From assembly GCA_022747635.1 (NCBI GenBank), contig JAKTNV010000002.1:3262001-3326000 (forward strand): a stretch of 64,000 bases of DNA. The letters run 5' to 3'. This document shows, one piece after another, positions 1-64,000 of this stretch. A program made the position numbers and the translations under genes. Below the pieces are notes generated by a model. It worked only from the letters and a program-made list of their open reading frames with translations. It made no database searches and was not told the DNA's origin. The DNA comes from Hetaerina americana. Its lineage: Eukaryota; Arthropoda; Insecta; Odonata; Calopterygidae. Each line of letters starts with the position of its first letter. Position 1 is the stretch's first letter.

Positions 1-1144
1 AATTTATTCCTTCTTCAACAGATGCATTGGCTTCTGTCTCTTATCTGTAAAAAAAACTATCTGTATTGCGATGGGGAAATCAACAAAAATGAAAGATCCT
101 CTTCAAAGATTTCCTTCTGATCTGACAAAGATCTTGACTTTCTTAAATAATTGAAAGAGAAATGCACACATTGACCAAATGTGAAATCACATATGAAAGA
201 GCTGGCCGCCACTATTCTCACATTTAAAGAATAAATAATACTATAAAGAAATAAGACTGGTCACATTCGTAAATGCAAATTATTTAATGTGATTCGTGTG
301 CAAAGGTCTGCAAATGAAGTGTCTGAAAATACAGAAAAAGTTTAAGTACAGAGCTCATGCGTAGTAAGTTTGACACCCAATTTGAAACTCAGGCTTTTGG
401 TACTCTTCTATGGTGACACCTTGTGTAAGATTTTTCGTTGGAATTAAACATCAAATGATAGTCTAGTTTTTATTTGCCATTTCATGGACATGATGGAATA
501 CGCTGCCAGACTTACAGGACTTATGAAATAGGAATGTTGAAATAGGGATAACATTCCATTTACTAACATGAGAGCAGTGGCCACAGAAGGTACATTGCAA
601 TGTTGGGCCGAAGCTGAGATTTCATTACTCTTTTTAATGATCTGATGATAATGGCTCCTGGTGTACATGCTATTTACTCTTTGTTATGCAGAAGCCATCT
701 GATTTAAAAAAAACTCTTGTTGATGAATCGCATCAAACTCTAGAGGTGTGTATTAAATATATTAACCAAAATATTGTTCATCCTCAACATTGCAATTATT
801 TGCTAATTCAAAAAATATGATTTATCAAACTAATTACTCTTACCGGCTGAGGAAAGATGTTTATCTATGGGAGTAAGTTTACAAATGTTATATTAGTGTT
901 CATAGCGATGGGTTGATTGAAATGACCACCTAATTTGGTGATGGTGTGACATGCATTTTTAAGGATGTGGATGTTCACATCTAAAATTGTTTACCTATAT
1001 TCATTCTTTAAAAATCCATTCGAGACAGGATGCAGAGCTCTTCTGTTGGTAATGGAACGTTGAAGGCTGTTAGAGGTTAGACTGTTGGGTAGTGGAGGCA
1101 GAGGGAGGAAAAGGATACGCACGATTGGAAGGAAATAGAAGGTA
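1..1144. other. Unassigned DNA upstream of first visible arrestin exon
   Basis: AT-rich sequence with only short chance reading frames. It probably belongs to the arrestin intron that precedes the exon at 2542, because the initiating exon is not in the window. I see no repeat boundary, RNA gene or promoter that I can defend. Confidence 0.4.
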
Positions 1145-2162
1145 TGAGGGTCAGGTGAAAAGTTCTTGACCCGACACAGATGGCATCCCAATCAGTGAAG
1201 ATTTATGATTCCTGCCTGGGTGCAGGTGCGATTAGCTTGTGAGACAAGTCACAACTTGTACCCTCGAGTCATTTGTTTACACGAATTGTTGCAGTAGACA
1301 CATTTCGTGTTTTTCGTTAAAATGGAAAAACTTGTGTTCAGTTCGGTCTTAAAATTATTCATTTTGGATAGGTTAACCCCATTAGGAAATTCATCCAAAG
1401 CTGACAATGGTGTATGGGGACTCTGCTCCTTCAATGTCAACCGTTAAAAAGTAGGCTGCTGAATTAAAACATGGTTGCATATCCCGCGGAGATGACCCAG
1501 GTGAAGAATGGCCAAAAGCCACAGCCACCACGGAGATAATTGGAAAGGTGTACGATGTTGTGTTTGATGATGAGAGAGTTAGCCAAGGCCATGGGGACAT
1601 CAGTAGAAAGGGTGCGAAATATCCTGCTCAAAGAATTAGGGATGCGGAAGCTCTGCGCAAGGTGGGTGCCGCATTTGCTGGATGCCGATCCAAAGCAAAT
1701 GCGCAAACAACGCAGCAATGTTTGAACTGATTCAAGAGGGAATTGACCGATTGTGTGCGGTGATTTGTCACTATGGATAAGACATGGGGTCTACCAGTAC
1801 ATGCCAGAAATGAAACGGCAGTGAAATCATTGGATGGAAGCCTATGGTTCAGCCCCAAAGAAAGGAAAGTCAATCCCCCCTATTCTCCTGACTTAGCGCC
1901 CTCAGCCTTTCATCTTTTGCTAAACTTGAAGGAATATGCTTCTGGGAAGTGCTTCGTGGCCAATGAAGAAGTTGAGAGAGTCATAGATGGATATTGTCAC
2001 AGCCTTCCAGACTCCCACTTTCGGGAAAGAATACTGATGTTGAGGAAATGCTGGACCAAGTGTGTGGAAGTCAAGGGAGATTATGTAGAAAAATAAAATA
2101 ATTTTTTAACTGAAAATCGCAGTCTTTAATTGTCAGGCCAAGAACTTTTATCCTTACCCTCC
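1145..2162 (+). mobile_element. mariner relic with degenerate terminal inverted repeats
   Basis: Imperfect inverted repeats close the element. About 31 bp beginning near 1146 (containing AAAAGTTCTTGACC) matches the reverse complement of 2131-2161 with about six mismatches. Between them, + strand fragments read like a mariner transposase. One piece near 1560-1725 ends in a motif like RKLCARWVPHLLD, typical of the DNA-binding/catalytic linker. The piece at 1773-2096 carries [12 protein letters not shown], the region of the third catalytic aspartate, and ends in GDYVEK, the usual mariner C-terminus. In that motif the aspartate is replaced (APSAF instead of APSDF). The catalytic core is missing, frames are broken and the copy is about 1.0 kb rather than 1.3 kb, so it is dead. 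Confidence 0.75.
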
Positions 2163-2541
2163 CATGAAGAATTGAAGAAATGTTTAATGTAAAAGCATTG
2201 TAATGCAAAGCTAAGAAATTTGGTGATGCTAAGTTTAGGCGTGTCTATTCAACACCTACCTTAATCCATTGTGGTCACGATTCTATTGACAATAAACTAT
2301 GTTAAGCTGGGAGGTGTGACCACAACAGAAGAAACAGTAGACTAATGATAATAATAAATCATTTATTGTATGTTATGGGTCAGTATGATTTAGGTATTTG
2401 TAGCATGACCCATAAATAATGATGTAAATTTCAAGTACCGAGTGCTTAGTTTTAAAATAATAGTGATCAACTAAATGCATTATGTTTAAAGTAGGGCATT
2501 TAAGTATGTTTAATTATTATAATCATAATTTTCTTTTGCAG

Positions 2542-2602
2542 ATTACCGTGTATTTGGGCAAGAGAGACTTTGTGGACCATGTAACCCATGTTGATCCCAT
2601 TG
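2542..2602 (+). CDS. krz: beta-arrestin exon: N-domain strand with polar-core Asp
   Basis: Preceded by TTTTGCAG and followed by GTAAGT. It translates as 20 codons plus one base and includes [12 protein letters not shown]. By alignment to vertebrate beta-arrestin 1 the Lys-Arg-Asp triplet corresponds to K24, R25 (phosphate contacts) and D26 (polar core). The exon begins at the position equivalent to residue 18, so one short coding exon with the start codon is missing from the window. It ends in phase 1 and joins in frame to 3483. Confidence 0.95.
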
Positions 2603-5600
2603 GTAAGTTGATAATTCAGTTGAAAATTTGAGAGCTGAAATGCTAAAAAGTAAAATAGTTACTAGTTAATAGTTACAAGAGTCATTGAATCATAGTAACT
2701 CGAACCCTAGCACTTCTTCTTTGTTGTGCCTTTTTGAGCTTGCATCATCCTTCTGTGGTAAAGAACCTTCCTTATCTTAGTCTCAGAGATTTGGTTATGT
2801 TTCTAGAAGCATAACGCAGGTGTTTTCCTTGATGACAGAGGGTTCTCGTACAACATATGCTTTCCATTTAGTTGGACGAATGGTTTGCCAGCCAGTAGTT
2901 TTCGAAGACGAAGAATTTTACATTGAAACTGATGAATTTATTGACTATATAATAGTGACAAAAGTGAGTTATCTGAAAATGCATTTGGAGATGATGAACC
3001 AGTCGCTGGTCCAAGTGGATTTAAATGGAAAACTCCTTAGAATCACACCTCACCCTAACAAAAAACATAAAAGATTGTGCGGTTTGCTCTGACCGAAAAA
3101 TCAAAGGTGGAAGAAGAGAGACGATATATATCTGTGAGACGTGTGAATGTAAATCAGGTCTTCATGTTGGTGAATGCTTCCAAAAATATCATACCATGAA
3201 AGTTTATAGTTAAAATTATGGTTTATCAATAAAGTTATCAGTAATTATGTCAATAAATCCAAATGAATAAGTTTGTATGAAGAGAAACTCCAGTTTTCCA
3301 TTCTAGTGCCACGCTTAGTAAATTTGGGGTATTTAAAAAATTGAATCCCGGGTAGACTAAGGCAATCAAGGAAAAAAGCACCTTAGTGCAAAGGGTTAAG
3401 CACATAGTTAGTGCTTTTTTGTCTTTTGCTCGGTAATCAAGACATCCAGTCCGTCTGATGACTTCACTTATTTTTTTTCTAGATGGTGTTGTACTAGTGG
3501 ACCCAGACTATGTTCAAGATCGTAAGGTTTTTGGGCATGTGTTGGCAGCATTTCGATATGGACGTGAGGATTTGGATGTTTTGGGTCTCACATTCAGGAA
3601 GGACCTCTATCTCGCTTCTGAGCAAGTATATCCCCCACCAACCGGCTCGACGGACACCCAGGAAGGTTCACATGGTGGAACAACACCTACTGCCTCATCT
3701 TGGCATAAACCAGGAGGGAGAAGACCCCTTACCCGGCTTCAGGTATGTAAGCCACTTCATCTGGCATCACTAGTGAATCCAAATTCGGCTCATTTTACTG
3801 GGTACTTATTGCTTTGATTTTTTTAGTGAAGTCCTTTTGAAAGTATGTTTGTAGCTACTCGTGGCAAATTTTATTTTTAATTTTTTCGACTGACTTTAAC
3901 TTGTATGCTTTCATTTCATGGACACAAATTATGGTATTTTTCTGTGAATTAAAATTATTGGTTTTAAATTTAGGAGTGTTTTTGAAATGAGCATCGGTAT
4001 CTAATTGGGGCAGGCAGAACTAGGTGAAGCAGTGCAAGAGCGACCCAGGTGCCGACATAAATGGCGATCATAACCTAGTATTCGCGGAGAGTCAACTTTG
4101 CTACAAGATAATTAAGAAGGCCAAACGAGAGCCAAGGTGGGACTCAAAATTGCTGGCAGAAAAAGACAACGGAGAAAGATTCGCCACAGCCATTGATAGC
4201 AGACTAAGTTTTGAAGGAGAAAGGAACACCAAAGAGAAATGGGATGAACTGAAGAGGGCAATTGCAAAACTGCCACGGGTGAGAAAGAGAGCGGACACGA
4301 AGAAACCGTGGATCACGACGGAGATGAGGGAACTAATAGAAGAAAGAAGAAAATACAAGAACGCCAGGAATGATGATGAGGAAAGGCTCCGCTAGAAGAT
4401 TAAGAACCAAGTCAAGCGAGAATGCAGAAAGGCTCGGGAGAATATGATATTGAGAAGGCTGCGGTGGGAAAATCAAGGAAAATATGAAGAAGGAGAATAC
4501 CAACACAGCACACAAACTGGTGAAGAAACATGAGAAAGGAAAATGAAAGGCAACAACATCAGGGACGTATTGATGGAGGTGAAGATATTGGCAATAGATG
4601 GAAGCAATACGTCAAGGAATTTTACCAAGGTCCAAGGCTGCTGGAAGAAAACCTGGTGAAGGGGAAAAGAGTGAAAGGGATGATGGAAACCAAGGCCCAT
4701 GTGTGGTCTGTGCAATAAAAAAGCGAGCTGGTGCAATCTGGCGGCCGTGGCACAAGGACTATAGCCCCACCCCCCCCCACCCACCCACTGGCGGCGCCAG
4801 TTACCTGAGACCCAATGAGCCGTCTCTACTTGGCGGATCGTCGAGCTGTGAGTATAATGGTGCCAGTTATGTTAGCTGACCTTGTTTTTACTGTTTGACG
4901 AAAATGGAAATTTATCAAAATCACGGAGCAACGAGTCATGATAAAGTTTTAAGGTGAAGTGCGGTAAAAGTTATCAAGAAATTACTGAAATGTTGACGGC
5001 TGTTTGAGGTGATAATGCTCTGAAGGAAAAACATCCGTTTTCAAGTGGATTTAGCATTATAAAGGTGGCCGACAAGATGCCACTTATGGACGACGCAAGG
5101 CCGGGACGACTTTCAACCCACCTGTGTTGATGACAACCGATCGTTGGTAAACTGTCCAAATGATAGCCAAAGAACTGAATTTAGGAAAATCAACAGTGCG
5201 CACTATTTTAACCAAACATGATGGATGGATCTTTCACCATGGCAATGCACCTGCACATTCAGCATTGATAGTTTGCCAGTTTCGGCAAAAAAATCAATCA
5301 CTATCCTTTATCATCCTCCTTATTCACCAGATCTAACCCCCCCTGCGACATTTTCCTGTTCCCAAAATGCAGAAATGTGATGAGGGGACATAACTGGGAA
5401 GATGTAGACACAATGAAGCAAGAAACGACAAGCCAACGAAACAGCCTAACTGCCGAGGGGACTTCCAAGGGTGCTTTAAACAAGATGGAAAAGAAGATGG
5501 AATAAGTGCATAGCCTACGAATGGAGAGAGTACTTTGAAGGGGACCAAATCTATGTATAGACTAAATTGTGCAAAATCAAGTTTTTTTGGCCTCAGTTGG

Positions 5601-8600
5601 CGTATTTATTGGACAGAGTAGTATGAGCTTCGAGAAAGGCACAAACAACAGAAAAAGTATGCAAATGACCAGATTTGAAAATGCTAATTGATGGTCATAT
5701 CAATTTGCTCATTAAATTTTATAGCTTAAATAAAATATTATTTTTTTCTTGTATAAATAGATTAAAGCTCTGAAGGTACCAAGTTTGCAGGACAGGGCTC
5801 GTTCGTAAATATTTCTCATGCTTGTCTGCATGAGCCTTCGATTCTTCCCAATCGAATGGCAATTGTGCCTCGATGGCTCTTCTGCTTCACGTATCACCTT
5901 TCTTGGGACTTCTCTTTTGTTTTTCTTTTGCTCGGGGATAACTTTTCACTGGTTGTGATGGCTGAAGGGAGATCCGTTGGCATCGTTTCATTGAGGCTTT
6001 GCTGTGTAGGAAGGGGGAAACCTAAGTTCATGGCACTCACATGTCGAGGGAGGAAAGCAGGGGAAAGTGGACTGAAGTGAAGAGAGTAGAAAGAAGGGGA
6101 TTCGACAGGTTAGGGCAAGGTACCTGCAGAGGTGCTAATGATAGAGAAGCTTGCCCCATTCTCATTCACCTCTCACATCGGGGAATGCTTTAATCTCCCA
6201 ATGGTCAGTTGTATGAGGCTATGCAGTGCTTTCAAGATGGCCACAGGAGATCACCAGCAAGGGCTACTCAAATTGCCCTTGCATCTATTTAAGTAACATG
6301 AGATCTCCCTTTCAAATTAAGCCTATTGTGCAAGTTCCACAGGCTTTGGTTTAGTCTCTTAGAAGTTGTTCAAAGCAGATTTTTTAAATATTGAGCTAAA
6401 AATATAGTACGAAGCATTAGTTTAAACTGTTGTTTGCTTTATCTTAGGGGTTGGAAGCTTTTTGCCTTATGGGCTGAATTTTTTATTAGACTTTCTTAAC
6501 TTGAAGGTGGAAATAATAGTGTCATTTCCTAGCTCTCTCTTTGAGGTCTTCGGTCTCCTTTCTGTGAGGGCTTTTCCAACTAAATGCTTTAAGTGTAAGA
6601 AAAAAATTAATTTTTGAAGGATGTCAGGTTTTTGAGGTCGTCACCTTTTTGAATATATAAAGTGGATGCAGAGCATTTTTTTTTTGGGATGAAATGTTAA
6701 AGAGGGGAGGATGTTTGGCAAATGAGGGAGGGGGAGGAAAAGAGTGGGCATGATGTTGGATGATATGAATGGAGGAGTATTTGGAGGTGAAGAGAGGTTT
6801 ATTGTAGGGTAGAGTGTTTGGATGTGTCCTGTTGGATGAAATAAATGTTCACTCTGTGTTCATCCAAAACCTGCCTTAAATCATAGACTAACAAGAACAA
6901 TAATCCTGGGTTTTTCCTCCCTATCTTCTTCCTACAATTCTCCATGAATTGGTATACCCCTATTTAATTGCTTAACCGTTATGATGTGTATATCATCAGT
7001 AGTCGGCTACCTGCTCCAATTAATTACACATTGCTACATTGCATTAATTACGAATGCTACAGGGCGCGGCACGTGTAATCGGGCAAAATTCAATTTGAAA
7101 TTCCCGCTGTTTTATACTACATGTGGAGGTTGCCATTGGCACCCAAATGTGCTTGACGTATGTACTGAACAGTCATAAGCTCAAAATGTTTGCAATGCTG
7201 AGAACTAGTGCAGAGTATAAAGGAAGAGCTGCGATTATTGAAAAGTACACACCCTGATCACTCTGCCGTGGAAATCATCTGGTCCTTGGGGTACTTGAGA
7301 TCGATGGTATATGTCATTGCAAAGTATAATTAGTCGGAAAAGTCAGGCAATGTGTTTCCAACACAGGCAAAGAAAACTCTCTCGAAGGAGCATGTGATCA
7401 GGCTGCCTGATGTCATCCAGCCAGCAGACTAGGGAGGATCCAGGGCAATCGATCCAAAAATGGTCTTCAGTTGTCGGGTTGAGTGAAAGGATAAAGCGTC
7501 AAATTGTTGAGGTGGAAATCCGCTATAAGTCTTACACCATTACAATAAGACGGATGCTTTCCGAAGCTGCCAGGGTAAAGCAAGTTGAATGTTGGAACCT
7601 GCTTTTGTGTTCCTCAAAAAACAATGCTGCTGGATGACCCTGAAGGGTCCTGGTTGTTTCCAGAATGAAATTTCCCACGCAAATGTTCATATGCCAGGAG
7701 TGGCATCCGGTGATGCCATGCCACTGCATTTCTTTAACTCAAGGGAAAATATCAACTGAGAAGTTAATTTGAGTGTTCTGACAAATGTAGTGGAGCTGTG
7801 GATGGAAACTGCGTCATCTGGAATTCAGGATGGTGCGCCAGCCCATACAAGTCATTTGATGCACAATTCAGGCAATTCATGTCAGACAATGTTGATATGT
7901 TTCGGTCCAAAGAATCCTGGCCTCCCAACAGTCCAGATTTAAATCTGTTGGACCACTATGTGTGGAGCGTGGTCAAAGGGGTCATCAACAAAGCCGGACA
8001 TTGCATGATTGAGTGCAATTGTTGAAATGACGTTTGCTGATATGGACCGTGGCCAATTAAAATGGGCCTCTGAACGCTTTAGACCGAGAATGGAGGCTAT
8101 CTTCCAAACACGTGGGGGATACATTTGATAAATGTGTCGTTTATGATCATGCAAACAATTTTGTAAAAAATGTATAAAATTTCATTTTTGCATTGAAAAA
8201 ATGTTAGGAAAATTTTTTTGTTTTGCCCAGATTTTTTTGCTGCTCTCCATGTGTTAATCTTTGCGAGTTCCGTTTCTGAAGTGATGGTTACATTTGAAAT
8301 TCTGAATGCCTGCCAATTGATCTTATTGTGTGGTGAAAATGTGTTTATATGTATTACTGTAATTGAGTTTCGTACCCTTTGCGGTTGGAATCCTACATCA
8401 ACAGACTTACTGATTGTACATTGTGGAGATGAGTTTGACCATTAATACCCAATCTTCTTTTTACTTGTCTACTCTCCCCTCCTAATTTCAACATTTTGTA
8501 TTTTCCATCACTTGCTACCACTCTTCACATGACGATTATGTGAATACAGTGAAGACTGGCTCTTAATTAGAAGCTTTCATCCTGTTGTAAAATCATTTGT

Positions 8601-11600
8601 TGTCTGCTAATTAAATTTAGATGTAGAGTGAATTTAATGCTATAATAAAGTGTCCTGTTTTGGGTTTCCTACCATTATTGCAGGAAAGGCTAGTGAAGAA
8701 ATTGGGTCCCAATGCCTATCCATTTTATTTTGAACTACCCCCCCACTGCCCTGCATCCGTGACCCTGCAGCCTGCCCCTGGGGATACTGGAAAACCCTGT
8801 GGCGTCGACTATGAGCTAAAAGCATTTGTTGGTGAAACAAGGGATGACAAACCTCATAAAAGGTTGTAACATGTTCCATTTATTAAGGAAATTTTTGTCA
8901 ATGTAATTAACGTATTTTCCCATCGACAACACGCACGTTATCTATGCAAAAATGTTTAGATGAACGGAAAAATGATGATTCGCATTTTGTAATGAAAATT
9001 GAAAAAATCCAAACATTTACATTCCTATGTACACCGTAATTTAAAGAAGTCTCTCGCAAAATAAATCAGGCAGGAAGCATGCATTCCTAATTGCATTCTA
9101 TTTTATACAGATCTGGTACTTTTACAGTTATTTCATCTCATTAATCCATGAGAAAAAGAAGATGCATATAATTTCTATGCTTCATTTAATCTAATACATA
9201 GTACTTCTATATTCTAATAATAGTACTTCATGTATGAGGAGAGTACATCATATTATACACATGTACATATAAATATATGCTAGGCTAGGTAGATGACTTG
9301 AATCCCAGAAATTCATCACCTTAATCACAATTAAACAAATTAAGTGCATTTTTATCTCTTCAGGCACAACACAGAGTTGCTCTCTGAAGTTAACTCTTCC
9401 TCATCTTTTAGCACTGGTGTCAAAATATTGCCTAAAGCTTTTTCAAATCCATTTTTTACACATGTTGCTCTGACACCTTGCCAACTTTCCACAATCCACC
9501 GGCTTATTTCTTCATATGACACTCTTTTAATCCTTCCGGATTCTCTTTAGTCTTTCGTACCAGAAATCATCCACTTTTCCCAACCAGGGCGTAACTTTGA
9601 TTTAAATGATATTAATGGATTTAATGAATGGCAGCCTCACGATTTCCTTTTTCTTTTGCAAAATTGATAACTTCTAGCTTAAACATCACTGTGTACGATT
9701 TTCTTCTCCATGGGTAATTTTCTTGGGAAAATTCTAAATTACAAAAGCTTAACTCACTTCAGGTTTGAAACACTGACCATGTAGGTGACACTTTCATTGA
9801 ATTTGGAGGGTGTATAGAGCAGCTGATTGCCGATACTTACTGAGCAAAGTAAAGCAAACAAAACCAGAAAATTCTAGTTCATTCACAGTTCTCTTATTTT
9901 TTTGATATTTGGTTTGCTGAAAGTTAATTTATATAGCAAATGAAAGGGCACACAAACCAATGTCTGGTTTCAATTTGCAAATCATAGCGAAAAAGCAATA
10001 AGGCGGCTTGTAAGTATTGTTTATTTTTGGATCCTTCTGTTGTTGGGAATTAATTTCAATCACCTGGCTCTGGTCTTCTGCCTACTTATGGTAGATATAG
10101 CTGCAGGCAATTATGATTTCATGTATTCATTGGTTGTTGCGCGGCATCTATACACGTTCAAGATAATTATGAAGCCCTGGGCGCGCAGTATCTATACAAT
10201 TTCATGGTAACCACATAGTTCTGGGTGCACGTTATACATAAGGTGCGCGTTGTCGATGGGAAAATACAGTATTTGTTAATTTTTGCAGCTCAGGAGAGAT
10301 CACCATTGATAACGTGCTATAAATATTGTAGAACGTAGTATTCTATAGCTTTGTTATAGTTTGATTTGTGTAGCCCCTGCTGTGATTTGCTTACCCACAG
10401 CTTAGCGTATTTGCTGCAATATTCATTGCACTGCTGTAAAATGTTCGCTCCGTACGAGTAAATGAATTCTTGACTAAAGCCAAGTTAAGAGTTGCAAAAT
10501 TTTTTCCATCTTTCTGCCAATTATTGCCCTTTGTGAATCCTGAAATGTGTTACTTTTTTAGTTGACTATGGGTTATGTAGCCATTTTAGAATGTGATTGA
10601 TTTAGCCAGGAGGCCAAATATTCTATGTAATAAATAGAGATCAAAATCATTCAGGATTTCTTCCCTGTGGGTCCATTTTCTAGGACAAAAGTTTCACGAG
10701 TGTTGTAGTTGGCATCATCAGGTCAGAAGGGTTCTCTTAACTTTCATTCTAGGGAGTGGGCCCTCGTGGAAGAAATCCCACATGATTTTGATCTCTAACT
10801 GTTACACTCTGCGGAAGCATACCCTGTAGATTTAATGCAATACTACAAGCCTATTTTAGAAGAGTTACGATAGAATTTCATGCTTGTGTTGCTGTGGCAG
10901 TGCTTCATTTTAGTAAAGAAATTTATAAAAATGATATCAAGTAGAAACTAAGTGTATATATGGTGCATTGTTTGCTTACTATGCATTGCATACATGGTAC
11001 CAGTTTTATTGATTGTACTCCAGTGATGCAGCAGCCGTTACACGTTGAAACATGTTCTGTTCTCTTGTGGTTGCTTGTGATGATGAAAAATGGCTTCCAC
11101 AAAGATATTTCTTCTCATTGGTACGCCAGAAGAAGAACATTTGGGCTATGTCTGGAGTAAAGTGAGGATGAAGAGCACACTTCACACAGATTTTGTGGTA
11201 AAATTGAGAATTTTCAGTGGGCCCTGGAGAACCTACTGCATACAAACTCATCTCATGTGCAGTTGCAGTCTGTTACCAATGGGTTGTGGGTGGCATCCAA
11301 GCAATTTTTCACTATTTCTTATTGCACTCTTAGTATTATTGCATAATCTTCTCTCGCATTAGAAGCATTGGTGCCTGTTTAAGAGCCGGGAGCTCAGCAG
11401 GGTCCACCTGCCATTGAAATGGATTGCCTCCCCTCTTTAAGCAATAGAAAGCATCTTCCAGTTGTTCTAATGGGAAGAACAACTGGAAGATGGTTTGAAA
11501 TATTTAAAGAGGGGAGACAATCAATTTGCTGTGGGTGGGATGCCTCCACTCACCGGTCACTCATTTCACCCTTGGAACACACATCTCTCTTATATTACTT

Positions 11601-14600
11601 CTGTTTAGGCCACAGTTTCCCGTTTAATGTTAGGTGGGCATGGCCGGTTTTTGGCAGTAACAACGTATCGCCAGGTCACTGTATGTGACTTGTTCTTTAA
11701 TGAGTATGTCAATGTACATTTCAATTAATTTTTGCAGATCTGAATATAAAAATGGCCCCACGGCCTTTCGTCAATGACCGCAATGGAAAAGTACTGTCCC
11801 AATGTGCTATAAAATTAACATTAGTCAAATTAAAATCTTTAAGAAACATCATAGTCTCTTTGAGGCTAGTCAGGTCTATGAAGGCTTTGGCAGTGTTGAT
11901 AGAGGAGAGATGTGGCAGTTTTGGAAAAGATGGAGACGAATTCCTTGCTGGAATGACACGCCCTCTCTCTCCGAGTGGGCGCTGTGTCCATATACACTCT
12001 TCAGTATGCCTGGGGAGGGACACTTGGCAAGGTTTTTATGATCACTCGCAGGCATTATCACAATGAGCGCTCTATTTTCCATAAACAGGGCATAGCAGCT
12101 AGAAAGTAAAGGTTATAAATGCAATCCTAAGGCTCTTTTTCTGTGCTTCTGATGCAATCTGCCACATATCTCTAGATGGTGTGCAACAACTTGAAAATTT
12201 ACGCAATGTATGTGCATATATATTTGCTGTTAATTTTTTTAACTGCTCTTTAAACACTTTGCCAAGCTAACTAGATTTTTAATAATCTCATCTAAAGGCA
12301 CATTATCACCATTTAAGATAATGCTTGGTTTTTATAAAAAGTATTGGGAAAGGTTTAGGAAAAATAGATTTATTTCAGATGCAATACCTACAATGCCTCA
12401 GAATTCTTCAAAGTACATCCCTTGAGCATTGACAAACTTTTGCCAGTGGCCTTTGCATGACACGGGCCATGATATGAGCCTTCCAAGGGTCCCTGGTGGG
12501 TGGACTCTGGAAGGTCCTTTAGGGTACGCATAAAAGCTTCTTTGGTGGCACTGGTCCCATGGTGGTCTCCTTCGAGGAAGGGTTTCACTTTTGGGAATAG
12601 GAAATAGTCTGCTGGTGCCAAGTCAGGACTATGAGGGGTTGCGGAATGGTCACGATACCATTGCAGGTCTTACCAAGCAGATAATTGACTCTGTTCTGAG
12701 TTGTCCATCAAGACGTTCAGGACAATTTTAGCGCTGATCTTTCGCTTAGCCAAATTTTCAATGATAATGGTGTGCCCTGTCATCTTATCAATGCCAGCAC
12801 GATCTGTGATAATGCCCATACTTAACCGACGATCTGAATTCAGCACTAAAGCACTTGTCAGGAAAAAATCTTTACTGATACTTTTTATACAAACCTTGTA
12901 GTGATATGTATTGTGGTACCACCTCTAATATTAATGGGTGAACCCGGTTTAAATGGTCAATAGTCAGAGATAATGCCTATGGGAGTAGCTTCTTAAACCT
13001 AAATCTGAAGTCCTATTATGGATTTTTGTTGCGTGGGTATATCTTTCATTTGTACAAGAAAGCTTGGATTCAATTTGAATGTGGAACTTCTTGTCTTTAT
13101 TTTTCAAGTTTAATGGTGTTTGTATTTTCTCTTTGAATGCAGAGGATCTTATGGCCGCTGAACTAGAAATGTTTAGTTACATCCCTATTTTTTACTTGCA
13201 GAAATTCTGTGAGGTTGGCAATTCGGAAAATCATGTACGCTCCCAGTGTGCAAGGGGATCAGCCATCTGTGGAGGTTAGCAAAGAATTCATGATGAGCCC
13301 CAACAAATTGCATCTTGAGGCTTCCCTGGACAAGGAGGTAAGAGCTATTCTGCGGCATAAGTTTAATAGAAAGTGTAATTTTTAATATATTCTTTATTTT
13401 AATTTACAAGAAGTGACCAATTGCAACACTGATAATCAGTTGCCGGCAAGAAGTCTGATGCATGTTGTATATTTGTTTCTGTGTACATTAGTTTCACAAC
13501 AGCTTGATAATTATGTGAACTACATGTTGGGGGACTGACCTCAAATGGGAAACGCAAATAATCAAAGAGATTTAACTAAAGAAAGAGGTAAATAAGGCAG
13601 CGATATAAAATGGTGTGGGACACGAGGAGGAGGGTGTACCTGGTCCTTTGGACGAGTCTCATCCTTATGTCTTGACTTAGTTTGCCCTCGCATATCCGTG
13701 CTATAAGGGTCACCTTGACTGGCAAGCATCTGAGATGAGAGTGTGCTCACTTCTCTTCTTACTTCCGTGAAGCTGTCACTCCCAAGGAGTGCCACTCGCT
13801 TTTCCCAGGCAATTATTGCTGAAAACAAATGTGCAGCAAATGCCACATCACAGATGAGGGAAATTCTAATAGAAATATAAAGTGGCCAATCCCAGGCATA
13901 ATACGAGGGCGGTTCAATAAGTACCCGTGTTAGAAATGAAGAAACCATTTTTTCAATAACATTTTTTTTAATATTCAACATAGTCCCCTCTTAGAAAAAT
14001 ACACTTCTCCCAATGTTCCGGCCATTTTTTTAACCCCTCCAAAAAATAGGATTTGTCGAACTCTCCAAAATACGCCTCTGTCTCGGCGATAACTTGCTCT
14101 TTTGAGCTAAATTTTTTCCCGTGAGCCAATTCTTCATGTTAGGGAATAAGAAAAAGTCGCAGGGAGCCAGATCGGGTGAATACGGGGGGTGCGGCAGCAA
14201 TTCATAACGTAGTTCATGCAGTTTGGCAGCGACAACTCCGGATCAGCTTGGTGTCCACCGTGAGCAATCGCGGCACCCATCGGGCCGACAATTTTTTCAT
14301 CGCCAACTTATCATGTAAAATATTAATTGCCATTCTGGTCGACACACCTCCCACGGCCTCTGCTACTTCGCACACTTTCATTCGTCGATCAGCGAGAATC
14401 ATGGCGTGGACTTTTTGAATGATATCCTCGGTAACCACGTCTGCCGGGCGTCCTGGTCGCTCCTCATTAAACACCGATGTTCGCCCACGTTTAAATTCGT
14501 TGAACCAATATCTAACTAAGGTCATAGATGGCGAAGTGTCCCCATAAACGGCATCCAACTTTGCTTTTATCTCCTTGCATTTCTTCCCATCCAAAAACAA

Positions 14601-17600
14601 AAATCAAATTACCGAACGATACTGCTCTTTTTCCATCTTAGCGAAAATCACGAATCACATCTTACTCGAATGGCTGCCAAATCCAAACTAACCTATGAAT
14701 CAGTCTGAAATTTGTTTCATCGTCGTTTGATAGATGGCAGCACACGATGATAACATAAACTTCCCCTCGGGAGCGCCCTTTGTTGTCAAACACGGGTACT
14801 TATTGAATCGCCCTCGTATCATGCGAGCAATAGTACTTAGCCTTGTAGCTGCAGTACAGTGGCATCTTGGCCACCCAGGGGCCAGTGCATTTGCTAATTC
14901 TAAATTAATGGTCCCAGATTCAAACCCTGGGCGATGTCTTGGGGTAACATCATCTCAAACTCAAGTGGTGCGATTTTTCTAGCTGTTAGAGCTTTGTGGG
15001 AAACCAAATGGTGGTGAAGGAAAATTAACTGACACACTAATGTGAACGTGTGATTTCAAAGTGCCTTTGCCAGCATCATTTGGAACTCTTGTGTTGAATT
15101 GTGGATTCTCCCCACCCCCTGATTGACCTGTGAGTCTTAGTGTACCTGTGCTGTTCATAGATGACCGCATAGGCTCAATTAGTTTGTCAGGAATTTCACT
15201 AGGTGGTAGTACTACTAAATGCTTAAACCTTATTTCAATAAAAAATTAGGGCTTGTTGCACTTTCTTTGCATTTGTCATCCTTTAAATAAGAATTATCTC
15301 TGTTGTCTCCTTGTGTCTTTGTGAGGAATTTGAAGTTACACAGCGAGTCGTGGCTGTCCCACGGGTAATTGGGGGCTTGATTTAGGTGGGTGTAGGGTCA
15401 ATGCCTCAGGCATTCGTCAGTTCCCAGCGGTCGCTAACCTCAGTCGTCACCATCGTGAACAACCACTCTCTCCTCCTGCGCCATCGTATGACGGTATCAT
15501 GATGCACGATGATAGGGTTGGTCAATGGCCCAGTGGTCACTAGCCTTGGTTCCCAACATCATGGGACGAACACTCACTTCACTTGCGCCATCATACACAA
15601 CATGTCCATAAAAATTGGAGCACAAATTATTTGGCAATTCATTGAAAAATGAGATCCAAATTGTGCACTAACGCCCTACTTGGCACTGTTAATATCTGTC
15701 CTCTTCATAAACATTTCAAAATTCAGAACCTCTGCATCATTGGGTTTTAGCAGTTACTATTTCTGAAGCACTAAGTACACTACTGCAGTAGCTTGCCTAA
15801 ATAAGCACTTGATTAAAGGTATAACAATTGCCTGTGCCACTGTTTTCCTGCTGATTGAAGATGGCATACAATTAATTGAAATTAAAATCTTTACAATGTA
15901 CAATAGCTTCATATTTACTTGTATGTTCATGGCATGGGTGTAAACATGAAAATGTCTGCAAGAGGAGAAAGTGAAACCCTATTTAGCAGAATTCTAAATA
16001 AAAAATAAATTTTATTCGAAAGTATGACCTACCTTAAAACTAAATCATCAACACATGAGGGTAGAGTGAAAAGTTTCCAAACTAGCTGAAACACTAGACT
16101 TTTTCTTCAAATTCATTTTTCACCATAGTCTCCTTAAAAGTCATTAATATTTTTCCAGTGAAGCTCTAGCTTCTTTAACCCTTCTAAATAGTAGTTGATG
16201 TCTTTCTATGCAAAATAGGTGTGTATGTTGGTGGTAACCTCCTCGTCTGATGTTAAATCTCTGTCCTCCAAGCAAAACTTTGAGGTTAAGAAACGGGTAA
16301 AAGTCGATTGGGGCCAGATATGGTGAGTTTTCAGCCACACACGTGCAATGAGGAAATTTTAGCCATGGCATCTGCCGAAGGAGTTGTCCTGATGGAAAAG
16401 TACTCCCTTCTTCTTCAAATGTGGTAGTTTCACTTCAAATCTTTGCAATTTCTGCCTTCAGTTTCTCAAGTAATGATGGGTAATACTTCTCCCATTACTG
16501 TTTTACTTTTTTGGAGATAATCGATGAATGCAATTCTGTGACTTCCCCCAAAAACGGTCTTCATCACGTTTTTCACTTTTTTCAGATCCGCTTCACCCTC
16601 TGCGGTCAGTCCACTGTTTTGATTGTTCTTTTGTCTGAAGAGTGTAGTGGGCGATCAAATTTTCATCTGCGGTCATTGATTAACGCAATGAATCTGATTT
16701 GCTTTGCTTAACTCACGTCAACAGGGTCTAGGAAATGTTCATTTGAATCCATTTTTGGTTCAAAGTGAGCTAATGTCGTACCCTATGTGCAGATAGCTTA
16801 CAATTGTCCAATTCTTATATCAGTATATGACAAAAGCATTCTTTCATTATGCCCATGGCCTCTGCTATCTCGCTAACCTTAATTTGACGGTTTTCCAGTA
16901 ACATTTGGTGAACTTTTTTGATGTTATCGGTGGTTGTCAAAGTTTTTGGCCCTCCGGAACGCTCATCTTGACCCAAGCTGGCACAGCCATGTTTACATTC
17001 AGCCGCCCAAAATGTCACGGTTGTAAATGCTGATGAGTTGTCCCCGTGTGCAGCTTCCAACTCGTCTGTGATTTGTTGAGGAGTATTGCCTTTCAGAAAT
17101 AAATAGTCAATGGTAGCTCGATACTCAATTTTTTCATTTTCACAGAAACCCTCACAGCGATTCACTCAAGTGATTGCCAAATAATACCTCTCCTCTGAGA
17201 ACTGAAAGTTAGGTGAATACCTTTAAATACCTGCGCAAATGCATTCCCCAACATGTGTCAAAGAGTGCTACCATCTTCATATTGAGGTCGGAAACTTTTC
17301 AGTTTTAGTAGTTTTTTTATGGGAGGGGACCAACAGCTGAGGTCATTTGTGCCATCAGAGATGGACAGGAAGGGATGAAGGGTGGAGAGAAACCTGGCAT
17401 TGGCATGGACTACTCTTAACGAAAGATGCCGTGGGGTCTTCAGCTTAGTGTCCCATCCGACGGACTGAAAAATATCTGTCGTCATTGGGATATGAACCTG
17501 GGCCCTCATGGTGGGAAGCCAGAACGTTAGCCACCGCACACCACTATCATATATATTGTGGTTATCGCAATCATCAACATTTTTATTTTTCCTGTGAAGC

Positions 17601-20600
17601 CCATTTTTCTTCCACTGAACAAGTTTTCTTGTAAAGGCTGAACATGTAGCATTGAAAGATGCTGAACTCGGTGTTTAACAGTGTTAATATTTAATATATG
17701 GTTAAGATAATCAAATCTTTGATATCATAGTATGCATGTAACTCAGCATATGAAAACTAGCAATTTAATGGTATTCTAAGCAGGTGTAACTTGTATATTC
17801 TATTGTTTGAGGCTTCACTTCGTGGAAGTATTTAACATCCATATTAAAAAGAAAGACTTGTACTTTTCCACCGATTTTATTATGGCAGATTACATGAGAT
17901 TATATCAGGTCCTTCCACCCCTCCATGCCCCCCCACTCTGTCCTGAGGGCATATATTTTGGCACTCTCTCTTTAGCAAATGTGTACCTGATGATGCCGCA
18001 AGTCGGTGAAACTCATTGTACCATGTAATAAAATCTGTGGAAAAGTACCAGTCTCTCTTTTTAGTATGGATAGGTGTAACTTGGTTAGTTTTCTCTCAAT
18101 GAAGGGTAAAATGTACTGAAGGAGTCGCTGTAATGGAAACATCAGGATATATCTTTGCAAAGTAATGCTTAAGAGGAAGAGATCTTGCTAATGTTGTGGC
18201 ATTTGGGTTATTGTTCATAACACATTGATGACCATATTTACTTGGACCCCATGTCGAAGCCACATGAATCAATCAACAATTCAGGAAGTTGATGCAAAGA
18301 CGGCCAAGTTGTTTTCCTTGCAGCATTTAATTTTTGATACCCATATGATATTTTATTTTACATGCTGTAATTTTAGTGGTATTTAATTTAAATTTAATGT
18401 GTTTCACTAATTTGTATTCAGGAAAATTAATAATTGTAAAACTTCTATTGCAGCTCTATCATCATGGTGAAAATATTGCTGTAAATGTCCACATTGCTAA
18501 CAATTCAAATCGCACAGTAAGAAAGATAAAGGTTTCTGGTAAGTTATTTGTTTTCTCAATTTAAAATTTTACATTAATATTTGTACTTCAATTATTAACT
18601 GGATGGATATTTGTATTAATTTGGGAAAATTTTAATATCTTGAATGCATCACTCTTTTTTAATTATGTATTAATCTATTTGTTGATAATCAAATCTTTTT
18701 TCATAAAAATGTGAAGTAGATTAACTTCCAGTAATCCAGCACTGTTTTTAATCCAATTTAGTCTGTTAAGTGCCTAAAGTTTATTGAGGTAGTATTCTCG
18801 CCACACACGTTGAATGGAGTGGGTAATTTGTGGAGAAGAAATGTGAGGTCTGTCCGGAAACCGTCCGGGAGAAAAATAAATCTACCTGGAACAAAGAGGC
18901 TTTAGTCCCATTCAAAGTACTACCCCCCTTGGGACCTCACACACTCATCTCAAAGTCTCCTTCATTTTTCAAAACAATAGGGAAATCCTTTTTTGGTCTG
19001 GTCATTTGAACTGGTAGATACTTACCTTTGGCAAATTCAAAGAAACGTGTGTGGAGCCTCAAAAGTTACTCCATTGGAGTCATCTGCTGATAAGTGCCAA
19101 AATGCAGAAATTTCACAGTGTAAAAATCATTTCCTTTTACCAGGACCCAGGTTTGAATTCCAGTCAAGGTGAATTATATTTACCTTGAAAGTCCTGAATT
19201 TCAGTGCACATCAACTGATTGACTCCAGCAAAGTAATTTTCGAGGCATTTCCCTCAGTTCTTTGATTTTTTCTCCCGCTGAATCGCTCCTTAAATGGCAA
19301 TGCCTCTTCAATGGGTCTCAGCTTAAAGAATAAATGAAGTTTTAAAAAATCAATGTTAGTCTTTTGCATGTGCTGTATTCATATGGCAAATCATAAACTT
19401 GCATTCAGATATTATGACAATCTTTGGATACTATTTTACGAGCCCTTGAAATGCCTTTCTTCCAACAATTCACTCCAATTCTTGTTGTGCCCTCCCTTTG
19501 CATTCCAACTTTTAATATTCTGCTGAAAGAAAGGCTCGTTGTCGTGTTGACCATAATTTATTGTTTTATTAATGCATGTTGGCTTTTGCATTTGTCATTT
19601 TTCCTTGTTGGATGGTGAATTTTGAAATTTAGTTGAAAATTTGTATTTATGGAGGGCAGCACCCTGAATTTCTTTATAGTTTTGCCTTAATTTATCAGAT
19701 GTGTTGTTTCCTCTTCCTCTATGTACATATAGTGACTGAACTTAAATTGCTATGAAATTGAATTTTCATGTTTTGAAGCTGGCATTTTTTTATTCATATA
19801 CCAAAATTAAGTCGTGTCTGTTCAAAAGCTGATTAGTTGAATTAAAATATCAAGTAAAATAGCACTATTTCTATTGATTTCTTATTGTGTGAGGGTATTC
19901 AGAAGATAATTTTCAATTGTTTTCCCTTGTTTAATTTTTTCACATGTTGTTAATTTCAGTTCGGCAGTTTGCGGATATTTGCCTTTTTTCCACTGCACAA
20001 TACAAATGCACTGTTGCTGAAATAGAAAGCGAGTGAGTATGATTGAAATGAGGAGCAAATTTTTTGCATTTTTCTAAGGATGATCGTTTAAATTAATGGA
20101 ATTCTGTCAATGAAACTTCACTATTTACTGAAGATCCATGAGGAATCATCATCATGGAATTATTTTTTTATACTGTAAAATCCTTTGTTGATAAACATTC
20201 TTTTGAATGAGTAATGCTTCTTTTAAATGTGTAACTCTCTTAAGCACAGAATGCAATGAAATAGTTATCTCTGAACACGTTCAGGGACGGGGTAAAAGCT
20301 ATAAATATCATTGGTTGCAATGAAACCTCTCTTAATGGGTCACCTTGAGAATGGTCACTTAGTCCCTCCCTCTATAAGAACAAAAGCTGCAGTTGCTTCT
20401 CATCAAAAGGCAGCACTTTTTTTACCTGATTTTTTTCTCCTAAAATGTAATGTTTAGCATAATCTTTTTAGAATCAAATTGGCGTGACAAATTTATCCCA
20501 TGGCAACTGTTAGGAGAAACGGGTATAATTTTGGGATTGTAAGATATTAATTAAAAGCAAAGTGCCCAGCTGATTACTTCACTCTGGCCTACATGTATTA

Positions 20601-23600
20601 AAATGGTTAAAAAACTTCATTTTGGTGTATGATGGTGAAGACAATCCATGATAATCATTATGAAGGTTGGCGTAGATGGGTAAGAATAGAGCTCACTCCA
20701 AATGAAGCCATAAGCCATTTGAATTACACACGTTCAGAGGGTGAGTTCTTTTCTTTGAAAACTAAGAGCAAAGCCAGATTCCAGGGAAGGAAAGGACTTT
20801 CTGGTTCTACAAAGTTCTGGTCGCCAGAAAATCATACTGTTTGGATTTCAGATTTGGGGCTTAGGTTTAGGGCTGTGCGGTTGTGCGTGACCTAGGTACC
20901 AAACCAGTGACCTTCCAGTCAGTCCAAAATTCTTGAACCTCCAGGCTACCACGTCATGTGGTGGTGACATGGAAGAAGGATATGCTTGAACGTCTTACAG
21001 AAATTCAAGTTTTTCTGTGAAGAGTGAGAATCACCACCTTCCATTCTTGGGACATCTCATGTCAAGTGCCCACGTGTGGAACACAATCACTGCTCCATGA
21101 TATGCGTCAAGTTCTGGAGTTATGCATGCTTTTTCTGGAGTTTGCCAGCTTACCTCAAGACTATTCACATGCTAATACTGCAACCGATGTACAGCTCCAT
21201 ATCCCATGATGAACAGCATTGTTGTTTCATAATGACGGTGAAAAAATGCTAAATTATTTGTTGTATTCTATTACGGTTTCAATTAGTGGAAGTAGCTCCT
21301 CTGCAAACACTTCTTTTAAAGGCTACGTCTGGCAAAAAATTCTAATATTAACCTTGTGAGGATTTAATTGTGAAGAATTGATCAACTCCAATTTCTTTCC
21401 ATATTTCATGAAGCTTTTTCTTGAATTATTACTTTTGATATTGGAATGAGTGTGAAGGTGAAGTATAGACTGTGATCAGGTAATCTTTCCATTAGATATG
21501 AGTCAGTTGAACATTTTTTCAGTATCTGTACTGGTTCTGTGAATCAGTTCTTGGTTCTGATTCATAGTTCCATTAGTTCCTGTGAATGGATCGGTAGGAA
21601 GCTGTCAACATTTACAATAATTAGCAAAAATGTGATGACTTCCCAAGGAATGGTCTCTTTATAAAAAGTTATATGTGCAGTTTATGAGAAGTTTCATTCC
21701 AATTCAAAATTTTAAATACAATCTTTGTGCTTTTTAAAGTTTCAAAACTGAAAGACGGATGTACTAAATGTATAGATAGATGTACGTGTACTGGATGATA
21801 AATTTTTCATTACATCTCCAATAAAGAGTTAATAGGACAGGTTATATTGGTGCAATGGTGGTTATTCTCCAACATAAGTAGAGCATGGTGGCCATGTGAG
21901 GGGAATTAAGTAGATGAGTATTCATTGATTATTTTGAGATACATAACGTATGCCTCATGAGACATGTATGAAAGGGAGGAGATTCTCTGAGCCAAAAACT
22001 TTCTACTAAATCTTTGATACTGCAGTGGATATTATTGCCTTGTACATAGTTTTAGTGCGTGATAACCACCCAGCTTAGTATCAATGTCAGTTTCGAAGCC
22101 TAAGTTTTTCATGAAGGTTATGTTTTCAGTTTTAATCTCGAGGACCTGTGGCACCAAGAACCTAAGGATGGAATCAGGCTGTTGCTACTTCCTTTTGATA
22201 AAGGGTGAAGGAAACAACAGTGTGCTCTGCACAGAGTACACAATCATTCAGAAGGCTGTAGTAGTTCACTGTTTTGAGAGAAGCATAGTGTTTGCTAAGA
22301 CCCATAGTACTCTATATGAATATCTACAAAAAATGAGTTGTTTCGAGCTTTTCCAATTGTTGCCCTCCGTTGAGTTAAGTTCCTTTCAGAAATTGCAATG
22401 CTATTCTCCCTAGTATTACCTAAGTGTTTTCTGAGAGTGATGTCCTTAAAGAGAGTTTTCGTTGTATAGCCATATTTACCTTAATGTTTTCATTGCATGG
22501 TTTACTCATATGGTACAATTAAGATGTTTTCAGAATAGAAATACTGGACATTTTGCTAAATTTTAAGTTTTTCTTGACAAAAGTAAAACCAAGATTTTTC
22601 CAATTTCTCAAGATACATTTCACAAGGTTGAGCCTGATACCATTGAATTAAATGTCATTATTATTATCACTCGTACAGAGAATTTATCTGTGGGTCCTAC
22701 TAGCCAGAGCGGTTTTTATTGAAAAAATAAATAACAGAACACTAATAACTCAAATAAAAATAAATGGCAATATCAGACCATAAATAATGATTTATAATAT
22801 GATTTGAAATGTCAGTTGAATTTTCAGGAAATGGGATTTAGTGGTGCAACTGGTTTTTTGAGGGAAATGTTTGATGTTTATGTCATTTTGAAATGCTGAC
22901 GTTCATGAAAATGTGATTTTTTTACCACGGGTGTTTCTGTTTAGTGTTCAACCATGATATTCATTTGACATTAATCATTTCATTTCCATTAATTTTTGTT
23001 TAATTGGTTGTGCATTTGCACGATTTGTAAATTTGAATTAACATTTTTATTGATAACTAAAATAACTTCCTAGTTCATTATTTGTCGAGAAAGAATTATC
23101 AATAACTTAAAGTAATAGAATATCAACCTGCAAATGAAAAAATATTTTGTATAAATTTGCATTGCCATTCAATGAAAATAGCACTAACGTTAAAATTATC
23201 CTTATTCTACTTGCTTATTACCTAATTTACCCTTGGAGAAATTGAAATCATTTGTCCTGTGAGTCCGTTAATAAATAGGGTGTGAAATCATGAATTGGGG
23301 GGGGGGGTTGGAGTGGAAAGGACCACCAGGCAGTGCCCCACGGCCATCTCTTTGCAGAGACGGTTGCCCTGTTGGCCCAGGTTTCACTCTGTCCAAGGTT
23401 CATCGACTTGTTCCGCGACTGTTGGACAACCGCGATAAGAGGGGACTGGCATTGGATGGTCGGCTTAAAGACGAGGACACCAACCTCGCCTCCTCCACCG
23501 TGTGAGTGCAGGGGGGTTTCCCACCTGTGGGTGGACCCCCCTGGTAATGTGCACGGGAGATGGTTTGGGTTGACTGAGGCCCATCCTCCCCCCTCCCCCC

Positions 23601-26600
23601 TCCTCCTCCCTCCCTCCCCCCCCCGTCTCCCACCACCTCTTTGCAGAGAGGGGTGCCCCATAGGACCTGGGTTCACGCTTTCTAAGGTATACACTCTGAT
23701 GCCCTTGCTGGCCGACAATAAGGATAAGTGGGGCCTTGCCCTCGACGGCCAGTTAAAGCATGAGGACACCAACCTGGCATCGAGCACTCCGTGAGTAGTC
23801 ATTTACTTTGGAGGAGGTGCGAGTGGTTTTGATGGGCTCTAATCACCACTCCCACTTCCCTCCACTTGCAGAAGTGCTGCAGGAATAATGCTCTTGCACA
23901 GTTAGAGTCTGTCAATTATAAGTTTTTGCCTCCTGCTGATGTAATGCTTTGCTTTTATGAATACATTCTTTCTTTTGATTGTTGATTTGTCAAGCTAATG
24001 CATTATGTTTTATGCATCTCTGCATCCGGCTTATTTACAATATAATGAGTAGAAGTGGTTTAATGCTTGCACGTTACTGAATTATAGTTCCAGTTAGCAT
24101 GTAGAGTAATTAAAGTCTTAAATTTACCCTAATTATGATTCATGTGTTTAATTTATTCAATGACAGTTCATTGAAATATTTTTAAGCTTGAGGTTTTAAG
24201 TCTTTCAAAAATGAATATATCTATCTAAAAGGTATTTCAGGTATTCAACGCACATTTTGATGATTTAGATTTAAATTAGGTTATGTTTTCAATAAAATTT
24301 CTTTTTTATTGAGAATTCTATGTAATAGGTCCGCCACATTGAGGATGTTGTATTTTCTACTGTTGTAGACATATTAATATGTATGGAATGAATGTGAAGC
24401 TATAGCATTTTGAAGATATCAATTCCCAATGTCATACCAATATCTGCAGATTAAACAAAGATGGTGTTAACGATTGGCTGTGAATATATAGGATGTCAAT
24501 CTTATACCCAATATTGAATATTTAAGAAATACCTTATTCTGATACTTTAGCTAAGGAGGTGACCATCAACTGGGGTGGAAAATTTGACAATGGGGAAGAC
24601 AGTGGTAGCAGAGCACTGCCCGTGATGTGCAAGTGGGCCTTTTTCTTAAAAATAAGAAAATTTCAATCTCGACATCACCAAGAGTACACAGAGCCACATT
24701 AGACATACACTGAGACAAAATCATGAACAACGAACCAGGAATCATCGACGCACTGTTATTTAACCTGGTTAGTGAGTTTAAAAGTGCACAGGCTACACAG
24801 AATAACAGAAAACACATCTTCTCCACCTCCCCTCCCCACTCCCCCACCTCCTCTCTCACTTCTAACGCACTCACTTGACCGTGGGCACTACTTTGCCACT
24901 GTTGTCTTCCTTGTCGACTTTCCACTCTAGTTGTTGGTCACATGCAATAATGCACTTCCTATTCAGGTGCAGTCCTTATTCACAGAAACCTATATTGTAT
25001 AACTGAACTCCATCTCTCTAAGCAATGGGGTTGTATGCAATAGTCATGAGTTGCGCAAGATGAACAAAAGGCTAACGATTTTTGATATATGTTTTCATTG
25101 CACTTGTTTCTTGCTCTGTCACTTGTGACTAGAAAAAAGGCTTCTTCGTTGTTGCCATGAATTATTTTTTTATTAAAGAATTTTTATGGAAATTATATTT
25201 GCAAGACCAGATTTGTAAAATAGATACTTTTGTGATGAATAGTGAGCAGTGTTCAATTGTGTGGTTTGAAGGGATTAATATGGATGAGCAAATATCAATA
25301 AACTTAGAACATTTTAGACCACCTCTGGAGCATGCCTGATTCCATTACTTTGCAATGTTTTGTAACTTTACTGTAGTGCCACTTAAAATCAACTTAGAAG
25401 TCACTACCTTTCTCTCATACGAATCAGTAGATATTTAAGATAAGACAATAAGGAGCCCTGTTATAGGTTTGGCTATAATTTCTCATTGCCTCATAGCCAT
25501 AATCATTGCCTGCTTTGCATCAGTTTTTAGTTGTAATGGTATTCATTTTTTTACCTGAAATTCATTCCATTGGCTGTCAGGAATCTAAATCATTTTCCAA
25601 GTATCATTAAACATTTCTTAATCACATACAATGTTTCATGCATTCAAATTCACAGAGCCATTATGTTTTCTTTCACAACTTGTAAACAAACCATTGCCCT
25701 CCGAAGTGTTCTTTTTAGTTTAGCCAATAGCAAAAATTAAATGATATTGAATATAATGCCAATAGGAGCAGTGCATTAACCTTAAGCGTGGTGATGAAAG
25801 GTATGTGTAGTAATCGCCCGCAGCAGAGGGCGCAAGCTACAGAATCTGTTTGTGTCAATTGGCTACCGCTTTGTGAAGTCCTCATTGGACCCCTACCAAC
25901 AGCATCTTTTCTAGTGTATTAAGAGAGAGCGCAAGTGTCTGAGATATTTTGATGGGATTCAGCTATTTTAATGGGATTCCTCGCACGTGAAGTCGCATTG
26001 TGAAGGTTTGAAGGAGCACTTTAAGGACTTATGTCCTCGACTTGATGCTTGCCGTGCCCTTGTGCGTCTGACGAAGGAAGATGCTCCCTTACCAGAAGAG
26101 CCAAAGAGTGAATATGTGTTGCGCATTCCAGAAAGCATTATCAGCACACACTTGAAGGGCCCCTGCTTTGTAGTAATGCCGTTTGCATTGTTAGAATCCT
26201 CCACCGTGAAGCTATGTCAAACGCAAAACTTATCCTTTGAAAATCCTCAATGCCTCAACTATATACTTAAATCCTGGGTGGAATTACAGCTTAAGAAAAT
26301 GTACTGTTTGCACATGTTCTTGGTTGTTTCCCAAACCAAGATGCTACCGCATCAGTTCTCTTATTCATGCCAACAGTAAGAAAGTGCTTTTACATGTCGA
26401 TTGGTTGTCCAACTGGAAAAATGCTCATATTGAACACATGCTATTTGTTTTTTGGCTGAAAATAATGAAGTAAGGCTGTGAATGATAAACAACCGAAATG
26501 ATGAACTTTGATAGGTCATGGTGGAGCTCACTTAGTACGAGGCATGTGAAATTCATGCAGTAACAGGATATTAAGGGTGGCAAATTCCTGTCACAATGCC

Positions 26601-29600
26601 ACATTTTCCTTCACAGAAAGATATGGGATCCAAAAAGTTATAAAGCTTGGAAACTAGGAAAAGATGACCCGCAAATTCACTAGGTCTGTAAAATTTTGGC
26701 AAAAAAACGGGGCATTTCTTTGTTAGACTCAGGAGCCATGAAGTGATGGTGTCATTAGTTTGGTGAGTCCCAGTTTTGTCACGAGTCATCTCTGTGTACC
26801 TAATTCTAGTTCATCATATGTAATGATTTTTGTGGGTGTTTTTCTTGTTTGCCATAGGAATTAGTCCCGTTGAATGACGTTTTGCTTTTGTAGTTTTGCT
26901 TACCATTCCTTCTGACATATTCTAGATTGTTTAGCCCTTTTAGTGTCAGTGGGCTGATCTCTTGGGGTATCTATTGGGGTATAATCAAAATATGCCACGA
27001 GCTGGTCTGCCTGTATATATTTGTTTACCCTCCAAAACTCTTGTCAATGTGTTCATAAATTTAAATGGACTGAAAATAAGAGGATTAAATTGTATCACGT
27101 ATCCTTTAAACTTGGAAAGCATAAATAGAGAAATTTGACATCCGAATATTATTAATAGATTTTATATAACTTTCTCTCTGAAAATGTACTTTTAAAAAAT
27201 GTGGCATTAGCTGCACATAGCAGGTGTGAATGCTGGCGTTAAAAGGGTTTATATGTAATTTTGATTCAGTATTCATAACATGTACGATGTAAAAAAAGTT
27301 ATTTTCGAAAAGGTTAATTTATTTAAGAAAAAGTCCCAAAGAAACTGCGGGAGATGCCGCAACAGTAACTTTTAACGGAGTCATGCGCATTTCAACAATG
27401 CAACAATTTCAGAGTGTAAAAATCATTCGCCTTGACTGGGATTCGAACCCAGATCCCTCAATATCCAGTCAAGTGCTTTAGCCACTTGAGCTACCGAGGT
27501 GTCCTCTTAATCTCTGAAATTTTTGGGGACCTCGTGGACTGTGGCGCCTTGGCACGAATACGAATGCCGGTGACATTGCATGTTTGGTATTCACATCACA
27601 ACATCTAGTTCCTTTAAAAGCCCCAAAAATTTCATAGTTTAAGAGGACGCCTCGATAGCTTAAGTGGCTAAAGCCGTCAACCGGATATTGATGGATCTGG
27701 GTTCGAGTCCCAGTCAAGGCGAATGATTTTTACACTCCGAAATTGTTGCATTTAAGAAAAAGTAATTTTTCAAAAGAAGATGAGACTGTTGGAAAAATTA
27801 CGTGGCCCTGGAAAACATGTACTTTCACATAAAAAAGCAAAAATACTGCTTAAGGCCCATTAGATATTGAATATATATATATATATATACTACACTATAG
27901 GGATCCACTGGTATGTCTCTTTCTTATATTGCCCTGAATGGATGTCAGAATCGGGAATACTAGGTCTGTTCCAAAAAATACGAGACTCTTTGAATAAATA
28001 CTTGATTTTATTAGTTACCCTTTGATCGTGCTTATCTCCTTCAAAATACAGACCTCGGCTGCCAATACAAAGCTTCCAATGTTTTTTCCAGCTTTTGAAT
28101 TCCAACTGGAACATTTCTTTTGGCATAGCATTTTAAGTCTGCGGTGCAATATTGTTGGATGTCTTCAATAGTTCCAAATCGCCATCCTTCCGAGGTGGAG
28201 TTCAACTTAGAGAATATTTAAAAGTCCACTGGATCAAGATCTGGAGAGTAGGGTGGCCGGGGAATCACCGGTGTGCCGTTTTTGGCCAAAAACTCTGTCA
28301 CAATCAATGATGTGTGCGCCAGTACGTTGTCGTGATGAGAGCACCAAATCTTGTTTTTCCACATTGGTGCTCTCTTTCACAAAGCATGTTTTCACCTTCT
28401 CATAACCTCTATACATATACCCTCCCATGGACTACAACCTTGACGTGGTGGAAGGGCTTGTGCGTTCCGATGACCCCTAGAGCTGTGCTGGCGGGAGTAA
28501 TAATAATTGCTCCTGGTAGGGTCACCCATGCCAGATAGGTCGAAGGTTAGGAGCCAGACGAAAGGTAGTCCATGCAGCGTCTGTTCCTCAGTGAGGCGGC
28601 ACCGAAGGCATCAGACACCAGTGTGGTGGCCATTGAGTGATGGTGTCACTTTAAAAACACTATTGAGGAAGGCAACAGGAAGCTGCCTCAATTATCCCAA
28701 GACTTTAATGATGGATGGTGTAGAGAATATCAGTCCTGGCAACTATGGGACTCGGCCCAATCAGCTGTGTGTCGTGCCCAGCAGCAGGAGAGGCAAGGCT
28801 TCCTCAATTGTAATCTCACGAAAACCTTGCAAAGCAAAACCAGGAAGGAATCTGGAATACAGGAAGAATCTGGCTGGAAGACTTTTCCGAAAAAAGGAAA
28901 TAAAGCAGTCTACATCTACATAATACACCGCAAGCCACCTCAAGGGCCTGTGGCGGAGGGTGTTAAGGTCATCACCTGTACTGTTTTTGCACTGTATATT
29001 ATTATAATTATACCATTAGTGCACACATAAAGTAACTGCAAGCAAAAGGCTCATTTATAACAAAAAGGTATCTTTATAATCGGGTATAATGATTAATAAG
29101 AATATTTATCTGACTTTAATATTTTATAATAGTATCATTGCTATATCATGTGTCACACTTTCAGTTTTGTAATGACTTCATTTAATAACTTGAATTGTCA
29201 ACAGAAAATTTTAAAGTCAACTCACTAAGCAATGTGTGAGGTATGAAAAGGGATAAGCCTGAGGGGAGAATGTTGGGCAAATGAGGAGTGGGCAGGAATA
29301 GAATAAGGATGTTTGGTGGGATGAAGGGAGGAAGGAAGTACTCGGAGATGAAGGGGAACTTGTTGTTGTACGATGTCTGGTGGTGTTTGTTTTGGAATAA
29401 CAAAATATTTATTTGGTAGTTGTGTCCATCCAAAACCTACCTAAACCGGTGGATTACCTAATAATAAAAACCCTTTATATGGTGCTGCCCGTTCAATCTC
29501 AGTCCTCTTTCATTGGCACTCTCCCTGACAGTTAACCCACGGTTTGCTTGCACTAAATCATGCACAGTGTTCAAGTGGACGTTTTCTGGATTTCAATGGT

Positions 29601-32600
29601 CACCCACTTCTTGGTTTCTCATCGGTCGTGGTTTGTCCAGACTGGAAGCAGTTATACCAATGTGCCCAACTCATAGATTCATTGACGAATGCCTCTTTGA
29701 GCCATTTCACAAGTTTCATTTGCACTCTTCTTGAGAATAACGCAAAAGTAAATGCATATGCGCTGTTCTTAAACACCTTCGTTTCAACTGAGGCAAGGAT
29801 TGCTCTTGAGTGGAGACGAGTCAGGGTAGGGCCACGTGCAAGGCAGGGTTTCACTTCTCACAAATGTCACTCGACGCTTCATCGATTGTGACCCGTTAAT
29901 CAGTTTTTGGAAAGGCTACTCGCATATATGTTGTACAGACCTAGTATTTGTTATATTTGCTTATGCTTAAATTATTCATTTCATTTCAAGACATAATTTT
30001 GGGTTAGTTTGCATTTTGCATATTGTTTCATCATTAGGTTCTTGTTAGTGATCCTTAGACCAGTATTTTGTACCTATCTTATTTAATTGATCTTTTTATA
30101 TTTTTTTCATATCTACTTTTGAAGTAATTAGCAAAAGTTATACACCATTTGTTGATTTTTCGAAACTTATGTTAGCTTCGAGAAAGTATATGACCAGAAT
30201 ATGGTATCAGCTGCCAGGTCTCATTGCTTATTTTGCTCTATGAAAACCCAAAAAAGTGTACCTTATTTAAAAACTTCCTTTGTAAAATATTTGTGGCATT
30301 TTTTTATATTAAAGAAAACATAGGTACAATTCACCTGTATATATAAAATAAAAGATGATGGTTTACCGATAACTTTAGCTCTCTGCGGTGGCACCTTTTT
30401 GGAGAAGCCTTTATGTTGAAAGCACATCGAGAAAGTGCAAGTAGTGAAGTCATGAGATGAGATGCTCTGAGTGTCTAATCATTTGTTGATTCTACTGCTT
30501 TATTTTATATTTCTACATATTTATTAAACGCTCAGAATAATTATTGCTTTAATGCACTTGCATTGCCATTCAACTTCTCCTAGTTTCTCTCACATTTTTA
30601 AAAGTTAAATCATAGCAATTACAACTTTCAGTCTAAGTTGTATTACCTGTAAACTAGTTAATTTCAAATATACAGTATTGTATTAAGTATTATTAGTGTT
30701 TTGCTTTAAAACTTTATGCATTAATCTTTCCTTTAATTTTCGGATTTTGAATTCATTATTTTCGTGTATCCATTGCTTTCATGTTGGTTCTTTAAGTAAA
30801 CCTCCTGGTGTGCAGTAAGAAGGCCATTTCTTTACCTCATGACTATATCTATTAGTTGCCTTGTAAATCTGCTCTTCCTTTGATTGCACTACAAGATTTT
30901 GTGCATTTTTATGTTGTAAGCCAATAGTCTTGATGGTAAATTTTTTCCTAACCTATGATAAATGTTTCTGCTGTACCGACTCTCAAGAGTAATTTTATCA
31001 TTCCATTTCCACATTTTTCTTTTATTCATAACTCCCTCCATTATGAAAAATGGTTTTTGGGGAAATAGTTTTTTCTGAACAAGATACATGACCCTTTAAA
31101 TGAGTTTGGCATAATAATTCAACATTTTCTGGGGGTGTATGCATGCTGCTTGCATAGTTGACTGGTGAGCAGTCAGCTGATTGTGGTTTCTCTTTCTAAA
31201 AATCCCATTGCCCATCTTCTTGCTACTGGCTGACTGAGTAAGTCAGTAGCAAGGAGATGAGCAAGTATTTGTTGCATTGTATTATTTTATTTTCTTCTTT
31301 TTGTGTCCCCCTATCGTTGAATCTCCTCTCCTTGACTTAACTCCAGTATGCTATTTGGGTACACAGTTGCTCACCATGGTTTATTTCATTTTCATGGCTT
31401 TCAGCTAGGCCATACTCCCTCTAGTTACTCACATGAGACTATTTTACTTGTTATTTGCCATAAAATTTTAATGAGAACCTGTGTATTTTAACTTAGGCTG
31501 TGAAAATTTTTGGAATTTCTCCACCTCAAGTAAAAATCTTAAGGCTGGTTAACTGTTAAAACTAATTTTTTAATAAAATCATGTTAAATTTATGAATTTA
31601 ATATAAGTTGAGCAATATATTCTAAGGTATCGTGTATTATAGCTTCTAAAATTATTAATTCACTATGGCTAAATTATTTGCTACAGTTTTGCTCCCATAT
31701 AATTTGAATGTGTATAGTAATGAAATTCCACTAGTTTCCAGATTACTACCTTGATCAAAAAGTTCCCGGAATAACCACCGTGTGGCGCTCCCATCGTTCC
31801 GATTTGAGTTCTGTTTTTTTTGTTAAATTGGTACATCTGTTGTTGATATTCCCTTTAAATCTTAGTGTCATAACTTGACATTTGCAAAAGTTACGTAGCC
31901 AAGAGTACATCTATCTCTGTGTGTGTTGGCGATTTTTTACAATTTCAGAAATGGATTTAAATTTGCAACAACGAACTTGTATTAAATTTTGCGTAAAAAA
32001 TGGATTTAGTGGCGCACGGACGTTGGAAATGTTGGAAAAGTGTTTCGGCAACGATTCTCTAAAAAAAACGGTCGTTTACCAGTGGCACGAGCGGTTCAGA
32101 AGTGGTCGTGAGTCAATCGAAGATGATGAACGCAGTGGCAGACCATCGACATCGAAAGTCGGTGAAAAAATTGATAAAGTAAAAGAAATGTTGGTCAATA
32201 ACCGCAAATTAACCATCAGAGAAATAGCGGAGGACTTGAACATTGCCTATGGATCCGCCCAAGACATTGTGGTTAATGATTTGGGTTTCCGTCGTGTAGC
32301 AGCAAAGTTGGTGCCAAAAGACCTCAATTTCATGCAAAAAAGAGACCGTGTTGACGTCGCAAAAGACATGATTTGCGAGGCTGAATCCGATCCCACATTC
32401 ATCAAAAGGATCATTACTGGAGACGAGACGTGGGTTTATGAGTACGACACGCAATCCAGACATCAGGCAAGTGAATGGCGTTCACCAAATGAGCCGAGAC
32501 CAAAAAAACCACGTCGTTTTCAGTCAAAAAAGAAGGCAATGCAGACGGTTTTCATGGATTACAACGGTGTAGTGCATCATGAATTTTTGCCAGAAGGCCA

Positions 32601-35600
32601 GACAGTAAACAAAGAGTATTATTTTTGGGCGTTATGAGACGTTTGCGTGAAGCAATTCGCCGAAAGAGACCAGAAATGTGGGCAGAAAACTCGTGGATTT
32701 TGCACCATGATAACGCACCGTCGCACAGTGCTATCATTATTCGTAATTTTTTGACGAAAAATGCAACAAATACCATCCAACAGCCACCGAATTCACCTGA
32801 TTTGGCTCCCTGTGACTTCTTTCTGTTCAATCGAGTTAAAAAACCATTACGGGGAACGCGTTTTAGCAGCCGAGAGGAAGTAATGGAAAAATCGCAGGAA
32901 GCACTGATGGACATACCGAAAACCGAATATAAAAAATGTTTCGAGGATTGGATCAAGCGCTGGCATAAGTGTGTTGCAGTCGATGGGGATTACTTTGAAG
33001 GGGACAATATAGATTTAGATGAATAAACTTGTATTTTTAATTTTCTGAATAAATTCCGGGAAATTTTTGATCAAGGTAGTATATTGGCAAGACCGCGGCA
33101 TATTTTTGCATGGTATAGCTGTTATCCATTTGCTGCATGGTGATATTAAAATATGCTGTCTGAGAAGGAAAATAACTAAAAATACCACGTTTTAATGAAT
33201 TAAATTTAGAGTGAATGTTCCATAATTTCTATATGAAAATATTAGTAAGTTGTGGCATGTGTACACACACACATTCAACATGTTCATATTCCACATTATT
33301 TCAAGTTGACAAGATTACGGCAGTGAAGAGTTGGAATTTATTGATTCCAGCATCATTTGATGTGTTAGAGATGTTGATTATTGAATGTTCAAGTCCTCTC
33401 TAGTAAAGGTAGGAAATGGAAGTACCGCATATTCCCATCGATAACGCACATCCAGAACTTAATAGTTCTCTTTGAATTTGTATAGATACCGCGTGCCCAG
33501 AGCTTCATAGTTGTCTTGAACGTGTGTAGATGCCGTGCATCTGTGTGTGTGTATATACATATATCGTGTGTAAAAATATGTCTATATCCATATTCAAATA
33601 GATGGTGACAACCAATGAATACATAGAATCATAATTGCATGTCTACCATAGGTATGCAGAAGATTTGAGCCAGGTGACTGAAATTAACTACAACTACAGA
33701 AGGATAAAAAACAAACAATATTCACAAGCCGTTATTTCAATGCCAATGCTAGAGCTAGATCGAGGAAGAGTTTACTTCTGAGTGTGAACTCAGTGATGTA
33801 CCTGAAGAGATAATAAATGCACTTAATTCATTTAATTGTGATTAAGGTGAAGAATTTCTTGGATGGGAATGATCTACCTATCCTGGCATGTAATTAAACG
33901 TACGTGTATTTGATACAACGTACTCTACGTATATGTGAAGTACTATGTATTAGAATATAGAAGTACTATGTATTAGATTAAATGAAGAATAGAAATTATA
34001 TTTTTCTTCTTTTTCTCTTAGATTGAGATAGATGAAATAACTTTAACAGTAGAAGATCTGTATTAATTAGAATGTCTTTAGAAAGGCATGCTTCCAAAAT
34101 AATTGATTCTTGCGAGACTCATCTTTAAATTATGGTGTACATAGGTATGTAAATGTTGGGATTTTTTAATTTTCATTTTACATAACGCACATCGTCATTT
34201 TTTTCTGTTAAATGAACATTTTTGTATAGATAACACACACGTTATCAATGGGAAAATACGGTATATTGGAAGTTATAGCAGAGAAAAAAATTTCCTTTAT
34301 ATTTTGTGTCCGACTGGTTTTATTATACATTTATGATTTTCCATACGATACCACCACATACTTCATTTTTTGCCTTTGATTATCCAGTCTTTGAACTACG
34401 TAAAATAGCGTTTTCATGATTTCCATCCCTTCTGTCCACCTAGTATATTTTCATTCTTTCCTGTCTTCTTTTCATATCCCGCCTTTCTTTTTTAATCATC
34501 TCTTCAAAGCCCTGAAAGTCACGAGTATTTCCCTGAATGCATGTGGTTTCCCGATGCCTTGCTCTCTCATCCTCATTTCCTTCTGCTCTGTCTTAATGGT
34601 GAGATCCATGTCATTTGAGTTCTTGGGATTTGGTCCAAGAAGTCAAATTTTCTCTTAGTCAGTAGTTTCTTGTCCATCCTGATCATATGTCCATAATGGG
34701 CTTCTCTCATCTTCTTCAATATTCTCTCTGTCTTTTCATTAAGAGCCAACGTCCGTCTCTACTTCCAATTTCCATTCTCAAATTTTGGTCCTAGAATTTT
34801 CCATATTTTTTATTTCCTTCTTTTCTGCTTTGTTCACTTGTGTTTTATGTAGTACATAAAGTTGCATCAAGGCTTTCTGGTTTTATCATTCCATTACAAC
34901 TCCTCATTGTCACAATAATAAGCATAAATTGTTTTGTTAAAAGGCAAGCCAGTTCCAAATTCCACCCAATCCATCGTTGGCCTCAAAGCCCCATTGCAAA
35001 GGGGCTCTGTTGATAGTGTCGCAGTTTAATATGGAAATGATCATGAATTGAGGTAAATCTGATGCCTTGATGCTTCACATAATTTAGCCACTGTCTTGAA
35101 AATTAATATTAGTTAAAGTAGTTCACCTCTGTGGGCATTGGAAATGCATTTAAAAGGCAGTTCATTGGAAGCCCAAATTGTGTGAGAGCACATATTTTGC
35201 ATAAAAAAGGAGGATGGATCACCTTAAAGGTGGGCAATATGGTAGCCACTGGGCAGAGAATTTGGCCAGAGGACTGGGATTCCATTCCCTGTTGCTTTGG
35301 CCCCTCTGTGCTTCACACGGGCATGTGATCTCTTAGGGCACGGCATGTTTCTCGGTAGCCCCAGCCATCGCGGCTAAAGTGAATGCTACCCCCGTCTATC
35401 GAAACAACCTTTGAGTTAATTACTGTGATTTTTGGGCTTCAGGAAAAAGATTGGAGATAGCCTGAACATGGATCATCCTTGTGGGTACCAAGAAAATCAA
35501 CTTTACCGAGAGTGATTGAGCTATTAGGCGGATTCATGTATTTAGAATTTCATGCATTGATAGTTTATGATCAAAAAATTAATCGTATGATTTTTTTGAT

Positions 35601-38600
35601 TTAGGCTTTGAATCAACGCGACTTATGAGTGAGCAATTTTGAATTAGTCTCGGGCAACTTTCAGCATCAATAAAATACTTTGATGTGACCATTAGGGCCA
35701 GCTCATAATATTTTCAGTTAACTTCTTTGGTACTTGATTGTTAGCAGATTAAATAAGGAGTAAATTTCAAATAATGCAGCTGAATGAGCTTTACTTCAGG
35801 TTTTAAAGATTTAAGGGTATTCTTGACATTCTCCTGAGTTAGTGGTTTAATTAATTCTAGCTCATACCAGGTGTGAAACTTTGCTTTTTTCATGCTTGAG
35901 TAAACGGAAAGGTACGAATAGGGAGTTGACCACTTTTTGTTTTGCTTCATAAGTTATTGCTTTTGGCCAATTTGAGTTATTCTTTCATGTTACCATTGCG
36001 GCTAACATCATTCATAGTTGCATTTATTTGCAGTAAGAAAAGATATTTGTGGTGTAGTAATTAAAATTTAACCTCTCCATGGGAACTAGTTTCTAGCATG
36101 ACATATTCAGGTCACATTTGCATTGCCCAATAGGTCAATGTTTTAACTATTGCCACATTAGTTATTTTAATTGTGTGTTTTTGCATGGCTGAGGAAAAAA
36201 TATAATTTTATGATTTTTCAGTTGAACTATCTTTAGTCTTAAGAATTTGTTTAGTAAGATAAATCACACTGTTAGAACTAGGTTTTACATTAGCTGTTTG
36301 AAAACTTGTATTATTTTTATTAAGATTATTTAAATTTTCAAATACGTAGTAAGCATTAAGGCAAAACATTATAATTGATAGACTGTATTTTAATTGAGTG
36401 TTCTTTTGGCCTCCAGATTGCTGTCTCTGTGAGTAATAAGTTTATTTAAAATGTTAATAATGATATAGGGTGTTTATCATGTTTAACAGCATATTGTCTT
36501 AAGAAAGTGCTCTAAGTACAGTGTTGAAAACTAATTGGATATTGTACCCACAAACTGAATCCTCCTTTGAGGGGTTTCACTTTGCAATGCAACATATCTG
36601 ACTCTCAAGAAACGTGAGAAGTTAAAATTTTTGCCCTGGGAATTGTAAAGAAATTTTATGGTTACAATTTTATAATGGAAATGTACGTTTATTTTGTCAT
36701 CTATACAAAATTAGAGTATTTTTCCTCATTGATTGTGTGTGTTTTTTTACCAAACATAGGATGTGCATTCAATCTCAGCCGTCCATAGATGGCTCTCATC
36801 AACTGACACTTCTCTGTTGATTGTGAATGGGCTGTGCTGTGTGTTATTCACATTGGGAAATACTAAACTTTAATATGTGTAGGGAATGGGAGAGATGGTG
36901 GAGGAGGCTGAAAAGTACTCTCAAAAAATATATTCGTTCAGTAACTGATACACCACCAATATTTCTGCTGGTACTGCTTAAGTCTGGATGTGTGTCCTGA
37001 AACTGAAAGATTCTGTTGTTCAAGTGTACATCTATGTTTTGTGAGTTAGTGGAAGGAGAATTATTATTATAGGTTTGGAATGAATGATATGGCTTTGAGA
37101 AAGGATATCCTCTAACTTTAGATGACCTCATGATAATGGACTTCTTAACACTCCGTTGAGTACTGGATTCATTCACTTTCACACCCTGCCGCAAACAATT
37201 GCAACCTTGCCGTTGCATCTCAATGCCTTCCAATTTGATCAATGTGACTCTTGTACATTTATGGAGCAAATTTTATATTTTTTAAAAGAGGGTAGGCTGA
37301 ATATAAAATATTTCTAAAGTATATTTATAGCCTCTAGTCACACAGAATGCCCTATTTTTTGAGTTTGTTGGGATATTAAAAAAATACATGTAAATTTCTA
37401 TCTGTCATCAAGTTAACTAGTTGTTAGTGAAAGGTGAAAGGATATGTGTGGGGGATCTTCTCTGCTCTATGCATTAGAATATTGTTTGCCAATGTTAATT
37501 TTAAGTCCTCTTCATATAAAGAGTGATCAAACATTTTTTATTCTCCTTAACTTCTTTTGCCAACATTTTGTTTTTACTGCTAGCTTAATGTTCATTCTAC
37601 GCATGGTTCTAGTTTCATTGATTTGACTCGAGTATTGCATCTGTTTAAGTCAAAACAGGCCCCCTGGGGATTGGGATGTTGTGGTTGCTAACACACAAGG
37701 CTACCCACCGAGAGGGCCCGGGTTCAAATCCTGTTGCCGACAGATATTTTTCAGAGGTATCTCGATCCCTACTTGAGGTGCTCTGTGGAGAGCTCTTGGA
37801 GTGAGCACGCCATCCATCGGATGGGACGTTGAATTGCGGACCCCCTTGGTGCCTTTCGATAAGAGTGGGCTAATGCTGATGCCAGACTTCTCTCCACCCT
37901 TCTTCTCCCATGCATCCCCAATGGTGCAAATGGCCTCAGCTGTCAATCGCCTCCCCTAAAAAACTAGAAACTGAGACAGGCTCAGTTCACCCATATGCTT
38001 GTTTCTCATGATGTAAAATACTTGCCGTGGAGGTGTTTCTTCAAATTGGGGCCCGGGAAAAGTCACATGGAGTCGCAGAAGCACAGTCTGTACGGAAGAG
38101 AGAATGAGGGCCCCACTTCTGATGTTTTCAATGAGACATTGAGCGGCGAGAATTGCAATGGGCCTCCGTGCATTATCGTGATGAAGCATCTTGCTTTGAA
38201 ATGTGACCTTTTGTGGTTGACATGGCATCTGAAAATTTGCCATCTATTCCAATAGTCTGCTCCATTTACAGTATGTTTGAAATGTAATGAAATAATTGAC
38301 TTTGTAATTCCACACACTTTATTTAAAAAACACGACCCAGGTTTCGACGTTGAACGTCATCATCAGGTGGTCCTCATAGAAGCATGCTGGCTATACATAC
38401 CTTCTGATCATAGGAGGCGGGGGGGGGGGGGGGGTTGGTCAGAGAGGGAGGTTGGAGGGGTAAATACGGTTACAATGTAGCTGGGAAGAAAAGAGAATTA
38501 CATTTTTGATTTAGAAGAGTGGTAGGTCTAGGAGTGGGGAGTGAGAGGGATATAAAATTTCGTTGGCAAGATCATCTTTCCAACGGACACATTGCAAAAT

Positions 38601-41600
38601 TTCTAACTGCTCCAAAGCATCGAGCCTTTGACCTTTCTCTTCAAAATGAATAATTATTGTCACAAAGTCACTTTTGTGGTCACTTTCGATGAGGTACTTT
38701 GCAAAGAGGGATGTTATGTTCTTATTTTTTACACGTTTGGTGTTCTTTAATCCTTTCTTTAAATTTCCGTCCTGTTTGCCCAATATACTTTGTGCTACAA
38801 TCCGAGCACTTTAACTCATACACTCCACTCCTCTCGTAGTAGTAGTAGTAGTAGTAGTATTTAGGGGAGGCGACCGACAGCTGAGGTCATTTTTGCCATA
38901 AGGGATGGACAGGAAAGGATGAAGGGTGGAGAGAAACCCGGCGTCGGCATTAGCCTGCTCTTTACAAAAGGCGCCAAGGGGTCCGCAGTTTAACGTCCCA
39001 TCCGACGGACGGCGTGCTCACTCAAAGTGCCCTCCACAAAGCACCTCAAGTAGGGATCGAGATACCTCTGAAAAATATGCAACAATTTCAGAGCGTAAAA
39101 ATCATTCGCCTTGACTGGGACTCGAACCCAGATCCCTCAATATCCGGTCGAGTGCTTTAGCCACTTAAGCTACCGAGGCGTCCTCTTAAACTCTGAAATT
39201 TTGGGGCTTTTAAAGGAACTAGATGTTATGACGAAATACCGTACATACAATGTCACATGTATTCGTAGTCGTGCGCGAGGCGCCACTGTCCACGAGGTTA
39301 AAGCCAACTTTTAAACACGTATGGTGTTTTCCCTTTGACAAATTCCAAAGAAACTGCGGGAGATGCCGCAACAGTAACTTTTAACGGAGTCATCCGCTAA
39401 TGTGCATTTCAATGCAACAATTTCAGAGCGTAAAAATCATTCGCCTTGACTGGGACTCGAACCCAGATCCCTCAATATCCGGTCGAGTGCTTTAGCCACT
39501 TAAGCTACCGAGGCGTCCTCTTAAACTCTGAAATTTTGGGGCTTTTAAAGGAACTAGATGTTATGACGAAATACCGTACATACAATGTCACATGTATTCG
39601 TAGTCGTGCGCGAGGCGCCACTGTCCACGAGGTTAAAGCCAACTTTTAAACACGTATGGTGTTTTCCCTTTGACAAATTCCAAAGAAACTGCGGGAGATG
39701 CCGCAACAGTAACTTTTAACGGAGTCATCCGCTAATGTGCATTTCAATGCAACAATTTCAGAGCGTAAAAATCATTCGCCTTGACTGGGACTCGAACCCA
39801 GATCCCTCAATATCCGGTCGAGTGCTTTAGCCACTTAAGCTACCGAGGCGTCCTCTTAAACTCTGAAATTTTGGGGCTTTTAAAGGAACTAGATGTTATG
39901 ACGAAATACCGTACATACAATGTCACATGTATTCGTAGTCGTGCGCGAGGCGCCACTGTCCACGAGGTTAAAGCCAACTTTTAAACACGTATGGTGTTTT
40001 CCCTTTGACAAATTCCAAAGAAACTGCGGGAGATGCCGCAACAGTAACTTTTAACGGAGTCATCCGCTAATGTGCATTTCAATGCAACAATTTCAGAGCG
40101 TAAAAATCATTCGCCTTGACTGGGACTCGAACCCAGATCCCTCAATATCCGGTCGAGTGCTTTAGCCACTTAAGCTACCGAGGCGTCCTCTTAAACTCTG
40201 AAATTTTGGGGCTTTTAAAGGAACTAGATGTTATGACGAAATACCGTACATACAATGTCACATGTATTCGTAGTCGTGCGCGAGGCGCCACTGTCCACGA
40301 GGTTAAAGCCAACTTTTAAACACGTATGGTGTTTTCCCTTTGACAAATTCCAAAGAAACTGCGGGAGATGCCGCAACAGTAACTTTTAACGGAGTCATCC
40401 GCTAATGTGCATTTCAATGCAACAATTTCAGAGCGTAAAAATCATTCGCCTTGACTGGGACTCGAACCCAGATCCCTCAATATCCGGTCGAGTGCTTTAG
40501 CCACTTAAGCTACCGAGGCGTCCTCTTAAACTCTGAAATTTTGGGGCTTTTAAAGGAACTAGATGTTATGACGAAATACCGTACATACAATGTCACATGT
40601 ATTCGTAGTCGTGCGCGAGGCGCCACTGTCCACGAGGTTAAAGCCAACTTTTAAACACGTATGGTGTTTTCCCTTTGACAAATTCCAAAGAAACTGCGGG
40701 AGATGCCGCAACAGTAACTTTTAACGGAGTCATCCGCTAATGTGCATTTCAATGCAACAATTTCAGAGCGTAAAAATCATTCGCCTTGACTGGGACTCGA
40801 ACCCAGATCCCTCAATATCCGGTCGAGTGCTTTAGCCACTTAAGCTACCGAGGCGTCCTCTTAAACTCTGAAATTTTGGGGCTTTTAAAGGAACTAGATG
40901 TTATGACGAAATACCGTACATACAATGTCACATGCACTCGACCGGATATTGAGGGATCTGGGTTCGAGTCCCAGTCAAGGCGAATGATTTTTACGCTCTG
41001 AAATTGTTGCATTGAAATGCACATTAGCGGATGACTCCGTTAAAAGTTACTGGTGCGGCATCTCCCGCAGTTTCTTTGGAATTTGTCAAAGGGAAAACAC
41101 CATACGTGTTTAAAAGTTGGCTTTAACCTCGTGGACAGTGGCGCCTCGCGCACGACTACGAATACATGTGACATTGTATGTACGGTATTTCGTCATAACA
41201 TCTAGTTCCTTTAAAAGCCCCAAAATTTCAGAGTTTAAGAGGACGCCTCGGTAGCTTAAGTGGCTAAAGCACTCGACCGGATATTGAGGGATCTGGGTTC
41301 GAGTCCCAGTCAAGGCGAATGATTTTTACGCTCTGAAATTGTTGCATTGAAATGCACATTAGCGGATGACTCCGTTAAAAGTTACTGTTGCGGCATCTCC
41401 CGCAGTTTCTTTGGAATTTGTCAAAGGGAAAACACCATACGTGTTTAAAAGTTGGCTTTAACCTCGTGGACAGTGGCGCCTCGCGCACGACTACGAATAC
41501 ATGTGACATTGTATGTACGGTATTTCGTCATAACATCTAGTTCCTTTAAAAGCCCCAAAATTTCAGAGTTTAAGAGGACGCCTCGGTAGCTTAAGTGGCT

Positions 41601-44600
41601 AAAGCACTCGACCGGATATTGAGGGATCTGGGTTCGAGTCCCAGTCAAGGCGAATGATTTTTACGCTCTGAAATTGTTGCATTGAAATGCACATTAGCGG
41701 ATGACTCCGTTAAAAGTTACTGTTGCGGCATCTCCCGCAGTTTCTTTGGAATTTCTCTGAAAAATATTCAACACCGCCGGGATTTGAACCCGGGCCCTCT
41801 GGGTGGGAAGCCAGTACGCTAGCCCCCGCACCATCTCGATTCGTTTTCGGGGACTTTGTCTTTAGTGTGAGAGATCAGGTTCTTAAGGCATGAACGACTG
41901 TAAAAGGCACATTTAATTTTTTCTTTAGGAAAACTTTTAATTATTTTTTGAGGAATAGTTCCAAGATATAGTATTCTCCGCCATTTGGCAGTGGGATCTT
42001 TTACATGTTCGGGGTTGTAAATGTGGCCTAAGGCTATTTTCCTAAGTAAAGTTTATTTATTAGATCTTCTGAATAACCATTGTTTATTGCTAACGTTTTA
42101 ATTACATTAAGTTCCTTATTTACATTTTTTTTGAATAAAGTGTGTGGAATTACAAAGTCAATTATTTCATTACATTTCAATATGTTATGCAAATTCCACG
42201 AAGTAACGCCTGAGACAACAAATTTTACAGTGTGTTTAGCTGGTTTGACTATTTGGTACGTCATTCCTTGAACATTGAAAAATTATGTGACCATAAGTTT
42301 CCCAGCAGAAACTACCACTTAAGCTTTTTATGGTGTGGTGGTAGCAGAGATTTCCGAAGAGCTTTGCTGTTTGCCCTCGGAATCAAAATGATGTAGCCAA
42401 GTTTCATCGGCCGTGGCAAACAATTCGAAATACTCCCAATCTTCGGGTGGCATAGACTGTGATCAGACCTGGTGGCAAATGCTTGGTTATTCGAATAGGA
42501 TCAGCCGTGGAATCCACTCTGTGCAGAGACACACCTCACGTTTGATTTTCCGGTTACCAACAGGTGGATGGTGCACAATAGAAATTGTCAATGTTTATAA
42601 TGGTAGTCTAATTAAGCCTTTGAGCATCTTCTCTCCATAAGAAAGCAGCAGTAGTAATTTACTTCCATTAGAAGAGTGTCTAGAACTTGTGTTGAAACTT
42701 CCTTTGAAATTGATATTCCTTCTTTAAACATTATAAAGCTTATGGAAGCATAAATCTGTGCTATTGAGAAGAATACACTCTCTGTAAGCTTCATGTTGGA
42801 TTGCTGCGTAGGCCTTGGCTGACAATTCCTTCAGTCAAAATGAACATTTCAGTGCTGCAATGTGTGCCTCCTCCATTGCTTCTGAAAGCGAACTGAACGT
42901 GCTTCAACTTGCAACCGCTGCTGCTAATGCAATACTGGAGTCAAATCAATGACGCATGTGTCACACAAACATAACCCATTGAACTAGCAATGTAACAAAA
43001 TAAAATTTTAAATTATGGTTATTTCTAATTGAACAGCCATTTTAACATTAAGGTTTTTGAATTATCAGATAGATTTTTAAGAATATTTATGTGAATAATA
43101 ATAAATAACGATTTTTTGTGCCTAAATTATTATAGTCTCTGGGTTTTTAATGTGGTACTTTTAAGGAATATGTTGAACAATACTTGGCATAGGAAAAGGA
43201 GGTGCCCTTCTTACTGTACAGTACTTCCCATTTTACTTGAGAAGGAAGTATGCTCTATAGTTTCACCTTTCAAAATATCTTTGCAGTTAATGTTTGGAAA
43301 AATTAAAATAAGGAAATGCAGTGAAAATTCATTTTGCACTTTTTAAGGGATCACCATAAATAGATGTAAAATTAAATAGAATATGTAAAAATGATATTAC
43401 AGTCAATAAGGTGGCAAATTCATGTCTATTTATCAATAGCCAAAAGTTAAAATGATAATAATTTTATCTTAAAATAAATATTGACCTTTTGCCATGTTAG
43501 AACAGAACCTCCAGAAATAACGGTTGACTTTTTGTGTGTGGAAAATGTCGATGTGCTTTTTAACCAAGTTCATTTCTTCCAATATGATGCTAATAACAGA
43601 TGCCAGTGTGCAAACTACACATGAAATGCATGGTTTCATTCAACTGCATTAATGTTTTTCATTTTTCAATTTTCTCCTCTTTAAGTATCTAATAGTTTAT
43701 TACCATTGAATGTCATCAATTATTCTGTCACTGAAACATTGTCAGCCTTAATTCCAAGAGCTCTAGCTCTCAATCACTCGCCACTAGAAATTTGTAAAGA
43801 TGTGATTTATTAGTTGTATCACAGAAAAATAAATGAATAAGGGGAGACTTGCACCTTTGGAATGTCCACTAACAATGCAATATGTGATATGGTTGCCTTT
43901 CTGAATGCAGTGTTATTAATGGAGCACCTATCTGTGCTAGAGTCACAAGTTCAGTAAATTCGTTAATTAATATGGGATTTAAAGAAGTGGATTCGGAGGT
44001 ATTTTCTAGCTGCATTTCTTAGAAATGATGACTTGATTGTAACTTTCATGTCAGAGGTAAAACTAGTAATGCGATCCCTTTTAAGCTCATGCGTTGCATT
44101 GTTTATCTGCCAACAGACGCGCACATATTAAGCTTTTCATACTATAGTTAGGAAGCTGCATAATTTTATCCTTTTGAACAGATAGGGCTCTTGGACAAGT
44201 GAGGTCTTACGCCAGTTGAGGAGACCCTTTCAATTCTGCAAAAGCCCATTATCAGTGTATGCCATCCATTTTGTGCTGCAGGCCTCAAGTCTTCCTTTCC
44301 CAATTTTAATTCTACTGTCCCTTGGTAATCCTTTTCAATCTCCTTTTATTTAATCTGAGCATTTGTCTCTCAGTAAATCAAATTGTTTCATATTACCACA
44401 TTAGAATTAAAAGTTTCCAAGTAAGGAGAGAGAAGACAGGCTGACAGGAAAGTGTTTGTGAAAGTGAAAATACTTCAGCCTTAATTAAATACTCCCCATG
44501 GAAACATAGCAAGTGTAGTAATGGGTTTTATCCAAGATGGCTATATTTCCAGCTGCCCTCTTTCCCCAGCTAAGCTACTGAAGTGTTGCATTTCACTGCA

Positions 44601-47600
44601 GTGGAAAGGAACGCTAGCACTCCAGTGGAAGAGAGTACACCTTGGTAGGTTAAATGGCGAAAGTGCTTGGTTGGGATTTGAGCTCAAATCCCAGTGTAGG
44701 TGAAAGATTGCTCCACAGTGGAATTTCTCGCATTCATTTGCATGTAAGCGCAGTGATACTGTTAAAGTTATTCTTGTGGTGTTGCCAACATGTCCTTCAA
44801 TTGACCTTATAAAGACCGAATGATGAGGTCTCAGGCGTGATATGGTGGAAGCATAACATATTAAAACCACAGGTATTGCAATTTTCCACTAGATATTTTA
44901 TTTCAACACTACCGGTTTCGATGTTTTCACATCATCATCAGGTGTGAGCACAAGTGCGTATCTTCTCCACATATATAGTTGCATACAAGGGGTGGGGGGT
45001 TTAAGGGGGGGGAAAAAAGGAGGGGAAAAAAAGGGGGACAGGGGAATTCCATGAGGGGAAAGGATGAAAAGAGGGGTCAAAGAGGCGGGGAGGAACAGTG
45101 GGAATTCCATGGGGTGGGGGGTTTTTTGGGGGCAATACTGAGAATTAACAATACGACCGCCGGATTGGCACAGGTAATAAAATAAAGACATTGAGCTGTA
45201 GAGGGCCCCGCAGCAATGAAGGGCCGGAACAATCTGCCGGTGGGCCTCGCGAGTGATGTCCCGTGGCGAGGGTCGTTGGTCTGCTGGCTGGATGACGTCC
45301 TTGGGACGCCTGCGATGCGTCGGGGGATCAGTGGTGTTGTCCGTCGAGTCCATCCGGGGAATCGGAGGAACGGGGAGGGGAAAGGGGTGGTCGTTGACGG
45401 AGAGGAAGTAGGGGGGGGGGCAGGAGAAGAGGAAGGTTAAAATTGGGGAAAACTATTGGGGAAATTGATGGCTAGAAGGGGGGAATGTGAAGTGACAAAC
45501 ACATCATTAAGGAGGGGAATTCCTTTTTTTGTGTGTTGTATTATTTCACACTGTTCGAGTGCGTCCAACTTGCGCCCTTTCGTTTGTAGATGTAGCACTT
45601 TAAATTCGAAGTTGCAGTGATGGCCTGTTTCGTTTATGTGTTTCGCGAGATTAGAGTTCGTGTTATCTGCATAAATTCCTCTTCGGTGTTCCTTGATCCG
45701 ATTGTCAAAACTCCTCCCTGTTTGACCAATGTAGCTGGCCTGACACTCGCACTCAAGCATATACACCCCACTCCTTTTATTCCTGTCGATCGGGTCCTTA
45801 ATCTGGCTTAAACACTTGGATAGTGTTGATGGAATATAGAATGAAATTCGGAAATTGTCCTTGGGGATGGCTTTGATTATATTGTATGAAAGATGGTTCA
45901 CGAACGGAATTTTGCACCATTTCCGATCTAACGTGTTCGTGTCCTGTGTGAGTGTAGTGCAGATAGAGGTGGCTTGTTTTCTTATTTTCTTCTTAAGGAG
46001 CGTATCAATGAGGTTGGCGTTATACCCGTTGTTGACAGCAATGGTTTTTATGATGTTTACTTCACGGTCCCAGTTGTCCTGGGACATCGGGATTCTAATG
46101 AGTCTATTTATCATGGAGTGGAAACTGGCTAGCTTATGGGATATAGGGTGGCACGAATCTGATGGAATTACTTGATCTGTGTAGGTGGGCTTTCTATAGA
46201 TTTTGAAGGTATGTTTTTGGTTATGTAGGCCTATGGTTAGGTCGAGGTAATTGATTTCGTCTTCCACACTTTTTTCCATAGTGAAATTAATGGCTGAGTG
46301 TAAGGAGTTTAAAAACTGATGGAACTTCGTCAACTGTCTATCGGTCCCTGTCCAGCCGCATAAAACGTCATCCACATATCTGAACCAATAGAGGACATTA
46401 TCTACTAATTTATCTTTGCCATTAAATATCTTTTCTTCTAAATTGTCCATGAAAATTTCTGCAAGGAGTGGTGAGAGAGGTGATCCCATAGCTAAGACCT
46501 TATAAAGGTTACTCAATAAGTTGTCGCCTACTCCTGGTTTAATACGAGGGTCATCCGGAAAGTAGTACCCGTTCGTGAAATAAAGACACAAAAGTAAATA
46601 TTAACAAACATAAAAAATTTTATTTGAAAGAGGATACTTTAAACTACTTCTCAACATAATCTCCAAGCAAATTAAGGCATTTGTCATAACGTGTGACAAG
46701 TTTCTGTATTCCTGCTGCATAGTCCTTCGCCGCCAGCTCATTGAGATACGCGAGGGACCCATCTTGCACAAATTTTTGCATAATGCAGATGGTGTTTAAC
46801 AATTTCATGAACAATTGTTCGAGAAACATTGGGAAAATGCTCACAGATGTCATCAATTGTGACGCGCCGATCGTTCCTCACGAATTCGTCAACTGAGCTC
46901 ACCAGTTGGTCTGTAATGACAGCCGGTCTCCCCGAACGCTCATCGTCGTGTGTGTTCCCCCTCCCCATGTTGAAGTTGCGACACCACCGCCGAACAGACG
47001 ACTCGTCCATTACATTGTCTCCATACACCTCCTTTAATTGGCGATGAATATCACATGGGCGAACGTTTCTTGCATTGAGGAATTTAATCACTGCCCTCAC
47101 TTCACAACTGGCGGCGTTCTCAATTTTTTTAAACATTGTAAACAATCACAGAAACAACACAGGCAATGCTAGCGTCACGCAACTTGGCTCAGAGAAGGCA
47201 GACAAGCCACTGAAGCTATCTGACCTCGTCCAGCGGCTACTCGCGTCGTCAGCACTTCATGCGGCACGAACGGGTACTACTTTCCGGATGACCCTCGTAT
47301 TATAGTCTCCATGATTGCTTTGTTTGCCGTTCATCATCATTCGTGCCGTAGATACACTAATTGTGAGTGGACTTGAGAGAAACATCATTTTGAGGAATAA
47401 AAATACATGACTGGTACAAGTGAAGGCTCTCTAATAGTGATATTGCAAAATTATGCTACACAATCACTTGTACATTACAATTTACCAAGGTGAGAGTCCA
47501 AATCATATGTAAAAACACCAAAAATGTGGAATTTGAAAAAGGGAATGTGGAAATACACGAGGCACATTTGAGAGTAAGGGGCCTTTTGTCATTAAAAACA

Positions 47601-50600
47601 TTTGATTCGTTATGAAAATTTTCATGGACAGTTGTAGTTTTCTACAAACCTGCTTCACTTTTCAAGATAATCACTCCTATTTTTCTTAACGCTGCACCAG
47701 CTTCTTCAATCACTCAGCAAAGCAGTTCATCACCAAGGAATTGAACCAGTTGACAATTGCGGTCTTGAGTTCCTCATTGTCTTTTAAATGTTGTCGACCC
47801 AGCCACTGTCTCAAAGGCTAAATAGTTACCAGGTGCGAGGTTGGAATTTAGGAGTGGGTGATCAATCTTGTCGATGGAGGTCCGAAAGTGCTTGTCCACT
47901 CAACATTCTTTGCTCTTTGGTGCGTCCAACCTGAGGAAATTCATCAGCTGGAGCACTGATCGTCAATTCATGACCAGGTTGAAGTTCCTGGTCAACTTGA
48001 ATGATGCCATCCGGTCTGACTACTGGGCCTTCCACTCTTCATCGTGCACATTTGTTTGACCATTTTTGAAGTCTCAACATCATTGCCTAACCTTTCCTTC
48101 ACGCATTACTGTGGGTCCATCAATTAGGCACGACTCCAATAAACTTGATGAGTCATTAATGCCAATGATTCTTTTGCACACAAAAATCAAAAGGCTGCCT
48201 GCACTTTGCGACTGGCAGCGGCAATGATTATCTTGGACGTTGCTGTCTGCATTCAGCATCGGGCAAATGGCTACTGAATGAAAACTACTTCAATGGATTT
48301 GGAAACAATCAATAGATGGCACTGCATACGTAAAGCTTTGCTCTGACCCACTAATATTTGAATATGAGGAAGTGCCCCTTACTTTTCGAATATGTCTCAT
48401 TCATATTTTTCAACTGGCTTCTTTTCCATCCTGCAGCAAAGATGTAGCATCCAATAGCTTTTGTTTACTTTATTCACACAAAGGAAGAAGATAATAGTCT
48501 TCCACAATTTTGAAGGTCTTCTCGCAAGATATGAACAGGAAGGTGTTTTTGTATTGCACCCGAATTGCCCTGCCATCTTCACTTTTATCGTACTAATACC
48601 TCTGTAGCTGCCATTCGTCCATGCTTGCCATAGTTCCACCATCATGCCATGCTCAGGCATCCCGTTCACAAGTCTCGAAAGACCATTTGACACCATAAAA
48701 CATGATTTCTTTCATCCATCAAAACAAATTTTCAGAAATAGCCATTTTCAAAACATTTTTGTCCTACTATTCTTCACTATATGGCTTCATAAATATTGTT
48801 CTTGCTCAGTAAAATATGGCAACTATTTTAAAAATGCACCTACTGACTTCTGACCTACCTTTTTCTTTCACCTCCATGCAAATATCTAGTCTATGGTATG
48901 AATTGTGGGGATCAGGATGGTGTGGTGGCTATTGTCCTGTCTTTCCACTCAGAAGGCATTCGTTCGAATCCCGGAGATGGCTGATATTTTTCAGTGGTAT
49001 TCCGATCCCTACTTGAGGTGCTTTGGTGAGAGCAGTTTGAGTTTGACCCCTTGGTGCCTTTTGTTAAGAGCAGACTCTTATGCCGATGCTGAGTTTCTCT
49101 CCACCCTTCTTCCTTTCCCATCCAGCCAGCCCTAAGGGTTCAAATGACCTTAGCTCTTAGTCACCTCCCCTGAATCAACTACTTTTACTAGTCTGATTTT
49201 TAAATGGTTGGAGCTAGCCTTGACAAACTTAAGAGCACCAGCTCCTTCTCAAGATGACCCTTCTTCCACAGCACTCAATTCATGGCCTTAAAAGTAAAAG
49301 TTCTCAGAATAAAAATGAAGTTGAAATTCATGTTTTACCAGGTATGCTTAATTGATATTATCAATTTTCTCCATTATTGTTTCCCTTAGGGAAAATGTAT
49401 GTTGGCCTTTCATCTATTTGAATTACCTTTAACTACCGTTTATAAATGCAAAGAAGAAAGTATAAACTGATTCCTGTTTGCTATCCTTAACTGTCGTAAG
49501 CATTTAGAAGCATAATAGTTGGGATAGCGAACTCATGTTTAGTCAAAATTATACTCTTATTTATTTGGGCACTTAACCTTGCTTCGTAATGTAATAACAT
49601 TTCTAGTTTAGATATTTTATCCATTCATATTGATTTTGATACAATAATTTTGACCCTTTAGTGATAACAATCATATTGCAAAAATAAAGGTAGATTAAAA
49701 ACAGTTCTTTGGAGTTAGGAAATATTTGTTTCAGATTCATTGCTTGGCTTTAATTGTATGCATTCAATGCTAAAAATAGTTTTTCCTTAAATTTGTGTTA
49801 GTTTCTCTGGGTCAGTGATGATTTGTTAGCTGCTTCTTTTTGTTTGCTTTGCATGATTATTTTTTATAAATCGAAAACATTTTGTGTTGGTATAGTTTGC
49901 ATTGTACAAATTGCACAAAAAAGGGCAACCTAGTTTTTTATATAACTTTTACAGTAATTTGTTTTGCTAAAACCTCTGCTTTTATTCATTAGAGTTTATA
50001 ATGTGCCGTTAAATGCATTAAGATTCGAATCACTAAACTATCTCGTTTCTGTTTTCTGTAGTATTGCTGATCCTTCCCAACGAGAGAACTTAGGAATCAT
50101 AGTTCAGTACAGAGTTAAGGTGAAGCTTTGTCTTGGACCTCTTGGTGGGTAAGTCTTTTAAGTAAAAATATAAAATGTATTATCCTGCTAGAGACATGTC
50201 ATTTGTCAATATATAATATGTTTTGGTCATTGCATAATATATTTTGAGTGATTCACAGCATGCCAAGATTGTGAGCAGGGGAAAACAGTGAACATTTTAC
50301 CCAAATAAATTAACAAACAATTTTTCATGTGCCTTGTTTTGACTGATGTCATAAGGATTTTGAGATGTCATTACCACATCTTGAGGCTAAAGAAACTATG
50401 TAAATCCAAATTCTTTGTCTCTCTCTCTCTCTCCATTTCATTTTCTTCAATTCGTATAATATTTTTTGTTGAAATTAATGGTGAAGTTTTGAAAGGAAAT
50501 GTGGTGTTGAGAATATGCTCAGGCGGTCTCTCACTCAAGGAAATCCCATGATGTCACCGTTCATATCTTCGTTATCAACCAAACTTTGTGTGTGTTGAGT

Positions 50601-53600
50601 AAACTAGTCAACAATGAAATAACCCATTGGAAATAATAAAACAATGGGATTCTACAGTATTATCAGAATCATATTCCTGTATGTGCACATTAATGAAATT
50701 AAAACAACTATTATTTTAGGTAATACAGGCCTGTATACTGGTTAAGGTAGGTTTTGGATGGACCCAAAAACCAAATAATTATTTTGGCTCTCCTTACAAA
50801 ACACAACCCAACATCCTACTCGACAACAAGTTGTTCTTTCATCTCTGCGTACTTCTCTCCTTTATCCCATCCAACATCCCTATCCCATTCCTGCCCTTTC
50901 CTCATTTCCCTAACATTCTCCCCTCTATTGCGGTCTTCAACATCCCACTTGCGATCAATATGCCCTTTATCAATTTTTCCTGCCTCCTTAGGATTTCTCC
51001 CGACAATCCCCTCTTCTCGCCCATCAAACCAAGTACTTACTCGTTTGTTTTCCTCTCTTTGCACTTAAAACCTTCTCCCCACTCACATTTGAAAAGCCTC
51101 AAATCCTCCCCTATCATCGTACTTCAACGACCATGTCTCCTCGCCAAACATGAGGTATACTAAGGCTAAAGACTTTGATAATTACTGACTGGTATTCAAG
51201 CACAGAGAATGGGGCATGTATGGCGGAGGTGCAAGCACTGTAATCACAGCTAATTTCATGGCAAATATAGAAAACATAGATCCAACATCATGCAAAAATC
51301 CCAGATCTTTTCCAGGCTTTCCATGAGTCCTGTGGTGTGTCTGACTGGGGAATGATGAATGTGATCACCAAATGTCTTAAAGACGACATATCACTACTGG
51401 CTTTTGTCACGCTCAGCTTTCTGAAATGGCTGTGAAGTGGTATCGTCTCCACTGCTGTCCGTAATAGCTTTAGCTTCAAGGCACTGTCTCATTTTATTAT
51501 GAACCCATCATCGTCAGCACATGGGTTAGGCTTCTTTCCCTTCTGCTTATTTTTAACTCTATCAGCCAAATTGAGGAAAAGATATAAGTTTGGCTCACTT
51601 TCATATTGCTCAATTATATAGTTTTAAAGTCTTCCCATCGACTAAACCGTGAGTGGCAGAAGGCTTTGTGCATTCCGATGACCCCCTAGAGCTGTGCTGG
51701 TAAGGGTGACCCTACCAGGAGCAATTGTCATTGCTCCTGGTAGGGTCACCCATGCCAGATAGGTTGAAGGTTAGGAGCCAGACAAGGAGTGGTGCAGTGG
51801 CTTGTGGGGTAATATGCAGCTGATTTCGCATGGAATGGTCATACCTTTGCAACATTTTTGATGACTCGTCACACGAATGCTCCTGGGATGAGAATATATT
51901 GTACATTGTCCAGGATATTGTCGTTCTGCGTAATACAATCTCCCCCCAAAGTTGAAGGCATTTGTTTACATAAATTCAGAGATAACTTAAAACTGTTATT
52001 TTATTCTATTTCCCTCGATATTTTGCATTCAATCATCTTGAGGACAACTGTTTGAGAAAAAGAAATGTATTGCAATGTTTTTCTTTATTACTAATCCAGG
52101 TGGTGTTTCTAAATGCATTATGTTTGTTTATCGTGATCATTTCTGCTTTCTTTATTGCAGTGATTTGGTGGCTGAGCTGCCATTCACCCTAATGCATCCT
52201 GAGCCTGAGGAAGAATCCAATTCCTTACCTGCACTGAACGCAGTCACCAGTGAAGGAGAGGCCCCCTCTGATGGGAGACCCACTCCTGGACCCGAAACGA
52301 CCCCTTCTAATGACACCAATCTTATTCAGTTGGACACGTAAGTTCTGTTGGAAAAATTGGGCAGTTATAGTGTTATTCTTGCTAACAATCCTGAAAATTT
52401 TAGCGTTTGACATTGCAGTTACATAAGTTAAAGTATATTATTTATAGATGTTACTGAAACGAGGCCACTTCTGGGCAGGAATCCCAATTCCCAATGAAGG
52501 AGCCCATTCTCAAAAAGTGTCATTCACTCCCACGTGCCTCCCTTCCATTGATTTCCCTCCACCTCAGGCTCATTGCAATTACTGATGATGCAGGAAATTG
52601 TTCTATCAATACATGGGAATCCCAGACTCTTCATTTAGGTTTTAATGAGAGTCAAGCATCAGAAAACCGATAAATTATTATTTATATCCCAGAGATTCAC
52701 TGTTTCAATGCCTAAAACTTTAACTGGCCATAGGACTTCCATATTACCAATTTTGATGCATTTTAGGAATGGTCATTGCAAAATTTAAAAATAATTTCAG
52801 TTTATACTTTATCAATATTTACAGTCAATCTTCACTTGATGGGTACTTGTGTGGAAGCACGCTTGAAGTGGATTACATGTATCTAAGTGATGGTCCCAGC
52901 ACTGCCTTGTTGAGTTCTATTTGTCATAAGTGAATTTCAGTCAGTGTGAACATTTAACAAATTTGTCGGCCCTTTGGTTTTGGGTGATTGCTTAAACTCA
53001 AATATTCGAATGCCTTCGGGGACTTAAGATTACCTCGGCTCCACCGTGACAAAAGCAATTTCTGAAATTTTGGGGAAGAGCTACACGGGGGGTGTTTAAC
53101 TCACAATCAGCTGCGTATGATGTCACCTGATAAATGAAAAAGAAACACGTTGTTCCAATCCACCACTTTTAAAGTGGTGGATTGGAACAAAGTGTTTCTT
53201 TTTCATTTATTAAAATGAACTTCCACAAAGTTGAGGCTGAAACTATTGAACTAATGATGTCACCTCTTTTTCCACACTTCATCCTCGGTCTTTGAACTTT
53301 TCCTTTACAGCTTCACTCATGCTTTCCCCCTCCTCCATGCACACCCCTTGGTAAACATCCCACTGGGAGAATAGTCCAACTCATATTTGAGTGTATGCGA
53401 ACCCAATGGGTGTACTCTTAAAATTTTCTCCTCTCATCAACCTCTTAAGCAACCAATTGTGTGACGTGAATCATTGGAGTTGGAAAATTGAGTTCTGTGT
53501 TCACCCATTGGTGCGCACTTGATTCAAGTCAATTCATGACTGGACTCTGTGACCTCTCTTATCCCATTGATGCATGAATCTCACCTGATGTGTGGCGTAG

Positions 53601-56068
53601 TACTTGGTGAAATTTGCCCTCAACCGTCAAAAACAACCTTCTGCTGAATTGCTGTGTTTTTTCCAGTAGTCAAAGTTATGCAGCTCGTTCAATAAGTCCT
53701 CGGGAAAAAATAGAAAAACATTATTTTGGGTAAATTTATGTTTTTACGTCAACACAATCTTCTATTAGCTTGATACACCTTTCCGAGCATTTCTCATTCT
53801 GATAATTGAATTCAGTTGTAAAGTTTTTCCTTCCACGCTCAAATAATTAACTTAGGTGTCTTAATCATAAAATTTACTTTGATGAGCCTCAAAAATATTT
53901 TTCCATATTAGTTTGATCTGAATCAATGTATGCCTTACCGATAACCTTATTTTCATTTCCTCCACGAAGATTCAAAAAAGAGGCAAAATGGCCTAGAAAA
54001 ATCAGCTCAAAACCAACAATTTGCATTACTTCATCACAATTTTTAAGTGAAGGCTTGGACAGAAGCTCCGAATCACATATTTGGATGTAGGGGAGGTTGC
54101 TTGCCTTGGTTTATTAGCTCTTGGGATGCCGAGCATTGGAGAGAGTGAAAGGCCATCACAATGAAACCATATGCCAATGCCGGTGAAATTCTGAAGAACA
54201 CACTAAATTCTGTGCTTCAACCCCTTGCGCTGAAATGACGAGTCTAGCTCGTCATGATCTTCCGATGCCAAATTGTGCGAGGACGAGCATAGCTTGTCAT
54301 CAGATTTTCATAATTTTTAGCATTATTCAGGGGAACGACATAATTAATTTGAAAGTTTAAAAATGTTAAAACATAACCAATGTACATTAAGAGCTCATAT
54401 TTCATGAAATATGATGCATTGGAAGTAATAAAATGATTTTCTACGAGAAGCGATAGCTGTGTTCTCGATGTTTTCATGGGAAGAGGGTTCGTTCGTCAAC
54501 TTTTTCAAATCCTACATTTGGGCAGCGGATTTCAAATCGCACTCGCTCAGGAACTACTGCCTTGATCGCCACGAAATGTGGAAACGAATAAATTGAGTTC
54601 TCTTCCATACATGTTACGAATTTGAAGGATAAATTCTTGTGTAACACAAAAATTTAAAATAGTTTTTCATCAGTATACTTTTGGCTACATAATTGGTGAA
54701 ACTAAGCTACATATTGGAATATCTGACAAACAGTTAGTTTAGCCATCCTTCCGCACTATTATATTCTTTCATTTTTGTAATGGGTGTCCACATAAAAGTA
54801 TCAAGTTTCCACTACAGAGTTGCAAGTTTCGACTATCAAGTTTCCACTACAGTTCGTACAGGGTTCGTCTTCTCGAAAAGGGTGTTCCTATTACACGAGG
54901 AGTCATCTTCTCAGCATATCTCGTGGTGCCTACGCATTTCCTTCTTGATAACCTTAGTTTGAATGCGATCATTCATGTGGTTAGATGGAGTGTGTCACAG
55001 GGCACAGGTTTCGGTTTTTGTCCACGTTATTGTGTATATGTAGTGAGGTGAAAACTACCCGTCAACGTATGAAAGAATTATAAATTGTGTGTGTGAAAGT
55101 GACGATGGGAGCATTGAAAAGAAGAGAAGAAGGAGAGATGGAAGGGAAGGAATTGTTTCTAAACCAGCCAGCGTGATTGATTATACTCGAGGGATGGGGT
55201 GTGTGGACAAAGAAGACCAGCGGCTGGCCTGCTTCCGGTTGATGAGAAAGTTCATGAAAGGATATAAAAATATGTTATGCAACAGTATGTATAGTTCTGG
55301 ACGGAGTGGATAGAGGAGGGAGGGAGGGAAGCAAGGATCGGTTGAGGTAGGAAGAAGGGGTGGAGGAAGAGGAGGAATGGTAACATTGATAAATTTAGCA
55401 GGCTGGGAGAAGGAATTCGTGCATTGTTGAAAATATAAAATATGACAAAAATATACATTGTTGAAAAAAATACATTGTTGAGAGAAAACAAATATGTATA
55501 TATATTGTTGGGGAAAGAAAGCAGTTTTGCTTGGCGTCGATTAGTTGGCAGAGGAGTGTGGGAATGGGTATTGCAAACGGCACTGGGTAATTAAGTGATT
55601 AAGGTGCAGGCTGGGAGGGGTTACTACATTGTTGAAAAGGCTTTGCTTGGTGTCAGTTTAGTTGGAAGATGGGTCAGGAAAATACAATAACGGGGAGCGC
55701 GAAGGGTAAAGGAACTCGTTGGTCAACTCCTCTCCTCCGTAATCCATGTACTGAAGTATTTCAAATTGCTCCAGCACATCGAGGCGGTGGCCTTTCTTCT
55801 CAAAGTGCAGGATTTCGGGGATGAAATCGCTGCTGTGACCAGTTGGGCATTTAATATGTATATTCGAAATACCCGATCAATGGTATTTACTCTTTTGTTT
55901 ATAATTCTGTGTTGATTTAATCTCATAGGTCGCTATCAGAGGATTTGTAATTTAATATTTCCATTTGTGCCTTGCAGGGATGGCGTTACAACTTTGGATC
56001 AAGATGATGATATAATCTTTGAGGACTTTGCTAGGCTTAGACTCAAGGGTGGTGAGACAGAGGCCTAA
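2542..56068 (+). CDS. krz: Non-visual beta-arrestin (kurtz/ARRB-like), spliced, 5' partial
   Basis: Beta-arrestins bind phosphorylated, activated G-protein-coupled receptors at the plasma membrane, uncouple them from G proteins and link them to clathrin/AP-2 endocytosis and signalling. Exons: 2542-2602, 3483-3742, 8684-8862, 13202-13337, 18454-18538, 19960-20032, 23358-23501 or 23647-23790, 50062-50148, 52161-52337, 55978-56068. Every junction is GT/AG and phases match, giving 1293 nt (430 codons plus TAA at 56066). The first exon (about 17 residues by comparison with vertebrate beta-arrestin 1) is upstream. Introns reach about 26 kb. Visual arrestin is unlikely, because the C-terminal clathrin box (LIQLD) and AP-2 motif (FEDFARLR) mark the non-visual class. 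The symbol is by family resemblance, not by a tested orthology. Confidence 0.96.
2603..3482 (+). other. arrestin intron, 880 nt
   Basis: Donor GTAAGT at 2603, acceptor preceded by a T-rich tract at 3470-3480. It contains the piggyBac-like tail described separately. No other gene is seen. Confidence 0.85.
2820..3215 (+). mobile_element. piggyBac-type transposase C-terminal fragment
   Basis: The frame ending at 3213 carries a cysteine-rich segment: C-x2-C (CAVCSDRK), then [17 protein letters not shown] and a final YHT. This spacing and the [13 protein letters not shown] ending are the C-terminal cysteine-rich domain of piggyBac transposases, which binds the transposon ends. The stretch just upstream (2820-3092) lies in another frame and is only tentatively part of the same element. 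No DDE core is present. It sits inside an arrestin intron, in the gene's orientation. It is a decayed insertion; an exonised or domesticated role has no support in the sequence. Confidence 0.7.
3483..3742 (+). CDS. krz: beta-arrestin exon with finger loop
   Basis: Acceptor TTTTTTCTAG, donor CAG|GTATGT. The sequence includes [20 protein letters not shown], the finger loop that inserts into the activated receptor core, and ends RRPLTRLQ, the conserved N-domain segment. Between the YPPP and RPLTRLQ motifs there are about 25 residues rich in Gly, Ser, Thr and His, where vertebrate beta-arrestins have only a few (see findings). Phase 1 in, phase 0 out. Confidence 0.96.
4021..4722 (+). mobile_element. 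RTE-type LINE fragment (end of endonuclease into RT)
   Basis: A reading frame of 123 residues reads from [18 protein letters not shown] (the SDHxL endonuclease end motif, here GDHNL) through [14 protein letters not shown] to [20 protein letters not shown]. This order is typical of RTE/BovB-like LINE proteins just past the endonuclease. It breaks at a stop at 4393, continues in the same frame as [15 protein letters not shown], then reappears in another frame near 4590 as [13 protein letters not shown], the start of the RT region. Both ends are missing, so this is a dead internal fragment. Confidence 0.8.
4880..5630 (+). mobile_element. mariner relic, internally deleted
   Basis: Mariner-like peptide traces run along the + strand in shifting frames. 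They are [17 protein letters not shown] (helix-turn-helix region, about 5160-5215), then directly [19 protein letters not shown] (second catalytic motif, with the Asp replaced by Gly), then HHPPYSPDL and a C-terminus near 5530 reading like EYFEGD. The stretch between the DNA-binding region and HHGNAP, with the first catalytic Asp, is missing. There are several frameshifts. It is a different mariner lineage from the copy at 1145-2162. Confidence 0.75.
6690..6890 (-). repeat. Unclassified CT-rich dispersed repeat, copy 1
   Basis: The minus strand runs from GGTTTTGGATGAAC into a C/T-rich segment with pieces such as CATCCTCCCC. The same layout, with the GGTTTTGGATGGAC-like start, occurs at 29240-29460 (minus) and 50743-51065 (plus). 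No coding motif is recognised. It is probably a terminal or untranslated part of a transposon. Confidence 0.5.
7165..8215 (+). mobile_element. Tc1/mariner-like transposase relic
   Basis: The + strand segment 7798-8025 includes [20 protein letters not shown]. This corresponds to the third catalytic Asp region SPDLNPLDYxVW of a Tc1/mariner subgroup distinct from the APCDFFLF mariners in this window. Downstream, in another frame, FRPRMEA matches the usual C-terminus. An upstream segment (about 7390-7520) has helix-turn-helix character only weakly. Frames are broken and the first two catalytic motifs are not visible. Ends are approximate because I do not see convincing terminal repeats. Confidence 0.6.
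8684..8862 (+). CDS. krz: beta-arrestin exon: N-domain core
   Basis: Acceptor TTATTGCAG, donor AAAAG|GTTGTA (a weaker donor than the others). It encodes [20 protein letters not shown], then [13 protein letters not shown] and DKPHK, all diagnostic arrestin N-domain sequence. Phase 0 in, phase 2 out. The split Arg codon is completed by the first base of the exon at 13202. Confidence 0.96.
8910..10269 (-). mobile_element. pogo-like DNA transposon, copy 1
   Basis: Terminal inverted repeats GTATTTTCCCATCGAC (from 8912) and its reverse complement (ending near 10267) are flanked by TA on both sides (8908-8909 and 10270-10271), the Tc1/mariner/pogo target duplication. On the minus strand 9360-9550 reads [17 protein letters not shown], then [12 protein letters not shown]. 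This resembles the C-terminal part of pogo/Tigger/jerky-type DDE proteins, where a conserved Trp precedes a Phe-Lys-Lys-like stretch. No full transposase is present, so the copy is nonautonomous. A shorter copy in opposite orientation lies at 33425-34261. Confidence 0.75.
10636..10796. repeat. PLE-type terminal palindrome with hammerhead-like core
   Basis: Arms starting AGAGATCAAAATCAT (10636) reappear inverted at 10782-10796, followed inward by GGATTTCTTCC on both sides. Near the apex the minus strand contains CCTGATGATG ... GTGAAAC ... TTTTGTC (about 10685-10722), the order of a hammerhead core, though stem II is not well paired. It matches the design of the palindromes at 17837-18071 and 62665-62867. 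I interpret it as a severely truncated Penelope-like insertion. Confidence 0.55.
11422..11522 (+). other. 101-nt near-perfect hairpin (candidate pre-miRNA or foldback)
   Basis: The left arm GATTGCCTCCCCTCTTTAA pairs with the right arm TTAAAGAGGGGAGACAATC with one mismatch. After a 9-11-nt internal loop, CATCTTCCAGTTGTTCT pairs perfectly with AGAACAACTGGAAGATG around a loop of about 7 nt. No terminal duplications or transposase signatures were recognised. It lies within an arrestin intron on the sense strand, and size and shape fit a microRNA precursor. A small palindromic MITE fragment is the main alternative. Confidence 0.6.
12370..12905 (-). mobile_element. mariner relic, 5'-decayed
   Basis: On the minus strand 12388-12621 reads [18 protein letters not shown], the third catalytic aspartate region, followed by a degraded C-terminus. 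Further upstream (12701-12840) is a helix-turn-helix-like segment containing DKMTGHTI and KRKISAKIV. The central catalytic region is deleted between these parts. No clear terminal repeats were found, so ends are approximate. Confidence 0.7.
13202..13337 (+). CDS. krz: beta-arrestin exon with phosphate-sensor Arg
   Basis: Acceptor TTACTTGCAG, donor GAG|GTAAGA. It encodes [14 protein letters not shown] and ends HLEASLDKE. The two Arg in VRLAIR align with beta-arrestin 1 R165 and R169. R169 is the polar-core residue whose salt bridge is broken by receptor phosphate. The final residues form the hinge between N and C domains. Phase 2 in, phase 0 out. Confidence 0.97.
13905..14816 (-). mobile_element. 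Internally deleted mariner with intact ends
   Basis: TA duplications (13903-13904, 14817-14818) flank inverted repeats beginning CGAGGGCGGTTCAATAAG, with one mismatch over 28 bp. On the minus strand the N-terminal helix-turn-helix part is open for 128 codons (14600 to 14214), containing [20 protein letters not shown] and [12 protein letters not shown]. The frame then jumps into [20 protein letters not shown] and [14 protein letters not shown], the third catalytic region. The interval with the first two catalytic Asp motifs is absent. At 912 bp, compared with about 1.3 kb for a full element, this is a nonautonomous deletion derivative. Confidence 0.9.
16080..17230 (-). mobile_element. mariner relic
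   Basis: Minus-strand frames give an N-terminal part (17165-16815) with [20 protein letters not shown] and [14 protein letters not shown], then [20 protein letters not shown], the paired helix-turn-helix layout of mariner. A C-terminal part (16371-16144) has [17 protein letters not shown], in which the third catalytic Asp is visible (PIDF). Frameshifts and a poorly preserved catalytic middle make it inactive. Terminal repeats are not clear, so the ends are estimates. Confidence 0.75.
17303..17552 (-). mobile_element. SINE-A copy (tRNA-derived), internally shortened
   Basis: The minus strand starts GTGGTGTGCGGTGGCTAACG (box A-like) and continues to CCCAGGTTCATATCCC (box B-like). It then passes through ATATTTTTCAG, a CCGTCGGATGGGAC body and the ending CTGTTGGTCCCCTCCC. 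The same order is seen at 37668-37966, 48910-49195 and in the split copy 38837-41833. This copy lacks about 45 bp after ATATTTTTCAG. The tRNA-like head indicates polymerase III origin and mobilisation by a LINE. Confidence 0.8.
17837..18071. repeat. PLE-type inverted terminal repeat pair
   Basis: The arm ATCCATATTAAAAAGAAAGA then CTTGTACTTTTCCACCGATT (from 17837) is repeated inverted at 18022-18071 with few changes. The apex holds a hammerhead-like motif (see 17980-18022). Structure and the TTTTATTAC-type junction match PLE ends elsewhere in the window. No coding part remains. Confidence 0.65.
17980..18022 (+). ncRNA. Degenerate PLE hammerhead-ribozyme motif
   Basis: Order seen: GUAC, CUGAUGA, one extra U, a GCCG/CGGU stem, GAAAC, then ...GUACC and UGUAAUAAA. 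Stem I can form from the two GUAC tracts. Stem III is mutated (ACUCAUU), so activity is doubtful. The arrangement matches the better copy at 62780-62819. Confidence 0.5.
18454..18538 (+). CDS. krz: beta-arrestin exon: start of C-domain
   Basis: Acceptor CTATTGCAG, donor CTG|GTAAGT. It encodes [20 protein letters not shown] followed by TVRKIKVS, the first strands of the C-domain. The Lys in KIKVS aligns with K232 of beta-arrestin 1, one of the inositol hexakisphosphate/phosphoinositide contacts described for vertebrate beta-arrestins. Phase 0 in, phase 1 out. Confidence 0.97.
18539..19959 (+). other. arrestin intron, 1.4 kb
   Basis: Donor GTAAGT, acceptor TTAATTTCAG. A collapsed SINE-B inverted pair lies at 19065-19195. 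Otherwise no feature is seen. Confidence 0.85.
19065..19195. mobile_element. Old SINE-B inverted-pair junction
   Basis: The left half matches the SINE-B body in minus orientation (AAAGTTACTCC..., GTGTAAAAATCATT). Then, without a complete head, the sequence switches to plus orientation with a B-box-like GGTTTGAATTCC and CAGTCAAGGTGAA. The same opposed arrangement is intact at 27335-27749. It is diverged and partly deleted. Confidence 0.55.
19960..20032 (+). CDS. krz: beta-arrestin exon: C-domain strand
   Basis: Acceptor AATTTCAG, donor GA|GTGAGT. It encodes [20 protein letters not shown] followed by EIES. Arg of VRQ and Lys of QYK align with R236 and K250, further phosphoinositide contacts in beta-arrestin 1. 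Phase 1 in, phase 2 out, which is the phase required by both alternative exons that follow. Confidence 0.97.
20033..23357 (+). other. arrestin intron before the duplicated exons
   Basis: 3.3 kb, mostly unassigned and AT-rich. A segment at 22619-22655 (AAGGTTGAGCCTGATACC) is a diverged match to the PLE end seen at 53215-53250 and 62615-62655. Near 20880-20965 a minus-strand tRNA-like segment is possible but weak. A run of eleven G lies at 23297-23307, about 50 nt before the acceptor. Confidence 0.7.
23358..23501 (+). CDS. krz: beta-arrestin alternative lariat-loop exon a
   Basis: 144 nt, acceptor CTTTGCAG, donor GT|GTGAGT, phase 2 in and out. It encodes [14 protein letters not shown], then [20 protein letters not shown] and [13 protein letters not shown]. 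This is the lariat (gate) loop segment. Polar-core Asp residues equivalent to D290 and D297 and phosphate-contacting K294 are kept, while K292 is Arg and H295 is Asp. Compared with exon b and with vertebrate beta-arrestins, the KVYTL strand is changed to KVHRL. The frame is open and joins cleanly to 50062. It is either a mutually exclusive or an optional exon. Confidence 0.88.
23502..23646 (+). promoter_or_regulatory. 145-nt intron between alternative exons with extreme C-rich tract
   Basis: From 23581 to 23640 the sequence is almost pure C and T, including nine consecutive C at 23616-23624, and leads into the CTTTGCAG acceptor of exon b. This is a strong polypyrimidine tract. It could also base-pair with the eleven-G run at 23297-23307 upstream of exon a, which would loop out exon a. 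Pairing is inference. Confidence 0.55.
23647..23790 (+). CDS. krz: beta-arrestin alternative lariat-loop exon b
   Basis: 144 nt, acceptor CTTTGCAG, donor CC|GTGAGT, phases identical to exon a. It encodes [34 protein letters not shown] and [13 protein letters not shown]. This is closer to the general beta-arrestin pattern (KVYTL, LKHED) but has Trp where R285 is expected and Gln for K292. D290, K294, H295 and D297 equivalents are present. Hand comparison with exon a: 37 of 49 codons give the same residue, and 25 of those 37 differ synonymously, so both copies look old and selectively maintained. Including both exons would also keep the frame. Confidence 0.93.
27335..27749. mobile_element. SINE-B inverted dimer with 14-bp target duplication
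   Basis: A perfect direct repeat ATTTAAGAAAAAGT (27321-27334, 27750-27763) bounds the element. It holds two tRNA-like heads facing outward: a minus-strand head at about 27430-27515 and a plus-strand head at about 27640-27722, with box B GGTTCGAGTCC and a box A-like TAGCTTAAGTGG. They are joined by a central body. The left half ends in the SINE body down to CCCAAAGAAACTGCGGG; the right half stops soon after the head at GAAATTGTTGC. The larger array at 39079-41754 has the same two ends, so this dimer seems to be the mobile form. Confidence 0.75.
27960..28425 (-). mobile_element. mariner 3' half (5'-truncated)
   Basis: On the minus strand, fragments run in order [15 protein letters not shown] (second catalytic region), [14 protein letters not shown] (third catalytic Asp), [10 protein letters not shown] and a C-terminus with GLYFEGD. 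A terminal-repeat-like sequence TAGGTCTGTTCC starts at 27961. The 5' half is missing, and near 28426 the sequence switches to a LINE-like repeat. Frames are shifted. This is another mariner lineage. Confidence 0.75.
28426..28975 (+). mobile_element. Non-LTR retrotransposon 5' segment plus short repeat end
   Basis: Begins CCATGGACTACAACCTTGAC and GTGGTGGAAGGGCTTG, continues with GACCCCTAGAGCTGTGCTGG, GGGTCACCCATGCCAGATAG and GAGCCAGACGAAAGG. The middle part recurs at 51640-51800. A short open frame at 28767-28900 ([10 protein letters not shown]) fits the region upstream of an RTE-like endonuclease by memory of similar elements, which is weak evidence. From about 28911 the motif CCGCAAGCCACCT and TGTGGCGGAGGGTGTT marks the end of another widespread arthropod repeat. 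Confidence 0.5.
29240..29460 (-). repeat. Unclassified CT-rich dispersed repeat, copy 2
   Basis: The minus strand starts near GGTAGGTTTTGGATGGAC and continues C/T-rich with CATCCCACCAAACATCC and CCCAACATTCTCCCC. The same order is seen in copy 3 at 50743-51065. No protein family is recognised. Confidence 0.55.
29600..29770 (-). mobile_element. mariner-type HTH N-terminal fragment
   Basis: The minus strand reads [20 protein letters not shown] followed by [16 protein letters not shown]. This corresponds to the HTH region of mariner/SETMAR-like transposases (LKEAFGDxAMSxxQxxEWFxRFKxG...EDxxRSGRP). Only this piece is visible. Confidence 0.6.
31746..33079 (+). mobile_element. Near-complete mariner element
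   Basis: 1334 bp, flanked by TA at 31744-31745 and 33080-33081. Terminal inverted repeats start CTACCTTGATCAAAAA and match over 27 bp with one mismatch. It encodes a D,D34D transposase interrupted by a single frameshift (see next entry). This is the best preserved transposon in the window and the only mariner with all three catalytic aspartates visible. Confidence 0.95.
31951..33026 (+). pseudogene. mariner transposase, one frameshift
   Basis: Starts MDLNLQQRT with an N-terminal HTH ([40 protein letters not shown]), then a second HTH ([20 protein letters not shown]). The first catalytic Asp is in [12 protein letters not shown]. The second is in [11 protein letters not shown] and the third in [11 protein letters not shown] with 34 residues between them, the D,D34D hallmark. 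It ends [13 protein letters not shown]. The frame breaks in a T-run near 32620-32625, so the first frame stops at 32635 while the second continues to 33026. The rest of the frame has no stop. A sequencing or assembly error in the homopolymer cannot be excluded; otherwise it is a recent loss. Confidence 0.92.
33425..34261 (+). mobile_element. pogo-like DNA transposon, copy 2 (shorter)
   Basis: Inverted repeats CCGCATATTCCCATCGATAA (left) and the complement of CCGTATTTTCCCATTG (right) with TA on both sides (33423-33424, 34262-34263). Internal sequence aligns with copy 1 at 8910-10269 in opposite orientation, including the stretch equivalent to the transposase C-terminus ([15 protein letters not shown]). 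It is 837 bp, so it has larger deletions. Confidence 0.75.
34400..34720 (-). mobile_element. Possible LINE reverse-transcriptase tail
   Basis: The minus strand reads [17 protein letters not shown], resembling the YGHxxRMxxxRLT motif near the C-terminus of many non-LTR retrotransposon proteins, followed by a decayed frame with [13 protein letters not shown]. The evidence is a single motif. Confidence 0.4.
37668..37966 (+). mobile_element. SINE-A copy, full-length
   Basis: The head GATGTTGTGGTTGCTAAC (box A-like) is followed by CGGGTTCAAATCC (box B). Then come ATATTTTTCAGAGG, ACTTGAGGTGC, the body CATCGGATGGGACGTTGAA, CTCTCCACCCTTC and the ending CTGTCAATCGCCTCCCCT with a short A-rich tail. 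It lies immediately next to the 3' end of the mariner relic at 37975. Confidence 0.85.
38329..38375 (-). ncRNA. PLE hammerhead-ribozyme-like motif
   Basis: Minus strand order: CCAC, CUGAUGA, extra U, GACGU-UCA-ACGUC stem II, GAAA, ACC-UG-GGU stem III, C at the expected cleavage position, then GUG able to pair with CAC. Stem II is fully paired, stem III is 3 bp, and stem I is only about 3 bp. Hammerheads in PLE ends are established for the family; activity here is untested. Confidence 0.65.
38837..41833 (-). mobile_element. SINE-A copy nested in the PLE and itself split
   Basis: The minus strand begins ATGGTGCGGGGGCTAGCG with box B GGGTTCAAATCCC (41833 to 41755). It is interrupted by the SINE-B array, then resumes at 39078 with ATATTTTTCAGAGG and runs through the usual body to a (CTA)n tail at 38837-38859. 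The five-base duplication TCTCG (38832-38836, 41834-41838) lies exactly where the PLE frame is cut. Once the array is discounted, the SINE is about 310 bp. Confidence 0.82.
39079..41754. repeat. 335-bp SINE-B tandem array with internal inversion
   Basis: A 13-bp duplication CTCTGAAAAATAT (39066-39078, 41755-41767) bounds a 2676-bp insertion. From 39079, units start every 335 bp (39414, 39749, 40084, 40419, 40754). The sixth is cut at about 40934 and the sequence flips orientation, running as inverted units to 41754. Units look identical by eye; the one difference I saw is a T-to-G change near 41051. Each unit has a tRNA-like head with box A-like TAGCTTAAGTGG and box B GGTTCGAGTCC, a D-arm GCTT/AAGC and a TCGAG loop. 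Anticodon-loop position 33 is C, so these are not functional tRNAs. Nine heads are present, one partial. Confidence 0.9.
42581..44529. other. Unassigned intronic DNA
   Basis: AT-rich sequence without a recognised element. The part up to about 42960 on the minus strand may be further decayed transposase, but I could not align it. Confidence 0.5.
44530..44810 (+). mobile_element. SINE-B copy, old
   Basis: The plus strand reads ACACCTTGGTAGGTTAAATG, GCGAAAGTGCTTGG and ATTTGAGCTCAAATCCCAGT (box B region), then a diverged body with CATTTGCATG, ACTGTTAAAGTTATTCTTG and GTGTTGCC. It shows the ordinary single-head arrangement, head followed by body, in contrast to the inverted dimer elsewhere. Confidence 0.6.
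44904..44948 (-). ncRNA. PLE hammerhead-ribozyme-like motif
   Basis: Minus strand order: ACAC, CUGAUGA, extra U, GAUGU-GAAA-ACAUC stem II, GAAA, then the self-complementary ACCGGU as stem III, A at the cleavage position, and GUGU, which pairs with ACAC as stem I. Stem III has no loop and can only form between two molecules, a known property of short-stem-III hammerheads in PLEs. The stem II pairs differ from 38329-38375 by compensatory changes. Confidence 0.7.
45437..46544 (-). pseudogene. PLE reverse transcriptase/GIY-YIG protein, N-truncated
   Basis: Open for about 370 codons. In order: [17 protein letters not shown] (RT motif B region), FRYVDDVLC (motif C with catalytic Asp pair), INYLDLTI, then a linker with [12 protein letters not shown]. 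The GIY-YIG nuclease follows: [20 protein letters not shown] with the conserved Arg in FDNRIKEH. The protein ends [14 protein letters not shown] and [13 protein letters not shown] plus C-terminal GIY-YIG is the defining Penelope architecture. Fingers and motif A are missing at the N-terminus. The annotated frame would start inside the mariner repeat, so no true start codon exists here. Confidence 0.9.
46545..47297 (-). mobile_element. Young internally deleted mariner
   Basis: TA duplications at 46543-46544 and 47298-47299. The 33-bp terminal repeats, starting CGAGGGTCATCCGGAAAGTA, are identical. The minus strand encodes the N-terminal DNA-binding half ([51 protein letters not shown]) and then a short C-terminal tail ([24 protein letters not shown]). 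All three catalytic motifs are deleted. At 753 bp it is nonautonomous, and the perfect ends suggest recent movement by an active relative. Confidence 0.93.
47640..48150 (-). mobile_element. mariner-type relic
   Basis: The minus strand contains [20 protein letters not shown] followed by [13 protein letters not shown], the C-terminal part after the third catalytic Asp. Upstream, a degraded [13 protein letters not shown] stands in for [13 protein letters not shown]. Many stops and shifts. Confidence 0.55.
48910..49195 (+). mobile_element. SINE-A copy, full-length
   Basis: The head AGGATGGTGTGGTGGCTATT with box B CGTTCGAATCCC is followed by ATATTTTTCAG, TACTTGAGGTGC, a body, CTCTCCACCCTTC and the end TCACCTCCCCTGAA. 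It lacks about 45 bp of the CCATCCGACGGA body region that other copies have. Confidence 0.82.
50062..50148 (+). CDS. krz: beta-arrestin exon: C-domain IP6-contact strand
   Basis: Acceptor TTCTGTAG, donor GG|GTAAGT. It encodes [20 protein letters not shown] then KLCLGPLG. The two Lys in VKVKL align with K324 and K326 of beta-arrestin 1. Its first base completes the split codon with either alternative exon (Val with a, Pro with b). Phase 2 in and out. Confidence 0.97.
50743..51065 (+). repeat. Unclassified CT-rich dispersed repeat, copy 3
   Basis: Begins GTAGGTTTTGGATGGACC, then a long C/T-rich strand that happens to stay open in two frames (104 and 110 codons). The open frames are a by-product of composition. 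Related copies are at 6690-6890 and 29240-29460 on the other strand. Confidence 0.6.
51640..51800 (+). mobile_element. Non-LTR 5' segment, second copy, with hairpin
   Basis: CATTCCGATGACCCCCTAGA and GCTGTGCTGG, then GGTCACCCATGCCAGATAGG, parallel the segment at 28465-28560. Inside it 51704-51725 and 51730-51751 are perfect 22-bp inverted repeats with a 4-nt loop, absent in that form from the other copy, which has AGTAATAATAATTGCTCC there. Confidence 0.6.
52161..52337 (+). CDS. krz: beta-arrestin exon: last C-domain strand, tail and clathrin box
   Basis: Acceptor TTATTGCAG, donor AC|GTAAGT. It encodes [18 protein letters not shown], a flexible acidic and proline-rich tail, and finally NLIQLDT. 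LIQLD fits the clathrin box L-hydrophobic-x-hydrophobic-acidic and stands where vertebrates have LIELD. Phase 2 in and out. Confidence 0.97.
53130..53255. repeat. PLE-type palindrome without ribozyme core
   Basis: Arms of 40 bp (53130-53169 and 53171-53210) are complementary with one mismatch and meet at CACTTTTAAAGTG. The flank AACTTCCACAAAGTTGAGGC (53217 on) matches the inverted flank at 62630-62655. Compared with 62665-62867 the central hammerhead part is missing. Confidence 0.7.
55085..55313 (+). mobile_element. piggyBac transposase fragment
   Basis: 74 codons with [20 protein letters not shown] and [20 protein letters not shown]. This matches the piggyBac core segment pattern KPxxVxDYNxxMGGVDxxDQ followed by the K-W/G-Y-K-K stretch, which contains the last catalytic Asp. 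The usual GGVD is GCVD here. It is cut at both ends. Confidence 0.8.
55560..55865 (-). mobile_element. Penelope-like element C-terminal fragment
   Basis: The minus strand reads [20 protein letters not shown] then [13 protein letters not shown] and [14 protein letters not shown]. These are the terminal residues after the GIY-YIG domain, parallel to 38511-38650 and 45437-45560. Its 3' flank toward 55316 is purine-rich on the plus strand. Confidence 0.75.
55978..56068 (+). CDS. krz: beta-arrestin last coding exon with AP-2 motif
   Basis: Acceptor CCTTGCAG, stop TAA at 56066-56068. It encodes [20 protein letters not shown] then [17 protein letters not shown] fits the F-xx-F-xxx-R AP-2 beta-appendage motif. 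The final Arg pair region also supplies the C-tail Arg (equivalent of R393) that closes the polar core. Only nine residues follow the motif's Arg, shorter than vertebrate tails. Confidence 0.97.
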
Positions 56069-58324
56069 GGGGGGGGGGAGAGAGTGTGAGGTGGAAACTC
56101 CTCGTCTTCCTTAACCTTCTGTGTAACGCATGCATGTCTCTCTCTTGCTCTCCTCTTCCAAATGACTAATCTGGCCGATGCCCCCACTGAACGAGCGCCT
56201 GGTCCATGGGAGGGAGTTAGCTGCCAGAGAGAGCTCCCCATCACTACACTCCTCTCTTATAAGTCATCTTTTCTATCATTTTTGTCATCTCATCCAAGCA
56301 TTTGACCACGCAATTCACATCTGATACTCTAAAAGTTTTTATTCTGAAAAGTTGTATGAATTACATTTTTGTTCAACTTCTGTTTAGTTATTTTAATTAA
56401 TTTTGTTGACCTACTGTTTCATTATTATTTTATTCCAATCTAGCCATTCTGATCAGATGCATTACACTTGCATTTTAAAATTGGGTTTTATTATTTGTCA
56501 TTAAATACCCTCACTATGATTTCAATTTTACTTTGTGATTATACTTAATGGTTTCTGGGTTGTTTGAATTAGTGTTAAATGCTGAAGGCATTTGTACAAC
56601 GAAAGGAATTGTTTTTATTAGGCCAGGTTGCTTTAGGATCCGTGGCAGGCTTTGCAGAGTTCCATTGTAACTTTATTTACATCTGAATATCAAGCTACTC
56701 CTTTAGCCAGGATTGCAAACAATATTTCTTCTGTGAATCACTGCCATCTGTATCAATTATTTGGAAGCCTCTATGCCCTTCCATGTTTGTGTTTCCACCG
56801 AACCAGATGAGCACAATTGCCGCTAATTGTTGCTGGGGAGTGGCTTAGAACTGGCCCGCTTGATTGAGGGTGATAGGAAAATGATTTGTTTGGTTTTTGC
56901 CTCGGAGTTCCTTGCCATACTTCCCATTGAGTATTAAACAGTGTTATTGAGCATTTAACTGAATATTTTGTACACTTTCAAGTGCTGTCTCTATAACTGT
57001 GTTGCATTTAAATCATATTCTGTATTATATGTAATATGCAGTATGCTAGGGCATTATATAATTCTTCGTTGATCATAGTAATTTTATCTGTGAAATGAGC
57101 ATGTTTTGCTTTTTGGCTTTTAATGTTAAATCTCATTGAATCGCCAAAAATGCCCATATTACTGTCAATTAGATTTCATTTAATCTTATTCATACTCCAA
57201 TAGTCAGATGTGATGATAACTTTCTCTAAATTATTTCAGTTGTTATAATTTTAAGTATGACTTTTTCATGTGGCATGTAGCATATTTTACTTGTTCAAGT
57301 CATTATTGACAAAGTTAAAGAATATAACTTTATGACATCATTATGATGATGATTCAATCATGGGATATGAAAAGGTAGACCTTTGAAATGCATTTGAAGT
57401 TGGAATAGCGACATTGTGGGATATGTTTTTCACACGACAACATTGCTGTGCCACATATGGTACGCATGGGAAAAATTATTTGTAGAAGGCTACTTATTTT
57501 TGTATAGAATTTCTTCATGTTTAGTTTGAAATTAGTTATTTATTACATAATCTGTTGCAAATATAATTCTTTCTAATTCAATAAATAATTTTTGTGTACA
57601 TTATGTGAAATCATAGATTACCAGGCAAGTATAAATGACTATTGTCATGCGGAAACCTAAGAAAACTCATTTTACACTTTCAAAACTGTCAACGGGCACA
57701 TTCCTTTTGCATTTTAATTGTTTTGCTACTTGTGCCATCTTGGGTTGTTACTTTCACTTGAATATGTTGAAAACTTTGTGTGATTGATGAAGTTAATGAG
57801 AAATCATGTTGATGACTGTTTGTATGGTTCAAACTTCATGATTATTTATCTATGAACCCAACTGTTCCTTTCTAAGCTGAATTATTTTAGAAGCTAATGT
57901 GTTTTTGATTGGAGGGATGCCCTTCAAAATCAAGGGATGGAATTCAGCGACAACAATTAGCATTCTCTGCTAACTTCACAATGAATTTGGATTTTGAGCT
58001 GTGAGATATTCAGTAAATGAACTTTTTTCTTTGCTGGTACAATTGTTTTTATTCTCTGCATATTTGATTGAATCATGGTTGGTCAATTATATATTAGCTT
58101 TTTATGAAATATCTGTTATCTACTTTTTACAATTGTTTTCCAAGGATTTGTGAGATTGCACATTTGAAGGGTTTTGAGTTAGCTTGTTTCTATGATAAAT
58201 AATATTTGTAATTCACTGGTATTTCTTGAATTGGAATAAACATTGTTTGCATTTTTCATTAGCGGCTCATTCAAAGGCACTTGTAAATCTCACTTAAGTA
58301 AAATTCTTTCAATTATGAAATAAA
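56069..58324 (+). other. Probable arrestin 3' UTR and downstream DNA
   Basis: No coding signal. AATAAA polyadenylation signals occur at 57580-57585, 58235-58240 and 58319-58324; any could end the transcript. I cannot tell which is used. Confidence 0.5.
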
Positions 58325-60399
58325 CTTAAAATTTATATTATTATTAAATTATATATTCATGTATTTATTATTACATTGTCTTATAAGTTAATTGTTGGAA
58401 TTTAGAATTTTTTCTGTGGCAATGAAATATTGAAGCCCCTATACAATGTACCAGGGTTGCACTCTTAGTGTTTTATGTTAACTGAATAGGTAAAAAGAGA
58501 GGCCAGTAGAACACTTTTTTATCATGCCATTGAAAATTTTGAGTTAAGTGATTACGTAAGAGACTAGTTGTGTCATAAGAATTATACTTCGGGAGACACA
58601 TATCATCCTAGAGATAATGCCAAATTCTTTTACTCTTCACTTTGTACTGATTCTTTGTTTTACACTCACTTATTCATATTAAGTGCCCCATTGCATATTT
58701 TGAGTAAATTTTGGGTAGGTAATCAAAATGTTCATGTCATCATTCATGAATTTAATATAGGCTAATCAATGCAAATTATTAGTACACCTGTAATGATAGA
58801 GATACAATTTTGTCATTGTCGTCTGAACTTTATGACATGAAATTATTATACAGGAAACATGACAAGTGTTTGTATGAAATGATAGGAGAAGAGAGACTCC
58901 TGAATTTTTTAACAATATTTTTTAACTCCTTCCTAATCCCTCCATTTTCATCAGTCTTTCTTTACATAGTCTTGGAAATAAAATGGATGGAGTGTAGTGG
59001 TGCCTTTCCTCGTAGCCCTATGACATTATGATAGGTATGAAGTCATTTTCCACATAAGAAATTGTACAGTGTACCACTGGGTATGCTTATGTGCAGGTAT
59101 CCAGGGTATTAGGCAGCAGTCATCACCTGATTGAATGTGAGAAAAGCCATTGCAACTTTTATGACTCATGGAGGATGGGCTAATTTTATAAAAAAGGTAT
59201 TTTTGCACTTGCCTTTGGTTGAATATATGATATCTCACTCTGGTTTATACTGTGAAGGTAATTTGAATATTTTTTATGTAAAATCTTGACCTGTCAGCGT
59301 TTTTGACACATGAAAGTGAAATGGCATTGGGATCCTTGATTGTATGTGAATCAGGCTTTGTCACATGACAATTTTGCCCACTAAACTGTGGGAAGTTAAA
59401 AGTTTTCATGTAGATTGTGCCATGATAATATGAGTGAGAATCAATTATGATAATGGGTGGTGCTTTTCTATTTATGCCGTGATTAGTCGGTATTAGTCAT
59501 TTGGCTGTAGACCTTTGAAATGAATGGACCTGAACTGTTTTTACCAACAGATTCCCACTTCCGACTTCTTAAGCGTATTTTAGTGGGAGTTCATGCAATA
59601 TTTGGTGTTTTGAGTACACACTTTACTATTGGTAAAAAAGCAATATGCTGACTACTATGCAAGCTGTTACCATATAAATATTTTATCCATAATGTGTACA
59701 AGAAAATATTTTGTCAATGTGTTCAGTATAAAATTATTATTTAAATGGTCTTCATGTGAGTGAATTTGCACAATCATGTGCCAGATATCCTGTGTATTTT
59801 ACGTGAAATTAATTGACTCTGCTTATTCAGTTACATAAAAGAGTCTCTTTTAACTTTGCTATGCATGTTTTTTGCATCTTATGAGCACAATATTGGTTGT
59901 GAAAACTTTGTGTATGTATTATATATCTATGGACTTTGATGAAGTAAATGGTTTACATATATTTAATTTGAAGTGATTATACTGGGAACCCATGCTTCAG
60001 TAAATTTGGACAATTTGTTTAGTTTGATTAAAATTACAATTTATTGTAATTTGTTCTATTGATTTGTTGCACTACCATTATTTCATACCTTATCTTACAT
60101 TTTGGGTATAAGTAGTAATGAAAAGGAATTAATTGAAGTAATCTATGGCTATCTCTTCAGTTAACTGGTATTCATTATATTTTGAGATTTCTTACTTCTT
60201 TGCCTTAAATAATAATCTGTAAATTCTTTAGAAGGATCTGCCTGGACACACTGTCCATTGCACTGCCGGTCCACTACATTTCCCATGCTGGCCTGCATCA
60301 AAAAATTTTTGTGTATGTGTATTTATGCCTTGAAAGTTTTGGCTTTTAAAGTAATTGATTTGGACATTCTGTGTGTAATTGCACTTTGAAATATCTGCG
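58325..60399. other. Intergenic DNA, nothing recognised
   Basis: AT-rich, with only short chance frames and no repeat boundary that I could define. Confidence 0.5.
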
Positions 60400-61950
60400 A
60401 TCATGTTGAAGTACCTGAAAGTGATCATAGCTTTTGTGTATCTCTCCCCTTATGGTGTATTTGAACATTTCTGTAATCAGCTGGAACTAGTGCTATCCCT
60501 TTTCTTGACTCTGAAGGCCAATGTCATAATTTGTGGGGAGTTCAACATTAATTTAACACTGAATACTATTGATTGTCAGGCTCTGGAAAATCTTTTGCTT
60601 TGGTTTAATATACCCTGGGCAAACAAACAGCCGACTCGTCTTTCTGCCTGCCTACATTGTGTACTCGCTTGCCAACGTGGTCATGAACTTTATAGTATAA
60701 GTATTTTTGACTGCTTCATGTCTGACCATCCAGGTATGTTTCACTTTTAAGGCTCTTAAGTTATTAACTCCAATGGAATTCTCAAATAGAAGTAAAACAA
60801 TAACTATTTACCCCATATCAGCAGCATGTTCAAAGAGTTTCAAACTGCTTCTATCTTGTATTCATTGGTATGGTTTTTGTTCAGGCTTAGTTAAGCAGAT
60901 TAGTTTTCCAAGTTTTGTAGGTCAATTCCTGGACATGAATGAATACTGCTTTCCTAAAAAATTACTAAACTGTAACCTCACTAAAATAACAAATAGCAAA
61001 GAGGCTTACATGAAATATAAAGAGTATTATTATAGTTCAATAAGGTGTGCCATAAGTAAAGCATGGAAGGACTTAATTTGCAATGCAAAAAATAAAGAAG
61101 GCAGCATGGATAATGATAAAAAAAATGGTCTCGGTAATGCAAAATAAAATATTTTTACCCTAGGTACTGACAAAAATATTTTTTTAAAAGCTGTTAAGAT
61201 AAAATGTTCTCTGAAAAAGTTGTTGCTGCCAATATTGGCAATATGCTGTAAAATTTTCTTCCTTGCCTTCCTAATAATTTAAATTTTAAATGGAATTGTT
61301 ATCTCATTTGATAATATATCGACTATAAACATTTTCCTCAAATCCAACAGTAAGGCCATGTATGGTCTATCTACTTCTTTAATCCAGGACATAGCTGTGG
61401 CTATTGTAGAACCATTAGCTTTCTTACCCTACCTTTTTTGAGACTGGAGATTTCCCAACAGCTGTAAAATATTCAAAAACAGTACCTGTCCATTAGAAAG
61501 GCGATAAAGATGTTTTAACTAACTGTCACCCCATTTCCATGGTCCCTGTTTTGGTAACATTTTTGCTGCTATAATGAAAGATCAAATATGTGATTTTTTT
61601 ATGGCTGATTAATCTTTTCCAAATCACAGTATGGCTTTCAATCTGGGAAATCAGCAGTGATGGCTGTAGAGTCCATAGTTAATTATGACATTAACGCTTT
61701 TGAAGAGAGGGAATCAGTCTCTGTGACACTATGTGATCTTAGTAAGGCTTTCTACTGAGTTAATCATTCAATATTGAAGCTAGAATATTACGGTGTTGAG
61801 AGAGTTGCACTGAAATGATGTCGTAATGAAGCCATTTGGATGATTACTACCAATTGATTGAACTTGATGGCTGTCGATCTACAGCTTGTAAAGTAAACTG
61901 TGGTGTCCCAAAGAGCTCTGTGCCGTTAAAGTCTCAGCTGTACCCGTCAT
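60400..61950 (+). mobile_element. Jockey/I-like LINE fragment, endonuclease to RT
   Basis: Frame 60379-60750 includes VIIAFVYLSPYGVFEHF and NVIICGEFNINL (endonuclease GDFN motif, here GEFN) and SDHPGM (final SDH motif). It continues as SKEAYMKYKEYYYSSIR then ISKAWKDLI (61000-61080), the endonuclease-RT linker. At 61640-61790 follow SIVNYDINAFEERESVSVTL and CDLSKAFY, the RT palm motif with the usual Asp after AF replaced by Tyr, then VNCGVPKSSV. Several stops and shifts; the 5' and 3' ends are absent. Confidence 0.75.
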
Positions 61951-62028
61951 ATAGTTTCATTGGTGGTATTGATTGCAGTTAACAACTTTAATTTATCTAT
62001 AAAAATGAGTTTCGAGCAATGATTAAAC

Positions 62029-62600
62029 ATGATGGAAGAAAGACTATTAAAATTCCTGATAAAAAATAAAACTGTAGAAACTGCATGCAGTGATTATGTA
62101 ACAAAAACTGCCCAAGCTTTAAGTGATAAAAAGTATGTTATAGGGGTAAATATGGATCTATTAAAAGCCTTTGATTCTGTAAAAGCTAGCATTCTTTTAA
62201 CTAAACTAGGACATAATGGTATCAGGGGAGTGGCTCATCTCTGGCATACATCTTTTTTGGAAAATAGGAAACTATGTATGTATGTATGTATGTAGAAATT
62301 GTTGGAAAAAAAGGTTCTACCTACGAATCAACAATGAAAGCTATTAAATATGGTGTTCCACAAGGTTCCGTAATAGGTCCTTTACTTTTCCTGGTGTATA
62401 TGAATGACATTGAAAAAGCCATAATCTCTCTAGAGAATAATAACATGGTGTCTATGCAGATGATATAAGTCTAATAGCAGGTCATATGAAATCATCTCAA
62501 TTAGAAATAGATATGCATGCTATGGTGAATTCAGTCGCTCAATGGCTGAATGTAAATAATTTAAAACTAGATGCAAGAAAAACAGTTTAATTGGTATTTA
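62029..62600 (+). mobile_element. Second LINE reverse-transcriptase fragment
   Basis: KKYVIGVNMDLLKAFDSVKA (motif A), then KYGVPQGSVIGPLLFLVYMN (motif B), then in the next frame YADDIS (motif C) and LNVNNLKLDARKT. A frameshift separates motif C. A TATG microsatellite (62274-62295) has expanded within the coding region between ENRK and VEIVG. It is distinct from the preceding fragment, since motif A is present in both. Confidence 0.8.
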
Positions 62601-62610
62601 GTTTAATATT

Positions 62611-62867
62611 ATTATTGGTAAGTAGTTCAATAGTTTCAGCCTCAACTTTGTGGAAGTTCATTTTAATAAATGAAAAAGAAACACTTTGTTCCAATCCACC
62701 ACTTTATTACAGGTACGACTAGTTTTGACGCTACGGCGTCCTCCTCGGGTACAAAGTTTGGATTGTGACTTTAAACTTTGTACCTGAGGATGATGCCATA
62801 GCGTCGAAACTAGTCGTACCTGTAATAAAGTGGTGGATTGGAACAAAGTGTTTCTTTTTCATTTATT
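62611..62867. repeat. PLE-type terminal palindrome, 95-bp arms
   Basis: Arms 62665-62759 and 62773-62867 are complementary with a few mismatches around a 13-nt spacer. The left flank 62611-62655 is the inverse of the flank at 53212-53255. The right arm holds an intact hammerhead motif; in the left arm, read on the minus strand, the core is mutated (CCGAGGA, AAAAC). Confidence 0.8.
62780..62819 (+). ncRNA. Best-preserved PLE hammerhead-ribozyme motif
   Basis: GUAC (stem I), CUGAGGA core, extra U, GAUGC-CAUA-GCGUC (stem II, tetraloop), GAAA, ACUAGU (palindromic stem III), C at the cleavage position, GUAC (stem I). Forty nucleotides with every conserved core base. The palindromic stem III without loop favours a dimer form. 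One additional U between core and stem II is shared by all intact copies here. Confidence 0.75.
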
Positions 62868-62889
62868 ATTATTGGTATTTATTTTAATA

Positions 62890-63182
62890 TTTCCTAAACC
62901 AGAACATATTTTTCTCTAAATTTTACAACACACACTAGGCTACACGTACACATTGGGCAGTCTTTCGCTTATCCCATGCTCATGGCCTAGTTTAGTAACC
63001 AGGTCCAAATAACCTCACCTCGGTCGTCATCTCACGCGAAAAAACACAAAGTACTTCACAATATCTCCTAAACCAGAACATTTTTTTCCCTAAATTTTAC
63101 AATACTTACTAGGCATCACATATACTTTCAGCAGTCTTTCGCTTACCCCATGTTCATGGCCTAGTTTAGTAACCAAGGCCCA
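62890..63182. repeat. Two-copy tandem duplication, period about 174 bp
   Basis: CCTAAACCAGAACAT and later GCAGTCTTTCGCTTA, CATGGCCTAGTTTAGTAACC occur at 62893-63003 and again at 63067-63176 in the same order. Moderate divergence. Function unknown. Confidence 0.75.
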
Positions 63183-64000
63183 CCAAAAGTGACTACTACA
63201 CGACACTGAACTTGGGCCATGGAAATAGGTTTATTTTTCAAGTTTTTTCTTTTATGTATTCAATATTATCTGTAATACGACCGTTTTTTTCTTCCACCGT
63301 TTCACATAGTAGACCAATGTTTTTATGAAAAACACACCATTTAAGCAATATGTTTCTTAATTTATTACTTACATGTTTTTTTTCATTTTTGCACCATTTC
63401 CCGGTCACGGATTCCTCATTTTCACACTCCCCCCTGATTCTTCACGTCTCTCCATTTTCTTTCTCTGATGTCTTGAGCTGCGAAGATGGGATTTGATGAA
63501 AAGTTTTTAGAAGGTATGTATGGATAACTTTTGTTTATATTATTAGTAATATTCATTAATACATCACGGTTTTAGTATACCTGCAAGTTATTCCACATCA
63601 CCCGAAGAGGTTACTCGCTAGATGCGTTTCTCTTTGTGCTTGGAGAAGAAACGAGCGAAAAAGAGATCCCCGGGAGGCATGTGAGAAGCCGCTTGCTCTT
63701 TCTCTTAATTATAGAGGGAGCATCTCCCGCTTTGATTTAAGGGTTTAACTTCTGTTTAATTTTTTTCTACAATATATTCATTCCTTTGATGTTCAAATGA
63801 ATTTCGTCTAACCTCCTCCTGTTCGGGTGCCCTATCCACCTGAAAGAAATATTTTAAGCGTTGAACTTCTTATTGAAATTTTACGGAAGAATTTTTAAGA
63901 ATAACGATTACCTCTCAAAATATTGTGTTTTTATCGTTCCGTTGGCATTGACGAATAAGCTTGCCGCGTCAATCACCCTCATCCCCCTAATAATGAATGT
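63183..64000. other. Unassigned 3' end of window
   Basis: No confirmed gene. A short ATG frame at 63486 followed by a GTATGT donor-like site after nine codons is noted as a weak candidate first exon in the findings. Confidence 0.4.

Follow-up and report, generated by a model that had tools for sequence, protein, structure and literature searches.

A tandem pair of alternative exons in a damselfly beta-arrestin gene, likely to exchange Arg for Trp at receptor-contacting position 285

The kurtz-type beta-arrestin gene of the damselfly Hetaerina americana carries two frame-interchangeable exons for one internal segment, and their alternative splicing likely swaps Arg for Trp at residue 285, giving two non-visual arrestins that would differ in the receptors they prefer and in their phosphate preference. 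We consider this reading likely since the exons, like the paired copies of related insect and crustacean proteins, differ at a position that corresponds to a receptor contact in vertebrate arrestins.

Locus and anatomy of the exon pair

The gene lies in positions 3,262,001–3,326,000 (forward strand) of contig JAKTNV010000002.1 of assembly GCA_022747635.1; these 64,000 nt, the whole stretch analysed, are referred to as the window. On the basis of splice sites and reading frame, coding exons 2 to last were placed on the plus strand within the window, and this gene model is included with 0 mismatches in the annotated H. americana isoform X2 (P0040). P0040 has both Pfam domains expected of a beta-arrestin/kurtz protein, Arrestin_N (93.2 bits, cut-off 24.9) and Arrestin_C (74.1 bits, cut-off 27.7). 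Exon 1 was not found within the 64,000-nt window, where the best match, with E = 0.10, was not accepted. The features are as follows (those marked P0040 rest on splice sites, frame and that protein):

2542..2602, plus strand: kurtz/beta-arrestin coding exon 2 (identical to P0040)
3483..3742, plus strand: coding exon 3 (P0040)
8684..8862, plus strand: coding exon 4 (P0040)
13202..13337, plus strand: coding exon 5 (P0040)
18454..18538, plus strand: coding exon 6 (P0040)
19960..20032, plus strand: coding exon 7, the common upstream exon, donor GTGAGT (frame; P0040)
23358..23501, plus strand: alternative exon a (copy 1), R285, R292, D295; present in isoform X2 (P0040)
23502..23646, plus strand: a-b intron, 145 nt, with a single YTNAY branch-point candidate at 23573 and a C-rich tract before b
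23647..23790, plus strand: predicted alternative exon b (copy 2), W285, Q292, H295 (splice sites, frame, homologues)
50062..50148, plus strand: common downstream exon, 26 kb from the exon pair (P0040)
52161..52337, plus strand: coding exon with LIQLD (P0040)
55978..56068, plus strand: last coding exon, with the DDDIIFEDFARLRLKG tail and stop codon (P0040)

LIQLD, a clathrin-box-like motif, and DDDIIFEDFARLRLKG, an AP2-type C-terminal motif, both align with the human sequence.

As an earlier note on this DNA had described, exons a and b are each 144 nt long and have the same phases; both have a ttgcag acceptor and a GTGAGT donor, and they encode the same 48-residue lariat-loop/gate segment of beta-arrestin. 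In their adjacency, homology, length and phase they resemble mutually exclusive tandem exons. The residue assignments of the earlier note at 285, 292 and 295 are reproduced in beta-arrestin-1 numbering anchored by PDB alignments, and the polar-core aspartates 290 and 297 are present in both exons. The junctions from 20032 to a or b and from a or b to 50062 are in frame, as are the joining of a to b, which introduces no stop, and the skipping of both. No third copy of the exon was detected in the window, the best other tblastn match to exon a or b having E = 0.045.

The two exons are identical at 91 of 144 nucleotides, with differences distributed over codon positions as 12/6/33. The 47 full codons comprise 11 identical ones, 25 with synonymous and 11 with non-synonymous differences; the earlier note had counted the 25 synonymous differences correctly, the number of same-residue codons being 36 (11 + 25) rather than 37. 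The dN/dS comparison it had proposed gave an NG86 pS of 0.89, with dS saturated, and a dN of 0.21. When the flanking sequence is compared at the a-to-b offset, stretches of 36 bases that lie entirely beyond exon a agree at only 4–12 positions, showing the flanking introns to be unrelated. The saturated synonymous sites and unrelated introns speak against a recent assembly duplication as the source of the pair.

The pair in other arthropods

A search for the same pair in related insects, also proposed earlier, found both copies in tandem in 41 of the 259 homologous proteins among the matches listed, some entries being cluster representatives. The 41 come from 40 species, including insects, two decapods, an isopod and ostracods; outside H. 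americana, the pair was seen in protein sequences. The copies are spaced by exactly 48 residues in 38 of the 41 proteins. Together with exon anatomy and frame, these paired copies support the interpretation as tandem alternative exons for the gate segment. The long retention by selection claimed earlier likewise gains support from the saturated dS, the occurrence of pairs in insects and crustaceans, and the 98% identity of exon a to copy 1 of the dragonfly Ladona fulva. Judged from these sequences, the pair predates H. americana, i.e., it is not new in that species.

Just one of 47 columns, position 285, differs between the copies in 41/41 tandem proteins: copy 1 always has Arg, while copy 2 has Trp (36), Cys (4) or Phe (1). 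Position 275 is Arg or Lys in 32/41 first copies versus Thr in 37/41 second copies. The emphasis of the earlier note on K292 and H295 did not survive this comparison, since 292 is Gln and 295 is His in 40/41 first copies, the sole exception both times being Ladona, which alone among the 41 shares R292 and D295 with exon a. The 218 single-copy proteins among the matches listed have R (82) or W (136) at position 285. Among the same matches, Lepidoptera have W only and Daphnia R only.

It could be argued that the exons are alternative but their proteins equivalent, the choice tuning only expression or splicing kinetics. The copies of one protein do agree at a median of 37/47 residues (range 23–42, ungapped comparison), and Asp290 and Asp297 are conserved in both copies in 41/41 tandem proteins. 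However, the invariable replacement of Arg285 by Trp, Cys or Phe and the Arg/Lys versus Thr preference at 275 are unlike neutral exchangeability, and we regard equivalence as unlikely.

A tree was constructed from 78 segments (both window exons, the copies of 33 dual proteins out of the 41, and 10 segments from single R proteins) and 46 columns, excluding column 28, which corresponds to position 285. Either type of copy requires 6 changes on this tree, which bootstrapping did not settle; second copies do not form one clade, and a single copy-2 clade was not rejected (p = 0.272). Starred branches unite like copies across species in lice, Diptera and malacostracans and, on each side, for two of three ostracods, and this grouping disfavours species-specific duplication. 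Because of the R/W split and the copy order, and not on the basis of the tree, we infer that the duplication took place once, no later than in the ancestor shared by insects, malacostracans and ostracods. By divergence dates, such an origin would make the pair more than 400 million years old.

Isoforms and splicing

Annotated isoforms are R-only, W-only and R+W in Zootermopsis, and R-only and W-only in Anopheles funestus, A. arabiensis, A. merus and A. maculipalpis. In Odonata, Hetaerina X2 is a-only and Ischnura X1 is b-only; in H. americana, exon b is a predicted exon. A further b-only odonate-like protein, 89.8% identical to that of Ischnura, originates from a 1,804-nt contig too short for introns like those of the kurtz gene.

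With 41 proteins having both copies, annotation does not consistently show either/or use; one of them, Lygus hesperus P0031, for which UniRef is the only source listed, may be transcript-derived. The double-inclusion form, with a duplicated 48-residue C-domain segment, could therefore be the functional one, single forms being by-products. This is consistent with the number of dual proteins and their spacing, with the frame of the a+b product and with the single continuous Pfam Arrestin_C match (72.2 bits) in the dual protein of Zootermopsis. However, lgn/jgi source tags occur on 0/41 dual versus 50/218 single-copy proteins among the matches listed, and single forms are annotated alongside the dual one in 8/8 species, chosen since both kinds were listed, which makes this explanation quite improbable. 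The AlphaFold model of isoform a (P0040), built on an alignment of 60 rows, had a mean pLDDT of 59.1, and that of the dual form from Zootermopsis, built on 46 rows, one of 52.3, both with less than 50 over the gate loop; nothing was drawn from them, the poor dual model being uninformative rather than negative for double inclusion.

Known mechanisms of mutual exclusion include frameshift, steric constraint by intron length and U2/U12 incompatibility, although none is needed for membership of the class. The a+b product is in frame, the intron is 145 nt long, its lone branch-point candidate lying 72 nt past the donor, and both donors are GTGAGT; neither the frame, nor the length of the intron, nor the class of splice site enforces strict exclusion. 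The acceptor of exon a is pyrimidine-poor versus the C-rich one of exon b, which suggests that b may be the default exon and a the regulated one. RNA structure as a splice switch gained no support: the fold of 23270–23660 has z = -0.54, 26/100 shuffles being as stable, and a hairpin just 3' of the a donor and G-run/C-run pairing around exon a, although seen in the minimum-energy structure, are unsupported.

Residue 285 and comparison with known systems

The earlier note had located the differences at the phosphate-sensing loop. The steady discriminator is 285, which is mainly a receptor-loop contact, and less a phosphate contact, in published structures, R285 touching receptor ICL1 or ICL2 in several arrestin complexes according to the available part of PMC10866553. 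R285A nearly abolishes binding and coupling to the glucagon receptor (GCGR) (PMC10447241, excerpts), and replacement of the equivalent Arg291 of arrestin-1 by Ala, Glu or Gln reduces phospho-selectivity (PMC12733242, excerpts). None of the arrestins assayed in the available parts of the cited work on residue 285 has Trp there, and PMC4923902 makes no mention of R291, R292 or the lariat loop.

Under the proposed Arg/Trp switch, splicing of a or b would exchange the residues at this receptor-loop-contacting position. The R285 form would retain Arg, which could stack on receptor aromatics such as W425 of the glucagon receptor, and would favour phosphorylated receptors. In the W285 form the Arg contact would be missing, with an aromatic offered in its place, and phosphate selectivity would be lower, as in the arrestin-1 R291A/E/Q mutants. 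The gate may be loosened further by the D295 that exon a carries in Odonata. Alternatively, the switch could act mainly on a non-receptor partner such as ERK, since R285 was hypothesised to participate in ERK interaction and ligand-dependent NMR states were seen there (PMC7519161, excerpts); the ICL1 or ICL2 contacts and the R285A effect on the glucagon receptor make this very unlikely. Finally, one-type groups such as Lepidoptera and Daphnia might hint that one of the two exons is decaying as a relic or arose through faulty assembly, but the saturated dS, the dN of 0.21, unrelated introns, near-identical Ladona copy and annotated a-only isoform leave this hardly credible.

A wider form of the Arg/Trp proposal, which we offer as possible though doubtful, is that throughout Pancrustaceans the ancient pair answers the need of one arrestin to serve many receptors, switching its general receptor-contact residue between Arg (phosphate-dependent) and Trp (phosphate-independent, aromatic) docking, each cell thereby choosing the GPCRs its beta-arrestin serves. 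The natural R285/W285 variants provide material for probing residue 285 in receptor choice and phosphate sensing. No description of the arrestin exon pair was found in the titles and abstract openings searched. If Drosophila kurtz has the W form only, the pair would have escaped fly studies.

Tandem duplicated, mutually exclusive exons are exemplified by arthropod Dscam1. The arrestin pair resembles them in that its exons are homologous neighbours, alike in length and phase, for alternative versions of one protein segment, but has two copies only, with putative either/or use and a lone 41/41 difference at one contact residue. The known splice variants of vertebrate beta-arrestins are small insertions. 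In arrestin-1, p44 is a splice variant (PMC11173308, excerpts). Splicing changes arrestin activity there as well, but p44 is C-terminally truncated, whereas the arthropod pair would exchange an internal gate-loop segment. A natural change of the residue equivalent to 285 also distinguishes arrestin-4 from arrestin-1 (Gln versus Arg291); that change is found between genes, while in the damselfly two exons of a single gene differ and the replacement is Trp. According to the available part of a recent review (PMC11173308), invertebrates express a single non-visual arrestin subtype, and why vertebrates retained two is called unclear. Through splicing of the old exon pair, insects and crustaceans may have a second one too. 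Like arrestin-2 and arrestin-3 of vertebrates, these would be two non-visual forms for many GPCRs, but where vertebrates have two genes, in H. americana one gene would make both.

The exon pair and the gene that carries it

A kurtz-type beta-arrestin gene runs through the window on the + strand, with ten coding segments from 2542 to a stop at 56068, plus an alternative version of one of them. The segments joined via exon a encode 430 residues, which lie without mismatch within P0040, a database homologue named beta-arrestin-1 isoform X2 [Hetaerina americana] at its source; the 26 extra N-terminal residues of this protein could not be located within the window. Annotated isoform X2 uses exon a, and no annotated exon-b isoform of H. 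americana was found among the matches listed. The exon 4 donor at 8862 (GTTGTA) is less consensus-like than the other donors, yet it is used in the annotated protein. The alternative exons encode the lariat (gate) loop:

Exon a: 23358-23501, + strand, 144 nt, ttgcag acceptor, GTGAGT donor
Exon b: 23647-23790, + strand, 144 nt, ttgcag acceptor, GTGAGT donor

The earlier note's description of two adjoining exons with shared phases and splice sites holds: entry and exit phases are identical, and the frame is kept, with no stop, in all four combinations (a, b, both, or neither). The exons are identical at 91 of 144 bases; 11 of the 47 complete codons are identical, 25 differ synonymously, and 11 non-synonymously, which corrects the share of same-residue codons differing synonymously from 25 of 37 to 25 of 36. 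The comparison of substitution rates supported the proposed long retention by selection, with saturated synonymous sites (pS 0.89) and a dN of 0.21. Stretches of 36 bases that avoid exon a entirely share just 4-12 bases when compared at the same a-to-b offset. On sequence grounds, the pair is old and under selection, unlike what an assembly duplication would be expected to give.

Exon exclusion is classically enforced by a frame shift, a short intron, or an incompatible splice-site class. None of these is present at the a/b pair, since the frame is kept, the intron length is permissive, and both donors are GTGAGT; the a-b intron is 145 nt long, and its single YTNAY candidate is 72 nt away from the donor. 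The pyrimidine fraction of the 40 bases before the acceptor is, among 11 exons, lowest for exon a (0.50, tied with exon 6) and highest for exon b (0.90); therefore, exon b may be the default and exon a the regulated form. A GC-rich hairpin is predicted at 23511-23541, about ten bases past the exon a donor, and a G-run near 23298 is predicted to be able to pair with a C-rich tract ahead of exon b; the predicted fold holding both was no better than shuffles.

The 26-kb intron after exon b contains a 335-bp repeat array (39077-41754; 5.5 perfectly matching copies, 100%, followed by 2.5 copies in the opposite orientation that match at 99%) carrying eight tRNA-Ser(GGA)-like sequences; two more such sequences, in inverted orientation, lie at 27427-27722. 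Mariner-type transposase reading frames, distributed across two overlapping frames, occupy 31879-33026, with Pfam Transposase_1 and a Mos1-type HTH in the first. A Penelope-like 387-aa frame on the - strand (45437-46600) has a GIY-YIG domain, together with a reverse-transcriptase piece that scores slightly below the Pfam cut-off.

Residues separating the copies and their occurrence in homologues

The search for the same pair in relatives, proposed in the earlier note, was run at the protein level with three seeds: exon a, exon b, and an Anopheles pair. The best 120 of 348, 860, and 2757 significant matches, respectively, were listed; absence from these lists is uninformative. Both copies in tandem were found in 41 of the 259 pooled non-redundant homologues among the matches listed, from 40 species counted by name: insects (Odonata, Ephemeroptera, Blattodea, Hemiptera, lice, Hymenoptera, Coleoptera, and Diptera), two decapods, one isopod, and three ostracods. 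Copy spacing was exactly 48 residues in 38 of these 41 proteins. Judging from the proteins, tandem exons would also be present in the genomes of those other species.

Numbering was set via PDB alignments, exon residue n being beta-arrestin-1 residue 257+n. Position 285 is the only column of 47 differing in all 41 listed pairs: the first copy has Arg in 41/41, and the second has Trp in 36, Cys in 4, and Phe in 1. The Phe belongs to the ostracod Cyprideis and the Cys to the lice Polyplax and Menopon and the bee Eufriesea (P0125, P0012, P0013, P0017, and P0032 among the retrieved proteins). Position 275 is a weaker marker, with Arg/Lys in 32/41 listed first copies and Thr in 37/41 second copies. 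Of the 218 listed single-copy proteins, 82 have Arg at 285 and the other 136 have Trp. All chelicerates, myriapods, Collembola, and Daphnia named among the matches listed are Arg singles, as are some insects and crabs, while the listed Trp singles bearing a species name are all insects; vertebrate sequences in the PDB alignments also have Arg. Arg is therefore likely ancestral, and Trp a novelty of the second copy.

Positions 292 and 295, stressed earlier as the key differences, separate the copies less well: Gln292 and His295 each occur in 40/41 listed first copies, and Asp295 is present in 7/41 second copies. Since Ladona fulva is the sole exception both times, R292 and D295 of exon a look like odonate features. 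Exon a is 98% identical to Ladona copy 1, and exon b 89% to copy 2, so that within Odonata exon a is at least as constrained as exon b. Joining the end of exon b (23789-23790) to 50062 gives Pro after ASST, a place usually taken by Leu in Trp proteins from other insects; as Ladona, Ischnura, and P0128, a further b-only protein, share the Pro, it seems to be characteristic of odonates rather than a sequencing error.

Isoforms were compared in species picked because several were listed. Annotated forms are Arg-only, Trp-only, and dual in Zootermopsis; Arg-only and Trp-only in four Anopheles species; dual and Arg-only in Rhodnius and Lycorma; and dual and Trp-only in Phlebotomus, Ptiloglossa, Nicrophorus, Athalia, and Formica. 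Among the odonates, Hetaerina X2 has copy a alone and Ischnura X1 copy b alone, and both are present in Ladona. P0128 (462 residues, 89.8% identical to the Ischnura protein) lies on a 1,804-nt contig, which leaves no room for introns comparable to those seen here, and thus likely derives from a transcript; its a-only counterpart, the termite-like P0115, lies on a 1,677-nt contig and is 96.4% identical to Zootermopsis X4 over 412 residues. The tags lgn and jgi, which we take to mark assemblies of raw reads or metagenomes, occur in 0/41 dual proteins versus 50/218 singles (table count, matches listed). The overall pattern fits either/or exon use that is predominant but not necessarily strict.

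Possible meaning and relation to known arrestins

In the available excerpts of structural work, beta-arrestin-1 R285 touches ICL2 when the partner is the beta1-adrenergic or M2 receptor and ICL1 when it is a neurotensin receptor. R285 is also among the residues that the authors call always in contact with different GPCRs; for the V2 receptor, at lower resolution, they merely suggest the contact (PMC10866553). Excerpts of other papers report a cation-pi contact of R285 with glucagon receptor W425, binding being almost abolished by Ala substitution (PMC10447241), and ligand-dependent states of R285 with a suggested ERK role (PMC7519161). In arrestin-1, as excerpted, Arg291Ala and Arg291Glu raise phosphorylated-rhodopsin binding by 20-30% and more than double unphosphorylated-rhodopsin binding, Arg291Gln (the state of some arrestin-4 proteins) also reduces selectivity, and both substitutions of His301 (equivalent to 295) increase binding to the unphosphorylated form (PMC12733242). 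Since binding increases with the arrestin-1 changes but decreases at the glucagon receptor with R285A of beta-arrestin-1, whether a change at 285 strengthens or weakens binding may, on these excerpts, be receptor-dependent. Trp at the equivalent site is absent from the substitutions named in the excerpted mutagenesis work.

The a/b choice likely alters the range of receptors on which the arrestin docks, as well as its need for receptor phosphate. The R285 form would be phosphate-selective and ancestral; the derived W285 form would be unable to form that cation-pi contact, and aromatic packing may take its place. D295 of exon a may oppose R285 on phosphate selectivity in Odonata, so that the net effect there could go either way.

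Mutually exclusive exons are a known phenomenon, and public databases already contain annotated isoforms with one exon or the other; among the best-ranked literature matches, none was seen to describe an arrestin exon pair. According to the excerpt of a review, a single non-visual arrestin is expressed in invertebrates (PMC11173308).
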